A DNA stretch of 64,000 nucleotides, taken from Alkalimarinus alittae (GTDB lineage Bacteria; Pseudomonadota; Gammaproteobacteria; Pseudomonadales; Oleiphilaceae). The translations under genes and the position numbers were made by a program. The stretch is taken from assembly GCF_026016465.1 (NCBI RefSeq), contig NZ_CP100390.1:3971078-4035077 (forward strand), written 5' to 3'. The notes below the pieces were generated by a model. That model did not search any database, had not been told where the DNA came from, and saw only the letters and a list, made by a program, of their open reading frames with translations. The first letter of the stretch is position 1. Each line of letters starts with the position of its first letter. Shown in pieces: positions 1 to 64,000 of the stretch.

Positions 1-1227
1 GCCTTGGCGAAGTTCGGCACTTAACGGATCTTTGCTAACCGTTTTATACAGCGGTGCTTCTGCAACACTAACCCGGGAAAAAGGCGAGTCGCCTCCTCGG
101 TCTAACCGCACTACATCATGGCTCATGGCATTTTGCACAAACAGGCTGCCTCCGTTAAGCAATAAGCCTCGTGGGTTATCGCCAGGAATAGGCCTCAGAA
201 TCTGATTAACCTTCGCGCCGCCTTGGGGTAACTTGCCCTTGCGTCGTTTGCTTCGTTTTTTATTTCCAGTATTCGCACGAGAGCGGTCAAACACCATCAG
301 ATCTTCACTGCCCGCCAATGTCACGTAAACTTTTTTCCCGTCTGGCGAAAATTCGGCATCATGAGGGTTAGAGACAATTCGGGTACGGTTACCGTTGTCG
401 ATAATATTAATCTGCTGAAATAACTCTTTCCGATAGCCAATTTTTTCAGCTTCTTCACCCGGCGTTAAAGACACTATAGAAATTGCGGGGAAAATAGTCG
501 ATTGAAACTGAAACGGGTGATCAAAATTCCACAATACATGGGGCAGCCACGCTTCATGTCCATCAGGCGATATCGCGATATCATCAAGCAGGCGAGGCTG
601 TCCCTGAGAAACAAATTCATCACTATTCGATGTTTCTTCAAGTGTTATTAGCTTACTTAGGAGGGGTTTATCACTTGCTAGCGACCATACTGATAGTTGG
701 CCTGTCATGGCGTGAGTCATTAACAAGCGTCCATCTGCGGTTAATGCTAACCCTCTAGGCGTTTCGGGTGTCTCAATTTTTACAATTATCTGACCTTCTG
801 TATCAACTCCCAGTAAAAGGCTTGCTTCAAATAGCGTGACCCAATATAGCTTGCGAGATATATCATAAACCACACCGAATGGCCGACCTTGTACGTTCAA
901 CTGGTAGTCTATTTCTAGCGTATTGGCATCCAACCAAAACAGCTGTTCACCCAACGTATCGGTCGCTAAAATTTGTCTTTCATTAAGCCCTAATGCTAAT
1001 CGTCGTATATCGCGGCCAATTGTGTTTTCTAGCTTATTTTGAGTGTTGGAAAGCGTTGCCCGCGTAACACTTCCGGCATCAAAGTTGGCTGTAAATAATT
1101 GACCTCCGCTTTCACTATAAACAATTGAGCTACTTGCCACAGGCAAAGTCGCCGAACCTTCAGCCAGCGCAACATTAAACAAACTGCAGAAGAAAAACAG
1201 TACTGGAAAGAGAGGTAATGCAGTCAT
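1..1227 (-). CDS. Exported beta-propeller protein, 3' end outside window
   Basis: The frame is open from an ATG at 1227 to the window edge (409 codons, no stop), so the C-terminus is missing. The N-terminus is a signal peptide (hydrophobic run, then ALAEG). The body has repeated propeller-like blades, for example residues reading NPHDAEFSPDGKKVYVTLAG, typical of YVTN/YncE-type seven-bladed propellers. The last visible residues, DPLSAELRQG, resemble the linker that precedes a cytochrome c peroxidase-type haem domain in propeller-cytochrome fusions, so a haem domain may follow beyond the edge; this is inference. It lies 76 bp behind the membrane protein gene at 1304-1801 on the same strand and may be co-transcribed with it. 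Its substrate is unknown. Confidence 0.7.
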   Translation of the reverse strand, partial: MTALPLFPVLFFFCSLFNVALAEGSATLPVASSSIVYSESGGQLFTANFDAGSVTRATLSNTQNKLENTIGRDIRRLALGLNERQILATDTLGEQLFWLDANTLEIDYQLNVQGRPFGVVYDISRKLYWVTLFEASLLLGVDTEGQIIVKIETPETPRGLALTADGRLLMTHAMTGQLSVWSLASDKPLLSKLITLEETSNSDEFVSQGQPRLLDDIAISPDGHEAWLPHVLWNFDHPFQFQSTIFPAISIVSLTPGEEAEKIGYRKELFQQINIIDNGNRTRIVSNPHDAEFSPDGKKVYVTLAGSEDLMVFDRSRANTGNKKRSKRRKGKLPQGGAKVNQILRPIPGDNPRGLLLNGGSLFVQNAMSHDVVRLDRGGDSPFSRVSVAEAPLYKTVSKDPLSAELRQG

Positions 1228-1303
1228 AGGGCGTAGAAGATTACGCGTAAACTTATTAATAATTAGCTCCAGATTAATCGATTGGTAGTGTGTACTTACT
1301 TAC

Positions 1304-1801
1304 TTAATTACTTGTTACCCAGTGTGACCATAGCGGCTTTAAGACCGACCACTTAGCCGCATGCCTAATCAATAGCGGCATCAATACCAACGCTGTTGTT
1401 AAGTGCACCATATAAACAAGCCAATCAACATCATCCCCTCGATTACCTAGTAACACCAGATAGATACCCGAGGCCACACACCCCAATAAAATATAGTCTA
1501 TTAGTTGCCCAGTCACTTTTAAAAGTTTCTTTTTCGAACGTGTTAAAAGCCTGCGATGTGCGAACCAGAAGGGCGCAACCGTCAGCGGAAAAAGCAATAA
1601 GCTGGATATCACATGCGCAGCTAATAGAAGTCGTTCAACCTGCCAGGGCACCGCCACTTGGTTCCATAGAAAAAAACCTGTCACAAACATAAAATAAAGT
1701 GACCATTCCGCAGCCTTATTACGGTATGACAACCCTTGCCACCACTGCGAAAGCGCCTCACTAAGACTAACGCCCGAATGCTCTGCAACTGCTTCTTTCA
1801 T
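1304..1801 (-). CDS. Four-helix membrane protein, cytochrome b561-like
   Basis: This 165-aa protein has about four hydrophobic segments (roughly residues 35-52, 58-80, 95-118 and 128-146). Histidines lie within or next to helices (AAHVISS, WFAHRRL, MVHLTTA, IRHAAKW), the pattern expected of a b-type haem-binding four-helix bundle such as cytochrome b561 or DUF4405-like proteins. It would sit in the inner membrane and pass electrons to or from a periplasmic partner. The following gene encodes an exported propeller protein that may carry a haem domain, which fits an electron-transfer pair. The ribosome binding site is weak. The haem assignment is inferred from histidine placement only. Confidence 0.5.
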   Translation of the reverse strand: MKEAVAEHSGVSLSEALSQWWQGLSYRNKAAEWSLYFMFVTGFFLWNQVAVPWQVERLLLAAHVISSLLLFPLTVAPFWFAHRRLLTRSKKKLLKVTGQLIDYILLGCVASGIYLVLLGNRGDDVDWLVYMVHLTTALVLMPLLIRHAAKWSVLKPLWSHWVTSN

Positions 1802-1973
1802 TTCTTAAAATACCATTACAAAAGCCTAAAAAGGCTAACTGGATAAAAAGTTCTAAATGAGTTCAAGTCTCATTTACATTATCCCAAGATTCTATTGCTC
1901 TATCTTGATAACCATCAACCGCACTCTAGATATACGTTATTTTTACATGTTATTTCTAATATTCAGAAACGAC

Positions 1974-2005
1974 AAAACGGTGAGTATTCTCATACTCACC
2001 GTTTT
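1974..2005 (-). terminator. Strong bidirectional rho-independent terminator
   Basis: A perfect 14-bp inverted repeat (AAAACGGTGAGTAT, loop TCTC, then its complement ending in TTTT) lies 17 bp past the stop codon of the 680-aa gene. The A-tract on one side and T-tract on the other let it work in both directions. It should separate the 680-aa gene from the two genes downstream unless read-through occurs. Confidence 0.85.
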
Positions 2006-2021
2006 CGCATTAACGACTGAC

Positions 2022-4064
2022 TTATTTAGAAACGCGAACCGCCCCACCAAATACCATTGCTCGACCGTGCTTTCCACCTGCTGCCGTTACTTGGGGAACA
2101 TTATCCGCATCGGTGTCACCGCCTTTACCTTCAACAACATTCTCACCAGAGTCACCCAACCATTCAGCTAACTGCAAACCTTGTTGAGTATCAAAGCCGT
2201 TGATTACCGTGCGGAACCAAACAGTGTAGCGATCGACTAGTGTCGCTAGCGTAAGGGATTTTTCTTTTTCACCTTCATTATTTTTAAGGTGTAAAATAGC
2301 CTCACGCAATCCACCAGATATAGCTGCAGCAGTCCAAGGGGTTTGTTCTGTCACGCCACCTTTCAAACTCCAAGTAGCAAGCTCGGCATCAAAGTATTCT
2401 TTTTCTACTGCAATATATAGTGCTCTTGCTTCATCTCTAAAACGTGATTCGCCAGTTGCAATAAAGGCTGCAGACAACCCTCGAATAGCGGCAAACTGAG
2501 CATCAAGTGATTGAGACTTATCTTGCTTACCTGAAATCACGATGCCATCAGCCACTAGACCATTTGGTGCTTTAAGTTTAGAAACAATAAACTCAGCCTG
2601 ACGACGGATCATTTCTAATGCGCGTTTACCCTGCTCTGTTTTAAGGTCTAAATCGCTTGCTTCAGCTGATGCATAACCAACGGGTAACGCATCTTGAGCC
2701 CGTTGAAAAATAGACAACGCAACAATCGAGTATGCGGCGTCATAAGTCGTTACGTGTGCTCCTTGCTTACCATCAAAAGTATCAACAAACGTACCTGCCT
2801 TATTGTTAAAATGTAGTGTATCTATGTTTTTGAATAACATAGACGACAGATTGCTCGCCAATGAGAAGCCATCGGTAGCCGCAACATTGTTATTCGTTTT
2901 CACATCTACATTAACTGCAGGTGCTGCCGCAAAGGGTTGACCGTCAAATACGGCACGAAAAGCAGGGTTCTGAGCAGTATTTTCGCTTCGCTGGTCGGTA
3001 AACGCAAAGTACTCACTTGTCGGCCACAACAACATCCAAGTATCACGAAGCGTTGATTCAGCAGCCGTTACGGTGAGTTTTCCAATCGCATTAACGCCAT
3101 TTTTCTCAGTCTCTTCGACCTTAATCGCATGAGGGAACCAAACAGCCCCCTTAGTGGGGTCATAGTTAGGCGTTACTGTAGCGCCTAACTGTTTGCCATC
3201 AAAACCTAGCTGATCTTGCAGCATTAACATTTTATCAATTGAAAGCTCTGTGAGTATCACGCCATTTAACCCATCAACCGCAGACACCCCTAACGCATGC
3301 TTGCCATCTTGATCCATCGCCGCTGACTCCGCTTCTACTTCTTCATCACCTTCGATGACATGCATGCCACCCAAAAAATCCTGAGACCACATGACTTCTT
3401 TTAGTAGAATACCGCCCACAGCTGCCGGCTCGATAATAAGTTCTCTTTCACTTTTGACCCAGCTCAGCGTTTTGTAATCACGGTAGTAGGCTGGTATTAA
3501 CGCTGTCGTCTTTAAACTATTGCCCTTTGCATCCAGCAACTCAATCTCATCTTTATTCACAGTCGTCATATCAATCGCTTCGGAAAATTCCGGCAGACCG
3601 CTACGATAAGGTAATGTAATAGGGTATAAGTTAAGGGGAATTTCTTCTGCTGGGTAAGCGACTGATTTTGCCAACGCTACAAACCGCTCGCCCAGGTGTT
3701 CCATTTTACCGCCACGCGCTAGGTTTTGAGGTCCATTAACCAAGTGTGGCCCCATCTTAGACTGATAATTCAGTGCGTACATCGCTTCTTCTGAATATTC
3801 GTAGCTTTCAATACCTGCGGCATAATCGAACGTTGTAGGTTGGTTCAACAATGATGGATCAAGCACATCTAGATCTAGCCCCAAGCTTTCCGCCAATGGC
3901 TCACCAGACAATTCAAATTCTGTATAGGCTAGCATGCTTGCAGCAGTGTTAAATCGATAATCGGTCACGTCTACTTTCGGAGAAGCGCTGGTAACACTGG
4001 GCAGAGATGACAGGGTTGCTGCAGCCGCCACGACAGCTGAAAAGACTTTTGAGCGTTGAAACAT
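2022..4064 (-). CDS. Exported protein of unknown function, probably iron-regulated
   Basis: I do not recognise the family. The ATG at 4064 is preferred over an upstream GTG because GAGGA lies 5 nt before it; this gives a 680-aa protein starting with a clear Sec signal peptide (basic start, alanine-rich core, cleavage near SVTSA-SP). The second half contains regularly spaced amphipathic helices with tryptophans (residues around 480-640), suggesting an alpha/alpha barrel as in periplasmic lyases or thioredoxin-domain-linked DUF255-type proteins, but no catalytic motif is evident. A tract around residue 245 is rich in Glu and Met (GMHVIEGDEEVEAESAAMD). A Fur-box match lies 22 bp upstream of the start, so expression is probably derepressed in low iron. 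Confidence 0.6.
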   Translation of the reverse strand: MFQRSKVFSAVVAAAATLSSLPSVTSASPKVDVTDYRFNTAASMLAYTEFELSGEPLAESLGLDLDVLDPSLLNQPTTFDYAAGIESYEYSEEAMYALNYQSKMGPHLVNGPQNLARGGKMEHLGERFVALAKSVAYPAEEIPLNLYPITLPYRSGLPEFSEAIDMTTVNKDEIELLDAKGNSLKTTALIPAYYRDYKTLSWVKSERELIIEPAAVGGILLKEVMWSQDFLGGMHVIEGDEEVEAESAAMDQDGKHALGVSAVDGLNGVILTELSIDKMLMLQDQLGFDGKQLGATVTPNYDPTKGAVWFPHAIKVEETEKNGVNAIGKLTVTAAESTLRDTWMLLWPTSEYFAFTDQRSENTAQNPAFRAVFDGQPFAAAPAVNVDVKTNNNVAATDGFSLASNLSSMLFKNIDTLHFNNKAGTFVDTFDGKQGAHVTTYDAAYSIVALSIFQRAQDALPVGYASAEASDLDLKTEQGKRALEMIRRQAEFIVSKLKAPNGLVADGIVISGKQDKSQSLDAQFAAIRGLSAAFIATGESRFRDEARALYIAVEKEYFDAELATWSLKGGVTEQTPWTAAAISGGLREAILHLKNNEGEKEKSLTLATLVDRYTVWFRTVINGFDTQQGLQLAEWLGDSGENVVEGKGGDTDADNVPQVTAAGGKHGRAMVFGGAVRVSK

Positions 4065-4085
4065 CAGATTCCTCACAAATCAAAC

Positions 4086-4104
4086 AATAATGATTATCAA
4101 TAAC
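4086..4104 (-). promoter_or_regulatory. Putative Fur box
   Basis: The 19 bases AATAATGATTATCAATAAC match the Fur consensus GATAATGATAATCATTATC at 15 positions. The site is just upstream of the 680-aa exported protein gene, where it would overlap or adjoin its promoter. Iron control is inferred from this match alone. Confidence 0.6.
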
Positions 4105-4270
4105 AATTAAGACATCATAACAGATAGTTTCAGATGGGAATAGTTCTTATTAGCAATAAAATATCTTCAACTATTCGCACACATTCCCTGTTAATATTCA
4201 ACATAAAGGCTATACATGCTCGGCAGATCAATAATATATCTATCTTTTTTATCAAAGGGGCTCTAGAAGA

Positions 4271-4726
4271 ATGAACAACGACATCATTTGGGGATACATT
4301 GCGGTAGGGTTAATCGCTATTGTCGCGCTATCTTTACTGATTATAAAAAAATGGCGTTTTATCAAAGCAGCAGAAGCGGAAAAGCAGTCTCAAGAAAAAA
4401 TAAAGCAACAGAAAAGAGAGGACGCCATTGAGAGCATCAAAATTATTGCCTTGTGTATGATAGAGGAGCAGGTAGAAACATCTGAAGGCTGTATTCGTAT
4501 TAAAGTTCTGCTAGACCATGTTGCCCCCGAGCTTCACGATCAGGCACCTTTTAGCATTTTTTCCGTCATGTATGATGCCACTGAACATATGCCGACACAT
4601 GGAGCAAGAAAAAGCGCCGATAAGGCGCTCATTCGCAAGCTAGATATTGAGCGTTTTGAGCTAGAGAGAGTCCATAAAGACGCCATTATCGAAGCATCTA
4701 AAGCGATTCGAGATTACGATTTTTGA
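4271..4726 (+). CDS. DUF2489 family membrane-anchored protein
   Basis: This 151-aa protein has one N-terminal transmembrane helix (about residues 7-25) followed by a charged coiled region and a conserved helical domain. The motif around residues 62-76 (CMIEEQVETSEGCIR) is characteristic of the DUF2489 family of gammaproteobacteria, whose function is unknown. The predicted topology is a short periplasmic N-terminus with the bulk in the cytoplasm. A good ribosome binding site (AAGGGGCTCTAGAAG) precedes the ATG. It stands alone, convergent with the HDOD gene and divergent from the Fur-linked gene. Confidence 0.75.
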   Translation: MNNDIIWGYIAVGLIAIVALSLLIIKKWRFIKAAEAEKQSQEKIKQQKREDAIESIKIIALCMIEEQVETSEGCIRIKVLLDHVAPELHDQAPFSIFSVMYDATEHMPTHGARKSADKALIRKLDIERFELERVHKDAIIEASKAIRDYDF

Positions 4727-4750
4727 TATAAAACCGTTATATCAAAGCGG

Positions 4751-6139
4751 TTAACTTTCTAACATGCCAGCCATTTTCAAAATTTCATCTTTGGCCTCAA
4801 TCAAGTCTTTGATGACTTCTTTAGCTTCTTCTGGGTCTAACTGCAAACGCTCATACAGCTCATCAGGTATCGGTTGTGCGGGGCCGACCCATAGACCACT
4901 TTCGCTTAATAAATTACGCGCGATAAACAGAATATTGGCAAACTCTGAATTTACCCCCTCAAATGCACTGTTCTTCTGATGCCTCAACGCCACAATGACT
5001 TCTTCTGGCATATTCCACACCGCCATTAGTTTACTACCCACCTGCTCTCGGGTAATACCTAACAAAAAGTGCTCAACGTATGAAGCGTCAACATGCGGGT
5101 TGGCCTCGATATAGCGGCATATTAATGAGAAGTGCGGGGGAAATACGTGTGCTAATACCAAGTAACCAAAGTTATGCAACAACCCCGAAAGATACGCCAG
5201 CCCAAACCCTGGGCGGTGCTCCCTTGGGATTATGTTAATGAGCGCTCCTGTTGCAGTTGCCATCCACATAGACTGTTGCCAATATGGCTCGTAACCTTCT
5301 GGCTGCTCTTTAGGTAACATGAGCGTTCGTCCTAGCGCCAAGCCCATCGATAAATTCATTACCAAATCAAAGCCTAATACCCGCATAATCGCATCATGAA
5401 CGGATTTTATTTTTCCAGGGGCAGAATAAAATGAAGAAGAAGCCCAACTGACTACTTGAGCAGACAAACTAGGGTCTGACTCTACGATATCAGCCAAATC
5501 ATTAATACCCGCTTCAGGGTCGACTCTAAGGTGAATGATTTTTTGTGCAGTCTGAGGCAGTGGTGGCACTTCTAATGTGTCTTCCAAGCGCTGCTGAATT
5601 CTGAGATAAGTAAACTTCTTAATGGCATCATTGATTTGCTCGAGATCTTGAGATGTATTGCTACGATTGAGGTTAATGCTTGCAATAGGAACAGAAAAAG
5701 ACTCTCGTTTAGCTTCGGCTAATAGACCGGAAAACACATCCTGGTCTAACTTGATCATTTTTCCTTCTACGCCTGACTCCAAAAAGACCACATCCATAGA
5801 CAGTACAGACTCATCAACAACCGCAGGTAAGCCTGTAATACCTGGCAAAGCTGGAATAGTACTCAAGCTATATTTTACCCTGAGAGTATCTAAGTCATTG
5901 GGCGCTAACGCTACCAAATCGCGACCTAAACGAGCATTTAACCTATCTACATCAAGTAGACAGTTCGCGGGGAAAATAACCTGCATTCGCCCAAGCACAT
6001 CATGCATTAACACCATGTTAACGACTTTATCTTGCGGCGCCTGCTGCGGCTCCACTAATGTTAACTGTGCGGTATCTGCCGCAGAAGCAGGGTCTGAGTT
6101 GTTATTTTCAATTATATTGCTAACTGCACTAGGTATCAT
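4751..6139 (-). CDS. YbaK-like plus HDOD domain signalling protein
   Basis: The 462-aa protein combines two domains. Residues about 40-145 resemble a YbaK/prolyl-tRNA editing fold (VKYSLSTIPALPGITGLPAVVD), and residues about 190-400 are an HDOD domain (LEVPPLPQTAQKIIHLRVDP, then ADIVESDPSLSAQVV and the H..FGYLVL and GxxHxx-type helices). HDOD domains are non-catalytic relatives of HD phosphohydrolases and usually act as scaffolds in regulation of motility, biofilm or stress. Whether the editing domain retains deacylase activity cannot be judged. It lies 66 bp downstream of recG on the same strand and has a weak ribosome binding site. Confidence 0.8.
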   Translation of the reverse strand: MIPSAVSNIIENNNSDPASAADTAQLTLVEPQQAPQDKVVNMVLMHDVLGRMQVIFPANCLLDVDRLNARLGRDLVALAPNDLDTLRVKYSLSTIPALPGITGLPAVVDESVLSMDVVFLESGVEGKMIKLDQDVFSGLLAEAKRESFSVPIASINLNRSNTSQDLEQINDAIKKFTYLRIQQRLEDTLEVPPLPQTAQKIIHLRVDPEAGINDLADIVESDPSLSAQVVSWASSSFYSAPGKIKSVHDAIMRVLGFDLVMNLSMGLALGRTLMLPKEQPEGYEPYWQQSMWMATATGALINIIPREHRPGFGLAYLSGLLHNFGYLVLAHVFPPHFSLICRYIEANPHVDASYVEHFLLGITREQVGSKLMAVWNMPEEVIVALRHQKNSAFEGVNSEFANILFIARNLLSESGLWVGPAQPIPDELYERLQLDPEEAKEVIKDLIEAKDEILKMAGMLES

Positions 6140-6205
6140 GGTGTCTTTTGCTCTCGCACTTGCCGTAAGTAATGGTTCTTTTTATATCCTATCAACCAAC
6201 TATAG

Positions 6206-8281
6206 CTAAACCGCGCCATATTGCACACTATTGCCTAGCCAACGCTCGATCAATGCATCAACCAGTTGATCATTCCCCATCAGCGTTGGCGCAAGCGCCT
6301 TAACCTCTGGCAGCCAGGCCTTGTCTCGCTCTAACTCAACCAACCTAAATTGCATTAAGCCGGTCTGTCTTGTACCTAGCACTTCACCGGGCCCTCGAAG
6401 CTCAAGATCTTTTTCAGCAATGACAAAACCATTATTACTTTCACGCATCACCGTTAGGCGCTCTTTACCGTTTTGAGACAATGGAGGGTGGTACATCAAA
6501 ACACAATAACTCGCGGTATCACCCCGCCCGACTCGGCCTCTTAGCTGATGCAGCTGAGCCAAACCTAAGCGCTCTGGGTTCTCAATAATAATCAATGAAG
6601 CATTGGGCACGTCTACACCCACTTCTATTACTGTGGTTGCAACCAAAAGGTCTAGATGCCCCTCTTTAAAGGCCTCCATTACCGCTGATTTTTCATTGGC
6701 TTTCATCCGACCATGCACTAGCCCTATTTTTAAGTCAGACAGCTGCTCGGTCAGCGTTGCAGCGGTCACTTCAGCCGCTTGGCACTGTAGAGCCTCCGAC
6801 TCTTCAACCAAGGTGCACACCCAATATGCTTGCCGTCCTTCAAGGCAGGCTTCTCGAACTCGGCTAATGACTTGTTCGCGACGAGCATCAGAAATAACAA
6901 CAGTTTCAATCGGCTGCCTGCCCGGCGGAAGCTCATCAATCACCGAGGTATCTAGGTCAGCATAAGCACTCATGGCCAGCGTTCTTGGGATCGGGGTCGC
7001 CGTCATAATAAGCTGATGAGGCACAAAACCACCACGTGCGCCCTTATCCTTTAACGCCAAACGTTGGTGCACGCCAAAACGGTGTTGCTCATCAATCACT
7101 ACTAAGGCTAACTTGTGAAACATCACCTCAGACTGAAACAAGGCATGAGTGCCAATCACAATACTCGCCTCGCCTGATGCAATTCGCCCCAACGCCTCCG
7201 CACGCGCCTTGCCTTTTGTTTTACCCGACAACCAAGCCATTGATATACCGAGAGATTCAAACCACTGTTTAAAGTTTATCCAGTGCTGTTCGGCGAGTAT
7301 TTCTGTCGGCGCCATTATTGCAACTTGACTGTGATTTCCAACCGCATGCGCTGCCGCGATCGCCGCGACAACTGTTTTACCTGACCCCACATCGCCTTGT
7401 ACCAATCGCAGCATTGGAATCGTTTTCTGTATATCTGTTTTTATTTCATTTGCTACATGTTGTTGCGCACCCGTTAACGTAAAAGGTAAGGGGTCTAACA
7501 GTGCCGCTTCTAGCGCCTGAACAGTAGGTAGAGGTATCGCTTGATGAGACTGCATCTCGCGCCTCAATCTCAGTAGACTAAAATGATGCGCCAGTAACTC
7601 TTCAAAAATAAGCCGCTGCTGACAAGCATGAGCGCCTTCTATCAGTTGATGCTGATTAGCGTCTACAGGCGGGTGATGCAAAAAACGAATAGCCTCATTG
7701 ATGTTAAGAAACTGGTAGTTGCTGCGAATAGATTCAGGAATCCAGTCTCTTATCTCATAACGATCAAGCCACCCAAGTGCTTGTTGGCATAAACTGCGAA
7801 TACGGTTTTGTTGAATCCCTTCAGTGAGCGGATAAACCGGCGTTAACATATCATCAACTGGGGTTAATGCGTCATCTGAAACTAATTTATACTCGGGGTG
7901 ATAGATTTCAAGGCCTGCACGCCCGCGCCTTACTTCGCCAAAACAACGTAATCGAACGCCTTCTGACATTTGTTGCTTTTGTGCCGCATTAAAGTGAAAA
8001 AAGCGCAGTACAATCAAACCGCTACCATCTCGTAGTGTCACTTGCAAGCTACGCCTACGTCCCATGACTACCTTGTTGTCGGTCACCTCACCTTCAATAA
8101 CACCTTGATCACCCACCCGAAGACTGACTATCGGCAAAATGCGGGTACGGTCTTGATAACGATGAGGCAGATGAAACAACAAGTCTTGTATCGACACGAT
8201 ACCAAGTTTAGCTAGCGTTGCAGCCAAACTCGCACCCACGCCTTTTAACGCGGTTACTGAAACGTCATCGAGTGTGGCCAT
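6206..8281 (-). CDS. recG: ATP-dependent DNA helicase RecG
   Basis: RecG drives branch migration of Holliday junctions and regresses stalled replication forks. The 691-aa length matches the family. An N-terminal OB-fold wedge domain (about 1-150, with LKGVGASLAATLAKLGI and HLPHRYQDR) is followed by the helicase core: Walker A (GDVGSGKT), DEQH box (VVIDEQHRFG), MTATPIPRT, and motif VI (QLRGRVGRG). The C-terminal segment GPGEVLGTRQTG is also typical. The stop is followed closely by the HDOD gene, and oxyR lies only 4 bp upstream on the same strand, so oxyR-recG are probably co-transcribed, as seen in several gammaproteobacteria. Confidence 0.98.
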   Translation of the reverse strand: MATLDDVSVTALKGVGASLAATLAKLGIVSIQDLLFHLPHRYQDRTRILPIVSLRVGDQGVIEGEVTDNKVVMGRRRSLQVTLRDGSGLIVLRFFHFNAAQKQQMSEGVRLRCFGEVRRGRAGLEIYHPEYKLVSDDALTPVDDMLTPVYPLTEGIQQNRIRSLCQQALGWLDRYEIRDWIPESIRSNYQFLNINEAIRFLHHPPVDANQHQLIEGAHACQQRLIFEELLAHHFSLLRLRREMQSHQAIPLPTVQALEAALLDPLPFTLTGAQQHVANEIKTDIQKTIPMLRLVQGDVGSGKTVVAAIAAAHAVGNHSQVAIMAPTEILAEQHWINFKQWFESLGISMAWLSGKTKGKARAEALGRIASGEASIVIGTHALFQSEVMFHKLALVVIDEQHRFGVHQRLALKDKGARGGFVPHQLIMTATPIPRTLAMSAYADLDTSVIDELPPGRQPIETVVISDARREQVISRVREACLEGRQAYWVCTLVEESEALQCQAAEVTAATLTEQLSDLKIGLVHGRMKANEKSAVMEAFKEGHLDLLVATTVIEVGVDVPNASLIIIENPERLGLAQLHQLRGRVGRGDTASYCVLMYHPPLSQNGKERLTVMRESNNGFVIAEKDLELRGPGEVLGTRQTGLMQFRLVELERDKAWLPEVKALAPTLMGNDQLVDALIERWLGNSVQYGAV

Positions 8282-8285
8282 CTAC

Positions 8286-9218
8286 TCATCCTTGATTGAC
8301 AGCACGGCACTGCCCTGCGGCCATCGCCACAATATCAATCGCTTTTGGTCGAGGAAACGTCACTCGCCAAGCAAGCCCCACGGTGCGGAAAGGCACAGGG
8401 TCAACAAACGGCCGAGTTTCTAGCATATCGCTGCCATAGTGGTCGACAGCCGCTGCCGATAGAGGCAGTACCGTAATTCCTAAGCCTGACGCGACCATGT
8501 GACGAATCGTTTCAATTGAGCTGCCTTCAGTAATTAATTTTGCCCCCCCCTCATTCGATTGAGCTGAGGCATTCACCGCATTCATCAATTCAGGGCAACT
8601 TTCAAGCACCTGATCTCGAAAGCAATTTCCTGGCCCCAATAACAGTAGGTTATCACTCAATAGCTGCTTACTATTCAACTCATCAAACTCGGTTAACGGA
8701 TGTCCTTTCGGCAACAAAACCACAAAAGGTTCATCGTACAAAGGCATCGTCACCACCTCAGGCTCGTCAAACGGTAGGGCGACAACAATAACATCTAAAC
8801 TAGAGTCTCTGAGCTTTTCACTCAGCACCTTGGTATAGTTTTCTTCTATATACAACGGCATAGACGGTGCCGAGCGGCGCAACTCAGGCATCAAGTGCGG
8901 GAATAAATAGGGGCCAATTGTATAAATGGCTCCAACACGAAGCGGTGCCGTTAGCTGATTTTTACCCTCTTGAGCAATATCTTTAATCATCCGAGCCTGA
9001 TCAAGCACTTTCTGAGACTGCAAAACAAGCTTTTGACCCAGCTCAGTCACAGTAATATGACCTTTGCTTCGCTCAAATAGCGTAACGCCGAGCTCTTCTT
9101 CAAGCTTTTTAACGGCCACACTGAGTGTCGGTTGGCTGACGAAACACTTTTCTGCCGCTTTACCGAAGTGCTTTTCTGACGCTAATGTGACAATATATTT
9201 GAGTTCTGTGAGTGTCAT
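8286..9218 (-). CDS. oxyR: Hydrogen peroxide-sensing regulator OxyR
   Basis: This LysR-family activator senses peroxide through a disulfide. From the ATG at 9218 the protein is 310 aa and the two redox cysteines fall at C199 and C208 (GNCFRDQVLESC), the same numbering as in E. coli. This supports the internal start (MTLTELKYIV) over longer versions. The N-terminal winged helix (about 1-60, KHFGKAAEKCFVSQPTLSVAVKKLE) is intact, followed by the two-lobed sensor domain. It is divergent from the epimerase-like gene and sits immediately upstream of recG. Confidence 0.96.
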   Translation of the reverse strand: MTLTELKYIVTLASEKHFGKAAEKCFVSQPTLSVAVKKLEEELGVTLFERSKGHITVTELGQKLVLQSQKVLDQARMIKDIAQEGKNQLTAPLRVGAIYTIGPYLFPHLMPELRRSAPSMPLYIEENYTKVLSEKLRDSSLDVIVVALPFDEPEVVTMPLYDEPFVVLLPKGHPLTEFDELNSKQLLSDNLLLLGPGNCFRDQVLESCPELMNAVNASAQSNEGGAKLITEGSSIETIRHMVASGLGITVLPLSAAAVDHYGSDMLETRPFVDPVPFRTVGLAWRVTFPRPKAIDIVAMAAGQCRAVNQG

Positions 9219-9295
9219 AATCCTGTACATTATGAGGCTATTGGTGGCTTCAAGGATAATTCCAGAACCTAACAAGTGCAATGGAGAATAAGCGA

Positions 9296-10198
9296 ATGCC
9301 CCATAATATTGTGATTGCTGGATGCGGTAAGATCGGACTTAAACTCGCATTAGCCTTAGCCCCGCAAAATAAGGTCTATGGTTTAAAGAGAAACGCCGCT
9401 CAATTACCCCCTACGATCACCGGCATTTCAGCGGATATAACAAACCCAACCAGCTTACGAGATCAGCTCCCTTCGCCTGTAGACTATGTCGTTTACTGCT
9501 TAACCGCTAGCCAATTTAATGATGAGACCTACCGACAAATATACATCGAAGGCTTACGTAACCTGATAAATGAGCTAGAGCGATCATCTCTGACACCTAA
9601 GCGCCTTTTCTTCGTATCTAGCAGCAGTGTCTATCAACAAGATAATGACCAATGGGTCGATGAAGAAACACCCGTTGAGCCTTCTCGATTTTCAGGCATG
9701 CGGTTATTAGAAGCTGAGAAAATCGCGCTTGATTGCCCAATCCCAGCGACGAATGTGCGCTTTTCAGGCATTTACGGTGGAAACAGAACACGCTTACTTG
9801 AGCAAGTTAAAAGCGGCACCATCAAGTCTAACGCAACCGCCTATACCAATAGAATTCATGAAGATGATTGCGTGCTCGTTCTTAAACACTTGATTGAGAA
9901 CGATATGAAAGGTGAACATATTGCTGATTGCTATCTAGCCAGTGACTCTGAGCCTGTACGCATGAACGATTTAATCAGTTGGATGAGCGAAGAATTTAGT
10001 AACACTCATTCGTCTGAAACACCTAAAGAACAGCAGACCAACACGCAACCACCCAGTACCGCTGGCAAAAGTCAACGAAGAGCCGGTAGCAAGCGTTGTA
10101 GTAATAAACGTTTGATAGCGAGTGGATATAAATTTAAGTATCCGACATTTAGAGAGGGTTACAGTGAGATGATTGGACTCCCGCCTGCGCGGGAGTGA
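9296..10198 (+). CDS. NAD-dependent epimerase-like protein (YeeZ-like SDR)
   Basis: The N-terminus carries a Rossmann nucleotide-binding motif (IVIAGCGKIGLKLA). A serine triad and tyrosine (SSSSVYQQ) about 110 residues in match the extended SDR pattern, although the usual YxxxK is replaced by a diverged region, as in the YeeZ-like group of unknown substrate. The ATG at 9296 is preferred because GGAGAA precedes it at 8 nt; the ATG at 9281 has no ribosome binding site. The C-terminus has a polar insertion rich in Ser, Thr and Gln (about residues 235-270). It is divergent from oxyR, so a role in stress is possible but not shown. Confidence 0.75.
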   Translation: MPHNIVIAGCGKIGLKLALALAPQNKVYGLKRNAAQLPPTITGISADITNPTSLRDQLPSPVDYVVYCLTASQFNDETYRQIYIEGLRNLINELERSSLTPKRLFFVSSSSVYQQDNDQWVDEETPVEPSRFSGMRLLEAEKIALDCPIPATNVRFSGIYGGNRTRLLEQVKSGTIKSNATAYTNRIHEDDCVLVLKHLIENDMKGEHIADCYLASDSEPVRMNDLISWMSEEFSNTHSSETPKEQQTNTQPPSTAGKSQRRAGSKRCSNKRLIASGYKFKYPTFREGYSEMIGLPPARE

Positions 10199-10228
10199 CT
10201 GTTAAGGCAGCCTATTTAACAAACGAAA

Positions 10229-10615
10229 TTAGCTAATCACCATTACGGCGTCCATTTCGACTTCAGAGCCTTTAGGCAATCCAGCGACTTCTACTGCAGC
10301 TCTTGCGGGGTAAGGCTCTTGAAAGTAAGTCGCCATGACCTCATTAACGGTCGCAAAGTTACCAAGATCCGTTAAAAAGATATTCAGTTTAACGATATCT
10401 TTTAACTCACCACCTGCCGCTCTACACACTGCTTGAAGGTTGTCGAATACACGGCGAATCTGAACCGCGATATCACCTTCAACTAACGCCATGGTTTCAG
10501 GGTCAAGTGGAATCTGTCCTGACAAATAAACTGTCTGTCCTACTTTTACTGCCTGTGAGTAGGTTCCAATCGCTTTTGGTGCGTCATCGGTATGGATAAT
10601 GGATTTATTGCTCAT
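10229..10615 (-). CDS. ridA: 2-iminobutanoate/2-iminopropanoate deaminase RidA
   Basis: RidA hydrolyses reactive imines and enamines released by pyridoxal phosphate enzymes such as threonine dehydratase. The 128-aa length and motifs fit the family: [21 protein letters not shown], the substrate-contacting arginine in [13 protein letters not shown], and the C-terminal EMDAV. It lies 37 bp downstream of spoT on the same strand, the arrangement common in pseudomonads. Confidence 0.96.
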
Positions 10616-10652
10616 AGTGCGTCCTAAAATCGTTTTTCGTTATCTCTAATTA

Positions 10653-12800
10653 TTAATTTTTAACTCGGGAAATACTGATTACCGCTTTCATATTTCTAAT
10701 ACGTCGCATCAGGCGTGCTAGGTGTCGTCTTCCCTGAACATGAACAACTAAACTGATGACACTCAAATGTGAATTTTGTTCTTCAACATTAATTTTTTCT
10801 ATATTGGCATCAGCTATGGTCACGGCAGAGGCTATTTCAGCAATGATACCTCGGTGACGCTCAAGCGCTACTTTAAGCTCGACAGAGAACTCATCAGTAA
10901 TATCTTTCGCCCAGTCCAGAGCCATTCTACCGCCTTGCTCCTTGCTATCCTGCTGCTCACTGTCTTTGAGGCTCAGTTTGCTACAGTTCTCAGCATGAAT
11001 CATCATACCATTGCCTCGCCCCATAACACCTACAATAGGGTCTCCTGGGATAGGTTTACAGCATTGAGCAAAACTTACCAATAAGCCTTCTGCCCCTTTA
11101 ATAGTGAGGCTAGTTTTATCTTCATCTTCCGCTTGTGAAACCTCAAGCTCAGTCTGGTCTCCTTCTAGTAGAACCAGTTGTCGAGCAACAATATACGACA
11201 TCCGGCTCCCTAGCCCGATTTCTTCTAATATATCGTCAAAGCTACTGACTTTATTATGTTTAACTACACGGTTAATCTGATCTTGAGGTATATCTGCTAG
11301 CGCTTTACCAAAACTATTGAGCGACTTTCTTAGCAGCAATCGACCTAGCTCTGCTGACTCGCTCTGTTTCTGTTCTTTTAAGAAGTGACGAATACCACTT
11401 TTCGCCTTACCGGTAACCACAAAATTAAGCCAAGACATACTGGGCTTAGCTCCAGGCGCGGTGATAATTTCTATCGTTTGCCCGCTTTGAAGCGGCACAC
11501 TTAATGGCGATAATATTTTGTTAATGCGGCAGGCGACACAGGCGTTACCTACATCGGTATGAATGCTATACGCAAAGTCAACAGGGGTTGCACCGGCCGG
11601 TAACTCTAAAATTTTACCTTTTGGTGTGAAGACATAAATCTCATCAGGGAACAGGTCAATTTTAACGTCTTCAATGAATTCCATTGAATCGTCAGCCCGC
11701 TCCCTCATCTCCATTAGACCTTTCATCCAGCGTTCGACTCTCACTTGGTTTGCCGCCGCCACATCTGGTGAACTTGATTTATATAGCCAATGAGCCGCAA
11801 TTCCGTTATTGGCTAACGCTTCCATTTCACTGGTTCTGATTTGGATCTCGATATTTACGTGCAAGCCAAATAATGTGGTATGTAGCGACTGGTAACCGTT
11901 CGCTTTTGGCATAGCGATATAGTCTTTAAATCGACCCGGCATCGGCTTATATAAACTATGGACCGCACCGAGAATTCGATAACAACTATCCTCATTATCC
12001 GTCACGATACGGAAGGCATAAACATCCATGATTTCATGAAAGGATTTATGCTTATACTTCATTTTTTGGTAGATGCTATTAAGGTGCTTTTCGCGTCCAA
12101 TAATAACGCCTGCTAGGTCTCTATCTGAAAGCTTGTCTTCTAACCGTCGTTTAATCTCACCAATAATCTCTTGGTGGTTACCCCTAAGGTTCTGAACCGC
12201 CTTACGGATATATTTTGCCCGCATCGGGTACAGCGCAGCAAAGCCAAGGTCTTCTAGCTCTATACGAATACTGTTAATACCGAGCCGATTAGCAATAGGG
12301 GCGTAGATATCGAGGGTTTCAGTGGCAATTCGACGGCGCTTCTCGGGGTTTAATGGTCCAAGTGTTCGCATATTATGAAGGCGATCAGCCAACTTCACCA
12401 AAATAACACGTATGTCTTTGGCCATTGCCAATGTCATTTTTCTGAAGTTTTCTGCTTGTGCTTCTGCCTTGGACTTAAACTCAATTTGAGTAAGCTTACT
12501 CACGCCATCGACTAATTCGGCAACCACATCGCCAAACTGAGCGGCTAACTCTTCTTTAGCGACATCAGTGTCTTCAATAACATCATGAAGCAACGCGGCC
12601 ATGAGTGTTTGCGGGTCCATGCGAAGACCTGCCAGAATTTTAGCAACCGCTAAGGGGTGAATAATATAGGGTTCGCCGCTGCGTCGGTACTGGCCTTCAT
12701 GGGCTTTTTCGGCACAGATATAAGCCTGCCTAACCAGATTGACTGCCTGATCATCCAGATATTCTTTCAATCCTTCAGTAAAAGCATCAATATCTGGCAC
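10653..12800 (-). CDS. spoT: Bifunctional (p)ppGpp synthetase/hydrolase SpoT
   Basis: SpoT makes and degrades the stringent-response alarmone. The 715-aa protein contains an intact HD hydrolase domain (HPLAVAKIL near residue 48, LLHDVIEDT near 68), a synthetase domain with RFKDYIAMPKANGYQSLHT (the RxKD form of bifunctional enzymes), a TGS domain (VFTPKGKILELPAGATPVDFAY) and a C-terminal ACT domain. The start is GTG at 12800, with GGGAG placed 5 nt upstream. It follows rpoZ but is separated from it by a terminator and about 300 bp, so it probably has its own promoter. Confidence 0.97.
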   Translation of the reverse strand: MPDIDAFTEGLKEYLDDQAVNLVRQAYICAEKAHEGQYRRSGEPYIIHPLAVAKILAGLRMDPQTLMAALLHDVIEDTDVAKEELAAQFGDVVAELVDGVSKLTQIEFKSKAEAQAENFRKMTLAMAKDIRVILVKLADRLHNMRTLGPLNPEKRRRIATETLDIYAPIANRLGINSIRIELEDLGFAALYPMRAKYIRKAVQNLRGNHQEIIGEIKRRLEDKLSDRDLAGVIIGREKHLNSIYQKMKYKHKSFHEIMDVYAFRIVTDNEDSCYRILGAVHSLYKPMPGRFKDYIAMPKANGYQSLHTTLFGLHVNIEIQIRTSEMEALANNGIAAHWLYKSSSPDVAAANQVRVERWMKGLMEMRERADDSMEFIEDVKIDLFPDEIYVFTPKGKILELPAGATPVDFAYSIHTDVGNACVACRINKILSPLSVPLQSGQTIEIITAPGAKPSMSWLNFVVTGKAKSGIRHFLKEQKQSESAELGRLLLRKSLNSFGKALADIPQDQINRVVKHNKVSSFDDILEEIGLGSRMSYIVARQLVLLEGDQTELEVSQAEDEDKTSLTIKGAEGLLVSFAQCCKPIPGDPIVGVMGRGNGMMIHAENCSKLSLKDSEQQDSKEQGGRMALDWAKDITDEFSVELKVALERHRGIIAEIASAVTIADANIEKINVEEQNSHLSVISLVVHVQGRRHLARLMRRIRNMKAVISISRVKN

Positions 12801-13013
12801 GCAGTCTCCCGCCCTTTGGGCTCAATAATAAGCGAATAACAACACCCGAAAACCGTCTAAGATACAGGTTCCTGCAGTATAAACTCTTAATTTTCAGAGC
12901 TTTACGAGGCGATACCCGATAAGAACAACCTTCGAAGTATTTAATTGAGGGTTTACCTATAAAATAATCTCTATTTAAGAACTATATCGACTTGAGATCA
13001 ATACATCCAGACA

Positions 13014-13046
13014 AAAAAACCCGAATGGGAAACATTCAGGTTTTTT
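13014..13046 (-). terminator. Rho-independent terminator after rpoZ
   Basis: The inverted repeat AAAAAACC-GAATG, loop GGAAA, CATTC-GGTTTTTT has A- and T-tracts on both sides and lies about 55 bp past rpoZ. The rest of the roughly 300-bp gap (12801-13099) should hold the spoT promoter; I see no other clear element there. Confidence 0.8.
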
Positions 13047-13099
13047 AGGCGGATAAGGTAGTGAAGGCTATCGCCGCACTACCTAATTTTCAATTGAAA

Positions 13100-13312
13100 T
13101 TAGTCGACAGGGTTATCTTCAAGAATCGACTTATCAATAAAACCTGCAGCAATTTCTCTTAAAGCAACGACTGTTGGCTTATCGTTTTCCCACTCGACCA
13201 TAGGGTCTTTACCACCCGTTGCGAGCTGACGAGCTCTTTTTGTAGAAACCATAATCAATTCAAAGCGATTCTCTACATTCTCTAGACAATCTTCTACAGT
13301 TACTCTTGCCAT
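13100..13312 (-). CDS. rpoZ: RNA polymerase omega subunit
   Basis: The small omega subunit binds the beta-prime subunit and aids RNA polymerase assembly. The 70-aa sequence starts [20 protein letters not shown] and contains the conserved RARQL and [11 protein letters not shown] segments. It is 67 bp downstream of gmk on the same strand, the usual gmk-rpoZ pair. Confidence 0.96.
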
Positions 13313-13379
13313 CAGGGGACCCCAGTTAAAATACGTAATTACTAAAACTTAACGGGGCAGTTTACCTAACTATTCCCAG

Positions 13380-14033
<654 letters not shown>

Positions 14034-14174
14034 TCATTAGCTGTAGTCTTTATGCCGCGTTCAATTAACAGTACGACCCATTACGCTATTGTAGTAAGAA
14101 TGCGGCATAGCCTCAATATTTGCAGTCATGGGGCGTTAAAATAAAGGTATAGTACGCGTCACCACTATATTGAT

Positions 14175-15563
14175 ATGAGAAAACCCAGTATGACCGACTC
14201 AATAGCAGAGGCAATGGCCAAAAACCATTCATTTTGGCAATACAAATACGGCCCCTACACCGCTAATAACCCGTTACCAAAAGGCCATTATCAGGCGGAT
14301 GTCGTTATCGTTGGCGCAGGTTTTACTGGGCTAACGGCGGCACGAGAGGTCATGAGAGACTCACCTGGTAAAAGAGTGATGGTGCTCGATGCCAACGAAG
14401 TCGGTTTTGGCGCATCAGGCCGTAATGGTGGGTTTAATATGACCTTATTTGGTATGGAGCCAGAGACAACGGTGATGCGTTGGGGCAAAAAGAAGGCAAA
14501 AGAAGCTCAACGCTATATGCAGCAGGCTGTCGCGTATGTTCACAATCTGATTGAAAGCGAGAACCTAAACTCTGACTACGAACACACTGGAATGTGGCGG
14601 GTTGCCTATACTGACAACCAAGCTAAACGATTGAAAAAAACCTACGCATTACTATCAGATATCGCCAAACCCAATAGCTATGAGTTCTACGATCAAAGCA
14701 AAGTAAGCGAAAAACTCAATGCACCTCAGGTAAAGTCCGCCATCTATGAACCTGAAACCGGCATACTTGACCCTTGCAAACATGTTCGAGCACTCAAACA
14801 ACTCGCGGAAGACGCAGGCGCTGATGTTTTTGAAAACACACTTGTTATTGATATCCGCAAAAGTATTAACGGCACATTCATTAAAACCAACCAAGCCTTA
14901 ATAAAAACAAAAAAATTAATACTCGCCACCAATGCTTGGTCTCATACCTTGACAGGCCCAAAAAAAATACAAAACCGCCAACGACCCGCATGGACCTACC
15001 AAATAGTCTCAGAACCCCTGACCGACGAAGAATGGAAAACCCTCGGTTGGCAAGACAGAATGTCTATCGAAGATAATCGACAGTTCGTCCACTATTTGCG
15101 AGTTACAACGTGCGGCAGAATCACCATAGGCGGAGGCGATATAGGTTATGAATACGACAAAGACATGAATAGATGGCATGACCCTAATATCTGGCAAGCC
15201 CTTGAGGCTCATTTCCGTTGGCTGTTCCCTACCCTGAAACGCAAAAAGATCGATTATCAATGGGGCGGCGCGATTTCTGTGAATTTTGATATGACACCAG
15301 AAATTGGATTTATCGGAGATAACGACATCATTTACTCAACGGGCTGCATTGGCCATGGCGTATCTTTAACGCAACTGAATGGCCGTTTGATTGCCGACTT
15401 GGTTTCAGGTATTGGCAGTGATCTCAGTAAATTTTGGATTGTTAATCGCAATGCGGTGCCTGTTCCGCCTGGAAACTTATTGCCGTATTTGGGGGTGAAA
15501 GCCGTTGTAGGGGCGTTTAAAGGAGTTGATTGGTATGAGGAGAGAGGGAAAGGAGAAACGTAG
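14175..15563 (+). CDS. FAD-dependent oxidoreductase of the DAO family (PuuB-like)
   Basis: The 462-aa protein has an N-terminal dinucleotide-binding motif (DVVIVGAGFTGLTAA, about residues 42-56) followed by LDANEVGFGASGRNGGF, the pattern seen in gamma-glutamylputrescine oxidase and related amine oxidases. Near the C-terminus YSTGCIGHGVSLTQLNGRLIADLV is the second FAD-contacting motif. It probably oxidises a primary or secondary amine with release of hydrogen peroxide; the actual substrate cannot be read from the sequence. It is a single gene, ending at a bidirectional terminator shared with yicC. Confidence 0.8.
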   Translation: MRKPSMTDSIAEAMAKNHSFWQYKYGPYTANNPLPKGHYQADVVIVGAGFTGLTAAREVMRDSPGKRVMVLDANEVGFGASGRNGGFNMTLFGMEPETTVMRWGKKKAKEAQRYMQQAVAYVHNLIESENLNSDYEHTGMWRVAYTDNQAKRLKKTYALLSDIAKPNSYEFYDQSKVSEKLNAPQVKSAIYEPETGILDPCKHVRALKQLAEDAGADVFENTLVIDIRKSINGTFIKTNQALIKTKKLILATNAWSHTLTGPKKIQNRQRPAWTYQIVSEPLTDEEWKTLGWQDRMSIEDNRQFVHYLRVTTCGRITIGGGDIGYEYDKDMNRWHDPNIWQALEAHFRWLFPTLKRKKIDYQWGGAISVNFDMTPEIGFIGDNDIIYSTGCIGHGVSLTQLNGRLIADLVSGIGSDLSKFWIVNRNAVPVPPGNLLPYLGVKAVVGAFKGVDWYEERGKGET

Positions 15564-15571
15564 CGCACGAG

Positions 15572-15610
15572 AAAAAGCCCTACACTTACAGTCAGCTAAC
15601 AGGGCTTTTT
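15572..15610. terminator. Bidirectional terminator between convergent genes
   Basis: AAAAAGCCCT and AGGGCTTTTT form a 10-bp stem with a 19-nt loop, between the FAD oxidoreductase (+) and yicC (-). The flanking A- and T-tracts let it serve both. Confidence 0.75.
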
Positions 15611-15634
15611 AGTCGTTTTGGTTCGGATAAAGGC

Positions 15635-16501
15635 TTATTCGATATTCTGTACCTGCTCTCTCATCTGCTCAATCAACACTTTAAGCTCAACCGCTGCTTT
15701 AGTGGTGTCAGTCACGATAGACTTAGAAGACAGCGTATTTGCTTCGCGATTCAGTTCTTGCATCAAGAAATCAAGACGACGCCCTATCGCCCCTTTTTTA
15801 TTGAGCACCGAGCGTACTTCTTTTACATGAGCATCAAGACGATCTAGCTCTTCTGCAACGTCTGTTTTTTGCGCTAGCATCACCATTTCTTGCTCTACTC
15901 TAGCTGCATCAAGTTCTAACTTGGCGTCTTCGAAACGGGCTTGAATATTCTCACGCTGAGCTGCAAGAATTGCAGGAAGTCTATCTCTAACATCTGTGAC
16001 AATCGCACTGGTGGCATCTAGCCGCTGATCGAACAAGGGCTTTAGCTGCTCACCTTCTCGGGTGCGGGTATCCACTAGGTTTTTTAACGCGATATCAAAA
16101 GACGCTAACGCGGCCTGCTTCAGTGGAGCTGCATCAACTTGTGCAGTTTGCATAACACCCGGCCATTGCAGCAGATCAAGCGCGTTAAGGTGTGCAGGGT
16201 TATCCAGTATTCGGTTTATTTGATTAGCCGCTTGATTAATATCTTTGACTAACTCTAAGTTCAAATCGAGGCCTTGACCCGTTTTTTCGGCTGGCTGCCA
16301 ACGCAATGCGCATTCAACCTTACCTCGATTAAGATGCTTGCGCAGACCTTCCCTTAGGTTTGGCTCTATCTCTCTTAAGTTTTCGGGTAGTTTAAAGTGC
16401 GGTTCAAGATAGCGATGATTAACCGACCTGATCTCCCAGGTTAATGTACCCCAATCACCCTGCGACGCCTCACGGGCAAATGCTGTCATACTTTGAATCA
16501 T
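15635..16501 (-). CDS. yicC: YicC family endoribonuclease
   Basis: The 288-aa protein starts MIQSMTAFAREASQGDWG and ends in the DUF1732 domain (DFLMQELNREANTLSSKS, then ELKVLIEQMREQVQNIE), the hallmark of YicC. Members of this family have been described as RNases affecting small RNA turnover. It is divergent from rph with a 254-bp intergenic region, the common yicC/rph arrangement. Confidence 0.93.
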   Translation of the reverse strand: MIQSMTAFAREASQGDWGTLTWEIRSVNHRYLEPHFKLPENLREIEPNLREGLRKHLNRGKVECALRWQPAEKTGQGLDLNLELVKDINQAANQINRILDNPAHLNALDLLQWPGVMQTAQVDAAPLKQAALASFDIALKNLVDTRTREGEQLKPLFDQRLDATSAIVTDVRDRLPAILAAQRENIQARFEDAKLELDAARVEQEMVMLAQKTDVAEELDRLDAHVKEVRSVLNKKGAIGRRLDFLMQELNREANTLSSKSIVTDTTKAAVELKVLIEQMREQVQNIE

Positions 16502-16755
16502 TAATTGCTCCTAAAACCACTTACATTCAGTTACTCGTCGTTATCGACCATTTAAAACTGATTCTACCCAGTTCACCAACAGAAACCCACCTCTATTGTT
16601 TTTGTGCCATAGCGAGCATTACTACATCTGGTTTAATTTTTTCATCATTTAACGGCGTTAAATGTTAAAATGTGCGTCAGATTTAATATTACCCCTATCG
16701 AAGCCTGCTAAATCAATGGCTATCGATATCCATCTTCTATTTTAGGAAACCACGA

Positions 16756-17472
16756 ATGAGACCTAGCGGACGCGCGCCAGAACAAGCCAGAGACATCAAA
16801 ATCACCCGTCATTACACCAAACACGCTGAAGGCTCAGTATTAATTGAATTTGGTGATACTAAAGTGATTTGTACCGCCAGTATCGATGAGTCGGTACCTC
16901 GCTTTCTTAGAGGGCAAGGAAAAGGCTGGGTAACAGCTGAATACGGTATGCTGCCACGTTCAACCGGCTCTCGCATGTCTAGAGAAGCCGCCCGCGGTAA
17001 ACAAACAGGCAGAACCGTTGAGATACAGCGTCTTATTGGTCGCTCTTTAAGAGCCGCCGTTGACCTAGAAGCTTTAGGTGAAAGACAAATTTCAATCGAT
17101 TGCGATGTTATTCAGGCTGACGGCGGCACTCGAACCGCATCTATCACTGGTGCTTGTGTTGCATTAGCCGATGCCCTTAACAACCTAGTAGAAAAAGGTA
17201 AGCTAAAACAATCACCCTTGAAGCAGATGATTGGCGCTATTTCTGTGGGTATTTATGAAGGAAGCCCTGTATTGGATCTTGATTACCCAGAAGACTCCGC
17301 GGCTGAGACTGACATGAATGTTGTGATGACGGATAAAGGCGGGTTTATTGAGATTCAAGGCACTGCAGAAGGCGAGTCATTTAATCAGGATGAGTTTGAC
17401 GCCATGCTGAAGCTGGCTAGAAAAGGCATTGATGAGCTGTTTGAACTTCAACAAGCGGCTTTGAACTCGTAA
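16756..17472 (+). CDS. rph: Ribonuclease PH
   Basis: This phosphate-dependent 3'-5' exonuclease trims tRNA precursors. The 238 aa carry the family signatures [15 protein letters not shown], the phosphate-binding region [17 protein letters not shown], and the catalytic area [18 protein letters not shown]. In pseudomonads rph is followed by crc and pyrE; here the next gene of that set (crc) is 15.6 kb away, so this gene marks the left border of the inserted island. Confidence 0.97.
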
Positions 17473-17490
17473 CGTTGACGGCAGAAGTAA

Positions 17491-17847
17491 TTAAAGGGGA
17501 GGCGTCTTCCCTTTTTTACTGAACCACACATATCGATCTAGCACATGTACCATTGGCGGAAACAGAATCATCATTAAGACGCCAACAGCAACCTTTCCAC
17601 CAAAACCCTCCGATATTTGAGCGACCCAGCTACCAGGGAGGGTATGCACAGAAGTGAACATTAACATTTGCATAAAGACTAGCAAGGATGCAGATAATAT
17701 CTCGCTTGCAGTCAATGCGTTAGTAAAGTTTCCATTTATGTTTTTGGGCTTCATGAATTTTCGAAGTAGCTTTATTAAAACAAACGAAACTGTGACAAGC
17801 ATAAAGGCAGATACAAGAAAAAAACCTACAGCCACTTTAATATCCAT
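17491..17847 (-). CDS. Small membrane protein of unknown function
   Basis: From the ATG at 17847 the protein is 118 aa with about three hydrophobic segments (residues 4-26, 47-66 and 77-98) and a basic C-terminal tail (WFSKKGKTPPL). I do not recognise a family. A lux-box-like operator at 17917-17936 lies upstream, with a -10-like TATACT at 17895-17890 on this strand, so the gene appears to belong to the island's regulon. Small membrane proteins in such clusters are often immunity proteins, which is possible here but unproven. An upstream in-frame ATG at 17925 would lie inside the operator and is rejected. Confidence 0.5.
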   Translation of the reverse strand: MDIKVAVGFFLVSAFMLVTVSFVLIKLLRKFMKPKNINGNFTNALTASEILSASLLVFMQMLMFTSVHTLPGSWVAQISEGFGGKVAVGVLMMILFPPMVHVLDRYVWFSKKGKTPPL

Positions 17848-17916
17848 AACTGTAAACCCATAGCCATTATTTTTTACAGCGTAACAAGCAGTATAAATAA
17901 AAATATAGATACGAGC

Positions 17917-17936
17917 ACCTGTCAATTCTGACAGTT
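17917..17936 (-). promoter_or_regulatory. Lux-box-like operator 1
   Basis: ACCTGTCAATTCTGACAGTT is a near-palindrome with arms CTGTCA/TGACAG. On the minus strand a -10-like TATACT begins 31.5 bp from its centre, the same spacing as at the other operators of this island. It would drive the membrane protein gene at 17491-17847, and may also affect the plus-strand genes from 18017. Confidence 0.7.
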
Positions 17937-18016
17937 ATAAACACTTATTTATTCCTGTAAGCTCATTCCTTGCCCCACAATTACTCATATAAAAATAGCC
18001 CATAGTAGAGATATAC

Positions 18017-18208
18017 ATGAATTGGGAATATAAAACCGTTCGCTTTGATAAAAGAAAGTTTGTTACCGGTGCCTTTGATGTCGCCTTATTGAACGAAAAA
18101 TTAAACACCTACGGGGAACAAGGCTGGGAGCTGGTTAGTTTTGAAACTAAACAAGCGACATTTGGACAGGATATTGGTGCCCTTGCCATTTTTAAGCGAG
18201 TGAAATAA
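18017..18208 (+). CDS. DUF4177 family small protein
   Basis: The 63-aa sequence begins MNWEYKTVRFD and contains LNTYGEQGWELVSFE, the conserved core of DUF4177, a small beta-rich domain of unknown function. There is no signal peptide. It is followed after 4 bp by a small membrane protein gene and then by a lipoprotein gene, suggesting one operon. Confidence 0.7.
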   Translation: MNWEYKTVRFDKRKFVTGAFDVALLNEKLNTYGEQGWELVSFETKQATFGQDIGALAIFKRVK

Positions 18209-18212
18209 ATAA

Positions 18213-18503
18213 GTGGTAAGCACTAATAAAAGCCTTAATGTTTCCAGAAAATCAGTACATCGCGTCGCCATACCCACAGTGATAGCCTCTACTATTTTAG
18301 CTATTGGTGCATCGACTTATCACTGGAGTCTGTTTTTTATTTTGTCGATAGGCAGCGATGTTGTTTTTGCCAGAGTTTATTATTACCTAGCCAACAACCT
18401 GCTCATCACGAAAGATAATGTAGCCAACTTTAACCGACAGCTTATAGGGATTCAGATAGCTTTTTGGTTAGCCATTGCCTTAATTATTGTTTTTTCAGTT
18501 TGA
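18213..18503 (+). CDS. Small hydrophobic protein, uncertain
   Basis: This 96-aa frame uses a GTG start and lacks a clear ribosome binding site; a later GTG (at the codon before IAST) is an alternative. It contains three likely membrane segments (about residues 18-36, 39-57 and 74-95). The family is not recognised. Its position between a DUF4177 gene and a lipoprotein gene, with short gaps on both sides, supports it being a real gene of the island, possibly for immunity or peptide handling; that is inference. Confidence 0.4.
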   Translation: MVSTNKSLNVSRKSVHRVAIPTVIASTILAIGASTYHWSLFFILSIGSDVVFARVYYYLANNLLITKDNVANFNRQLIGIQIAFWLAIALIIVFSV

Positions 18504-18528
18504 CCATTTATAGGAAAGTCGAGGAAGT

Positions 18529-19128
18529 ATGATGCGTTTATTTTTATTAATTTCAACCTTGGTTATTTCATCTTGCACGACACAGCATGTGATAGACATC
18601 AATCAATACCCAGACTTTGATTCTCAAACGATCACGCAATCTAACCTTCCAGAATTCAAAGTAGGAAAAATACCCGACCTAACCTATTGCCAAGCAGATT
18701 TTAGTTGCGCATCTTCAAGCATATCAACTGTATTAAAACGAAAATTTGGAATAAAAATATCAGAATTAGAAGTCATGTCTGGACTCTTTAATAACGGTGA
18801 AAAAGATATAATCGCAGAGAGGTATGGTTTTTCTCTACTTGATATGAAGTTATATGTAGACAACCTAGGTTATCAGGGAAACGGCTTTATGCTAGATAGA
18901 AAAGACTTCATTCAGATATTTAAAGGCTCTGATCAGATTACCAAGTTTCCGATTATTATCCCCCTCAACTATACAGGCATTAGGCGTTTTGCCGTTTTAA
19001 GCGGGGGAAACACCGTTTACGCATTAATTGATGACCCTGCCTATGGTCGCTATAAAATAAAGCACAATGATTTTTTTGACATTCTTGATGAGGAGGTAAT
19101 ATTTACAATTGATAAAGAGTCAGAATAA
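18529..19128 (+). CDS. C39-like peptidase lipoprotein with altered catalytic histidine
   Basis: A lipoprotein signal with lipobox VISSC (Cys16) precedes a domain related to free-standing C39 peptidases. The segment CQADFSCASSSISTVLKRKFG matches the Q-x4-C active-site region (usual form QxDYSCGAAAL). The second catalytic region usually reads HFVVL...DPA.G; here it is RRFAVLSGGNTVYALIDDPA, so histidine is replaced by arginine while the Asp-Pro remains. The protein may be a pseudo-peptidase that binds leader or mature peptide rather than cutting it. It ends just before a terminator, and a truncated homologue lies at 28338-28580. Confidence 0.65.
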   Translation: MMRLFLLISTLVISSCTTQHVIDINQYPDFDSQTITQSNLPEFKVGKIPDLTYCQADFSCASSSISTVLKRKFGIKISELEVMSGLFNNGEKDIIAERYGFSLLDMKLYVDNLGYQGNGFMLDRKDFIQIFKGSDQITKFPIIIPLNYTGIRRFAVLSGGNTVYALIDDPAYGRYKIKHNDFFDILDEEVIFTIDKESE

Positions 19129-19161
19129 TAAAGTTCTGCACTAAGCAAAAAATATTAATAT

Positions 19162-19190
19162 AACAGCAAGCTGTATCACAACTTGCTGTT
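19162..19190. terminator. Hairpin terminator, probably bidirectional
   Basis: AACAGCAAG and CTTGCTGTT form a 9-bp stem. It sits between the C39-like lipoprotein gene (+) and the small gene following tolC (-); on the minus strand it is followed by an AT-rich run ending in TTTTTT. Confidence 0.6.
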
Positions 19191-19357
19191 CATTGCGCCA
19201 TTCTATACAAAAACAGGAACAACCCAGCAAATAGCGAGACTCCCACAATCATTAGAAGCATCAAGTTTTTTGACTGGAGCAGTGATTTCACAAAAGCCAC
19301 TTCAGATAAAGAATCCCATAAATCTAACATCAGTGCTTTTACTTTTTTTGGAACCAT
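19190..19357 (-). CDS. Small single-span membrane protein after the tolC-like gene
   Basis: A 55-aa frame starts at an ATG 6 nt beyond the tolC-like stop codon and in the same frame, and ends exactly at the terminator hairpin. It has a basic start (MVPKKVKALM), an amphipathic middle and one strong transmembrane helix (LMLLMIVGVSLFAGLFLFLY), with the tail RMAQ. Placement as the last gene of the exporter operon suggests a real, translationally coupled product. Possible roles are immunity or assembly of the exporter; neither can be shown. It is too short for many gene finders. Confidence 0.5.
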   Translation of the reverse strand: MVPKKVKALMLDLWDSLSEVAFVKSLLQSKNLMLLMIVGVSLFAGLFLFLYRMAQ

Positions 19358-19375
19358 CAACCATCAACCATCAAC
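19355..19375. repeat. Tandem 7-bp repeat, three copies, at the end of the tolC-like gene
   Basis: CATCAAC is repeated three times without change. It overlaps the last codons and stop of the tolC-like gene and the start codon of the following small gene. Because the unit is not a multiple of three, slippage would change the C-terminus of the upstream protein and the coupling to the next gene. Confidence 0.8.
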
Positions 19376-20704
19376 CAAGACAAGACTATCTCTATCTACA
19401 ACACCTGCCAGACGCTTTAAGGCAATCACATTACTAACATAACTATACGTTGCATCAATTAAAGTACGCTTTGCCAGAAACATCGCTTTTTGAGCCTGCA
19501 ATACATCCACCGCATTTCTAATGCCCATTCGATACCCAGCTTTTACAGCCTTTAAGGCTTCTTCCTGAGAGTTCACGGTCAACTTTAACATACTCACGGT
19601 CTCCACATCGGCATAAATAGTTCGGAACAATGTTGTCGTGTTTTGCTCAACTTCCCGAATCTTATCCAGATATTTTGTTCTTGCTTCATCCACTCGTAAT
19701 GACGCCTCGCGACTTCGGGAGCTAACGGCCCCACCCTGAAATAATTTCATATTAAGATTTAAAGAAATAGCCGAAGTTTCAGACAATGCCTTACCACGCC
19801 CGCCGGCAGCGGTATCATCAGCAAAATAAGACGCAGAAACACTGACCGTTGGCAGATACTCAGACCTTGCTGCATTTTTATTTTCTTTTGCTGCAGCAAT
19901 ATCAATGTCAGCCACTTTTAATTCTGCATTATTTTGTAACGCTAACGTTTTCCATGACTGCTCATTGGAAGGTTTTATTTCTTCAACGCTAAGTTGGTCA
20001 TACACCCTTTGAACCTCTATATCAGCTCGTCCTGTTAAGCCAATTAGCACTTCAAGCTGAGCTTGCAAGCGGTTATTAGCCTGAATAATTCTCACTCTAA
20101 TACGATCGAGAGCCGCTTTAACCTCATAAACATCCGTCATATTAACCAAGCCCGCTTCAAAATGACGCTGTAGTTGTTCAGATTGTTTTTTAACAGCCCG
20201 TTTCTCTGCTTTCAAACTGGTTAACTCATTCATCTCACGCAAAACATTAAAATAGCTTTTTGTTACTCGAACCATTAAATCCTGCTCAACGATCACCTGT
20301 TCCCACTCTTGTCGATTAAAAAGCGCCTGTCCTTGTTTATAGCGGTACCATTTTTGAGGGTCAAATATCGGCTGATCAAGCTCTGCAGAATAACTATAGG
20401 CATTATAGTCATTAGAGACACCTCCCGTTACTGGCACGGGAAGCCCCCCCGAACTCAATACATTGCCTAAAAAAACATCTTCGTTTGAAGTATAAACTTT
20501 ACGCGTATTACCACTAACAGATAGTGTGGGTAGTAACGCAGCTCTCGACTGAGGCAACACATCTTTCGCTGCCAGAATAGCAAGCGTCTGAGACTTAAAT
20601 TCGGGGTCATGCTGGCGTGCCATATCATAAATTTCAAGTAACGTATGGGCACTAATGTTTAGTGAGGCCGCACAGAGTAGCAGCACTAATAAAATCCTTA
20701 TCAT
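19364..20704 (-). CDS. TolC-like outer membrane efflux protein of the exporter
   Basis: The 446-aa protein forms the outer membrane channel of the type I system. The ATG at 20704 is chosen because it starts a standard signal peptide (MIRILLVLLLCAASLNISA) and follows GGAAGGG; the stop of the ABC gene is 7 bp away. Two repeats of the outer membrane efflux family are visible, with long coiled segments such as EQVIVEQDLMVRVTKSYFNVL and the paired helix region in the second half ending in AKRTLIDATYSYVSNVIALKRLAG. It acts with the upstream fusion protein and ABC transporter. Only the short C-terminus (VVDRDSLVLVDG) looks unusual, overlapping a 7-bp repeat. Confidence 0.93.
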   Translation of the reverse strand: MIRILLVLLLCAASLNISAHTLLEIYDMARQHDPEFKSQTLAILAAKDVLPQSRAALLPTLSVSGNTRKVYTSNEDVFLGNVLSSGGLPVPVTGGVSNDYNAYSYSAELDQPIFDPQKWYRYKQGQALFNRQEWEQVIVEQDLMVRVTKSYFNVLREMNELTSLKAEKRAVKKQSEQLQRHFEAGLVNMTDVYEVKAALDRIRVRIIQANNRLQAQLEVLIGLTGRADIEVQRVYDQLSVEEIKPSNEQSWKTLALQNNAELKVADIDIAAAKENKNAARSEYLPTVSVSASYFADDTAAGGRGKALSETSAISLNLNMKLFQGGAVSSRSREASLRVDEARTKYLDKIREVEQNTTTLFRTIYADVETVSMLKLTVNSQEEALKAVKAGYRMGIRNAVDVLQAQKAMFLAKRTLIDATYSYVSNVIALKRLAGVVDRDSLVLVDG

Positions 20705-20711
20705 TATACAA

Positions 20712-22889
20712 CTACCCTTCCTTGGTTTCCGGTCCTTGTGTTGCAGGCACATCCACAGAACGATTAGCCGAGGCAATCTGCTGAGTAACATCCATTAACT
20801 GTCCTTGCTCAAAAACTAATACCCTATCGGCTGATTGAATGGTTTCTGGTCGGTGAGCAATAATAATCCGTGTAATATCCAATTTTTTAACGGCTTCATT
20901 AACAAAATATTCAAGCTGTGTATCCAAGTGACTGGTCGCTTCATCCAGAAACAAAATTTTGGGTTTACGATAGAGTGCTCGCGCCAGTAATAAACGCTGC
21001 TTTTGTCCGCCAGATAAGGTCGTCCCCATATCGCCCACCAGGCTGTTATAACGCATGGGCATCGCTTCAATATCATGATGAATAGACGCTAACTGACCAC
21101 AATATTCAATTCGTTCAAGATCAGGGGTAGAATCAAAAAAGCAGATATTATCTGCCACCGTGCCCGACAGAAGCTGATCATCCTGCATAACCGCGGCAAC
21201 CTGAGAGCGAAAATTTCGCACACCTGAGCTATCAAGTTCTTTGCCATCAACCAACAAAGTACCGGCAGAGGCTTCAAACAAGCCCATCATCACCTTCATC
21301 AAGGTCGTTTTCCCACAGCCAGAAGGCCCGATAATCGCAACGGACTCACCCTGTGCCACACTCATGCTGACATTTTCAAAAATACAAGGCTCAGACTCAG
21401 AGTAACGATAGCTAATGCCCTTTAGCGCTAAGTTACCTTCGATAGGTTCGCTCCTAACACTCTCAAGCTCTAAGGCTTTTTCTTTTTCAGTTAACGCAAT
21501 ATCTGCAATACGGTTAAGGTGTAACCCCAGCATTTTGAATTCAATTAGTTTTTCAATTAGCGCTACCGTTTTATCAGTGAATTGCCCCTTGTAAGAAATA
21601 AAGGCATATAACATACCCACAGAAAACGCATTATCCAGCACTAACTGCGCACCCAGATAAATTACCAATACATTTTCCAAGCCAAATAACAGGTTATTGA
21701 TGGTGCTATACGCAATGTTCACTTTACCCAAGCGAATACCGGTATTAACGACCTCGGCATAACGGTTTTGCCAAAGTGTTTGACGGTCTGCCTCGCGCCC
21801 GAAAATCTTGATACTCTGGATACCCCGAATACTTTCCATAAAGTTCGAGTCTTCTTTCGCTTTCGCAACAATGCCCTCTTCCGTTAGCTGGCGTAAAGGT
21901 CTATAGAGTGCATAACGAATGATCCCATAAATAGCCACCACCACCGTTACAACAACAGCCAAAACAGGGGCATAAATAATCATCATTACCAAGGTAGTAA
22001 TTGCCATCGCCCCATCAACAATCGCCGTCACCACCCCTGTGGTTAACAGCTCCTGTACTTGGTTCAACGAACCAAAGCGAGACACCACATCACCGATATG
22101 ACGTTTCTCAAAAAAGTCCATGGGCAAACGAACCAAGTGACGAAACAGGTTAACCCCCATTTGAAAACTCAGCATATTACTGATGTGCAAAATCACATAA
22201 GAACGCAGTGCATCAGTACTCAGTTTAATCAGCGCCAGTAATAAGAACCCCCATGCCAGCACCTTGAGTAAGTCTGCATCATGGCTAACAATCACCTCAT
22301 CAACCACTAGCTGCATATAAAACGGGGAAATAAGCGCAAACGCTTGAAGTACAACCGAAAGCAACAAGAGTTGAATTAATCCACGCTTAAGGCCCGAAGC
22401 GTTTCGCCAGAAGTCACTCAAATGCAAGCGCTGCTGCTCTACTTTAGGCTCAAAAGATCGCGTGGGTGTTAACTCCAATGCCACACCCGTAAAGTGTTTT
22501 GACACTTCATCAAAACTCAAAACCCTTTCACCCTGAGCAGGGTCATGGATGGTTATTTTTTGATTACCAACAGACTTCAATACCACAAAGTGGTTCATAT
22601 CCCAGTGCAATACCGCAGGGCGCTGTAATTTATCCATATCACCAATGTCCAGGCGAAGCGCACGAGCAGCCATACCCATTTTGTCAGAGATATCCATCAA
22701 ACTCTTGAGGGTAACGCCTTTTAAAGAAATAGGGTATTTATGACGAAGGCTGGTTAAGTCTGCTTCATAACCATGATAAGCCGCCACCATAGACAAACAT
22801 GCCAGACCACACTCAGCCATTTCTGTTTGCAAAGTTATCGGTAGCGTTTTTCGACCAGAAAATTTCAATAAACTTAAAGAAGCGCTCAT
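20712..22889 (-). CDS. Peptidase-containing ABC transporter (CvaB-type)
   Basis: This 725-aa inner membrane protein cuts the leader after the double glycine and exports the peptide. The N-terminal C39 domain has Q21, C27 (EMAECGLACLSMVAAYHG), H100 (WDMNHFVVL) and D116 (HDPAQGE), so it looks catalytically intact. Six membrane helices span about 170-440. The nucleotide-binding domain has Walker A at about 521-529 (GPSGCGKTT), the signature LSGGQKQR at about 625-632, Walker B ending LFLDEA near 651, and the switch histidine in IIIAHR near 679. Its start overlaps the stop of the fusion protein gene (TAATG), indicating translational coupling. Confidence 0.97.
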   Translation of the reverse strand: MSASLSLLKFSGRKTLPITLQTEMAECGLACLSMVAAYHGYEADLTSLRHKYPISLKGVTLKSLMDISDKMGMAARALRLDIGDMDKLQRPAVLHWDMNHFVVLKSVGNQKITIHDPAQGERVLSFDEVSKHFTGVALELTPTRSFEPKVEQQRLHLSDFWRNASGLKRGLIQLLLLSVVLQAFALISPFYMQLVVDEVIVSHDADLLKVLAWGFLLLALIKLSTDALRSYVILHISNMLSFQMGVNLFRHLVRLPMDFFEKRHIGDVVSRFGSLNQVQELLTTGVVTAIVDGAMAITTLVMMIIYAPVLAVVVTVVVAIYGIIRYALYRPLRQLTEEGIVAKAKEDSNFMESIRGIQSIKIFGREADRQTLWQNRYAEVVNTGIRLGKVNIAYSTINNLLFGLENVLVIYLGAQLVLDNAFSVGMLYAFISYKGQFTDKTVALIEKLIEFKMLGLHLNRIADIALTEKEKALELESVRSEPIEGNLALKGISYRYSESEPCIFENVSMSVAQGESVAIIGPSGCGKTTLMKVMMGLFEASAGTLLVDGKELDSSGVRNFRSQVAAVMQDDQLLSGTVADNICFFDSTPDLERIEYCGQLASIHHDIEAMPMRYNSLVGDMGTTLSGGQKQRLLLARALYRKPKILFLDEATSHLDTQLEYFVNEAVKKLDITRIIIAHRPETIQSADRVLVFEQGQLMDVTQQIASANRSVDVPATQGPETKEG

Positions 22890-24136
22890 TACAACACCCC
22901 TTGCAGGCTATACAGCGGGTCAAGAATCCATTCAACCAGCGTTCGGCTATCAACAATAATATCCGCATCCAGCAACATACCCGCCTGTAGTGGTAAGGCC
23001 TTTCCATAGGCAGAAACCGTCTGTTCATCCAACATCACAGAAATTTTATAAACAGGTTCTTGTAACCTTAAAGGTGAGGGTGCATCGGAAGGAGAAAGAA
23101 TAGACTCAGTAACTTTCATCACCGTACCATCATAAATACCAAAGCGTTGATAAGGAAAGGCCTGATACTGCAACTTCACTGATTGCTCAGTAGAAATGAA
23201 GCCGATAGCACGGCTAGGTACAAACAACTCCGCCTGCAACAATGCCCCTTCAGGCAAAAGATCCAATATTGGCTTATTAGGAACCACTGCCTGCCCTGCG
23301 GTTATTTGCAAACTGGAAACCCGACCACTAACCGGCGCACGAACAATAAAGCTCCGCCGCCCGTCAATTTCAACACGCCGTCGAACCAAATCAATTTTTC
23401 GAGTTTCTAGTTCAGCAATACGCTCTGCACTGCTATCGGGCAGTTGTTCCAGTTCAAATTCAGTTGCCATTAAATCATTCTGACGACTGAGTAACTGACG
23501 GGATATATCGGCGGCCTGCTGGCGGTCTGTTAAATGCTGCTCATATTGTTCTTGGTAGCGGGTTTCAGCAACAAGGGCATCATCTGCCAGTAACTTCATC
23601 GCTTTATACTGTTTTTCTGATAACAGAAGTCGCTCTTTTTGAATACTTTGTTGTTCGATAAGTTGCTTAATTTCTCCGTGAGCTCCTTGAATACGCGCCT
23701 TTAATCGCTTTGTTTCAGAGCTTAACCGTAGCGCTTCCCGCTCAATACGTGCATCAATTACCACTTCTTCCTTATTCAATTGTTGCAGAATAACAGAATC
23801 AATATCATCGCCACTGCTTAATACCGTTTCATCAACCACGGTAAACAGTATTTGCCCTTCTTCTACCTTCTCACCTTGTTTAACATGAACCTGAGCATAA
23901 ACCCCTTCTCTCGGAGCGTAGACTTTTACCAAACCAAGATCAGGGGCCAAATACCCTTTTACAGACTCTTTACGGGCATAACTTCCCATAAATAGAAGGC
24001 TTATCAATAAAATTGCAAACAAAATCGCAACGGCACTCAGCACATAATAAGAGAGCGGCTGGGAAATAATTAAATCACCCCATAAACGTTCCCGTTGGTT
24101 TTCAATCACTTCTTCCCTGAACAACGAATCAGACAT
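22889..24136 (-). CDS. HlyD/CvaA-type membrane fusion protein
   Basis: The 415-aa periplasmic adaptor links the ABC transporter to the TolC-like channel. A short cytoplasmic N-terminus is followed by one membrane helix (about residues 29-52), a lipoyl-like half motif (YAPREGVYAQVHVKQGEKVEEGQ), a long coiled-coil hairpin (about 120-240) and the second lipoyl half (IVRAPVSGRVSSLQITAGQAV), then a beta-barrel domain. It is the first gene of the exporter operon; GGGAAG precedes the ATG. The operator at 24205-24224 with CATAAT on the minus strand is its probable promoter region. Confidence 0.95.
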   Translation of the reverse strand: MSDSLFREEVIENQRERLWGDLIISQPLSYYVLSAVAILFAILLISLLFMGSYARKESVKGYLAPDLGLVKVYAPREGVYAQVHVKQGEKVEEGQILFTVVDETVLSSGDDIDSVILQQLNKEEVVIDARIEREALRLSSETKRLKARIQGAHGEIKQLIEQQSIQKERLLLSEKQYKAMKLLADDALVAETRYQEQYEQHLTDRQQAADISRQLLSRQNDLMATEFELEQLPDSSAERIAELETRKIDLVRRRVEIDGRRSFIVRAPVSGRVSSLQITAGQAVVPNKPILDLLPEGALLQAELFVPSRAIGFISTEQSVKLQYQAFPYQRFGIYDGTVMKVTESILSPSDAPSPLRLQEPVYKISVMLDEQTVSAYGKALPLQAGMLLDADIIVDSRTLVEWILDPLYSLQGVL

Positions 24137-24204
24137 AACTTCCCTATTGATTCTGTGGACAACATTCTTTGGGGGTGATTATGATTGAGAAAAGAGGGGA
24201 AGGT

Positions 24205-24224
24205 AACTGTCAGAAGTGACAGGT
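24205..24224 (-). promoter_or_regulatory. Lux-box-like operator 2, exporter operon
   Basis: Read on the minus strand the site is ACCTGTCACTTCTGACAGTT. A -10-like CATAAT (5 of 6 to consensus) lies at 24183-24178, 31.5 bp from the operator centre. It should control the fusion protein-ABC-TolC operon. Confidence 0.75.
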
Positions 24225-24229
24225 ACAAA

Positions 24230-24249
24230 GCCTGTTACTTCTGACAGTT
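24230..24249 (+). promoter_or_regulatory. Lux-box-like operator 3, precursor 1
   Basis: The site GCCTGTTACTTCTGACAGTT is back to back with operator 2, centre to centre 25 bp. On the plus strand TAGGAT at 24271-24276 is the -10 candidate, 31.5 bp from the centre. It should drive the precursor at 24346. Confidence 0.75.
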
Positions 24250-24390
24250 ATTAAGCTTGAAAAATTCAAGTAGGATATTTTGGCCATCTGAGAAAGCGCG
24301 CTCAAGAATGGAATTTACTCAAAAAATTAATTAAGGATAATGACAATGAAAGAACTACGCTTGAATGAGATTGAAGATGTAAGTGGTGGA
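24231..24390 (+). repeat. Promoter-leader cassette, copy 1
   Basis: These 160 bp (operator, -10, untranslated leader and 15-codon leader peptide) recur at 27247-27406 with about six differences. Similarity stops right after the two glycine codons, so the cassette delivers a promoter and export leader but not the mature peptide. Confidence 0.9.
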
Positions 24391-24588
24391 GCATGGTATG
24401 ACAATGCAGCTACAGGCTTTACATGGGGTGGAATGCTCGGGACCGTTGGAGGAGCAGCCTTTACTGGGTCAACAATTGGCGCAACAAGAGGAGGTTTAAT
24501 AGGAGGAGCGTTAGGTTTTTCAGCAGGCTTAGGGTACGGTATAGGCACTGTAGGCTATAATGCATTCTCTAACTGGTACTATAACTAG
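24346..24588 (+). CDS. Class II microcin-like precursor with glycine-zipper core
   Basis: The leader MKELRLNEIEDVSGG closely resembles class II microcin leaders (CvaC is MRTLTLNELDSVSGG). Cleavage after GG would release a 65-aa core starting AWYDNAATGF. The core is rich in Gly and Ala with repeated GxxxG spacings (GGMLGTVGGAAFTG, then GGLIGGALGFSAGLGYG) and ends in aromatic residues (NAFSNWYYN), as in membrane-inserting bacteriocins. The ATG at 24346 is preferred to that at 24340 because AAGGA lies 8 nt upstream, the same spacing as at the other precursors. A hairpin and then a probable immunity gene follow. Confidence 0.85.
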   Translation: MKELRLNEIEDVSGGAWYDNAATGFTWGGMLGTVGGAAFTGSTIGATRGGLIGGALGFSAGLGYGIGTVGYNAFSNWYYN

Positions 24589-24599
24589 TTAGCTAAATT

Positions 24600-24628
24600 A
24601 AGGCGGGAATAGTTTTCACTCCCGCCTT
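24600..24628 (+). terminator. Intercistronic hairpin after precursor 1
   Basis: AAGGCGGGA and TCCCGCCTT form a 9-bp stem with an 11-nt loop but no T-run follows. It probably protects or partly terminates the precursor transcript, letting a smaller amount continue into the immunity gene. Confidence 0.6.
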
Positions 24629-24666
24629 CAATCCATACTAGTATTCACTCCATTCAAGGTATACCG

Positions 24667-24945
24667 ATGACCCCTTCAACCGTTTCAAAAATAGTCGCTA
24701 CAGGTGGTGTAATATCATTTTTCTTATCTATCTATAACTTTTCAGAAGATAAGCCTATTTTTGCCTGCTTCCTTTTGGGGGGGGTATTTATATCTTATAT
24801 AACATTCAAAACACCCGAAATGGTACTGATAAAAAGTGCCAAAGAGTTAGATCCTTTTGTTCCTAAATTACAAAGAAACCCGTATTTCTATGCAGGCTTA
24901 GCTCTAATGGTCATTCCGGGAGTTATTTCTATCATGACTGTTTAA
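24667..24945 (+). CDS. Small membrane protein, probable immunity protein
   Basis: The 92-aa protein has three likely membrane helices (about residues 12-24, 30-46 and 72-90) joined by a charged stretch with EMVLIKSAKELDPF. AAGG lies 7 nt before the ATG. It directly follows the glycine-zipper precursor and no other function is apparent, so it is the best candidate for that peptide's immunity protein. Decayed pieces of a second copy of this gene lie at 28160-28332, which supports its being part of a mobile precursor-immunity module. Confidence 0.6.
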   Translation: MTPSTVSKIVATGGVISFFLSIYNFSEDKPIFACFLLGGVFISYITFKTPEMVLIKSAKELDPFVPKLQRNPYFYAGLALMVIPGVISIMTV

Positions 24946-24983
24946 ACACCTCGTTTTATCAACCCACTAAAAACACATTCATT

Positions 24984-25003
24984 ACCTGTTATTTCTGACA
25001 GTT
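24984..25003 (+). promoter_or_regulatory. Lux-box-like operator 4
   Basis: ACCTGTTATTTCTGACAGTT is followed by CAGGAT at 25025-25030, 31.5 bp from the operator centre. It lies 93 bp before the start of the frameshifted precursor at 25097, nearly the same distance as at the intact precursors. Confidence 0.7.
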
Positions 25004-25096
25004 ACTAACGTCCAAGTAGTCTTGCAGGATATTTACAGCCGCGCGGTTAAGCGGTGTTGTGACTCTCTCATAAATCACCTGCAAAGGACATAAATA

Positions 25097-25245
25097 ATGA
25101 AACATCCATTTGATATGAACTCAAAACAACTACAACCCGTTACAGACTCGCTGCAAGAACTTGATAACTCTCAACTCTTGCTTATTTTGGAGGGACTTTT
25201 ATAGGCGACACTTTTAACGATGGTCAAATCTGGCTCAATAATTAA
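25097..25245 (+). pseudogene. Precursor peptide gene, apparently frameshifted at the cleavage site
   Basis: An ATG with AAAGGA 8 nt upstream opens a 35-codon frame whose end reads DSLQELDNSQLLLILEGLL, then stop at 25204. If one T is restored in the T-run at 25185-25188, the frame continues as SQLLLIFGG followed by TFIGDTFNDGQIWLNN and a stop at 25243-25245. The restored form has the hydrophobic spacing and GG of a longer (33-residue) double-glycine leader. So this looks like a precursor broken by loss of one base, or a sequencing error. Its operator and ribosome binding site are intact. Confidence 0.6.
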
Positions 25246-25269
25246 TAGCCAATAACCATTATTTTGATG

Positions 25270-25307
25270 CGATATATTTAAATCAAAATATTTCGATTTA
25301 AATATCG
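25270..25307. terminator. AT-rich inverted repeat, possible terminator
   Basis: CGATATATTTAAATC and GATTTAAATATCG form a long AT-rich stem with a 2-nt bulge and a 10-nt loop. It lies between the broken precursor (+) and the end of the half-size M16 gene (-), so it may end either transcript. Confidence 0.4.
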
Positions 25308-25334
25308 AGGTCAATAGAATGAAACAGCTTACGC

Positions 25335-26786
25335 CTAAAAATAATCAGCACCGCCTTTAAATTCAACCAAGTTATTTATCACCTGAGTTTTATCATCTGT
25401 TACCCTTCCCATATTTTTATGCTGAGAATATACAACTAGCCTACTGCTCGACTCAGCAAATAAAAACCCATGCAAGAATGCTAAGAAATCAGCCTTACTT
25501 AATTGATTAATAAATTCAATTACCCGCTCTTTCTGCAAATAAGGAGGAAAATTTAATGCTATTTGCATCCAATAGAAATCAGACCTAGCCTTAAGATTAA
25601 CCTCCTTAGTTAGAAATGAACGTAAAGCATATTTAAACTGACTAAAATCGTCTTCACTTAAATTAGCAATACGTGCGTCCATACCTTTTAAAACTGATTC
25701 TAACTCTTTTTGTATTTCTAGCGCAGTCTGGTTAGGTGATTGCGCATAAATAGCAAGGCCGTCAATATTATAAGCTTGTAGAGGTGACGCGCCGACGATA
25801 TAACCCATTGACTTTTCTGTACGTAATATATTAAACAACTCTGACTGCAACATGTAACCCAATAAACGAAGCGGCACAATTTCTTTAAGAGTATTGTGTG
25901 TAACCTGACTGTAAATCACTACAGCGGTATCAGGTTGATCTTCATTTAATAGTCTGAGCCAGTTAACCGATTGTGGTAACTTAATTACCTTATATGGGGG
26001 TATTACTGCGCCATTTTTGGCTATGCTTAACATGCTTTTTATCTGCCCAGCCATCCGAATGGCCATTTTCTTATCCAAATCACCGTGAGCCAAACCAGTC
26101 ACCTGTAACTGAGACAAAAAACGATATTGATAGTCACGAAGGTCCTTAAGGCTAATTTGTGCCAATGCATCGTGTAATGAATGCATACTCCATGTTGAAG
26201 GGTCCAAGGTAGCTATTATTTCCCCCATAACCTTATTTATCGGCTGGCTAGCCTGGAATGCCTGATAAGACCTTTCCATTTGCCCTTTAGCAAGCACGAA
26301 TTGCTGCTCAGTAAATTGATTACTCACTATTGTAGTTAACATTTTTTCTAAGAGTTCAGGCTGAGGTTTAGTCATACCAGACAGAGAAACACTAAGCCCC
26401 CGGTGAATTGGGTGAACATTATATAACACGCCAGCATCACGAAATTGGCTTGAAAGTGGCAATAATGCCTCATTAATCACTATTGAATAAAGGATATTCA
26501 TAGCTGACATTTCAGCATTCATTTTTACCGTAGCAGGTTCCAGCATAAAATAGACATTGGTTTTTGGAACCAAATAGACATCATCTTGCTTGTACCACAA
26601 AGTAAATCCCTTTACCTGCTCTATCACGGCAGGGGCACGGTTTTTATTTGCTTCATGTAACGATGGCTTACTGAAGTCCGCATTATTACACCATGCAAGA
26701 GGCACCACTCCCATTATTAATACAAAGCTAAGCACTCCCTTCCAGCATTTATTAAAAACAAACATCCATTTAGTATTATCGCTCAT
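25335..26786 (-). CDS. Secreted half-size M16 peptidase homologue without zinc motif
   Basis: The 483-aa protein starts with a signal peptide (residues about 14-33, VLSFVLIMGVVPLAWC) and then aligns by eye along its whole length with the C-terminal half of the 981-aa M16 lipoprotein at 30044-32989: shared blocks include FTLWYKQDD, SSQFRDAGV, LSLSGMT.PQP, ARSDFYW and TEKSMGYIVGA. The N-terminal catalytic half with HxxEH is absent, and no zinc motif is present. In M16 enzymes inactive halves build the closed chamber, so this may be a partner subunit or a decoy. GGAG lies 6 nt before the ATG. Confidence 0.8.
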   Translation of the reverse strand: MSDNTKWMFVFNKCWKGVLSFVLIMGVVPLAWCNNADFSKPSLHEANKNRAPAVIEQVKGFTLWYKQDDVYLVPKTNVYFMLEPATVKMNAEMSAMNILYSIVINEALLPLSSQFRDAGVLYNVHPIHRGLSVSLSGMTKPQPELLEKMLTTIVSNQFTEQQFVLAKGQMERSYQAFQASQPINKVMGEIIATLDPSTWSMHSLHDALAQISLKDLRDYQYRFLSQLQVTGLAHGDLDKKMAIRMAGQIKSMLSIAKNGAVIPPYKVIKLPQSVNWLRLLNEDQPDTAVVIYSQVTHNTLKEIVPLRLLGYMLQSELFNILRTEKSMGYIVGASPLQAYNIDGLAIYAQSPNQTALEIQKELESVLKGMDARIANLSEDDFSQFKYALRSFLTKEVNLKARSDFYWMQIALNFPPYLQKERVIEFINQLSKADFLAFLHGFLFAESSSRLVVYSQHKNMGRVTDDKTQVINNLVEFKGGADYF

Positions 26787-26851
26787 TGTCAGCTCCGGTT
26801 AGGAAATTTAGCATTCTTACATGAGTGTACAAAAACCAGGCGCATATACCT

Positions 26852-26871
26852 AGCTGTCATTATTGACAGTT
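26852..26871 (+). promoter_or_regulatory. Lux-box-like operator 5
   Basis: AGCTGTCATTATTGACAGTT has perfect CTGTCA/TGACAG arms. It lies between the half-size M16 gene (-) and a precursor gene (+). A plus-strand TAACCT (26893-26898) is at the standard distance; on the minus strand TACACT (26829-26824) is one base further. It could serve both genes. Confidence 0.65.
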
Positions 26872-26978
26872 ACAAGAATAAATATATTTCTATAACCTTT
26901 ATTTTGTGCATAGATAAAAGCACATATTTAAAAAGTAACTATTATCGAAAATCTTATTGATAATTAAGGATATTTAAC

Positions 26979-27167
26979 ATGCAAGAATTAACAAATGTAC
27001 AAGTAAATGAAATTTCTGGCGGCGCATTATACGCTTTAAATGATACTCAACTGAGCAATATTTGGGTTAGCTATGGACAGTTCAACTGGGCTCCTAGCTA
27101 TTCATTTTCATATAACGACTATTCGTCTCCATACACATCTTACTCTAGCTCATCTTGGACTTGGTAA
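26979..27167 (+). CDS. Double-glycine precursor with aromatic/serine-rich core
   Basis: The leader MQELTNVQVNEISGG precedes a 47-aa core that begins ALYALNDTQLSNIW and ends in a run of Ser, Tyr and Trp (SYSSSSWTW). TQLSNIW recurs at the same place in the precursor at 28907. AAGGA is 8 nt before the ATG. The core has no cysteine and little charge, unlike the glycine-zipper peptide, so it represents a second peptide type. No immunity gene directly follows. The function is inferred from the leader and context only. Confidence 0.8.
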   Translation: MQELTNVQVNEISGGALYALNDTQLSNIWVSYGQFNWAPSYSFSYNDYSSPYTSYSSSSWTW

Positions 27168-27245
27168 AGTATTATTGTGACGCTTAAAGCGTAGCTGCCC
27201 CTTTATTGGTGTAGTTGTCATTATCTACAAATAAACCATCACAAA

Positions 27246-27265
27246 ACCTGTTACTTTTGACAGTT
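27246..27265 (+). promoter_or_regulatory. Lux-box-like operator 6
   Basis: ACCTGTTACTTTTGACAGTT with TAGGAT at 27287-27292 repeats the layout of operator 3 and belongs to the second promoter-leader cassette. Confidence 0.75.
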
Positions 27266-27406
27266 ATTAAGCTTGAAAAATTCAAGTAGGATATTTTGGC
27301 CATCTGAGAATGCGCGCTCAAGAATGGAATTTACTCAAAAAATTAATTAAGGATAATGAAAATGAAAGAACTAAGCTTGAATGAGATTGAAGATGTAAGT
27401 GGCGGC
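27247..27406 (+). repeat. Promoter-leader cassette, copy 2
   Basis: Second copy of the 160-bp direct repeat, 3,016 bp from the first. It covers the operator, promoter, untranslated region and the leader codons through the double glycine, with about six substitutions. Confidence 0.9.
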
Positions 27407-27544
27407 TGGGTTGCCCCATTCTTAGTAGGGACATTCGTTTCACCATATATGTACGATGCAGTTGGTGGATTGAATGGTATAAATAATTATATCAACAAGA
27501 GTTGGATTTCAATGCAGTCATCTGTCAATTACTTGCTCAGATAA
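27362..27544 (+). CDS. Class II microcin-like precursor with duplicated leader
   Basis: The leader MKELSLNEIEDVSGG differs from that of precursor 1 by a single residue, but the 45-aa core is unrelated: it starts WVAPFLVGTFVSPYMYDAVG and ends INNYINKSWISMQ and SSVNYLLR. The core is moderately hydrophobic with aromatic residues and a basic end. The ATG at 27362 is preferred over 27356 on ribosome binding site spacing (AAGGA at 8 nt). A hairpin and a membrane protein gene follow, as after precursor 1. Confidence 0.8.
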   Translation: MKELSLNEIEDVSGGWVAPFLVGTFVSPYMYDAVGGLNGINNYINKSWISMQSSVNYLLR

Positions 27545-27570
27545 AGCCGAAAGTATATAACTTCCCAGCT

Positions 27571-27611
27571 ATAAACGATTGGCGTAGTCAATATCTAGGT
27601 CAATCGTTTAT
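27571..27611 (+). terminator. Intercistronic hairpin after precursor 3
   Basis: ATAAACGATTG and CAATCGTTTAT make an 11-bp stem with a 19-nt loop and no T-run. It occupies the same place as the hairpin after precursor 1, between a precursor and a membrane protein gene. Confidence 0.55.
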
Positions 27612-27644
27612 CTATTATAAGATATCAAACTAAAGAAGATAGAT

Positions 27645-28085
27645 TTGAATAAATTATCATTGCGTGATTTCTTTTATTTTTTGAGGGAGATATTTAAAGT
27701 TAATGCCGTACACAAAAAAATCGCTTTCGCTCTCATTCTGTGTACGGCTATTGTATTAGATGGTTCTGTAAATAACTTCCGATCTGAATGTGACTGCGGA
27801 AGCATTACACAGATTATATTTGGCGCTTTTCCTAGCTTCATTGCGGCTTACTTTGTCCCGTTAGCGTTCTTAGCTTTGCGGGGTTTTAAAGACGCGCTGA
27901 AAAACGCACTCGCGATGACCGCAGGCTTCCTCATCTATGAATTTGCTCAGCTTTTTATAATCGATACTTATTTTGATATATACGATGTTATTTCTACTCT
28001 ATTAGGCTTTCTAATATTTTATTTTACTTTTTCGACCCTCAAGATTATTAATAGGTTGCGGAAGGAAAAACAAGCATTATCGTAA
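27645..28085 (+). CDS. VanZ-like membrane protein, candidate immunity
   Basis: The frame uses a TTG start (AGAAGA upstream) and gives 146 aa with about four membrane helices. The segment IYEFAQLFIIDTYFDIYDV, followed by LLGFLIFY, has the Glu...Gln...Asp..Asp arrangement of VanZ-like proteins. These are small membrane proteins linked in some bacteria to resistance against cell-wall or membrane-active agents. Its position right after a precursor and hairpin makes immunity plausible. The start codon and family call are both tentative. Confidence 0.5.
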   Translation: MNKLSLRDFFYFLREIFKVNAVHKKIAFALILCTAIVLDGSVNNFRSECDCGSITQIIFGAFPSFIAAYFVPLAFLALRGFKDALKNALAMTAGFLIYEFAQLFIIDTYFDIYDVISTLLGFLIFYFTFSTLKIINRLRKEKQALS

Positions 28086-28159
28086 GTTTGTTTAAAGCAT
28101 CGTTTGCCTTTATATAACCTTAAATATTAGTGAAACATATTTCGTCACCTGATATATAA

Positions 28160-28332
28160 AACACCCTTTAAACGTTTCAAAAATAGTCGCTACCGATAGC
28201 GTATTTTTATAACAAGGACCCCATTAACTGTTGCAAAGGAATTGATAAATTTATAAAAATAATATTCAAAACACCCGCAATGATACTGATAAAAAGCGCA
28301 AAAGAACTAGAGCCTTTTGTTCCTGAGTTGTA
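28160..28332 (+). pseudogene. Decayed remnants of the small immunity-like gene
   Basis: AAACGTTTCAAAAATAGTCG and the following bases match the start of the gene at 24667 (CCGTTTCAAAAATAGTCGCT). A second start-like piece (GACCCCATTAACTGTTGCAAA, 28216 onwards) matches GACCCCTTCAACCGTTTCAAA there. The 3' part, from ATTCAAAACACCCG to CCTTTTGTTCCTGAGTTGTA, matches its middle region and reads IKSAKELEPFVPEL. No continuous frame remains. So at least one, perhaps two, further copies of the immunity gene once existed here. Confidence 0.75.
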
Positions 28333-28337
28333 AGCGC

Positions 28338-28580
28338 TCAAACCTCAACTTCAGACAACTTAACGCCATATTTATTATTCAAAATAATTGATACAGATGC
28401 AGAAGCACAACTTGAATCAATTTTACACAGAGTGTGAGATTCAGTATTTCCTTTTTCTATTTCAGAGTAGGGTAAATTGAATTTATCATATTCAAAGTTA
28501 GTATACTGATCTTCATTTATGGCTTTCAGTGACATGCATGAAGTAAGTAGAAATGCTAAAACAACCAAGAGTACTCTCAT
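28338..28580 (-). pseudogene. Truncated C39-like lipoprotein
   Basis: The 80-aa frame has a lipoprotein signal (VVLAFLLTSC) and aligns with the first 40% of the lipoprotein at 18529: DQYTNFEYDKFNL against NQYPDFDS, CKIDSSCASASVSIILNNKYG against CQADFSCASSSISTVLKRKFG, and KLSEVEV against KISELEV. It then stops, where the full-length gene continues for about 120 residues. The break adjoins the immunity-gene remnant at 28332, so a rearrangement probably joined two partial genes. The active-site glutamine is also changed to lysine. Confidence 0.75.
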
Positions 28581-28906
28581 AATTTTATTCCATTACCTAT
28601 CCAATATACGCTGCATTAATAGCCAAATAACCCTACTTAATTAAAATTCTGTATGGCACATAGCCCATAACTGCATTTGCCGCATGATAATGCAGAATAT
28701 GCAGTAGTCAAGAATCGCCAATTTTTACAGGAAATTAACTCGATGATTATCAAAAAATTTAAAAACCTATAACAATATACTTTTGAAACAAAGAGTTAAC
28801 TATCATTAAGAACCATTACATCCTCACATTATTTTTTAGATAACTGTTCTGCTGAAGGGAATTAATCCTATCGGCAAAACAACAAACAAATCTTTAAGGA
28901 ATAAAA
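28581..28906. other. AT-rich intergenic stretch, no clear gene
   Basis: This stretch between the truncated lipoprotein and the 46-aa precursor holds only very short frames. I found no lux-box-like operator in it, so the precursor at 28907 may use a different or degenerate promoter. A weak inverted repeat (CTGCAT ... ATGCAG, near 28675-28705) is present. Confidence 0.5.
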
Positions 28907-29047
28907 ATGAAAACGTTAAACAAGACTGATATAGAGCAAGTATCAGGCGGTGTTCTCTTACCCTTAAGCAATACCCAACTAAGCAATATCTGGGGACCTA
29001 GTTACGATTATGGTTTTAATAGTTATGTATCACCACTTAATTGGTAA
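28907..29047 (+). CDS. Double-glycine precursor with short aromatic core (46 aa)
   Basis: The leader MKTLNKTDIEQVSGG is followed by a 31-aa core beginning VLLPLSNTQLSNIW and ending FNSYVSPLNW. The TQLSNIW segment is shared at the same distance from the cleavage site with the precursor at 26979, so the two belong to one peptide family. AAGGA lies 6 nt before the ATG. The gene is too short for usual gene-finding cutoffs. No immunity gene follows; the next gene is the convergent luxR-type gene. No lux-box-like site was seen upstream. Confidence 0.78.
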   Translation: MKTLNKTDIEQVSGGVLLPLSNTQLSNIWGPSYDYGFNSYVSPLNW

Positions 29048-29118
29048 AGCAGCTATGGGTTGCATGCTTTCTATATGCAACCCTCTTTTCACTCCATCCT
29101 AAACATGCAGTCTCGCTA

Positions 29119-29907
29119 CTACTCAACAAACTCCACCTTATCCCTCAGCACAAACGATTTAATAACCCCTAAATCAATCGCTACCGCCACCGCCTGAGCT
29201 CTACTCACCACCCCTAGCTTCTTGAAAATATTCTTAACATGAAAGTTAACGGTTCGCTCTGTGATGCTTAGCACCTGACTAATATCCCAGGTACTTTTAC
29301 CTTGTTTAATCCACTCTAATACGGCAATTTCTCGCTTAGATAATAGACACTGATTACCTGTGCTCCGACCAAGCTGTCGAACGGCATGAAAAAACACCGG
29401 TAACAAGCATTTTAAAACCTGCTTATCAGAAGGTTTTAATTTTTGTTCGGTGATTGAGAACTGAAAACTATAGACCACTCTTGACTCTGTTAAAGAGTCT
29501 GGCAGATCAACCTTAATAGCTTGTAAAATACCTATATGCTCATGTATTTCATAGCATGGAACCTCTCTATTTATAACCTTCTGCAGGTTGTTCAAGCAAG
29601 TTAAGCAATGAGTATCAGGTTTTTCAACATTCCAATATTCTTCTGTTGCGTGCTCAAGAAAAAACACGCCCGTTGCGGATGTTTGATAGCGGTACTTCAA
29701 GCAATAATAGTCTGATATGATATTATTTTTTTTGAGTATCCAGTAACTTGCATCACTAATTGGTATTCGTTTGTTAAGCGAATTAAGTAAACTGGCTACG
29801 CCCTCGCCCTCGCCCTCGCCCTCGCCCTCGCCCTCGCCCTCGCCCTCGCCCTCAAGGCTATCTGTAATAAATGTAGAAATAAACCCTATATCCTTATCAT
29901 CAAACAC
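29119..29907 (-). CDS. LuxR-family regulator with Glu-Gly repeat tract
   Basis: The C-terminal 65 residues form a LuxR/GerE DNA-binding domain (SKREIAVLEWIKQGKSTWDI, then TERTVNFHVKNIFKKLGV). The N-terminal about 190 residues resemble the sensor part of LuxR-type proteins in size, but I do not see the full set of autoinducer-contacting residues. The GTG at 29907, with AGGGGA 5 nt upstream, gives 262 aa, a normal family length; the longer frame would need a TTG. A (Glu-Gly)9 tract lies near residue 18. No luxI gene is in the window. It follows the large M16 gene and is the obvious candidate to bind the seven lux-box-like sites. Confidence 0.85.
   Translation of the reverse strand: MFDDKDIGFISTFITDSLEGEGEGEGEGEGEGEGEGVASLLNSLNKRIPISDASYWILKKNNIISDYYCLKYRYQTSATGVFFLEHATEEYWNVEKPDTHCLTCLNNLQKVINREVPCYEIHEHIGILQAIKVDLPDSLTESRVVYSFQFSITEQKLKPSDKQVLKCLLPVFFHAVRQLGRSTGNQCLLSKREIAVLEWIKQGKSTWDISQVLSITERTVNFHVKNIFKKLGVVSRAQAVAVAIDLGVIKSFVLRDKVEFVE
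29799..29852. repeat. Perfect hexanucleotide microsatellite (CGCCCT)9
   Basis: Nine identical copies of CGCCCT lie inside the luxR-type gene and encode nine Glu-Gly pairs. Its composition (5 of 6 G/C) contrasts strongly with the AT-rich island. The unit equals two codons, so changes in copy number alter linker length without breaking the frame. Confidence 0.97.
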
Positions 29908-29952
29908 TCTATTCCCCTGAGCAAGTCCCTTATTTATACAGCAATAAATTAA

Positions 29953-29983
29953 CCTGTTAGTGTATATGAACACCTCTAACAGG
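29953..29983. promoter_or_regulatory. Split inverted repeat upstream of the luxR-type gene
   Basis: CCTGTTAG and CTAACAGG are separated by 15 bp, 46 bp upstream of the GTG start. The arms resemble operator half-sites (ACCTGTTA) but with wider spacing, so this may be an autoregulatory site or an RNA hairpin. Confidence 0.45.
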
Positions 29984-30043
29984 CTAAAATATAAGTCCCT
30001 TACAAACAAGTACAAATTAGACTAAAGCCATAGAGCGCACCCT

Positions 30044-32989
30044 CTACTCTGTGACATACTTAGCATTCCCTTTAAATACAGCCAAGTCACTGATTATTTT
30101 AAATTTATTACCCGTGGTCATACTTTTTGTTGCTGGTTGAGAGTGTATTACTAAGCCATTACTGGTTTCCCCAGATAAGAGCTGATGACAGAAAGCAACG
30201 AAGTCTGCTTTACTTAGATTTTCTAACGTTTTAATTAACGACTCTTTCTGTAAAAAAGGCGGGGATTTTAAGGCTATTTTCGTCCAGTAAAAGTCAGAGC
30301 GTGCTTTTAGGTTGGGCTCTTGGGTTAAGAATGAGACTAATGCTTTTTTAACATTATCAAACACCTCATCACTCAAGGCCTCAATCTTAGCATTCATTCC
30401 GTTTAATTCTATTTCTAGCTCTTTTTGTACGTCTGTTGCTGATAGATTGGGGGACTGGGCATAAATCGCTAAACCATCGACATTATAAACGGGCATTGGG
30501 GCGGCCCCTACAATATAGCCCATAGAATGTTCTGTACGCAGGGTATTAAATAACTCTGATTGCAGCAAATAACCTAATAATCGAACAGAAGCAGCCTCTT
30601 TAACCGTACCCTGTTGAACCTGACTATAAAGTACCACGGCAACATTACCGCTATTATCACCTTCAAGTGTTCTTAACCAGCGCTCATCTTGTGGTAGGTT
30701 TATCACTTGTGGCTGAGGCATTGCAGCACCATTTTCAGTTATTTTCAGTACTTTTTTTACCTGATTGCCTAACTGTAAAGCTTGGCTTTGATTAAGGCTG
30801 CCATGAGATAAACCCGTGACCTCCAACTGAGATAAAAAAGCGGTTTGGTAGGCACGAACATCTTCAATACTAAGTGATTTAAGCTCTGCTTTAAGTTCAC
30901 TCACCTCCCAAACTAAAGGGTCTAACGTGACAGTAATCGCGTTCATCACCTTATCAATGGGCTGGCTCGAATTATATTGCTGGTACATTGATGATAAATT
31001 TTGTTTAGCGATCGTAAAATTCTGCTCAGTGAACGAGTGACTCGTCACAGCCTTTAACATGATATCGAGTAATGCAGGTTGTGGTTCAGTCATGCCCGAA
31101 AGCGAAAGATTAATACCTCTTTTAGTAGGATGAATAGTGTGTTGCACGCCGGCATCTCGAAACTGGCTTGATGAGGATAGAAGTACTTCATTGATCATCA
31201 TGATATAAAGCCCTTTCATTGCAGTCACCTTGGGGCTGACCTTTAGCGCAGATGACTCCAGCATGAAATAGGTGTCCGTTTTAGGCACCTTAAATGTGTC
31301 ATCTTGCTTGTACCACATTGCAAAGCCTTGCTCTTGGTTGATTACGTTCGGCTCAGCACCGCCCGTTGGAGCATTAGACATATCCATTTCAACCGACTCA
31401 AGCGTGGGGGGAGCCGAGTGTTCAGCGATTGACGTGATATTTACGGTTGGTAAAGATAAGTCGCTAACGAATGATTGCGTTTGCCATGGAGCGATAGTTT
31501 CAACACTCATCGTCGAAAGGCTATATTGATGTCCAGACCATTCATCCCGTTGCTCAAGCGGCTTGCCTGTACCACTTAATGAAATCAATACGTTTTCAGG
31601 GGTCAGGTAATTGAAATATTCATTGATAACTGATGCATCGTAACGCACCATCAAACGGGGCCCTGAGAACACATCTATTGCAGGATAACTTTGCAAGTTA
31701 TTGGCTAATTCTCCCACATAAGCAATGGCGGGAATTTTCTCCTGAAAACGAAATAGTTCAGCCACACGCTGATGCTGCTGGCTATAACGTTCTTCAGAAA
31801 TACCCTCTTGTTTTATTAACCTTAAATACTGAAATACCGCACCCACTATGTCAGTATAGTGATTCATCCCTTCTTCGCTTAGTGCAAACTGAATATCAAA
31901 GGTTGCGTAGCTTCGAGTGCTTAAGCGACTACCTGCTATCATATTATTGACCCAGCCTTTCTCTTTCAATCGAGCTTTAAGGCCGCCTTTATCGTTGTCG
32001 TTCAATATATTAGCAATAAATTCTTCTGGTTTTTCCTGATAATGCGTCGCAAAAGCGGGCACAGAAAATGATAAGGTCATTTGTGGCTGAGGGTTATTCA
32101 ACTCCATCGTTAAAAGCTGCGGCTGTTTTGATTTTAAGAACAAAGAGGGCTCAATAACGACGTCACCTACTTCAAGGGTGGCCCTTTTAGGTGTCGCGGC
32201 TTTAGTTCGGATGGCTGAAAAATTCTTCTCTACTTGTTTTTGCAGGTTTTCTATCGGTTCTTTCCCCAACACAACCAGCGTCATTGCATTAGCGGCATAA
32301 TAGGTTTTATAAAAATCGACCACACTATTTTTAATTGGGTTAATATTATCTCCCGCTAAAGTTTGGCTACTACCCGCTTCAAACCGAGAAAATGAGTGCT
32401 CAGGATGAACAGCAGGTTTCATTAGCGACATACTAACCCAACCGTCATTACCTTTTAGCATTTGATACTCGGCATCGACGACTTTGAGTTCGCTATCAAT
32501 ATAATGTTCATCAAACGTAGGTGATATAAAGAATTGAGAAAAACGATCTAATGCCGGCTCTAAACTGGCTGCACTCACTTCAAAAAAGAAATTTGTTTGA
32601 TCTGCCGTCGTGTAGGCATTATACATACCTCCATTTTGCGTCATAAACTGCTTGAAGCCATGAGGTGACGGGTATTTTTCAGAACCTAGGAATAACATGT
32701 GTTCAACAAAATGAGCCAAGCCCAAGCTGTCATCAGGGTCTTGCTCACTCCCTACCCCTACAGCCAGAGCTGCGGCCGAGCGTTCGGTTTCAGGGTCTGA
32801 AACAAGAAGAACTTTGAGATTATTTTTTAGCTCAACGCTTTTATAGCTTCGCCTATCTTGTGGTGGTGTATGGACAGGGCTGTTTGTTTTGGCTGCTTGA
32901 GGTGTTGGGACTGCTTGGAGGTTTTCTGTTTCGCTACAAGCACTGACTAGAATAACGAAAGGTAAAATCCATTTTGTATTACAAAGCAT
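30044..32989 (-). CDS. M16 metallopeptidase lipoprotein (pitrilysin-like)
   Basis: The protein has the zinc motif HFVEH at about residues 93-97, followed by the downstream glutamate region (ELKVVDAEYQMLKG), so it should be an active M16 zinc peptidase. The ATG at 32989 is chosen because GGAG lies 5 nt upstream and it begins a clean lipoprotein signal (ILPFVILVSAC, Cys18), giving 981 aa; the ATG at 33019 lacks a ribosome binding site. Four homologous subdomains are expected, and the C-terminal half matches the half-size protein at 25335-26786. Pitrilysin relatives degrade short peptides, so it may process or destroy the island's peptides in the periplasm. It carries its own operator. Confidence 0.9.
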   Translation of the reverse strand: MLCNTKWILPFVILVSACSETENLQAVPTPQAAKTNSPVHTPPQDRRSYKSVELKNNLKVLLVSDPETERSAAALAVGVGSEQDPDDSLGLAHFVEHMLFLGSEKYPSPHGFKQFMTQNGGMYNAYTTADQTNFFFEVSAASLEPALDRFSQFFISPTFDEHYIDSELKVVDAEYQMLKGNDGWVSMSLMKPAVHPEHSFSRFEAGSSQTLAGDNINPIKNSVVDFYKTYYAANAMTLVVLGKEPIENLQKQVEKNFSAIRTKAATPKRATLEVGDVVIEPSLFLKSKQPQLLTMELNNPQPQMTLSFSVPAFATHYQEKPEEFIANILNDNDKGGLKARLKEKGWVNNMIAGSRLSTRSYATFDIQFALSEEGMNHYTDIVGAVFQYLRLIKQEGISEERYSQQHQRVAELFRFQEKIPAIAYVGELANNLQSYPAIDVFSGPRLMVRYDASVINEYFNYLTPENVLISLSGTGKPLEQRDEWSGHQYSLSTMSVETIAPWQTQSFVSDLSLPTVNITSIAEHSAPPTLESVEMDMSNAPTGGAEPNVINQEQGFAMWYKQDDTFKVPKTDTYFMLESSALKVSPKVTAMKGLYIMMINEVLLSSSSQFRDAGVQHTIHPTKRGINLSLSGMTEPQPALLDIMLKAVTSHSFTEQNFTIAKQNLSSMYQQYNSSQPIDKVMNAITVTLDPLVWEVSELKAELKSLSIEDVRAYQTAFLSQLEVTGLSHGSLNQSQALQLGNQVKKVLKITENGAAMPQPQVINLPQDERWLRTLEGDNSGNVAVVLYSQVQQGTVKEAASVRLLGYLLQSELFNTLRTEHSMGYIVGAAPMPVYNVDGLAIYAQSPNLSATDVQKELEIELNGMNAKIEALSDEVFDNVKKALVSFLTQEPNLKARSDFYWTKIALKSPPFLQKESLIKTLENLSKADFVAFCHQLLSGETSNGLVIHSQPATKSMTTGNKFKIISDLAVFKGNAKYVTE

Positions 32990-33047
32990 AAGTACTCCGA
33001 TAAAAACCTTATAAAGCATCAGAGTACTAAAATATAAACAGGGGAAT

Positions 33048-33067
33048 AACTGTCAATACTAACAGTT
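33048..33067 (-). promoter_or_regulatory. Lux-box-like operator 7
   Basis: On the minus strand the site reads AACTGTTAGTATTGACAGTT. A weak -10-like TACTCT (33026-33021) lies at the standard 31.5 bp. It precedes the large M16 gene and, through read-through, the luxR-type gene. Confidence 0.65.
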
Positions 33068-33125
33068 GACTAAGCAATCATAAGCGTTCATCACCCATCT
33101 AAGGATAATGAACTAGATGGGTCGT

Positions 33126-33899
33126 TTAAATCTCGATATCATAATCCATGATAACCGGCGCATGATCAGAAAAACGTGTACCCGACTCAATGTAACCATC
33201 TAGAATGGCGTTACGCAAACCGGGGGTCACGATCTGATAGTCAGTACGCCAACCGGCTTGCTTTCTCCAGCCTTTCGCCCACTCTGGCCACCACGTGTAC
33301 TGTTTCTTCTCTTTATTCACTTCACGGAACGCATCAATATACTCAAGTGAATCAAATACTTCGTCAAACCATGCACGCTCATGAGGCAAGAAGCCAGATA
33401 CTTCCATTTTATGGTATTTGCTACTGGCATCAGTCACTAAGTGAGCGGTTTGCATATTGGCACAGAAAATAAACTGCCGACGCTTGCGCAGTGTTTTTTG
33501 CAAATGCTCCATAAAGGCATTCATGAAACCGTCTTTTTCCGCTTGCTTCTCATCATTACCTAATGCACAAGGCGCCAACATGGCAGCGACACTAACGTTA
33601 TCAAAGTCTGCCTGTATAAAACGACCCTGCCGATCTGCCGGCTCATACGCAAAACCATACATGATCGCTTTCGGAAAATGCTTTGAATAGATGCCTACAC
33701 CACCGTCTTCTGGGTTTTCGCCATCAATAAAATAGGCTTCATACCCTTCTGGGTGAAAAAGTTCATCATCGAACTCGTAAGTACGTGCCAAAAGATCCTG
33801 AACACACACAACATCGGCATCCAGCTCTTTCATCCATTCGAAAAAACCATTTTCAGCGGCCTGTTTTAGGCCGTTAACACTAATCGATACTACTCGCAT
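33126..33899 (-). CDS. crc: Catabolite repression control protein Crc-like
   Basis: The 257-aa protein belongs to the exonuclease III/AP endonuclease fold family and is closest to Crc by gene context and sequence: it begins MRVVSISVNGLKQAAENGFF, has VCVQD where active exonuclease III has LQE, and contains GFLPHERAWFDEVF. In pseudomonads Crc stabilises the Hfq-RNA complex in carbon catabolite repression, acting without nuclease activity. The neighbours rph and pyrE are those found around crc there. The C-terminal SDHAPVIMDYD is retained. This gene marks the right border of the island. Confidence 0.85.
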   Translation of the reverse strand: MRVVSISVNGLKQAAENGFFEWMKELDADVVCVQDLLARTYEFDDELFHPEGYEAYFIDGENPEDGGVGIYSKHFPKAIMYGFAYEPADRQGRFIQADFDNVSVAAMLAPCALGNDEKQAEKDGFMNAFMEHLQKTLRKRRQFIFCANMQTAHLVTDASSKYHKMEVSGFLPHERAWFDEVFDSLEYIDAFREVNKEKKQYTWWPEWAKGWRKQAGWRTDYQIVTPGLRNAILDGYIESGTRFSDHAPVIMDYDIEI

Positions 33900-34041
33900 A
33901 GATGCCCCTTAATACGTTTGCGTGTATGATACCTAATTCACATTTTTGTAAAAAGAACTGATTGAACTATTTGAGGCTACAAAGCCCACATTACTACAAA
34001 ATTTAACAATCAAACGTCTCAGAACGCCTAAGAGAGCCACT

Positions 34042-34686
34042 ATGCAAGAGTATCAACGCGAATTTATTGAGTTTGCCATCAAACAAAATGTTTTGAAATT
34101 TGGGGAGTTTACCCTTAAATCTGGTCGAACGAGTCCTTATTTCTTTAATGCTGGTCTATTTAACTCAGGGCAAGCGTTGGCCCAACTCGGTAAGTTTTAC
34201 GCCGCGGCGCTTAAAGAGAGCGGTATTGCTTACGATGTTTTATTTGGCCCTGCTTATAAAGGCATCCCTCTGGCATCAGCAACCGCAATAGCACTGGCTG
34301 ATCAGCACAACATCGATTCGCCATACGCGTTTAACCGAAAAGAAGCAAAAGCCCATGGCGAAGGTGGCTCTATTGTGGGCGCTGAACTTAAAGGCAAAAT
34401 AATGATCATTGATGACGTTATTACAGCCGGAACAGCCATTAGAGAGGTGATCGACATCATTCGTCAAGCGGGCGCTGAGCCGGCAGGTGTTTTAATTGCA
34501 CTCAATCGCCAAGAAAAGGGTAACGGTGAACTTTCAGCGATTCAAGAAGTTGAACGCGACTACGGCATCCCTGTTGCGAGCATTGTCGATTTAAATCAAG
34601 TACTTGAATACCTAAAGCAAGATCCAACTATGGCCCAATATGCAGAAAGCGTTGCGGCCTACAGAGAAAAGTACGGGGTAGCTTAA
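34042..34686 (+). CDS. pyrE: Orotate phosphoribosyltransferase
   Basis: PyrE joins orotate to PRPP in pyrimidine synthesis. The 214 aa include the PRPP-binding motif [15 protein letters not shown] and the loop [12 protein letters not shown]. It is divergent from crc and ends at a terminator. Confidence 0.97.
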
Positions 34687-34697
34687 CGCTACACACT

Positions 34698-34722
34698 AGT
34701 GGTAAGTTTTTCACTTACCACT
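34698..34722. terminator. Terminator between pyrE and the TauE-like gene
   Basis: AGTGGTAAGT, loop TTTTC, ACTTACCACT: a perfect 10-bp stem between convergent genes. No long T-run follows on either side. Confidence 0.6.
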
Positions 34723-34724
34723 GG

Positions 34725-35492
34725 TTACACTAGGCCATCGACAATCAGTGACCCGCCAACCACAACCGTTACGCACTCAAAACATCGCTTAACCAGCTTA
34801 CTCCCTTTAGCTATAGATAAGTGGGCACCAAAATAACCACCTAACAGTGCACCCACAATTAAGGCGGGGATCCATTCCCACTTTACATCCGTCTGCATCA
34901 CAAGTGTTATGGCCCCAAAACCGTTCCAGAAAAGCCCCACCAAAATCAACGTATAAGTAACTGCTCGCTGATAATCAAAACCAAACCACACCACCAGCCA
35001 AAGCGTAACAAACAAGCCTGTACCCGACGTAATTGAACCGTTCAGAAAACCAATAAAGAACAGACCAAAACCTCCAACAAGCCAACCCGCAAGGTCTCTA
35101 TGTTTAACGCTTGAGGTGAGACCTAGTTGAGGGGAACGCCATGAGTATATTCCCAAACCAGCCGTAAACAGCCCTAATACCAAGCGAGCAATCGCATCGG
35201 GAACCGCCAAAATAACTAACGCGCCTAACACAACACCCGGCAACCCCGTTAACAGTATAAAACCTGCAAAGGCAGGATTAATGCCCTTTTCTCGAATGTG
35301 CCTAAATGTGGCCCCCACTCCTAGCGCCACACTGGCAATTTTATGTGTCGCCAGTGCCGTGCCAAACGCTAGACCTAAAAATAACAATGCGGGGAGCTGT
35401 AACAAGCCGGCGCCACCACCCGCCAAAGCACTTAACCCGTTAGCAACCAGTGAAATAACAAGCAACATACACTGCTCTAGGACGGTTTCCAT
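34725..35492 (-). CDS. TauE/SafE family membrane transporter
   Basis: The 255-aa protein (ATG at 35492, preferred over an upstream TTG) has about eight membrane segments with small-residue-rich helices such as GLSALAGGGAGLLQLPALL and GFLNGSITSGTGLFVTLWL, typical of the TauE/SafE (DUF81) family, which exports sulfite or related organosulfur anions. The substrate cannot be assigned. Confidence 0.85.
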   Translation of the reverse strand: METVLEQCMLLVISLVANGLSALAGGGAGLLQLPALLFLGLAFGTALATHKIASVALGVGATFRHIREKGINPAFAGFILLTGLPGVVLGALVILAVPDAIARLVLGLFTAGLGIYSWRSPQLGLTSSVKHRDLAGWLVGGFGLFFIGFLNGSITSGTGLFVTLWLVVWFGFDYQRAVTYTLILVGLFWNGFGAITLVMQTDVKWEWIPALIVGALLGGYFGAHLSIAKGSKLVKRCFECVTVVVGGSLIVDGLV

Positions 35493-35773
35493 ATTTTTCT
35501 TCAATCAATTAGGGGTAAAAAGAACGAGGCTCGGTCGAGGTTTTACGCGACTCTTCTATACATTGTGCTATTCTAACGCTTAACGCAGGTTATGGGCTAT
35601 ATTGAAGCACTTCACATCAACGACCTTTTCACTAAACAGCTTGCCTTAACAGGTGTTGCAGCTAGAGATAAACCGCTATACTTCTATTATGCAGCCACTA
35701 ATCTTTGACATCCCATATTCAAAACAAGGATAGTGTTACATGAATATTTATACGTTTGAGATCATTTTCAGAA

Positions 35774-36457
35774 ATGCGTTATTTTAAACCGTCAATTTCA
35801 CTTCTTATTTTAGTCATAGGCCTGACTCACACAGTCAGTGCGTATGCCGGCAACCTTTATCGCTATAAAGATGAGAACGGGGTAACTGCACTCAGCCTTA
35901 ACATCCCCGCTCACCTTGTTCGAAATGGGTACGAAGTACTCGGTAGCAATGGGCGTGTCATAAAAGTCGTGCCTCCTGCTCTAACGCCAGAAGAAATAGC
36001 AGAAAGAGATGCTAAAGAAGCAGAAAAAACTCGTCTTGCAGAAGAAGCTCAAAAGCAAAAAGAAGACGATGCGGCCTTGTTAAAGCTTTACAGTCATCCA
36101 AATGATGCGGTGCGAGTACTGAATCGAAAGCTGCAAGATATTAAAGATTTTATTTCACTTAAAAACGGCAACATATCCGTAGTAAAAGGGCAGTTAGAAC
36201 AAGAGGAAGCTAAAGCGGCCAACATGGAGCGTACAGGTAAAAAAATACCCGACAGCATTCTCAATAAAATTGCTCAGCAGAAAGAGAAAATCATTGAGAT
36301 ACAAAATGATATCGAAGTGAAGCGGAATGAAATTCCTGTGCTTAATTTAGTGTTTGATAAAATCATTAAGCGCCTAGAGTTTCTCACTAAGAAAAAAGCA
36401 GATAATTACCCTTTAGCGTTACCTGAGCCTGCAACTACCGAAGCGCTAGATAATTAG
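35774..36457 (+). CDS. Exported DUF4124-type coiled-coil protein
   Basis: From the ATG at 35774 a signal peptide (LLILVIGLTHTVSAYA) leads into a short DUF4124-like segment (NLYRYKDENGVTALSLNIP) and then about 130 residues of charged coiled coil. The function is unknown. The ribosome binding site is weak; a separate 15-codon frame starting at 35740 with AAGGA upstream overlaps this start and might couple translation. Confidence 0.7.
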   Translation: MRYFKPSISLLILVIGLTHTVSAYAGNLYRYKDENGVTALSLNIPAHLVRNGYEVLGSNGRVIKVVPPALTPEEIAERDAKEAEKTRLAEEAQKQKEDDAALLKLYSHPNDAVRVLNRKLQDIKDFISLKNGNISVVKGQLEQEEAKAANMERTGKKIPDSILNKIAQQKEKIIEIQNDIEVKRNEIPVLNLVFDKIIKRLEFLTKKKADNYPLALPEPATTEALDN

Positions 36458-36539
36458 CGCCAAGCCTAAGGCACCGTAACTAAAGTATATTCTCGTCCCC
36501 AAGAACAAAGTGAATAACAGTGGTTTTTCGCTAGGCACA

Positions 36540-36567
36540 AAAAAGAGAAGCAATGGCTTCTCTTTTT
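36540..36567. terminator. Bidirectional terminator
   Basis: AAAAAGAGAAGC, loop AATG, GCTTCTCTTTTT is a perfect 12-bp stem with flanking A- and T-runs, between the DUF4124-type gene (+) and the phasin-like gene (-). Confidence 0.85.
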
Positions 36568-36589
36568 TTTGACCAACAGCCTACATTAA

Positions 36590-36973
36590 TTATGCAGTAG
36601 TCGCTGTTTTCTTAGTCGCCGTTTTTTTAGCTGTTGGCTTCTTAGCTGGTGCTTTTTTCTCAGTCACAACGTCTTCAATAGTCTCTACCGCGTCTTCAAC
36701 AGCGTCTTCTACTTTCTCAACTTTGCTTAAAATATCTGTCGCATATTCGTTCAAACGCTTGTTGAATGTACGAATTGACTCATACATAGTACCTACCGCT
36801 TCATTATGTAGGTCTTGAACTGTTTTGATGCTGTAGCTTTTAGCTTCTTTTTCAACTTTCTCAACATAACCAAAAGACTTTTCAGCCAATGCTTTATGCT
36901 GCTCTTCAACTGCTGCGATGCCTTTCTCTACAGTTTCTTGAATTTGCTGTTGAAATGTTTTTAACTTGCCCAT
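36590..36973 (-). CDS. Phasin-like helical protein with Lys/Ala/Pro tail
   Basis: The ATG at 36973 (GGAGA 6 nt upstream) gives 127 aa. The first 100 residues are amphipathic helix (KTFQQQIQETVEKGIAAVEE, then TMYESIRTFNKRLNEYATDI), resembling small phasins or other surface-coating helical proteins. The tail is rich in Lys, Ala, Pro and Thr (KKAPAKKPTAKKTATKK), like AlgP/histone H1-type tails that can bind nucleic acid or polyanions. The role is not established; no polyhydroxyalkanoate genes are nearby. Confidence 0.6.
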   Translation of the reverse strand: MGKLKTFQQQIQETVEKGIAAVEEQHKALAEKSFGYVEKVEKEAKSYSIKTVQDLHNEAVGTMYESIRTFNKRLNEYATDILSKVEKVEDAVEDAVETIEDVVTEKKAPAKKPTAKKTATKKTATTA

Positions 36974-37207
36974 AATCACTCTCCGTTAAATTAAAGCGCT
37001 CATCCTAAGGTCGATAAATCCCTTTTCGATTCATTCCCTACATTACTGCTAAAAATTAGAGTGTTCATACTAAAGAACAAACATAAATCAATTAAAAATT
37101 ATTTATTTTTTGTACTATCTCACCCTCTTCAAACACTCATTTTGATTACCGCTTAGGTTGTGGCGCGTCACACTGTTTAGTGGTTTTTTATTACAGGTAT
37201 ACCAAAC

Positions 37208-38572
37208 ATGTCTTTCACACGAAAACCCGAATTATTAGCGCCTGCCGGCACGCTTAAAAACATGCAATATGCGTTTGCATACGGAGCAGATGCGGTTTAT
37301 GCAGGCCAGCCTCGATACAGTTTACGTGTAAGGGAAAATGACTTTAATTTAGAAAAGCTAGAACAAGGCATACAGTTAGCCCACAAACTAGGTAAGAAGT
37401 TTTACGTGGTTAGTAATATCGCGCCACACAACAGCAAAATAGATAGCTATATAAAAGATATTGAACCCGTTATCGCCATGAAGCCTGACGCAATCATTAT
37501 GTCTGACCCAGGCCTTATTATGATGGTTAGGGATAAATGGCCTGACCAAACCATTCACCTTTCTGTTCAAGCCAATGCCGTCAATTATGCTTCTGTTAAC
37601 TTTTGGCAGCGACAAGGAATTGAGCGCGTTATCCTCTCGCGCGAACTGTCTCTGGATGAGATCGCTGAGATTAGAGAAAAGTGCCCTAACATGGAATTAG
37701 AGGTCTTTGTTCATGGGGCTTTATGCATGGCCTATTCTGGACGATGCCTCCTTTCTGGCTATATCAACAAACGCGATCCAAATCAGGGTGCCTGCACCAA
37801 TGCTTGCCGCTGGAAATACCAAGCCCATGAAGCAAAAGAAGATGAAGCAGGCAATGTTATTCCATTAGTAGAACCCGTACCAGAAGCTGAAGAATGGTCG
37901 CCTGGACAATCAGCCCCGACCCTTGGCGAGGGAGACACAACCGACCAAGTATATCTGCTTCAAGAGCCAGGCCGACCCGACCAGTTAATGCCCGCGTATG
38001 AAGATGAGCACGGCACCTACATCATGAACTCAAAAGACCTTCGTGCGGTTCAGCATGTACAGCGCTTTACTGAAATGGGTATTCACTCATTAAAAATCGA
38101 AGGGCGTACTAAATCTTATTACTATGTTGCCCGCACCACACAAGTCTATCGCCAAGCCATCGATGATGCAGTCGCGGGCAAAGCGTTTAATATGGCGTTG
38201 ATGGATGATTTAGAAAAGCTCGCTCAAAGGGGTTATACAGAAGGCTTTTATCGCCGCCATGTACACGATGAGTATCAAAACTATGAGCAGGGTAATTCGG
38301 TTTCTAGCAAACAGCTTTTTGCAGGCGAAGTACTTGATGTCGACCTTGAGAATAGATTGATGACCGTAGATGTTAAAAACCGATTTTCAGTTGGCGACTC
38401 GGTTGAGTTAATGGCCCCCAGTGGCAACATCACCTTTACGCTAGAGTCGATGATCAACCGCAAAAACCAATCGGTAGATGTTGCACCAGGTTCAGGGCAC
38501 GAAATGAAAATACCGTTGCCAGAAGGTGCTCCAAAAGACCTTACTTATGCATTGCTGATGCGGAACTTATAA
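37208..38572 (+). CDS. trhP: U32 peptidase-family tRNA hydroxylation protein TrhP (YegQ)
   Basis: The 454-aa protein matches YegQ/TrhP, needed for 5-hydroxyuridine formation in tRNA. The start KPELLAPAGTLKNMQYAFAYGADAVYAG and the cysteine-containing signature VHGALCMAYSGRCLLSGY, with further cysteines in GACTNACRWKY, are diagnostic; the cysteines may hold an iron-sulfur cluster. A family-typical insertion (about residues 215-265) is present. Confidence 0.93.
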   Translation: MSFTRKPELLAPAGTLKNMQYAFAYGADAVYAGQPRYSLRVRENDFNLEKLEQGIQLAHKLGKKFYVVSNIAPHNSKIDSYIKDIEPVIAMKPDAIIMSDPGLIMMVRDKWPDQTIHLSVQANAVNYASVNFWQRQGIERVILSRELSLDEIAEIREKCPNMELEVFVHGALCMAYSGRCLLSGYINKRDPNQGACTNACRWKYQAHEAKEDEAGNVIPLVEPVPEAEEWSPGQSAPTLGEGDTTDQVYLLQEPGRPDQLMPAYEDEHGTYIMNSKDLRAVQHVQRFTEMGIHSLKIEGRTKSYYYVARTTQVYRQAIDDAVAGKAFNMALMDDLEKLAQRGYTEGFYRRHVHDEYQNYEQGNSVSSKQLFAGEVLDVDLENRLMTVDVKNRFSVGDSVELMAPSGNITFTLESMINRKNQSVDVAPGSGHEMKIPLPEGAPKDLTYALLMRNL

Positions 38573-38668
38573 GCACCGATTCGCAGCTTAGAGCAGCTCC
38601 TACAAAACCAGAGAAATGGTTATACTCCTCCTTATAGGAGGACTACTTTGGCGCAAAAAATGTTTAAG

Positions 38669-39637
38669 CTAGCTGATAAAGCCTAACGATAAAATAATCC
38701 GTTTTAGTTCGTCCGGGTCTTTGGTTTTATCCCCTTGGGTAGACATCTGTTGGTAACCCGGCAAATACCGGCTCTCTAACCTTGAGAGCCAAAACCTTAA
38801 TGCGGCCAGATGCATAAACTCAGGAAAAAGTAAGCGCTCACTATCATTAAAAACCCTTACTAAATTATAGCCTTCGAGCAAAGCATTAAGTTTCGATTGA
38901 TCATGGCGACCGTTTATGTCAGCCGTCCAGTCATTAGCAATTACAGCTAAATCAAATAAAAGCGAGTCATTGCAAGCATGAAAGAAGTCGATAACGCCAC
39001 TGATTTCATCCCCATCAAACAGTACATTATCTCTGAATAAATCAGCATGTACGATACCTGATGGACATTGCTCCATCTCAGGCTTCATTTTCTGGTAATG
39101 ATTAATAGCCTGGGCTACACGTTCTGCTTCTGAGGCAGGTAGCACCTTAGACAGTTTCGCCTCTTTCGCTCTCATCCATTCAATATTTCTAGGTGGCAGG
39201 CGTGTCTGAGGACAATCTTCAAAGGCTTGATGCATTTCTGCCACAAATCGTCCGACACGCTCACAATGTGCAGCTGAGGGTCGGTCAACAGAGCGCCCGC
39301 TAAAACAGGGCACGAGTATCGCAGGTTTGCCTTTTATAATCCCATTAATAGCACCATCATTACGCGGGCAAGGGGCAGGCACAGGAAAGCCTTTATCGGC
39401 TAACCAGTTCATAATGTGCAAAAAAAAGGGCAATTGTGACTCTGTAAGGTTCTCAAAAAGTGTTAACACCCATTTTTGGTGGTGTTCAAGCTGCCCTTTC
39501 TGACCTGTTAGCGTGACAAAGTAATTACTATTTTCAATGCCGTCACCAATCTCAGAGTAAGTTACAAGCGCGCCCTGCGAGTATTGCGCGAGAAAGTCTT
39601 TTAACTCTTCTTGATTAACGGACGTGTAAACGGCCAT
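38669..39637 (-). CDS. thrB: Homoserine kinase type II
   Basis: This 322-aa enzyme phosphorylates homoserine in threonine synthesis. It has the aminoglycoside phosphotransferase fold, with the Brenner motif GIVHADLFRDNVLFD and the metal site GVIDFFHAC, as in the pseudomonad-type ThrB. The start MAVYTSVNQEELKDFLAQY is typical. It lies just upstream of polA in the divergent direction, with the DUF2782 gene between, as in pseudomonads. Confidence 0.92.
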   Translation of the reverse strand: MAVYTSVNQEELKDFLAQYSQGALVTYSEIGDGIENSNYFVTLTGQKGQLEHHQKWVLTLFENLTESQLPFFLHIMNWLADKGFPVPAPCPRNDGAINGIIKGKPAILVPCFSGRSVDRPSAAHCERVGRFVAEMHQAFEDCPQTRLPPRNIEWMRAKEAKLSKVLPASEAERVAQAINHYQKMKPEMEQCPSGIVHADLFRDNVLFDGDEISGVIDFFHACNDSLLFDLAVIANDWTADINGRHDQSKLNALLEGYNLVRVFNDSERLLFPEFMHLAALRFWLSRLESRYLPGYQQMSTQGDKTKDPDELKRIILSLGFIS

Positions 39638-39710
39638 TACAGCACCTGCTCGAGTTTACGTTACTGTCAGTAAAACAGACTAATCATTAAAAATGACTAG
39701 TCCGAGACGC

Positions 39711-40010
39711 TTACCAGCGGAAAATAACCCAACTCGGCACAAGTAGTTGAGATTTATCTTCTCTAATCCAGCCGCCACCATCATCTGCAACGAGATAATA
39801 AGTAGGGCCGACAGTGGGTACGACTTTGATTTCTTTCAAAACACCGTTAACGCGGTATTCATAAAAGGTTTTATTTTCACCACTTCGAATGGTGATTTTA
39901 GGCTCATTAGGATCTGACGCTTCAGGCTGTGCGGCAAAAGCACTCACAGACAACATTGCGCCAAGCATTAGTTGAAAAACAAAAAACAGGGTGATTAAGC
40001 GTTTCTTCAT
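39711..40010 (-). CDS. DUF2782 family exported protein
   Basis: The 99-aa protein has a signal peptide (LITLFFVFQLMLGAMLSVSAFA) and the conserved DUF2782 core (EPKITIRSGENKTFYEYRVN, then KVVPTVGPTYYLV). The function is unknown. It is often found between thrB and polA, as here. Confidence 0.88.
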   Translation of the reverse strand: MKKRLITLFFVFQLMLGAMLSVSAFAAQPEASDPNEPKITIRSGENKTFYEYRVNGVLKEIKVVPTVGPTYYLVADDGGGWIREDKSQLLVPSWVIFRW

Positions 40011-40070
40011 TGGTAACCTACACTACAGCGGATAATTCCTTAATTCATTATTAAACACTTGATCACACTC

Positions 40071-42815
40071 ATGAGTAAAGCGCAAATCAACAAACCTGTT
40101 CTCTTAGTCGACGGCTCTTCTTATTTGTTTCGCGCATTTCACGCGTTACCGCCTTTAATTACCTCTAAAGGACAGCCTACTGGCGCCATTAAAGGCGTTA
40201 TTAATATGATAAAGCGGCTCCAGACAGATTACCCAGAGTCAAAGATTATTATTATCTTTGACGCCAAGGGTAAAAACTTTCGCCACGATCTTTACGATCA
40301 ATACAAAGCGAACAGACCTCCGATGCCTGAAGACTTAAGAAGTCAGATTGAGCCTATTCATGAAATTATTAAAGCGATGGGACTGCCGCTGATTATTGTG
40401 CCAGATGTTGAGGCCGATGATGTTATCGGAACCTTAGCCACAGAAGCCTCCCAAAAGGGCATCGACACGATCATTTCGACCGGCGATAAAGATATGGCCC
40501 AGCTGGTCTCCCCTCATGTAACGTTAATGAACACCATGACCAATGTTTATATGGATCAAGCCGGTGTTAAAGAAAAGTTTGGCGTAACGCCCGAGCAAAT
40601 CATCGATTACCTCGCACTGGTCGGCGATACCGTAGATAACATCCCGGGCGTGCCGAAATGTGGACCAAAGACCGCAGTTAAATGGCTCGATCAGCACGGG
40701 ACACTCGATGCGGTAATGGAAAATGCGGCAGACGTAAAAGGCAAGATCGGTGAAAATCTTCGAAATAGCCTCGAACTTCTTCCTTTGTCCTACAAGTTAG
40801 CCACTATCCAGACTGACGTTGAATTGGATCAAGGGCTTGATCAGATAGAACATGACGCTATTAACAATGAAAGATTGTTAGCACTATTTAAAGAATACGA
40901 ATTTAAAAGCTGGATTAATCAGCTTGACAAAGGCGACAGCACAGCCGACACGCCCAATGACTCTACAGCGACTGAAGACCCATCAACATCGCCTGAGCCC
41001 GCAATCAGTGTTAATTATGAAACAGTGCTCACACAAGCATCGTTTGATAACTGGTTAGACCAACTATCAAAAGCCGACCTATTTGCATTTGATACCGAAA
41101 CAACCAGTTTAAACTATATGGACGCGCAAATAGTCGGTGTTTCGTTCTGCGTAACGCCAGGTGAAGCGGCTTATGTACCTTTCGGCCACGACTATATGGG
41201 AGCACCAGAGCAACTCGACAGAAACGCAGTGCTCGACGCATTAAAGCCTTTGCTAGAAGATGAGAGCAAGAAGAAAGTCGGCCAGAACTTAAAATACGAT
41301 ATGAATGTGCTGGCAAATCACGGCATTCGCCTTAGAGGTATTGCAGAAGATACCATGCTTGAATCCTACGTGGTCAACTCGGTATTGACCCGTCACGACA
41401 TGGACAGCTTGGCGAAGAAATACCTTAACCACGCCACTATTCATTTTGAAGATATCGCTGGTAAAGGCGCTAAGCAGTTGACCTTCAATGCTATTGAGAT
41501 CGAAAAAGCCGCGCCTTACGCCGCAGAAGATGCAGATATCACCCTAAGATTGCATCAGAAGTTATCGCAAGCACTAAACGAGATGCCTTCTCTAGAACCG
41601 GTATATCGAGATATCGAACTTCCACTGGTACCTATCATTGCAGATATTGAGCGCGACGGCGCACTGGTCGATGCACACTTGCTCGGCGTACAAAGCAAAG
41701 AATTGGAAGGCCGCCTACTTCAATTAGAGCGAGAAGCCTTTGACCTCGCCGGCGAAGCGTTCAACTTAAGCTCACCCAAGCAACTTCAAACCATCTTTTT
41801 TGAAAAACTTGAGTTACCGGTTATTAAGAAAACGCCAAAAGGCCAGCCATCGACTGCAGAGCCTGTTCTTCAAGAGCTTGCCCTTGATTACCCGTTACCC
41901 AAGGTTATTCTTGAGTACCGAGGCCTCAGCAAGCTGAAGTCAACTTATACCGATAAGCTGCCATTGCAAATAAACCCGTCAACAGGGCGGATTCACACCT
42001 CTTACCATCAAGCGGTGACCGCCACTGGACGGCTTTCTTCATCCGATCCAAATCTCCAGAATATACCCATCAGAACGCAAGAAGGCCGACGCGTTCGACA
42101 GGCGTTTGTCGCGCCAAAAGGATATAAATTAGTCGCAGCTGACTACTCTCAGATTGAACTCAGAATAATGGCTCATCTGTCTCAGGATGTAGGTTTGCTA
42201 AATGCCTTTTCAGAAGGGCTAGACGTTCACAAAGCAACCGCCGCCGAGGTGTTCGGCGTCGCCACTGACGAGGTGACGACAGATCAGCGCCGAAGCGCAA
42301 AAGCAATCAACTTCGGGCTTATTTACGGCATGTCGGCCTTTGGTCTTGCTCGCCAGATAAAAGTAGACCGAAAAACAGCACAGAGTTATATCGACCGTTA
42401 TTTTGAACGTTATCCCGGTGTATTGGATTATATGGACCGCATTCGAAAGCAAGCCCATGACGACGAATACGTTGAAACGTTATTTGGTCGACGTCTCTAC
42501 TTACCTGAGATTAACGCCAACAATAAAATGCGCCAACAAGCCGCTGAACGCACCGCGATTAATGCGCCTATGCAAGGTAGTGCCGCAGACATCATCAAAA
42601 AAGCGATGATCAATGTCTCCAAATGGCTAACAGAAAGCACCTTAGATGCCCGCATGATTATGCAAGTACATGATGAATTGGTATTAGAAGTACGGGAAGA
42701 CTTGGTGGACGAAGTCACTGCAGGGCTATTGGAGAAGATGGAGTCAGCAGCGCGTTTAGATGTTCCTTTATTAGTAGAAACAGGGGTAGGCAATAACTGG
42801 GATGAAGCCCATTAA
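40071..42815 (+). CDS. polA: DNA polymerase I
   Basis: The ATG at 40071 gives 914 aa. The 5'-3' exonuclease domain (LLVDGSSYLFRAFHALPPL, IISTGDKDMAQLV), an intact 3'-5' exonuclease site (FDTETTSLN) and the polymerase motifs A (DYSQIELRIMAH), B (RRSAKAINFGLIYGMS) and C (VHDELVLEV) are all present. An upstream TTG start would add four residues and is unlikely. Confidence 0.98.
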   Translation: MSKAQINKPVLLVDGSSYLFRAFHALPPLITSKGQPTGAIKGVINMIKRLQTDYPESKIIIIFDAKGKNFRHDLYDQYKANRPPMPEDLRSQIEPIHEIIKAMGLPLIIVPDVEADDVIGTLATEASQKGIDTIISTGDKDMAQLVSPHVTLMNTMTNVYMDQAGVKEKFGVTPEQIIDYLALVGDTVDNIPGVPKCGPKTAVKWLDQHGTLDAVMENAADVKGKIGENLRNSLELLPLSYKLATIQTDVELDQGLDQIEHDAINNERLLALFKEYEFKSWINQLDKGDSTADTPNDSTATEDPSTSPEPAISVNYETVLTQASFDNWLDQLSKADLFAFDTETTSLNYMDAQIVGVSFCVTPGEAAYVPFGHDYMGAPEQLDRNAVLDALKPLLEDESKKKVGQNLKYDMNVLANHGIRLRGIAEDTMLESYVVNSVLTRHDMDSLAKKYLNHATIHFEDIAGKGAKQLTFNAIEIEKAAPYAAEDADITLRLHQKLSQALNEMPSLEPVYRDIELPLVPIIADIERDGALVDAHLLGVQSKELEGRLLQLEREAFDLAGEAFNLSSPKQLQTIFFEKLELPVIKKTPKGQPSTAEPVLQELALDYPLPKVILEYRGLSKLKSTYTDKLPLQINPSTGRIHTSYHQAVTATGRLSSSDPNLQNIPIRTQEGRRVRQAFVAPKGYKLVAADYSQIELRIMAHLSQDVGLLNAFSEGLDVHKATAAEVFGVATDEVTTDQRRSAKAINFGLIYGMSAFGLARQIKVDRKTAQSYIDRYFERYPGVLDYMDRIRKQAHDDEYVETLFGRRLYLPEINANNKMRQQAAERTAINAPMQGSAADIIKKAMINVSKWLTESTLDARMIMQVHDELVLEVREDLVDEVTAGLLEKMESAARLDVPLLVETGVGNNWDEAH

Positions 42816-42830
42816 GCCTTCACCAAAATC

Positions 42831-42921
42831 GTAGCCGTGATGGAGCGTACCGAAATCAAGGAACCATAGGTGAAAACTTGCCATAAACCCTGATTACGCT
42901 TCGCTGCATCAAGGCTACAAG
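42831..42921. repeat. REP-like dispersed repeat, copy 1
   Basis: The element starts GTAGCCGTGATG and ends ATCAAGGCTACAAG, inverted ends that flank a second imperfect pair (CCGAAATCAAGG and CCTGATTACGC). It resembles the widespread GTAGCC..GATG type repeats. A related copy is at 56811-56914. Confidence 0.65.
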
Positions 42922-42940
42922 GGAGTCAGTGACTCCCTTG
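42918..42940 (-). terminator. Hairpin after pilU
   Basis: CAAGGGAGTCAGTGACTCCCTTG is an 11-nt-arm palindrome directly downstream of the pilU stop on the minus strand. It overlaps the end of the REP-like repeat. Confidence 0.6.
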
Positions 42941-42944
42941 CTTG

Positions 42945-44066
42945 TTAGAATTCATCATCTATCGACAACCCATCTAACGATGCGGATAAATTATCACCCG
43001 ATGAATCTGCCCCCAGCTTGATCATTAATCTCAAGTCGTTTGCAGAATCAGCGTACGCCAAGGCATCTTCATAGGTAATCTCACCCGCCGAATATAGATC
43101 ATACAACGCCTGATCAAAGGTCTGCATACCAATATCTCTCGACTTGGTCATGAGCTCTTTTAGCTTGTGCACTTCAGCCTTACGAATCATATCGGCACAC
43201 AGCGGTGTATTAATTAACACCTCAATAACCGCTCTCCTCCCTTTACCGTCTGGCGTAGGAATTAACTGCTGCGCCACAATAGCCTTAAGGTTTAATGATA
43301 GATCCATCCAGATCTGGTTATGCTGCTCAGGCGGGAAGAAGTTGATAATTCTATCAAGCGCTTGGTTAGCATTGTTGGCGTGTAACGTTGCCAAACATAA
43401 GTGACCGGTTTCTGCGAAAGTTACCGCATAGTCCATGGTATCTTTAGACCGAATCTCACCAATCATGATCACATCAGGCGCTTGGCGTAGCGTGTTTTTA
43501 AGTGCGATATCAAAGGTTTCGGTATCAATCCCCACTTCACGCTGGGTGACGATACAGCCCTGATGCTGATGAATGTATTCAATCGGGTCTTCTATCGAAA
43601 TAATATGACCCTGGCTGTTTCTGTTTCGATGCCCAATCATTGACGCCAGTGACGTTGACTTACCCGTTCCTGTTGCCCCTACAAAGATAATAAGGCCACG
43701 CTTGGTCATCGATAAGGTTTTTATGATTTCAGGTAATGCCAGATCATCAACCTTTGGAATATTGGTTTCAATTCGGCGCAATACCATGCCACAGAGGTTT
43801 CGCTGATAAAATGCACTGACGCGGAATCGACCTATTCCGCGTGCACTGATAGCAAAGTTACACTCATGAGAATCAACAAATTCGGCTTGCTGTTTTTCAC
43901 TCATGGTGTTCATGACGATTTCACGAGTCTGTTCAGGCGTTAACGCAGATTTAGTAACAGGGACAATTTTACCGTGAATCTTAATACTGGGCGGAACACC
44001 CGCTGTAATAAACAGGTCAGAACCGCCTTTTTCGACCATCACTTTTAACAGTTTATCGAAGTCCAT
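42945..44066 (-). CDS. pilU: Type IV pilus retraction ATPase PilU
   Basis: The 373-aa protein is a PilT-like secretion ATPase: Walker A GATGTGKST, Walker B region APDVIMIGEIR, and the His box HLCLATLHANNA. The start MDFDKLLKVMVEKGGSDLFITAG and the extended C-terminal tail (SSGDNLSASLDGLSIDDEF) separate it from PilT. It lies 83 bp downstream of pilT and assists pilus retraction. Confidence 0.95.
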   Translation of the reverse strand: MDFDKLLKVMVEKGGSDLFITAGVPPSIKIHGKIVPVTKSALTPEQTREIVMNTMSEKQQAEFVDSHECNFAISARGIGRFRVSAFYQRNLCGMVLRRIETNIPKVDDLALPEIIKTLSMTKRGLIIFVGATGTGKSTSLASMIGHRNRNSQGHIISIEDPIEYIHQHQGCIVTQREVGIDTETFDIALKNTLRQAPDVIMIGEIRSKDTMDYAVTFAETGHLCLATLHANNANQALDRIINFFPPEQHNQIWMDLSLNLKAIVAQQLIPTPDGKGRRAVIEVLINTPLCADMIRKAEVHKLKELMTKSRDIGMQTFDQALYDLYSAGEITYEDALAYADSANDLRLMIKLGADSSGDNLSASLDGLSIDDEF

Positions 44067-44149
44067 CTCATGCCCCGCGTGTCATCAATCGGCTAATGTT
44101 TACGCTAAAAACACTAGCGGTTAAATTAAGAATTAGTGTCTGCATCAGA

Positions 44150-45184
44150 TTAAAAGTTCTCAGGCATTTTAGCTTTTTCACGTGCTGCTTCGCGGGAAAT
44201 AATACCTTTCTGAAGCAGGTTGGTTAAGCACTGATCGAGTGTCTGCATACCCAACTGTGCACCTGTTTGTATTGCAGAATACATCTGAGCGACTTTGTCT
44301 TCTCGAATCAAGTTTCTGATCGCCGGGGTACCAATCATGATTTCATGCGCGGCGACTCGGCCTCCGCCCACTTTCTTCATTAACGTTTGTGATATTACGG
44401 CCTGCAATGACTCGGATAACATCGACCGAACCATCGCCTTTTCATTGGCGGGGAATACATCAACCACACGGTCAATTGTTTTTGCTGCAGAGGTGGTGTG
44501 CAAGGTACCAAATACTAAGTGACCCGTTTCTGCTGCCGTCAATGCAAGACGAATGGTTTCAAGGTCTCGAAGCTCGCCCACCAGAATGATATCGGGATCT
44601 TCACGAAGCGCTGAACGAAGGGCTTCGTTAAACCCTAGCGTGTCACGGTGCACTTCTCGCTGGTTAACCAAACACTTCTTACTCTCGTGAACAAATTCTA
44701 TCGGGTCTTCAATGGTCAGAATGTGGTCATAGCGATTATCATTAATAAAATCGACCATCGCTGCAAGGGTCGTTGATTTACCCGAACCGGTTGGCCCTGT
44801 GACTAACACAAGCCCACGAGGTACCGCAGCAACATCTTTAAATACCTGCCCCATACCCAAATCTTCCATGGTTAAGACCTTGGACGGGATGGTACGAAAT
44901 ACCGCGCCAGCACCACGATTTTGGTTGAATGCGTTAACACGGAATCGAGCAACACCAGGAACCTCAAACGAGAAATCTGTTTCTAGGAATTCTTCAAAGT
45001 CCTTTCGCTGTTTGTCGTTCATGATGTCATAAATCAGTGCATGCACTTCTTTATGTTCCATCGCTGGTAAGTTGATGCGGCGTACATCCCCATCAACACG
45101 AATCATTGGAGGAAGCCCAGCCGAGAGGTGTAAATCAGAGGCGCCTTGTTTGGCAGAAAACGCTAATAGTTCCGTAATATCCAT
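44150..45184 (-). CDS. pilT: Type IV pilus retraction ATPase PilT
   Basis: The 344-aa hexameric ATPase depolymerises pili for twitching and DNA uptake. Walker A GPTGSGKSTT, Walker B DPDIILVGELRD, and the characteristic C-terminal AIRNLIRE motif are present. It is divergent from yggS, the usual order in pseudomonads. Confidence 0.97.
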   Translation of the reverse strand: MDITELLAFSAKQGASDLHLSAGLPPMIRVDGDVRRINLPAMEHKEVHALIYDIMNDKQRKDFEEFLETDFSFEVPGVARFRVNAFNQNRGAGAVFRTIPSKVLTMEDLGMGQVFKDVAAVPRGLVLVTGPTGSGKSTTLAAMVDFINDNRYDHILTIEDPIEFVHESKKCLVNQREVHRDTLGFNEALRSALREDPDIILVGELRDLETIRLALTAAETGHLVFGTLHTTSAAKTIDRVVDVFPANEKAMVRSMLSESLQAVISQTLMKKVGGGRVAAHEIMIGTPAIRNLIREDKVAQMYSAIQTGAQLGMQTLDQCLTNLLQKGIISREAAREKAKMPENF

Positions 45185-45387
45185 GAATATCCCCGATGGA
45201 TTTATAATACTTAATTATAAGTTTGAAGGTCGTAATCGATAGTATTGTATTGAGTATAGAAGAGTTATTTGCTCAAATGCCCTTAGGTTCTAATAAATTA
45301 AGCGAATTTACAATGTTAACTCTGCTGAATAAGCCTGTAAGCGGCTATCAGCTCAACGATTCTCACCCTATCTCATTGAATAACATA

Positions 45388-46101
45388 ATGATCAGCATAG
45401 CAGACAACGTAAAAAACGTAAGCCAGCGCATACAAAAAGCAACAAAATTAGCCTCTAGGGATGAAAAAAGTGTTCAGTTGCTGGCTGTAAGCAAAACACG
45501 AGGCCCAGAAGAGCTCAAAATGGCGATTCAATCAGGCTTAACTCAGTTTGGCGAGAACTATCTTCAAGAAGCCCTGGTTAAGATAGAAGCATTACAAGAA
45601 TTTCCGCTTGTTTGGCATTTCATAGGGCCGATTCAATCCAATAAAACCCGTGCTATTGCTGAACATTTTGACTGGGTACACAGTGTAGACCGACTAAAAG
45701 TAGCCCAGCGGCTTAGTACACAGCGCCCTAGCCATAAAGAGCCACTTAATGTCTGCATTCAAGTTAACATCAATGACGAAAACGCCAAGTCAGGCATTCC
45801 TCTCAGTGAAATAGATGCGCTAAGTGAGGCTATTTCGAAACTGCCTAACCTTGAGTTAAAGGGGTTAATGACGATACCGGCATCATCTCAAAGCGAGAGC
45901 GACCTACGAAATAGTTTCAAGCAGATGTCAGCGGCATTTGAGCGTTTAAAACAACGACACCCCAGTGTCGATACACTATCGATGGGCATGTCGGGTGATA
46001 TAGAAATAGCCATAGAAGAAGGCTCTACACTGGTAAGGGTTGGCACGGCGCTTTTTGGCGCTAGAGCTATCCCTACTGAAAAAAATACAGAAAATAACTG
46101 A
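45388..46101 (+). CDS. yggS: Pyridoxal phosphate homeostasis protein YggS
   Basis: YggS binds PLP without known catalysis and keeps its level balanced. The ATG at 45388 (MISIADNVKNVSQRI) gives 237 aa, the normal size; the frame is open 165 nt further upstream, but that part is not like the family. The PLP-lysine region LLAVSKTRGPEEL and the motifs WHFIGPIQSNK and SMGMSGDIEIAIEEGSTLVR are present. Confidence 0.93.
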   Translation: MISIADNVKNVSQRIQKATKLASRDEKSVQLLAVSKTRGPEELKMAIQSGLTQFGENYLQEALVKIEALQEFPLVWHFIGPIQSNKTRAIAEHFDWVHSVDRLKVAQRLSTQRPSHKEPLNVCIQVNINDENAKSGIPLSEIDALSEAISKLPNLELKGLMTIPASSQSESDLRNSFKQMSAAFERLKQRHPSVDTLSMGMSGDIEIAIEEGSTLVRVGTALFGARAIPTEKNTENN

Positions 46102-46169
46102 CATAACCTTGTATTTCGCACAGACAAGACTCATTTAAAAAAACAATGACAGCACAACTGGAGATTTAA

Positions 46170-47000
46170 GTGGACAAGAAACCCCATATCGTTTTTATCG
46201 GCGCAGGAAACATGGCCAGCAGCATCATTGGCGGCCTCGTAGCAAGCGGCTACCCTGCTTCGCTTATCTCCGCCAGCGCCCCCAGCCAAGAACACTTAGA
46301 TGCGTTATCGACAAAATATCAGATCAATACCACGCAAAACAACCACTCAGTAGCAGCTGAAGCGGACATCTTAGTATTAGCTGTTAAGCCTCAGATTTTA
46401 CAAGCCGTTTGTACAGATCTAGCCTCACCTTTAAACGATAAAAACCCGCTGATTATTTCAATTGCCGCGGGAGTCGAAACACCCCATATAGAACAATGGC
46501 TAGGCAAGACATTGCCCATTATTCGATGCATGCCGAACACCCCAGCGCTCGTTTCTCAAGGCGCTTCAGGCCTATTCGCAAACGCCCAAGTGAGTGCAGA
46601 ACAACGACAGCAAGCAGACGAGATATTTCAGTCCATCGGCGTTACCCAATGGATCACCCTAGAAGACCAAATGCACGGAATTACAGCACTGTCTGGTAGC
46701 GGGCCTGCGTATTTTTTCTTGATGATGGAAGCGTTAGAAGACGCCGCAGTAAAAACCGGCATCCCTCGAGAAACCGCTCGAAAGCTTGGCATTCAAACCG
46801 TATTAGGTGCCGCGGAAATGGCAAAGCAAAGCGAGCTTGAACCTGCACAGTTAAAACGCAATGTAATGTCGCCTGGCGGCACGACAGAGCGAGCGATTCA
46901 GAGCTTTGAAGATGGCGGCATACGCGCTATTTTTGCTACTGCCGTGAGTGCCGCAGCTAATCGCTCAAAAGAGCTTGCGGAACTTTTAGGAAAGCAATAA
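46170..47000 (+). CDS. proC: Pyrroline-5-carboxylate reductase
   Basis: The enzyme makes proline from P5C. It starts at GTG (GGAG 6 nt upstream) and is 276 aa. The Rossmann motif FIGAGNMASSIIGGL, the segment IRCMPNTPALV and the C-terminal MSPGGTTERAIQSFE are diagnostic. It is in line with yggS and yggT. Confidence 0.96.
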   Translation: MDKKPHIVFIGAGNMASSIIGGLVASGYPASLISASAPSQEHLDALSTKYQINTTQNNHSVAAEADILVLAVKPQILQAVCTDLASPLNDKNPLIISIAAGVETPHIEQWLGKTLPIIRCMPNTPALVSQGASGLFANAQVSAEQRQQADEIFQSIGVTQWITLEDQMHGITALSGSGPAYFFLMMEALEDAAVKTGIPRETARKLGIQTVLGAAEMAKQSELEPAQLKRNVMSPGGTTERAIQSFEDGGIRAIFATAVSAAANRSKELAELLGKQ

Positions 47001-47088
47001 TGTATTGTGTCGTTTAGTGCGAAGCATATGATTACTGTCTTAAGATGATTCGCTTCGCTAATAAAACAGCCTACACCGGAGTTAAATA

Positions 47089-47676
47089 ATGGATTCTCTT
47101 TTTTCTGAGATTGGCCTAATGTTCATCAACCTGATTTTTGGCCTATATCTATTGCTAATACTGTTACGCTTTCTATTTCAATTAGTTCGCGCCGACTTCT
47201 ACAACCCTATCTCTCAGTTTATTTTAAAAGCCACTAACCCGTTGCTAATGCCCATTAGACGAGTGGTGCCAGGCATTAGAAGCGTCGACACCTCTAGCCT
47301 CATACTCGCCTTAGCAGTACAAATGCTTGGCGCGTTATTAGCTATTCTAATCGCAGGGGACGCCATTGACCCGATCAAACTCGTCCTGTGGTCAGTCCTT
47401 CTCATCGCCAATCTGATCCTTCAGATCTATTTCTTCAGCCTGATCATTACGGTCATCGTGAGCTGGATTGCACCACAAAGCCAAAACCCTGCTATTGCCT
47501 TAATACATCAGCTACTAGCACCGGTTACTAACCCTATTCGCAAGATGCTTCCCGATATGGGCGGCATTGATATCTCACCGATTTTTTTATTTTTCGCCAT
47601 CATGGTACTTAAGAAAATCCTATTATCGTTTATGGCAGCCTCTTACCTTCCAATGACATTAGCGATGTTCATCTAA
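47089..47676 (+). CDS. yggT: YggT family membrane protein
   Basis: The 195-aa protein has two YggT repeats, each with membrane helices and the motif FYNPISQFILKATNPLLMPIRR or QNPAIALIHQLLAPVTNPIRK. The family is linked to cell shape and osmotic stress but is not well defined. It follows proC as in most gammaproteobacteria. Confidence 0.93.
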   Translation: MDSLFSEIGLMFINLIFGLYLLLILLRFLFQLVRADFYNPISQFILKATNPLLMPIRRVVPGIRSVDTSSLILALAVQMLGALLAILIAGDAIDPIKLVLWSVLLIANLILQIYFFSLIITVIVSWIAPQSQNPAIALIHQLLAPVTNPIRKMLPDMGGIDISPIFLFFAIMVLKKILLSFMAASYLPMTLAMFI

Positions 47677-47850
47677 TACGCGCCAACCATTCGGTGTGTA
47701 TCTTTTTAAGATACGCACTGAAAATTATCCTTATATTCAAAAAACATCTTAAATAACAACTTTTTACATAAAACAACATCTTTCAATTATAAACGCACAA
47801 TAGTGCTAAGTAACTGAATACTATAATATTAACCATCGATCCGCCTCCCC

Positions 47851-49956
47851 ATGTCGGTTCCTTCAAACGAATACAACGCTCATTTCTCATATTTGCCCCA
47901 AGACTATTTCAAAAACTCTTTCTATAATCATGAGATAGCAACACTCAGTTCAATTAATGAACAGGTTAATTCAATTTTCGGGGATTCAAGCATGAGTACA
48001 GGCAGCCTTTCACACCAGGTAGAAGCCTATTATGGTTGGAAAAATAATTTAATTCGTGAGCTAGCTAGATACCAAGACTGGCTTCAGAGCAACGAACTCT
48101 ATTCGGGCGACATTGAAAATCGTCTTAATAGAGGCATTAAATTGCTTAAAGAGGATGAACTCACGCTAGCCTTTGTAGGCGAGTACTCCCGCGGAAAAAC
48201 CGAACTGATTAATGCACTCTTTTTCTCAGAGTTTGGGCAGCGTATGTTGCCGTCTCAGGCGGGGCGTACCACCATGTGCCCTACCGAAGTATTTTATGAC
48301 CGAGAAAGCGGCACTAACTATTTATCGTTATTGCCCATCGAAACCCGTAAAGAAGAATCAACCCTTGCACAGTTAGCCAAGCAGCCTGAAAAATGGACGA
48401 CCATCAAGCTGGATATGTCATCTCCGGCCGCGATGAAGCTTAACCTTGATGAAGTGGCAAAAACACACAGCGTCAGCGTTGAAGAAGCTAAGCGTCTTGG
48501 GTTTCACGAAAGTATGCTTGATCACGACCCGCTCAATAGTGATAAGGTTATTATCCCTGCTTGGCGTCACGCAAAAATCAGCATGAAAAACCCGCTACTA
48601 GAACGCGGACTACGAATACTCGACACACCTGGTCTAAACGCACTGGGCTCTGAGCCAGAACTCACCATTAGCATGATCCCAAACGCGCATGCCGTAATTT
48701 TTCTTTTAAGTGCAGACACGGGCGTTACTGCAAGCGACCTGACCATTTGGAAAGACTACATTACCACCGACAATGCTGACCACAGCGCAGGTCGATTTGC
48801 AGTATTAAACAAAATTGATGTTCTTTGGGATGACCTCCAAGGTGAAGAATACGTACAGCAGTCGATCAAGAAAGTTCAACAATACACCGCCGACCACCTT
48901 GGCATGCCCGTTAACGATGTACTCCCGTTATCAGCTAAACAAGCATTAATTGGCAAAGTGAAAGGCAACCCTGAGCTTTACGAAAAAAGCGCGCTTCCTC
49001 AATTAGAAAAACTCATCAGCGAACGTATTCTTGCTGAAAAAGAGCAACTTATTACCAAAACGCTGCTTAATGACATCTTGGGTATGCTACAGAATAGCCA
49101 AGCGATATTATCGGCTCGCGTGCAGGCATTATCAGACCAGTTAGAAGAGTATAAAGATAAAGGCGTTAGCAAAGAGCTGATGCAAAACCTGACTGAAAAA
49201 ACTCAAAAAGATTACGATTTTTATTACAAAAAGCTGATAACCCTACGCTCAAGCCGGCGACTAATGAAATCTCAGGGCGAAATCCTTCAAAACCTAGTAT
49301 CTGAAGAGCGACTAGAAGAAAGAGTTCAAAAAACCCGCGACAACATGAAAGATAGTTGGACCACCATCGGTATGAACCGTGAAATGGGCAAGCTTTTCGA
49401 TTTCATTGACCATGATCTTAACAACTTATCCAGCGAAGCTAGGTTGGCAGAGAAAATGGTACTGTCTATTTACAAGCGGTACACCACAGATACTCGCGCA
49501 CAGCACTTGCATCCTAAGCCTTTTGCAACTGCCAAACATGTTCGGGCATTACGAGAGTTAAAGAAAAAAGCCACCAGTTTCCGTCGAGACCCTCGTAATA
49601 TCATGACGGAACAGACGCTACTGATAAAACGCTTCTTCGATACCTTAGTAGGCGAGGCAAGGCTGATTCACAACCGAATATTGAACGAAACCATCACATG
49701 GCCAGATGAAGCATTGCTTCCGATCATGCAATATACGTTAGAACAGAAACAGCTTCTTGAGCATCAAATTCGACGAATAAAAGCGCTATCACGCAACAAT
49801 AAAGATGCTCGCTCTCAGCGTGAACAACTCAAGACAATGATTAATGAAAATCAAAAACAATTAATGATTGCTGAGAGTATTCAGCGACACATTCGAAAAC
49901 CTGCACCCTTACAGTTGCAACAAAAAGTAGTCAAACTAGCAGGTTACGCGGGATAG
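47851..49956 (+). CDS. Dynamin-like GTPase
   Basis: The 701-aa protein carries a dynamin-family GTPase domain: G1 FVGEYSRGKTELINALF (about residue 110), a G2 threonine in RTTMCPTEV, G3 LDTPGLN, and G4 LNKID. The rest is helical and coiled (about 390-500 and 640-700), without an obvious transmembrane pair. Bacterial dynamin-like proteins remodel or repair membranes and some aid phage defence. It separates yggT from metX, genes that are usually adjacent; 170 bp of AT-rich DNA precedes it. Its partner, if any, is not visible here. Confidence 0.85.
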   Translation: MSVPSNEYNAHFSYLPQDYFKNSFYNHEIATLSSINEQVNSIFGDSSMSTGSLSHQVEAYYGWKNNLIRELARYQDWLQSNELYSGDIENRLNRGIKLLKEDELTLAFVGEYSRGKTELINALFFSEFGQRMLPSQAGRTTMCPTEVFYDRESGTNYLSLLPIETRKEESTLAQLAKQPEKWTTIKLDMSSPAAMKLNLDEVAKTHSVSVEEAKRLGFHESMLDHDPLNSDKVIIPAWRHAKISMKNPLLERGLRILDTPGLNALGSEPELTISMIPNAHAVIFLLSADTGVTASDLTIWKDYITTDNADHSAGRFAVLNKIDVLWDDLQGEEYVQQSIKKVQQYTADHLGMPVNDVLPLSAKQALIGKVKGNPELYEKSALPQLEKLISERILAEKEQLITKTLLNDILGMLQNSQAILSARVQALSDQLEEYKDKGVSKELMQNLTEKTQKDYDFYYKKLITLRSSRRLMKSQGEILQNLVSEERLEERVQKTRDNMKDSWTTIGMNREMGKLFDFIDHDLNNLSSEARLAEKMVLSIYKRYTTDTRAQHLHPKPFATAKHVRALRELKKKATSFRRDPRNIMTEQTLLIKRFFDTLVGEARLIHNRILNETITWPDEALLPIMQYTLEQKQLLEHQIRRIKALSRNNKDARSQREQLKTMINENQKQLMIAESIQRHIRKPAPLQLQQKVVKLAGYAG

Positions 49957-50000
49957 CTAAGCATTAATGACACGCTGTGTTGGCGTCACTAGCTCGATAC

Positions 50001-50045
50001 GGACGTTGGTAGCCTCGGCATTTGTCGGGTTAAAAACCGACGTCC
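50001..50045 (+). promoter_or_regulatory. Possible structured leader upstream of metX
   Basis: GGACGTTGG (50001-50009) can pair with CCGACGTCC (50037-50045), while GTCGG (50024-50028) can pair with the same CCGAC. The two foldings exclude each other, as in attenuators or riboswitches. It does not match any SAM riboswitch consensus I know. Confidence 0.3.
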
Positions 50046-50147
50046 AGAAGAGATTCTACCCATCACTGGGCACTTTCCCCTTGCCTCTTACAACGGCTTA
50101 GCTTTACACTGCCCTTCCACTGTTATTAACACATTCAGTAAGAGCCA

Positions 50148-51290
50148 ATGCCCGAAACACTCCCGATAGATTCAGTCGGTCTGGTGACTCCCCAGACGTT
50201 ACATTTTGACCAGCCGCTAACACTTCAGTGTGGCAAGGTGCTGCCCGAGTATGATCTTGTTTATGAGACGTACGGTGAGCTTAATAGCACTGCCAGCAAC
50301 GCAATCCTTATTTGCCATGCGTTGAGTGGGCACCACCATGCAGCAGGTTACCACTCAGCGTCGGAAAAAAAGCCTGGCTGGTGGGATAGTTGTATTGGCC
50401 CCGGTAAGCCAATTGATACTTCTCGCTTCTTTGTCGTTAGCCTTAACAACTTAGGCGGCTGTCATGGCAGCACTGGGCCGACCAGTATCAACCCGCTCAC
50501 AAATACCCAGTATGGCCCTGATTTTCCGGTTGTTACCGTTAAAGATTGGATAATTAGCCAAGCTCGCCTAGCTGACAAATTAGGCATCACCACTTGGGCA
50601 GCCGTTATCGGCGGAAGCCTAGGCGGTATGCAAGCATTACAATGGTCTATTGATTACCCTGAGCGCATCAAAAATGCGGTCATTATTGCTTCAACACCCA
50701 AGCTCACGGCACAAAATATCGCCTTTAATGAAGTCGCTCGAAAAGCCATCACGTCTGACCCGGCTTTTCATGATGGACGTTATTTTGAGCATGACACGAT
50801 TCCTCAGAAAGGACTCATGCTTGCGCGAATGGTCGGCCATATTACCTACCTTTCCGATGCAGCTATGGGCGAGAAGTTTGGTCGAGACATGCGCAATAAA
50901 GCCTTTAAGTTTGGCTATGATGTAGAGTTTGAAGTCGAAAGTTACCTGAATTACCAAGGTGAACGTTTTTCTGAAAACTTTGATGCGAATACGTATCTGC
51001 TCATGACCCGCGCATTGGACTATTTTGACCCGGCTAAAGAATACGATGGACTACTAGAGAACGCCCTTAAAAAAGCCCTCTGTAAGTTTATGGTAATCTC
51101 ATTCAGTACAGACTGGCGTTTTTCGCCTGAGCGTTCAGAAATTTTGGTTGATGAACTCATTAAAGCCGATAAACACGTTAGCTACACTGAAATTGACGCC
51201 CCTCATGGGCATGATGCATTCCTGATACCGACACCTCGATATATGGATGTATTTAGCGCTTTCATGAACCGTGTAGCCAAGGAAATTTAA
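50148..51290 (+). CDS. metX: Homoserine O-acyltransferase MetX
   Basis: The 380-aa alpha/beta hydrolase activates homoserine for methionine synthesis. The nucleophile motif [12 protein letters not shown], the [11 protein letters not shown] loop and the catalytic [10 protein letters not shown] are intact. Whether it uses succinyl- or acetyl-CoA cannot be decided by eye; related gammaproteobacterial enzymes mostly use succinyl-CoA. metW begins 2 bp after the stop. Confidence 0.95.
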
Positions 51291-51292
51291 TA

Positions 51293-51886
51293 ATGCGTGC
51301 TGATTTAAAAATAATCGAACAATGGGTCAAACCCGAATCACATGTACTTGATGTAGGCTGCGGTGACGGTACACTGCTGCAGCACCTTCAAGAAAACAAA
51401 CAAGTAAAAGGCTACGGACTCGAGATTAGCGGGACCAACATCACTAGCTGTATAGACAAAGGCGTTAACGTACTAGAACAAAACGTAGACGTTAAAGGGC
51501 TATCCAACTTTGAGGATAACCGTTTCGATACCGTTATTATGACACAAGCTCTTCAAGCCCTTCGCCAACCGGATATCATGCTCGATGAAATGCTTCGCTT
51601 AGGTAAAGAGTGTATTGTGACGTTCCCTAACTTTGCCTACTGGAGAACACGGTTTTATCTATTACGCAAAGGCAGAATGCCAATGTCCAAAGCATTGCCC
51701 TATACTTGGTATAACACGCCCAATATTCATTTATGTACCTTTAAAGACTTTGAGGCGCTATGTGTTCAAAAGAACATTCATATTCTTGACCGAACAGTGG
51801 TAGATAAAGAGCATCAAGACCGTTGGTTTATTCATATGTGGCCTAATATGCTAGGGGAAATCGCAATATACCGCGTCACCCGTTAA
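51293..51886 (+). CDS. metW: Methionine biosynthesis protein MetW
   Basis: The 197-aa SAM-dependent methyltransferase-like protein has the motif VLDVGCGDGTLLQHL and the family end IALYRV-type IAIYRVTR. It is translationally linked to metX and is known to activate or partner MetX in pseudomonad-type pathways. Confidence 0.95.
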   Translation: MRADLKIIEQWVKPESHVLDVGCGDGTLLQHLQENKQVKGYGLEISGTNITSCIDKGVNVLEQNVDVKGLSNFEDNRFDTVIMTQALQALRQPDIMLDEMLRLGKECIVTFPNFAYWRTRFYLLRKGRMPMSKALPYTWYNTPNIHLCTFKDFEALCVQKNIHILDRTVVDKEHQDRWFIHMWPNMLGEIAIYRVTR

Positions 51887-51915
51887 CACCCGCAATCTAC
51901 AACCTAGGAGGCGCA

Positions 51916-52437
51916 ATGTTTACTTCACTCTCGACTCACCCATCTAAACTACAAGACCTGAATCTAATGATTATGTTTACGCTACGTCGTTCTTTTAACG
52001 TTTTTGCAATACTAATTTCGTTATTGTTACTCGCAAGCCAATCGGTATATGCCGAACAAAAAGAAAGCTTCGGTAATTACGAAGTTCACTATAGCGCCTT
52101 TGCCAGTACGTTTTTGACCCCAGAAGTTGCCAAACAATATGACATCGTTCGTAGTCGAGCCGTTGGGGTGATTAATATCAGTGTACTGAAAAAAACAGAT
52201 TCAGGCTCATTTGAGCCCGTTGCAGCACATGTTGAAGGTGTCATGGCCAATGACATTCAACAGCAAAAACACTTAGGGTTTCGAAGAATAAAAGAAGGGA
52301 AAGCCATCTACTTTATTTCTGAAGTTCAGTATATGGAAGGTGAGGTGCTGTCATTTAATATCTCAGCAACACCCGAAGGCCAACAACAGCCATTAAAAAT
52401 GCGGTTTAGCCAGACCTTCTATAACGAAAAGAAATAA
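51916..52437 (+). CDS. DUF4426 family exported protein
   Basis: A strong AGGAGG lies 4 nt before the ATG, giving 173 aa; a signal-peptide-like segment (FNVFAILISLLLLASQSVYA) starts about 20 residues in, so an internal ATG near 51967 is possible. The mature part (FGNYEVHYSAFASTFLTPEV) is characteristic of DUF4426. It lies between metW and rdgB as in pseudomonads. The function is unknown. Confidence 0.85.
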   Translation: MFTSLSTHPSKLQDLNLMIMFTLRRSFNVFAILISLLLLASQSVYAEQKESFGNYEVHYSAFASTFLTPEVAKQYDIVRSRAVGVINISVLKKTDSGSFEPVAAHVEGVMANDIQQQKHLGFRRIKEGKAIYFISEVQYMEGEVLSFNISATPEGQQQPLKMRFSQTFYNEKK

Positions 52438-52465
52438 TTGATTCAGTAACGGGGAAGCAACAGCA

Positions 52466-53071
52466 ATGAAAGTGGTTCTGGCAAGCGGTAACAAAGGCAA
52501 ACTAAACGAGTTTAATCAACTTTTAGCCCCCTTAGATATCGAAGTAATTCCGCAATCTGAGTTTAACGTTACGTCAGTTGAAGAAACAGGGCTCACCTTT
52601 ATTGAGAATGCGATACTTAAAGCCCGATACGCAAGCAAAATGTCTGGGTTACCCGCCATTGCGGATGACTCAGGCCTAGAAGTCGATGCCTTACTCGGCT
52701 TACCCGGCATTTATTCCGCTCGTTACGCCGGTGAAGATTGCAACGATGCAGCGAATAACGAGAAACTACTACGAGAACTAACAGGCATTAAACCAGAAAA
52801 CCGCACAGCTAGATTCCAATGCGTTTTAGTCTATCTCGAACACCCTGCAGACCCTACACCTATTGTGTGCCAAGGTAGTTGGGAAGGCATCATTCTTGAA
52901 GCCCCTGCTGGCGATCAAGGTTTTGGTTATGATCCTTTATTTTGGGTCCCTTCAAAGCAGTGTGCATCAGCCGAACTTGATCGCGAAGAGAAAAACCGTC
53001 TTAGCCATAGAGGGAAGGCTTTGGGTAAGCTAATCAATAAGCTGACAGACGCACACCGCTTATCTAAATAG
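52466..53071 (+). CDS. rdgB: XTP/dITP pyrophosphatase
   Basis: The 201-aa enzyme removes non-canonical purine nucleotides. The family markers are VVLASGNKGKLNEF, FIENAILKAR, ADDSGLEVDAL, GFGYDPLFWVP and LSHRGKAL. It is in an operon with the flanking genes. Confidence 0.97.
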   Translation: MKVVLASGNKGKLNEFNQLLAPLDIEVIPQSEFNVTSVEETGLTFIENAILKARYASKMSGLPAIADDSGLEVDALLGLPGIYSARYAGEDCNDAANNEKLLRELTGIKPENRTARFQCVLVYLEHPADPTPIVCQGSWEGIILEAPAGDQGFGYDPLFWVPSKQCASAELDREEKNRLSHRGKALGKLINKLTDAHRLSK

Positions 53072-53084
53072 AAGATACATTGCC

Positions 53085-54230
53085 ATGCTTCAGCTAACTG
53101 AACTGCCACCACTTAGCCTGTATATCCATACGCCTTGGTGTATTCGAAAGTGCCCCTACTGTGATTTTAATTCTCACACGAGTAAACAGATACCCGAAGC
53201 GGCCTACCTCAAAGCCCTTCTTAACGACTTTGATAGTGAGCTCCCTTACATTCAAGGGCGGCCACTACGCTCTATATTTATAGGTGGCGGAACACCTAGC
53301 CTGCTATCACCTACATTTTATCGTTCATTGCTTGAGTACATTAACGCTAAAATAGACTGGGCTGAGGATATTGAAATCACTATGGAAGCCAATCCAGGCA
53401 CAGTCGAGCAAAAAAGTTTTGCCGGATACCGCGAAGCAGGTATTAACCGACTTTCACTAGGCGTTCAAAGCTTTGATGATAAAAAGCTAGAGGCACTGGG
53501 CAGAATACACGGGGGCACCGAAGCGCAGACAGCGATCAATATTGCCCGTCAAAGTGGTTTCGACAATTTTAATTTAGACCTTATGCACGGCCTACCCGGT
53601 CAGTCAGAGCAACAAGCATTGCTAGACCTTGAGACTGCGTTATCGTTTAAGCCGCCTCATTTATCTTGGTATCAATTAACGATCGAACCTAATACTGAGT
53701 TCTACAGTAGGCCTCCCACACTGCCAGAAGACGATGACCTATGGCAAATTCAAGAAGCAGGCCAGGCACTGCTTAAGCGCCACCACTTAATCCAGTATGA
53801 AGTGTCGGCTTATGCAACCAAAGGCCATCAAGCCAAGCACAACTTAAACTACTGGCGCTTTGGTGACTACTTAGGGATTGGTGCAGGCGCTCACGGAAAA
53901 GTAACCACCCTAGATCCATCAGGGTCTACCATTATGCGCTATCAAAAGACCCGTCAACCCGAGGCTTATCTCAATAGAATCGACAACTATAAAGCATCAA
54001 ATCAGATACTCGCAGCTGAGGACTTGCCGCTAGAATTTCTGATGAATGTCATGCGCCTTAACGAAGGTGTTTCTGAATCACTCTATACTGAATCTACCGG
54101 GCTATCGCTTCAATCATTAGAGCCCGCACTCTCTCAAGCCCGATTGGATAAATTAATTGAGCCAAGTCGATTAAAAGCGACAGAGAAAGGCCACCTTTTC
54201 CTAAATCAGCTGCTAGACCGATTCTTATAG
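53085..54230 (+). CDS. hemW: Haem chaperone HemW (radical SAM)
   Basis: The 381-aa protein has the radical SAM cluster motif CIRKCPYC (C19, C23, C26) after LYIHTPW, then GGGTPSLL and LGVQSFDD. HemW-type proteins bind haem and deliver it to respiratory enzymes; they were long misannotated as coproporphyrinogen oxidases. It closes the proC-to-hemW run. Confidence 0.94.
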   Translation: MLQLTELPPLSLYIHTPWCIRKCPYCDFNSHTSKQIPEAAYLKALLNDFDSELPYIQGRPLRSIFIGGGTPSLLSPTFYRSLLEYINAKIDWAEDIEITMEANPGTVEQKSFAGYREAGINRLSLGVQSFDDKKLEALGRIHGGTEAQTAINIARQSGFDNFNLDLMHGLPGQSEQQALLDLETALSFKPPHLSWYQLTIEPNTEFYSRPPTLPEDDDLWQIQEAGQALLKRHHLIQYEVSAYATKGHQAKHNLNYWRFGDYLGIGAGAHGKVTTLDPSGSTIMRYQKTRQPEAYLNRIDNYKASNQILAAEDLPLEFLMNVMRLNEGVSESLYTESTGLSLQSLEPALSQARLDKLIEPSRLKATEKGHLFLNQLLDRFL

Positions 54231-54346
54231 CCCTCAGTTCAATTTGGGCTATCACTCGCTAACTATTCTCGTTATAAAAAAAACAAGCTATAGTAAAAGT
54301 CGGTTCTCATAATTTTGCATATCGCAGTAAAGGAATAGCCTCCCCC

Positions 54347-55978
54347 ATGTATTTCAGGGAATATACTCAAACCCGATTCTTAATCATTGATAGCAATATC
54401 AAATTACGCATGATTATGGAGGAGTATTTAAAGTCATATGGTGCTTGGTTTATTGACTTTGCTGCAGATGGCGTCGACGCAGTAGAAAAGTGCAAAAATG
54501 GAGTTTTCGATGTCGTGCTTTGTGACTATAACCTCGGCCCTAAAAATGGTCAGCAAGTACTAGAAGAACTCAGGCATAAAAAATACCTTAAGCACGCCTC
54601 TCTTTTTGTCATGATGTCTGCGGACACCACTAAAGACATGGTGTTAGGCGCTATAGAGTATCAGCCTGACGCATATATTAGTAAACCCATCACCCGAGAC
54701 TCACTAAAGCAACGCCTTGATAGCTTATTAATCGACTCAGAAGCCCTCTATGAGATCAAATATTCAATGGACTGTGATGAAGTTGATGAGGCCATATACC
54801 TTTGCGAACAGAAAATTCGAAAGCGCAGCAAATATGCTAGCTGGTGCCACAAAACAAAAGCCTCCCTATTCTTACAAACTGAGCGCTTCAAGGAAGCAAA
54901 AGACGTATATAACGAGGTGCTTCAAACCCGCCCTTTGTTATGGGCAAAAATAGGGTTGGCTAAAGTCGCTATAGAAGAAAAGCAATACACTACCGCAGAA
55001 CCTATTTTAGAAGGCATTATTGAGCATAACCCACTCTGTCTTATCGCTTACGACCTGCTTGCAGACATACAAATAAAGACAAAACGCAAAAAAGCAGCGC
55101 AAGAGACTCTGTTTGAAGCTGTTGCTCGCTCCCCAAGGGCGATCCAGCGACACATTAAGTTGGGCGAGCTATGCATAGAAAACCAAGATTATGAAATAGC
55201 GACAGAAGCATTCAGAAATGCGACAGAACACGGTGAGCAATCGATCTATCAAAATGCAAATAACTACCTAAACTTCGCTCGCTGCCTTAACGAAACCTCT
55301 GTAGCCCTTACCCCTCCTTTACGAGACAGCCGCTCAGAAGAAGCATTAGGCGCAATTGGTACCGCTCAAGAACGCTTTGGCGAAGAAGAGGCCGTCAACT
55401 TTCAATCTAATATGATCAAAGCACGTATCCATAAAACCTGTGAGCGAACCGAACAAGCCGAACAAGCCCTGACAGAAGCACAAGATGTCTACTTAATGAT
55501 TGCAGCAGAACTCCCGCCCGAAATGGCAATGGAGTACGCCCAAACATTATTTAACCTAGATAAAGAAAATGATGCCGAAATGGTACTGAATCATTTATCC
55601 GCCTTACATAGCAATAATGCAGAGGTCATGCACAAAATTGATGCATTAAGAGATGAACCTGTCTCGTGGCAAAACCGAACCAAAGCAGCCGAACTTAATA
55701 AAGCGGGAATACAACATGTTGAAGCGGGTAATCATCGGGAAGCGATTGCGGTCTTTCGTGATGCGTTAACCTACTCGCCTAAACACCCTGCGCTAAACTT
55801 GAACATGACTCAAGTATTGTTAAAGTTGATTCCGACAGAGCAAAATAACAACGGCAGCATCAAGCTGTGTCAACAATGCTTGGCTAACGCCAGTCACATC
55901 AAAAGCGATCACAAGCAGTTTAAGCGTTACGAGTTTCTTAAAGCTAAGCTTGCAAAACTCGTAGCTAAAACTAGTTAA
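54347..55978 (+). CDS. Response regulator with tetratricopeptide repeats
   Basis: The 543-aa protein has an N-terminal receiver domain with phosphoacceptor D60 (VVLCDYNLG), acidic D15 and the switch lysine K113 (YISKPIT). The rest is a chain of TPR helices (for example [20 protein letters not shown] and [20 protein letters not shown]). There is no DNA-binding domain, so it should act by protein contacts. No sensor kinase gene is adjacent. Its 3' end overlaps the convergent trmB by 8 bp. Confidence 0.88.
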
Positions 55979-56669
55979 CTCGCTTAAACACTAAATCCCA
56001 AACACCATGCCCCAAACGCTCACCACGACGCTCAAACTTAGTCGTGGGACGATAATCTGGGCGTGGTGTATACTGTCCCTTACCAGAAATATTCTCATAC
56101 CCTTCTGCCGCTGACATGACTTCCATCATATGCTCGGCATAGTTTTCCCAGTCCGTCGCCATGTGAAAAGTGCCACCCACTTTTAACTTTTGACGAATCT
56201 TCTGAGCAAAGTCCGGTTGGACTAATCGACGTTTATGATGGCGAGACTTGTGCCACGGATCAGGGAAGTATAGCTGCACTCGGTCTAGGGACGCATCAGG
56301 AATGCAATGAGCCAGTACATCGTTCGCATCTTCACAAAAGAGTCGAATGTTATCTAATGACATTTCATCCATCGAGCACAAAATTGCCCCAACACCCGGC
56401 CGATGAACCTCAACACCAATGAACCCAGCGTTTGGATTTTTAGCTGCCATCTCGGCTAACGAATCACCCATGCCAAAGCCAATTTCTAGTATCGTTTCAG
56501 AATGCTCGCCAAATAAATCATCATAATGCAGCATTCCATTCTCTACGGCACAACCTCTTTTAGACCATAACTGATCCCACCCTTTTTGTTGCCTTAGGGT
56601 CATACGGGCACCACGAATAACAAAGCTTCGTATTGGGCGGTGATGGCGCTTTGTTTCTGTATCAGTCAT
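55971..56669 (-). CDS. trmB: tRNA (guanine-N7-)-methyltransferase
   Basis: TrmB makes m7G46 in tRNA. The 232 aa include the SAM-binding site [16 protein letters not shown] and the signature [17 protein letters not shown]. The end [11 protein letters not shown] is typical. Confidence 0.96.
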
Positions 56670-56810
56670 AAGGTTCTCTTCGGCTACTTATATAGGTAAT
56701 GATCATTCAGCATGGTTAGTCATTAACGCCCGCGCATAATAAAAGTGGGACGAAAATTAATCAAGTTGTTAGGGTATAAATGCCAACAAAACCGAATAAG
56801 ATCAAAAACC

Positions 56811-56914
56811 GTAGCCGTGATGCCGTGCAGGGGAGTCAAGGAAACCCACTACACCGAAGCCTCAAATAACCCAATCCTGACTACAGTCGTGCCTCCTTTC
56901 ATCAAGGCTACAAG
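56811..56914. repeat. REP-like dispersed repeat, copy 2
   Basis: Starts GTAGCCGTGATG and ends ATCAAGGCTACAAG, like the copy after polA. The inner parts are related but less similar (GGAGTCAAGGAAACCC, CCAATCCTGACTAC). It fills much of the 333-bp gap between trmB and the deaminase gene; the remainder shows no gene. Confidence 0.6.
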
Positions 56915-57002
56915 TACTGGTGTATGGTTAACGGTTATTTTCGACTTTACTTTTGCTTCATGCTTAAATCATTAAAACCTCCAAAGACAAATAGGTGTCG
57001 AC

Positions 57003-57479
57003 ATGGAACAACACCATATTGAGCTCATTAGACAAGCCATACAACTAGCGCAACACAATATAAAACACGCTCTTGGCGGCCCGTTTGGTGCCATTATTGC
57101 CAAAGATGGTGTTGAAATAGCGTCTGGCTGCAATAGCGTTACTACTGGCAATGACCCTACCGCTCATGCCGAGATAATGGCTATTCGCAGCGCTTGCCAA
57201 ACGCTCAACACCTGGGACCTTAAAGGCTACGAGTTATATACCAGCTGCGAACCATGCCCGATGTGCCTAGGTGCCGCTTATTGGGCAGGTGTTAGCAAAA
57301 TATGGTTTTCTGCAAATAGAGAGGACGCCAGCCTAGTGGGTTTTGATGATAGCGATATGTACCGGGAGCTCTCAAAGCCTATTGAGCAACGAACAATGAA
57401 AATGTCTGCACTTATTCCGGATGAAGGCCGAGCACTACTAGAACAGTGGCTTAAAAAACCTGACAGAGTTGAATACTAA
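57003..57479 (+). CDS. Nucleobase deaminase, guanine deaminase-like
   Basis: The 158-aa zinc enzyme has the active-site motifs HAEIMAIRSAC and SCEPCPMCLGAAYWAGV. The overall sequence (GGPFGAIIAKDGVEIASGCN and the DDSDMYRELSKP region) resembles GuaD-type guanine deaminases more than tRNA adenosine deaminase TadA. The substrate call is from resemblance only. Confidence 0.82.
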   Translation: MEQHHIELIRQAIQLAQHNIKHALGGPFGAIIAKDGVEIASGCNSVTTGNDPTAHAEIMAIRSACQTLNTWDLKGYELYTSCEPCPMCLGAAYWAGVSKIWFSANREDASLVGFDDSDMYRELSKPIEQRTMKMSALIPDEGRALLEQWLKKPDRVEY

Positions 57480-57602
57480 GTCATTTCACAAGAGTTAACA
57501 GTTTATGTGCATTATTTAACCAACTAAAGCAGTGAATAGGTTTATAATCCCTAATAGAATCACTGATAAACATCATGGTTCGTCTTCCTTTAAGACCCCT
57601 TT

Positions 57603-57630
57603 AAAGCCACTTGAATTTTCAAGCGGCTTT
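57603..57630. terminator. Bidirectional terminator before comM
   Basis: AAAGCCaCTTGAA and TTCAAGcGGCTTT form a stem with flanking A/T tracts, between the deaminase (+) and comM (-). Confidence 0.8.
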
Positions 57631-57648
57631 TTTTATTTTCAGCCGTTT

Positions 57649-59157
57649 TTATGTTGCCTTTCGATCAAGTTTTCTATATCCCAACGCCTCAGTGATATGC
57701 TGCATCGAAACCACCTCGGCCTGCTGAAGGTCTGCGATGGTTCTCGCCACCCTTAGCACCCGATGAAATGCTCTGGCGGATAACCCTAAGCGATTCATGG
57801 CATTCTCAAGCAGCGATCGAGATTGGTCATTCAATTTGCATACCTCTTCTAGCTCGGTTCCAGATAGCTCACGGTTTGCCTTGCCTGAACGGTGGAATTG
57901 AATATCTCGGGCAATTAACACCCGCTTTCTAACCGTTTCACTACTTTCGGTATTCAAAGACTTCGCAATTAATACATCGGCCGCTTGCGCAGGTACTTCT
58001 ACGTGCATGTCAAAACGATCTAACAAAGGCCCAGAGAGTTTTTGCCGGTACTTGATCACCTGCTGTGGCGTATCGGTGCACTCAATACTCGGATGCCCAT
58101 GATAGCCGCAAGGACATGGATTCATTGCAGCAACCAACTGAAACCTAGCCGGAAACGTTATCTGAGAAGCAGCCCTCGAAATAGCAATATGGCCACTTTC
58201 TAGCGGCTCTCGCAGCACTTCAAGTACCTTACGGCTATATTCTGGCAACTCATCGAGAAAGAGAACGCCATTATGAGCCAGCGAAATTTCGCCCGGTTTA
58301 GGTGAACTTCCTCCGCCCACCAAGGCAACAGCTGAAGCAGTATGATGAGGTGTTCTAAACGGACGCCGTCCCCAACTCGCAAAATCAACCGGCTGGCCAC
58401 CAATGGAGTGAATGGCCGCAACTTCTAAGGCTTCACTTTCGGTTAAACCAGGCAAAATACCGGGTAAGCGAGACGCCAGCATGCTTTTACCGGTACCCGG
58501 TGGGCCATAAAATAACAGGTTAAGGCTAGCAGCCGCAGCAATTTCTAAGGCGCGCCTTGCCAGAAATTGCCCTTTTACCTCGAGTAAATCAGGTATCACC
58601 CCATCATTCTGACGAGTTTGGTCGAATGCCAGTTCGGGCAGCAAACTATCGCCCTTAATATCTGAGCAGACTTGTAATAAGTGATCTGCGGCCAACATTC
58701 GAGTAGAACGGCACAGCGACGCTTCTTCGCTATTTTGTGAAGGCACATAAAGTGTTCGCCCTTCTTTACCACAAGCCATTGCAGCAGGCAGACACCCCTT
58801 TACCGAACGAACATCACCCGTTAACGCCAATTCACCGATAAACTCTCTACTCACCAACGGTTCTGCTGGCAGCTGATGAGATGCCGCCAAAATACCAAGC
58901 GCGATCGCTAAATCATAGCGACCTCCTTCTTTCGGCAAGTCTGCAGGGGCTAAATTGATAGTGATTCTTCTATTGGGGAATTCAAAGCCAGAGTTAATGA
59001 GCGCACTTCTAACTCGATCTTTACTTTCTTTAACGGCGGTTTCAGGTAACCCAACAATAGAGAGGCTCGGTAGGCCATTTGAGATATGAGTCTCGACCGT
59101 CACCAAGGGTGAACTGACACCCACGCGGGCGCGACTATAGATAATTGAAAGTGACAT
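57649..59157 (-). CDS. comM: YifB/ComM family Mg-chelatase-like ATPase
   Basis: The 502-aa AAA+ protein has an N-terminal Lon-like fold (SIVGLPETAVKESKDRVRSAL), Walker A GPPGTGKSMLAS, Walker B GVLFLDELPE, and a zinc-type cysteine cluster (NPCPCGYHGHPSIEC). ComM-type helicases promote branch migration during natural transformation. Type IV pilus genes are also in the window. Confidence 0.95.
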   Translation of the reverse strand: MSLSIIYSRARVGVSSPLVTVETHISNGLPSLSIVGLPETAVKESKDRVRSALINSGFEFPNRRITINLAPADLPKEGGRYDLAIALGILAASHQLPAEPLVSREFIGELALTGDVRSVKGCLPAAMACGKEGRTLYVPSQNSEEASLCRSTRMLAADHLLQVCSDIKGDSLLPELAFDQTRQNDGVIPDLLEVKGQFLARRALEIAAAASLNLLFYGPPGTGKSMLASRLPGILPGLTESEALEVAAIHSIGGQPVDFASWGRRPFRTPHHTASAVALVGGGSSPKPGEISLAHNGVLFLDELPEYSRKVLEVLREPLESGHIAISRAASQITFPARFQLVAAMNPCPCGYHGHPSIECTDTPQQVIKYRQKLSGPLLDRFDMHVEVPAQAADVLIAKSLNTESSETVRKRVLIARDIQFHRSGKANRELSGTELEEVCKLNDQSRSLLENAMNRLGLSARAFHRVLRVARTIADLQQAEVVSMQHITEALGYRKLDRKAT

Positions 59158-59266
59158 AGCATTCCTTGCTAATATTCCATCCTATCGAGGTTATCAACCC
59201 TGTTGTTAGACCGACGTAGGAGGATGTTCCAGTTTAGTGCGTTAGTGAACGCACCTTATTTTTTCA

Positions 59267-59521
59267 CTACTTATCAGCAAACGTCTTTTCTAGCTCGCTA
59301 ACTTGTTTTTCTAATGTTTCTAACATAGCACGTGTTCTATGAAGTACCGCTTGCTGTGTTTCGAACTCTTCGCGAGTCACGAGGTCAAGTTTACTCAAGA
59401 CACTGCTTACGACCATTTTTACATGGTTATGCAGGTCATCTTGTGCAGACTTAGCGACATCAGGAATAAACTGCCCTACCTGTTCATGAATAGAGCTTAA
59501 AATTTGTTGTGGGGTTAACAT
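59267..59521 (-). CDS. ubiK: Ubiquinone biosynthesis accessory factor UbiK
   Basis: The ATG at 59521 (GGAAGG upstream) gives 84 aa with a C-terminal coiled coil (RAMLETLEKQVSELEKTF) and the region VTREEFETQQAVLHRTR, as in the BMFP/YqiC family. UbiK assists ubiquinone synthesis under aerobic conditions. The upstream 376 bp to glnK holds the glnK promoter. Confidence 0.92.
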   Translation of the reverse strand: MLTPQQILSSIHEQVGQFIPDVAKSAQDDLHNHVKMVVSSVLSKLDLVTREEFETQQAVLHRTRAMLETLEKQVSELEKTFADK

Positions 59522-59791
59522 AAACGGCCCTTCCTTATCATCCAGTTTGGTAAACGTGCTGTATTTCAGCATTTATCGACCATTCTAACATGCTTAATAT
59601 GATCCACTAAATTAATCTGTCGCGCTTTACACTTCTATAACGCACCATTATGAAGCATTGGGCTTACTTGCGAATTATTAGCGCACTAGATCAGTTCGCA
59701 TTCACTAACAATGCGTTATAATTGAGCCAACAATATCAAAAAAACCCAAGCAAAGGCTGCTATCTTACTGTTTTTAAAGTTATTTATATCA

Positions 59792-59808
59792 TTGGCATAG
59801 CTAATGCT
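59792..59808 (+). promoter_or_regulatory. Sigma-54-type promoter for glnK-amtB
   Basis: TTGGCATAGCTAATGCT has the invariant GG-N10-GC spacing (-24/-12) with a good match to TTGGCAC-N5-TTGCA. It lies about 140 bp before glnK, where nitrogen control by NtrC is expected. Half-site-like GCACCA near 59641 could be part of an NtrC site, but this is weak. Confidence 0.65.
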
Positions 59809-59914
59809 ATTACTACGTACAATCCGCACGGTTACTTATTTATATGCGGCCCATTCAGGGCACTATAAAAAGTACAGTGTGCGTAGTCATAGTTTTGCTT
59901 AACCGATTCAATAA

Positions 59915-60286
<372 letters not shown>

Positions 60287-60350
60287 TCGCGACGACGTTA
60301 TACACACTTCAGTTTAATCATTAAATAAGCCTAGTGCGGAGGGCTTAATT

Positions 60351-61631
60351 ATGGAAAACCAAATTTTCCAATTGCAATATGCAATGGACACGTTCTACTT
60401 TCTCGTTTGTGGTGCTTTGGTCATGTGGATGGCCGCAGGGTTTGCGATGCTCGAAGCCGGCCTTGTACGCTCTAAAAACACCACTGAAATCTTAACTAAA
60501 AACGTCGCGCTTTTCGCGATTTCTTGCACCATGTACATGATTTGCGGTTACGCCATTATGTATCAAGGTGGCGCCGAGTTATTCTTCTTGAGCGGAATCG
60601 AAGCTGATGGTGTAGCAGGCGCTGAAGAAGCGGCGAGCTATGCTCCTGCAGCAGATTTCTTCTTCCAGGTTGTATTTGTTGCCACGGCGATGTCTATTGT
60701 TTCAGGTGCGGTTGCTGAGCGCATGAAATTATGGGCTTTCCTCGCATTTGCGGTTGTTATGACGGCATTCATCTACCCTATGGAAGGTAGCTGGACCTGG
60801 GGTGGAGAGTCAGTTTTCGGTCTATTCAGCCTATCTGAGCTAACTGAAAACGTAATCGTTGATGGCGAGATGACCTACTATGCGTTCACTGATTTCGCAG
60901 GGTCTGGTATCGTTCACTTAGCCGGTGCTGCAGCCGCATTAGCAGGCGTTCTTTTACTTGGCGCACGTAAAGGAAAATACGGGGCCAATGGCCAGATTAA
61001 TGCGATACCTGGTGCAAACTTGCCAATGGCGACCTTGGGTACATTTATTCTTTGGTTAGGCTGGTTTGGCTTTAACGGTGGGTCTGTATTGGCACTCGCC
61101 AGTGTAGAAAGCGCTAATGCAGTAGCCGTCGTATTTATGAATACTAACGCAGCCGCAGCCGGTGGTGCTATGGCCGCTCTAATCACTGCACGCTTATTGT
61201 TTGGAAAAGCTGATTTAACCATGCTGTTAAACGGTGCATTAGCGGGCTTAGTTTCTATTACTGCAGGCCCTGATACACCTACAGCCCTTTCAGCTACGGT
61301 TATCGGTGCTATCGGTGGTATTCTGGTTGTATTTAGCATCATCACCTTAGATAAACTAAAAATTGATGACCCTGTCGGTGCGATCTCTGTTCACGGTGTA
61401 GCCGGTCTATTTGGTGTAATGGTTGTTCCCTTTACCAATGAAGGAACCTCTTTTGCAGCTCAGGCCATCGGCGCAGCAACCATCTTCGTATGGGTATTTG
61501 GTGCTTCATTGATCGTTTGGGCCATTCTTAAGGCCGTCATCGGAATTCGCGTCAGCGAAGAAGAAGAGTACGAGGGCGTTGACCTTGCTGAATGTGGTAT
61601 GGAAGCTTACCCTGAATTTAGCAGCAAATAG
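60351..61631 (+). CDS. amtB: Ammonium transporter AmtB
   Basis: The 426-aa protein has about eleven membrane helices. Family motifs are MAAGFAMLEAGLVRSKN, FTDFAGSGIVHLAGAAAALAG, and the pore histidine region VHGVAGLFGVM. GGAGGG precedes the ATG. It follows glnK by 64 bp in the classical operon. Confidence 0.96.
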   Translation: MENQIFQLQYAMDTFYFLVCGALVMWMAAGFAMLEAGLVRSKNTTEILTKNVALFAISCTMYMICGYAIMYQGGAELFFLSGIEADGVAGAEEAASYAPAADFFFQVVFVATAMSIVSGAVAERMKLWAFLAFAVVMTAFIYPMEGSWTWGGESVFGLFSLSELTENVIVDGEMTYYAFTDFAGSGIVHLAGAAAALAGVLLLGARKGKYGANGQINAIPGANLPMATLGTFILWLGWFGFNGGSVLALASVESANAVAVVFMNTNAAAAGGAMAALITARLLFGKADLTMLLNGALAGLVSITAGPDTPTALSATVIGAIGGILVVFSIITLDKLKIDDPVGAISVHGVAGLFGVMVVPFTNEGTSFAAQAIGAATIFVWVFGASLIVWAILKAVIGIRVSEEEEYEGVDLAECGMEAYPEFSSK

Positions 61632-61658
61632 TTAAGAGATAGTTAAGTCGTAAACAGT

Positions 61659-61688
61659 AAAAAAGGCGCTTTAAAAGCGCCTTTTTTT
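61659..61688. terminator. Terminator between amtB and speE
   Basis: AAAAAAGGCGCTTT and AAAGCGCCTTTTTT form a 14-bp stem with a TA loop between these convergent genes, with T-runs in both directions. Confidence 0.88.
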
Positions 61689-61732
61689 CGTTTGAATATT
61701 TAAACAATATTCAGTCTCATAGACTTATATAT

Positions 61733-62599
61733 TTAGTCTATGTCGAGGTCTGCCTTCATAAACTCAGGCACAGCTAACGCTCCACGGTGAATATCTTTAT
61801 TGTAATAGCGCGTCGCAAAAGGCTTCTGCTGAGCATCTTCTTCTCTAAAAACGGTCAGTGGCTTTTGCTTGCTCGCCATCGTCGCACTCCACCAACCAGT
61901 AGGATAAACAGGCTGAGGGAAAGGAAGTGTATGAACATGATCAAAGCCGGCATCTTTCATATCATTATGCGCTGTTTTAATGATCGTTTTACTGTGTAAA
62001 AGGGGTGATTCACTCTGTTGAACCAAAATGCCGCCTTCTTTCAACGCCAACATGCAGTTACGATAAAAGTCTACCGCAAATAGCCCTTCAGCAGGACCAA
62101 CGGGGTCTGTCGAGTCAACAATAATGACATCAACCGTACCAGGCACTACATCAGCCATCCACTGAATACCATCACCAAAAAAGAAATTGGCTCTTGGATC
62201 TTGGTTAGACGAGCAAAGGTCGGGGAAATAACGCTCAGCCATACGCGTAACCAACTCATCAATCTCTACCTGCCAGGCTTCTTTAACCGTCGGATGCTTA
62301 AGCACTTCTTTTAATGTGCCGCAATCGCCGCCCCCAATAACCACTACTTTTTCTGGGTTCGCATGTGTAAACAATGCGGGGTGAGTCATCATTTCATGAT
62401 AGAGAAAGTTGTCTCGCTCAGTGAGCATGACACAACCATCAATGACCATGAGATTACCAAACGTCTCGGTTGAGTAAATTTCTATATGCTGATATTCACT
62501 CTTCTCATCATGAAGTTTTTCGCTTACTTTTAAAGAAAACGCGGTTCCTTCATTCTGAAATTCTTCTGTAAACCACTCTGATGGTAAATTGTTCATCAT
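61733..62599 (-). CDS. speE: Spermidine synthase
   Basis: SpeE transfers aminopropyl from decarboxylated SAM to putrescine. The start ATG at 62599 (AGGAG 6 nt upstream) gives 288 aa. The motifs VVIGGGDCGTLKEVLKH, VDVIIVDSTDPVGPAEGLF and the conserved Tyr/His region YHEMMTHPALF are intact. It is divergent from speA, so polyamine genes are paired. Confidence 0.95.
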   Translation of the reverse strand: MMNNLPSEWFTEEFQNEGTAFSLKVSEKLHDEKSEYQHIEIYSTETFGNLMVIDGCVMLTERDNFLYHEMMTHPALFTHANPEKVVVIGGGDCGTLKEVLKHPTVKEAWQVEIDELVTRMAERYFPDLCSSNQDPRANFFFGDGIQWMADVVPGTVDVIIVDSTDPVGPAEGLFAVDFYRNCMLALKEGGILVQQSESPLLHSKTIIKTAHNDMKDAGFDHVHTLPFPQPVYPTGWWSATMASKQKPLTVFREEDAQQKPFATRYYNKDIHRGALAVPEFMKADLDID

Positions 62600-62809
62600 T
62601 TGGTTCTCCTGGCTCACCAAAAGTTGTTTAATTATTAGGGCTGTTAAGGCGTGCTATTCTAATCTCAATCGTCTTGGCTAGCTACTATTGTTGAAGCAAA
62701 ATTAAAGGTTCATTGGCGCATAACTAAACGATGATTAGATTTTAGTTTCCATCTATAATTCGCCAACTATAATCATTGCATAGATTACGATTCTACGATT
62801 AAGGACACT

Positions 62810-64000
62810 AATGAAAGAAACCATCCGCGGCAAGTACAGCCTTCCTTACTGGAGTGAAGGTTATGTCGATGTAGATCAACAAGGTGAAGTGGTCATTAAA
62901 CCCCATCGCCACAATGATAGCCTGCAAATCAACTTGAAGAAATTGGTTGAACGGTTAAAACAGCATCAGCTACAAACCCCCATCCTGATTCGCTTTAATG
63001 AAATCCTACACGATAGGGTTAACAGTGTTTGTGATGCGTTTAATCAGGTGGCCGAGCAACAAAAGTATCAAGGAAACTACACCATTGTTTACCCGATCAA
63101 GGTAAACCAACAACGTCGCGTAGTTGAAGAAATTATTCGTTCTGAACCTGCAGCTAGCCGAAACCAAGTAGGTCTTGAAGCGGGTAGTAAGCCTGAGTTA
63201 ATGGCCGTACTGGCGCTCTCTAAAAAGCCCGGCTCTACCATTGTTTGTAATGGCTACAAAGACCGTGAGTACATCCGCCTAGCGTTAATCGGCCAAAAAC
63301 TGGGGCATAAGGTATTTATAGTCGTTGAGAAAAGGTCTGAACTAACACTGATTCTCGAAGAAGCCAAGAACCTTAACGTTAAGCCGCTAATCGGACTAAG
63401 AGCTAGATTATCGACCATCGGCAAAGGAAAGTGGCAAAATACTGGAGGCGAAAAGTCTAAATTTGGCCTGTCCGCTCGCCAAATTCTCGATGTCCTAGCG
63501 ACGCTGAAAGAAAACAACTCACTTGATTCGCTACAACTACTGCACTTTCACCTTGGCTCTCAAATAGCCAACATTCGTGATATTCAAACAGGCCTTGGTG
63601 AATGCGCTCGCTTTTACAGTCAATTAAGAGAAATGGGGGCCCCCATTACGACGGTTGATGTCGGAGGCGGTCTAGGTGTCGACTATGAAGGTACTCGATC
63701 ACGCAGCAGCTGCTCTATTAACTACAGCATTGCCGAATATGCTTACAATGTTATTCATACATTTAAAGAAGAGTGTGAAAACACGGGGCTTCCTCACCCG
63801 AATATCATTAGCGAGTCAGGTAGAGCGCTAACCGCTCATCACGCAGTTTTAGTGGCAGACGTGATTGATGTTGAATCACCTGAGTATGACCGCTTAGAAG
63901 AACCAGAAGATGAGGCCCCTACGCCACTAAAAGACTTATGGAACGATTATAAAACCCTTACCTTGGCGAACAGTAAGCGATCTATACTGGAAATTTATCA
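62810..64000 (+). CDS. speA: Biosynthetic arginine decarboxylase, 3' end outside window
   Basis: The frame is open from the ATG at 62810 (AAGGA upstream) to the window edge, 397 of about 630 expected codons. The PLP-lysine region YTIVYPIKVNQQRRVVEEI and VGLEAGSKPELMAVL match SpeA. It converts arginine to agmatine, feeding putrescine and spermidine synthesis with speE. Confidence 0.94.

Follow-up and report, generated by a model that had tools for sequence, protein, structure and literature searches.

Class II microcins leave the cell, as reviewed in PMC9746304, through a C39-peptidase ABC exporter with HlyD and TolC components, and the verified precursors have 75–120 aa. The locus analysed here lies in a 64,000-nt stretch of Alkalimarinus alittae (NZ_CP100390.1, positions 3,971,078 to 4,035,077, forward strand; "the window", in whose coordinates all positions are given) and holds two very small ORFs for peptides with double-glycine (GG) leaders, precursors 1 and 2. 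It shares with the microcin systems of that account the GG leader, the three-part exporter and neighbours with immunity-like genes, and it differs from them in cores that are poor in Gly and Ala, aromatic and 31–47 aa long, and in that no cognate immunity gene was found. In Neisseria gonorrhoeae, too, GG peptides and a C39-family protein share an acquired island (nap), which has NapP/NapF where this locus has a C39-ABC exporter (PMC11798529). We give about an even chance to the reading that the two ORFs are precursors of C39-exported, bacteriocin-like peptides and belong to a LuxR-type regulon within a class II microcin-like island. Their family is real, new and very small, has an unusual conserved core and belongs to a known type of system; it adds a very short, aromatic, cysteine-free group, with its exporter and a predicted switch, to the few Gram-negative GG peptides.

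The initial annotation had called a 62-aa precursor at 26979 and a 46-aa precursor at 28907, and our coordinates and lengths agree with both (Table 1). It had also called the leaders different, and MQELTNVQVNEISGG (precursor 1) and MKTLNKTDIEQVSGG (precursor 2) are indeed identical at only 5 of 15 positions. Residues 13–15 are SGG in all three members of the family, and the bacteriocin signal model TIGR01847 scores precursor 2 at 17.2 bits against a cut-off of 15.7 (E = 0.0056). A cut after SGG would release the 47- and 31-residue cores that had been proposed, with computed average masses of 5507 Da and 3546 Da. The shared LxxTQLSNIW is present in both cores (LNDTQLSNIW in precursor 1, LSNTQLSNIW in precursor 2), though not directly behind the cleavage site as had been stated, since it begins at core residue 5 (L) and TQLSNIW itself at residue 8; both cores end in Trp. 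The common seven-residue run (core residues 8–14) was reached in 0 of 3000 shuffled core pairs, among which the longest common run was 6, seen once. Neither core contains Cys, and Tyr, Phe and Trp together make up 28% and 19%, as the description of cysteine-free aromatic tails had it. Gly and Ala account for 9% and 6% of the two cores, so the distinction drawn earlier from the Gly/Ala-rich microcins stands. What changes is the context, as both genes lie within a lux-box-like regulon that itself includes a microcin-like peptide rich in Gly and Ala, next to an immunity-like gene. A Pfam search with the two window peptides gave nothing at E ≤ 1, and NCBIfam on five cores alone gave only weak, unrelated rows.

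A profile built from the two peptides and run against 163 family genomes found a third member, a 44-aa ORF in a sister species of the same genus (G001; E = 3.7e-9). The proposed family was to fall if homologues existed nowhere, and it survives because the sister species carries one. The third core, ALVPMTNQQMSNYWISYQPQVPFFMFSRW, has 29 aa, 3% Gly+Ala, the motif version QQMSNYW and a C-terminal Trp. The three cores have in common a hydrophobic residue at core position 5, four motif residues (Gln, Ser, Asn, Trp) and the C-terminal Trp. The sister-species leader matches precursor 2 at 10 of 15 positions and precursor 1 at 6 of 15, and its gene combines the surroundings of both window genes: like 28907 it adjoins the LuxR gene, and like 26979 it is divergent from an M16 gene with a box between. 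The claim of a new family thus gains a homologue in a second species and linkage to a C39-ABC exporter, and loses its breadth, with only three members in two species found.

No convincing further relative came from the other searches. The two-peptide profile matched 34 of the 163 family genomes at E ≤ 1, and only the genome of origin and the sister species fell below 0.04; with a three-peptide profile, 4 of 369 class genomes gave hits at E ≤ 0.01, namely the genome of origin and three at 0.004–0.008. Searched as a DNA pattern, the motif occurs in 2 of 163 family genomes, the genome of origin (2 sites) and G097, where the match lies outside any listed ORF and was treated as chance. No relative was obtained by tblastn from genome_contigs (70 pattern matches) or viral_contigs (67), precursor 2 gave nothing at E ≤ 1 against plasmids, and precursor 1 nothing at E ≤ 1 against phages. 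In PHROGs precursor 1 hit one family at E = 0.2 and the other two peptides none. PADLOC on 8 proteins returned no match, and the papers searched mention neither TQLSNIW nor QQMSNYW. Exporter relatives at E ≤ 1e-200 occur in 4 of 163 family genomes; GG peptides were noticed in G091 and G160 (contigs partly short), none of them with the motif.

The island that holds both window genes is flanked by rph and an exonuclease gene. It also encodes a LuxR-type regulator, M16 peptidases, two further GG peptides and, for export, the C39-peptidase ABC exporter, HlyD and TolC (Table 1). In three other genomes of the genus (G002, G003, G004) the exonuclease gene and rph are directly adjacent, with 0 boxes between them; of the 5 genus genomes, 2 therefore carry the island. 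The sister species has the order pyrE, exonuclease, M16, LuxR, peptide, second M16, immunity-like plus microcin-like, HlyD, C39-ABC, TolC-like, rph, and the window island adds further peptide genes and a number of broken copies to this common frame. The part with the peptides is rich in A+T (32–39% G+C at 24–29 kb vs 42–46% across most flanks), and Rfam found no family in 17400–33200. GG leaders of the C39 type on all three peptides, together with genes for an exporter, HlyD and a TolC-like protein in the island and at the equivalent place in the sister species, argue for the bacteriocin-like reading. The homologue in the sister species, the purely synonymous differences in the seven shared codons of the window genes, the clustering of the boxes and the LuxR model, all given below or above, count in the same direction.

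Table 1. Features of the island in the window (positions 5' to 3' on the forward strand).
Feature	Position	Strand	Remarks
Box	17919..17934	.	5' of 18017/18213/18529 gene group
TolC-like outer membrane protein	19364..20791	-	named by reading its sequence alone
C39-peptidase ABC exporter (PCAT), 725 aa	20712..22889	-	Pfam/NCBIfam; 93% identical in sister species
HlyD-type membrane fusion protein	22889..24136	-	Pfam/NCBIfam
Two boxes, starts 24207 and 24232	24207..24247	.	between HlyD (-) and peptide 24340 (+)
Microcin-like GG peptide, 82 aa, 42% Gly+Ala	24340..24588	+	
Small membrane protein	24667..24945	+	immunity-like by position
Box	24986..25001	.	5' of broken GG-peptide gene (about 25098-25250)
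M16 peptidase C-terminal half, no HxxEH	25335..26786	-	54% identical to C-terminal half of 30044-33019
Box CTGTCATTATTGACAG	26854..26869	.	between precursor 1 and divergent M16 fragment; ATG is 110 bases from box end
GG-leader precursor 1, 62 aa	26979..27167	+	leader 1-15, core 47 aa
Box	27248..27263	.	5' of peptide 27356
Second GG peptide, 62 aa	27356..27544	+	core differs from 24340
GG-leader precursor 2, 46 aa	28907..29047	+	leader 15, core 31 aa
Terminator-like hairpin	29057..29083	+	10 pairs then TCTTTT; begins 10 bases past precursor 2 stop
LuxR-type regulator	29119..29907	-	likely GTG start at 29907; candidate box binder
Pitrilysin-like M16 peptidase, full-length	30044..33019	-	HFVEH at residue 103
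Box	33050..33065	.	5' of full-length M16 peptidase

The boxes are copies of the palindrome CTGTNANNNNTNACAG (CTGT-N8-ACAG). The Vibrio fischeri lux box, given as ACCTGTAGGATCGTACAGGT in PMC4444344, has the same CTGT-N8-ACAG spacing and differs in its outer bases (TAA...TTA). Nine sites occur in the 4.25 Mb genome, seven of them in the island within a 15 kb stretch, compared with 2 in the genome for the pattern written backward. The sister species has 8 sites (control 3), of which 3 lie in its island, at promoters matching those of the window (M16, peptide/M16, HlyD/microcin), and 5 outside. Of the 7 sites outside both islands, 5 fall inside ORFs or a ribosomal-protein-like small frame common to both genomes, the other two are in the sister species, and a recognisable GG-peptide gene stands beside 0 of the 7. 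Both precursor 1 and its sister-species relative are preceded by a box; the 256 bases upstream of precursor 2 contain none, the best partial match having 7 of 10 specified bases. Hexamers resembling a -10 element at the expected distance are at chance level, as at least 4 of 6 bases match in about 48% of random positions.

The regulator and the boxes are co-located, and from this we infer that the LuxR-type protein binds them. It has a LuxR/GerE DNA-binding domain (PF00196, E = 2.7e-21) and is 58–59% identical between the window and the sister species. Relatives were found in 2 of 163 family genomes at E ≤ 1e-30 and in 1 of 390 order genomes at E ≤ 1e-28, the genome of origin itself, and a scan of genome_contigs with the N-terminal part gave 68 pattern matches and no relative. 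The AlphaFold model, whose confidence is modest (pLDDT 58), resembles the LuxR-type quorum receptors RhlR, CviR, SdiA, QscR and TraR, which account for 6 of the 7 Foldseek matches at E ≤ 0.001, at low TM-scores (0.21–0.34); GAF domains match it as well as quorum receptors do (Z 9.3 each). Unlike those receptors, its N-terminal half has no Pfam match, to an autoinducer-binding domain or otherwise, and the island has no AHL synthase gene. Within the gene, nine CGCCCT hexamers (29799–29853) encode a Gly-Glu run that is missing in the sister-species protein; the repeat is in frame and therefore would alter the protein's length and not switch the gene off.

If the TQLSNIW peptides were not weapons but pheromones that induce the island, as the inducing peptides of class II bacteriocins do, they would act by feedback on the LuxR-type regulator or through an unlinked receptor following M16 trimming. 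This would explain why the peptide genes adjoin the regulator gene in both species, why the peptides are short and have no immunity gene of their own, why the motif is conserved although the microcin-like cores of the window and the sister species are unlike each other, and why a boxed promoter precedes precursor 1. However, the annotated island ORFs include no histidine kinase, the tails differ greatly between the paralogues, and we know of no LuxR-type protein that binds a peptide. A small-molecule signal is possible instead, because weak, partial matches to AHL synthase (PF00765, positions 6–102 of 183, in frames of about 260–300 aa) occur in 5 of 5 genus genomes, outside the island and also in the three genomes that have none. 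We consider a pheromone role unlikely; if true, it would be a peptide signal tied to a LuxR-type regulator.

Under the bacteriocin-like reading, the precursor would be made in the cytoplasm and cut behind the glycine pair (residue 15) by the C39 domain of the exporter, and the resulting peptides of 47 and 31 residues, rich in aromatic residues, Ser and Asn, would leave through HlyD and TolC. The LuxR-type protein would act through the boxes and probably co-induces the exporter, precursor 1, both of the remaining GG peptides and the M16 peptidases. The pattern L-xx-[TQ]-Q-[LM]-S-N-x-W would be the segment under selection, most likely the functional contact region, next to a variable tail, and the peptides would most likely act outside the cell on related bacteria, alone or together with the other GG peptides. 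Periplasmic M16 peptidases under the same control would limit self-exposure by clearing or trimming the peptides, a role we suggest because M16 partners of small peptides have precedents (PMC8960859). The M16B pairs that mature lanthipeptides in that source likewise consist of one HxxEH partner and one without, beside small precursors; those here are of the pitrilysin type, have signal sequences assigned by eye and stand in an island where no lanthipeptide enzymes were seen. The M16 half at 25335–26786 is secreted-looking, in frame and boxed, and might be the non-catalytic partner of the full-length enzyme.

Several observations count against this assignment. The M16 copy adjoining precursor 1 has no active site, precursor 2 has no box, 5 of the 8 sister-species sites lie outside the island, and the LuxR model is of modest quality. 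Neither TQLSNIW gene is directly followed by an immunity-like gene; in the island such a gene was recognised only beside 24340, where the protein is 61% identical to its counterpart beside the sister-species microcin-like gene, and genes of this kind are hard to recognise. Behind 27356, the gene for a 146-aa membrane protein (27645–28085) that weakly matches a VanZ-like family (E = 0.00019) is a possible immunity gene.

Broken neighbours also speak for an island in flux, and with it for the proposal that the TQLSNIW genes are relics, duplicated toxin genes decaying in a rapidly shuffling island and serving no present function. Besides the M16 half, the broken copies comprise a decayed immunity-like copy (28190–28330), a truncated second C39-like copy (28338–28580) and the GG gene near 25098, and the lack of a box before precursor 2 would fit as well. 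Against this, the TQLSNIW codons differ between the two genes at three third positions, all synonymous, and are otherwise identical. Both frames are intact, an AAGGA-like, ribosome-binding-like sequence lies a few bases 5' of each start, and the terminator-like hairpin follows precursor 2 (promoter-like sites in the same scan showed no excess, 11 vs a shuffle mean of 11.4). The sister-species homologue is also intact and has a box. We judge decay quite improbable.

The core motif can itself be compared with a leader. C39 peptidases hold the leader as a short helix whose Leu-12, Leu-7 and Val-4 enter hydrophobic pockets, with tolerance at -3 and a consensus of Leu(-12)-X3-Glu(-8)-Leu(-7) (PMC6363468). 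In exactly this spacing the core motif has hydrophobic residues at -12, -7 and -4 and Gln at -8; at -2/-1 it has VS, GP and IS, not GG, GA or GS. A low-confidence structure model places helices at 6–13 and 22–28. Resemblance to leaders exceeded that of shuffled cores for both window peptides (p = 0.0004 and 0.0008) and the sister-species peptide (p = 0.045), with three control cores at 0.77, 0.82 and 0.49; when the glycine positions were included the values were 0.07, 0.005 and 0.14. Natural segments of the same length reached the score in 18 of 673 and 6 of 1047 cases for the window peptides and 227 of 1115 for the sister-species peptide, and did so more often when scored with three leaders from other genera (38/673, 171/1047, 471/1115) or with the island leaders minus the peptides' own (162/673, 54/1047, 478/1115). 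Against natural segments the resemblance is thus moderate for the window peptides and absent for the sister-species peptide. The likeness of the motif to a further double-glycine leader that lacks the glycines is a lead, not a result, but it alters how the motif noted in the initial annotation may be read, with support from the shuffles and weakly from natural segments.

A motif of this kind, retained by the mature peptide as a second recognition leader minus the glycines, would bind C39 grooves uncut, whether in the producer's or a competitor's exporter or in the C39-like lipoprotein of the island. This lipoprotein (18529–19128, FilB/FapD-like, behind a box) has Arg at the position of the catalytic His, a residue kept by 7 of the 7 sequences compared, and it would offer a non-catalytic groove. 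The pockets, the consensus, the shuffles and the helices are in line with such mimicry; the natural segments, the weaker values with glycine positions counted and the sister-species island, which has no lipoprotein of the 18529 type, tell against it, and we regard it as distinctly doubtful. Combined with the bacteriocin-like reading, in which a mature exported peptide would bear an uncleavable leader copy and work by filling C39 or C39-like grooves, it is highly improbable. It may take the form of an internal block of a rival's peptide exporter, a throttle on the producer's own, or docking on the C39-like lipoprotein, and if true would be a novel mode of action for a secreted peptide.

In the broken gene at about 25098–25250, read by eye, a stretch resembling a leader (ELDNSQL) and one resembling a GG core are in different frames. 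Finally, 165 nt of upstream DNA and leader before the GG peptides 24340 and 27356 (24225–24389 vs 27241–27405) are 96% identical, a pattern as though cores had been exchanged behind a single leader.
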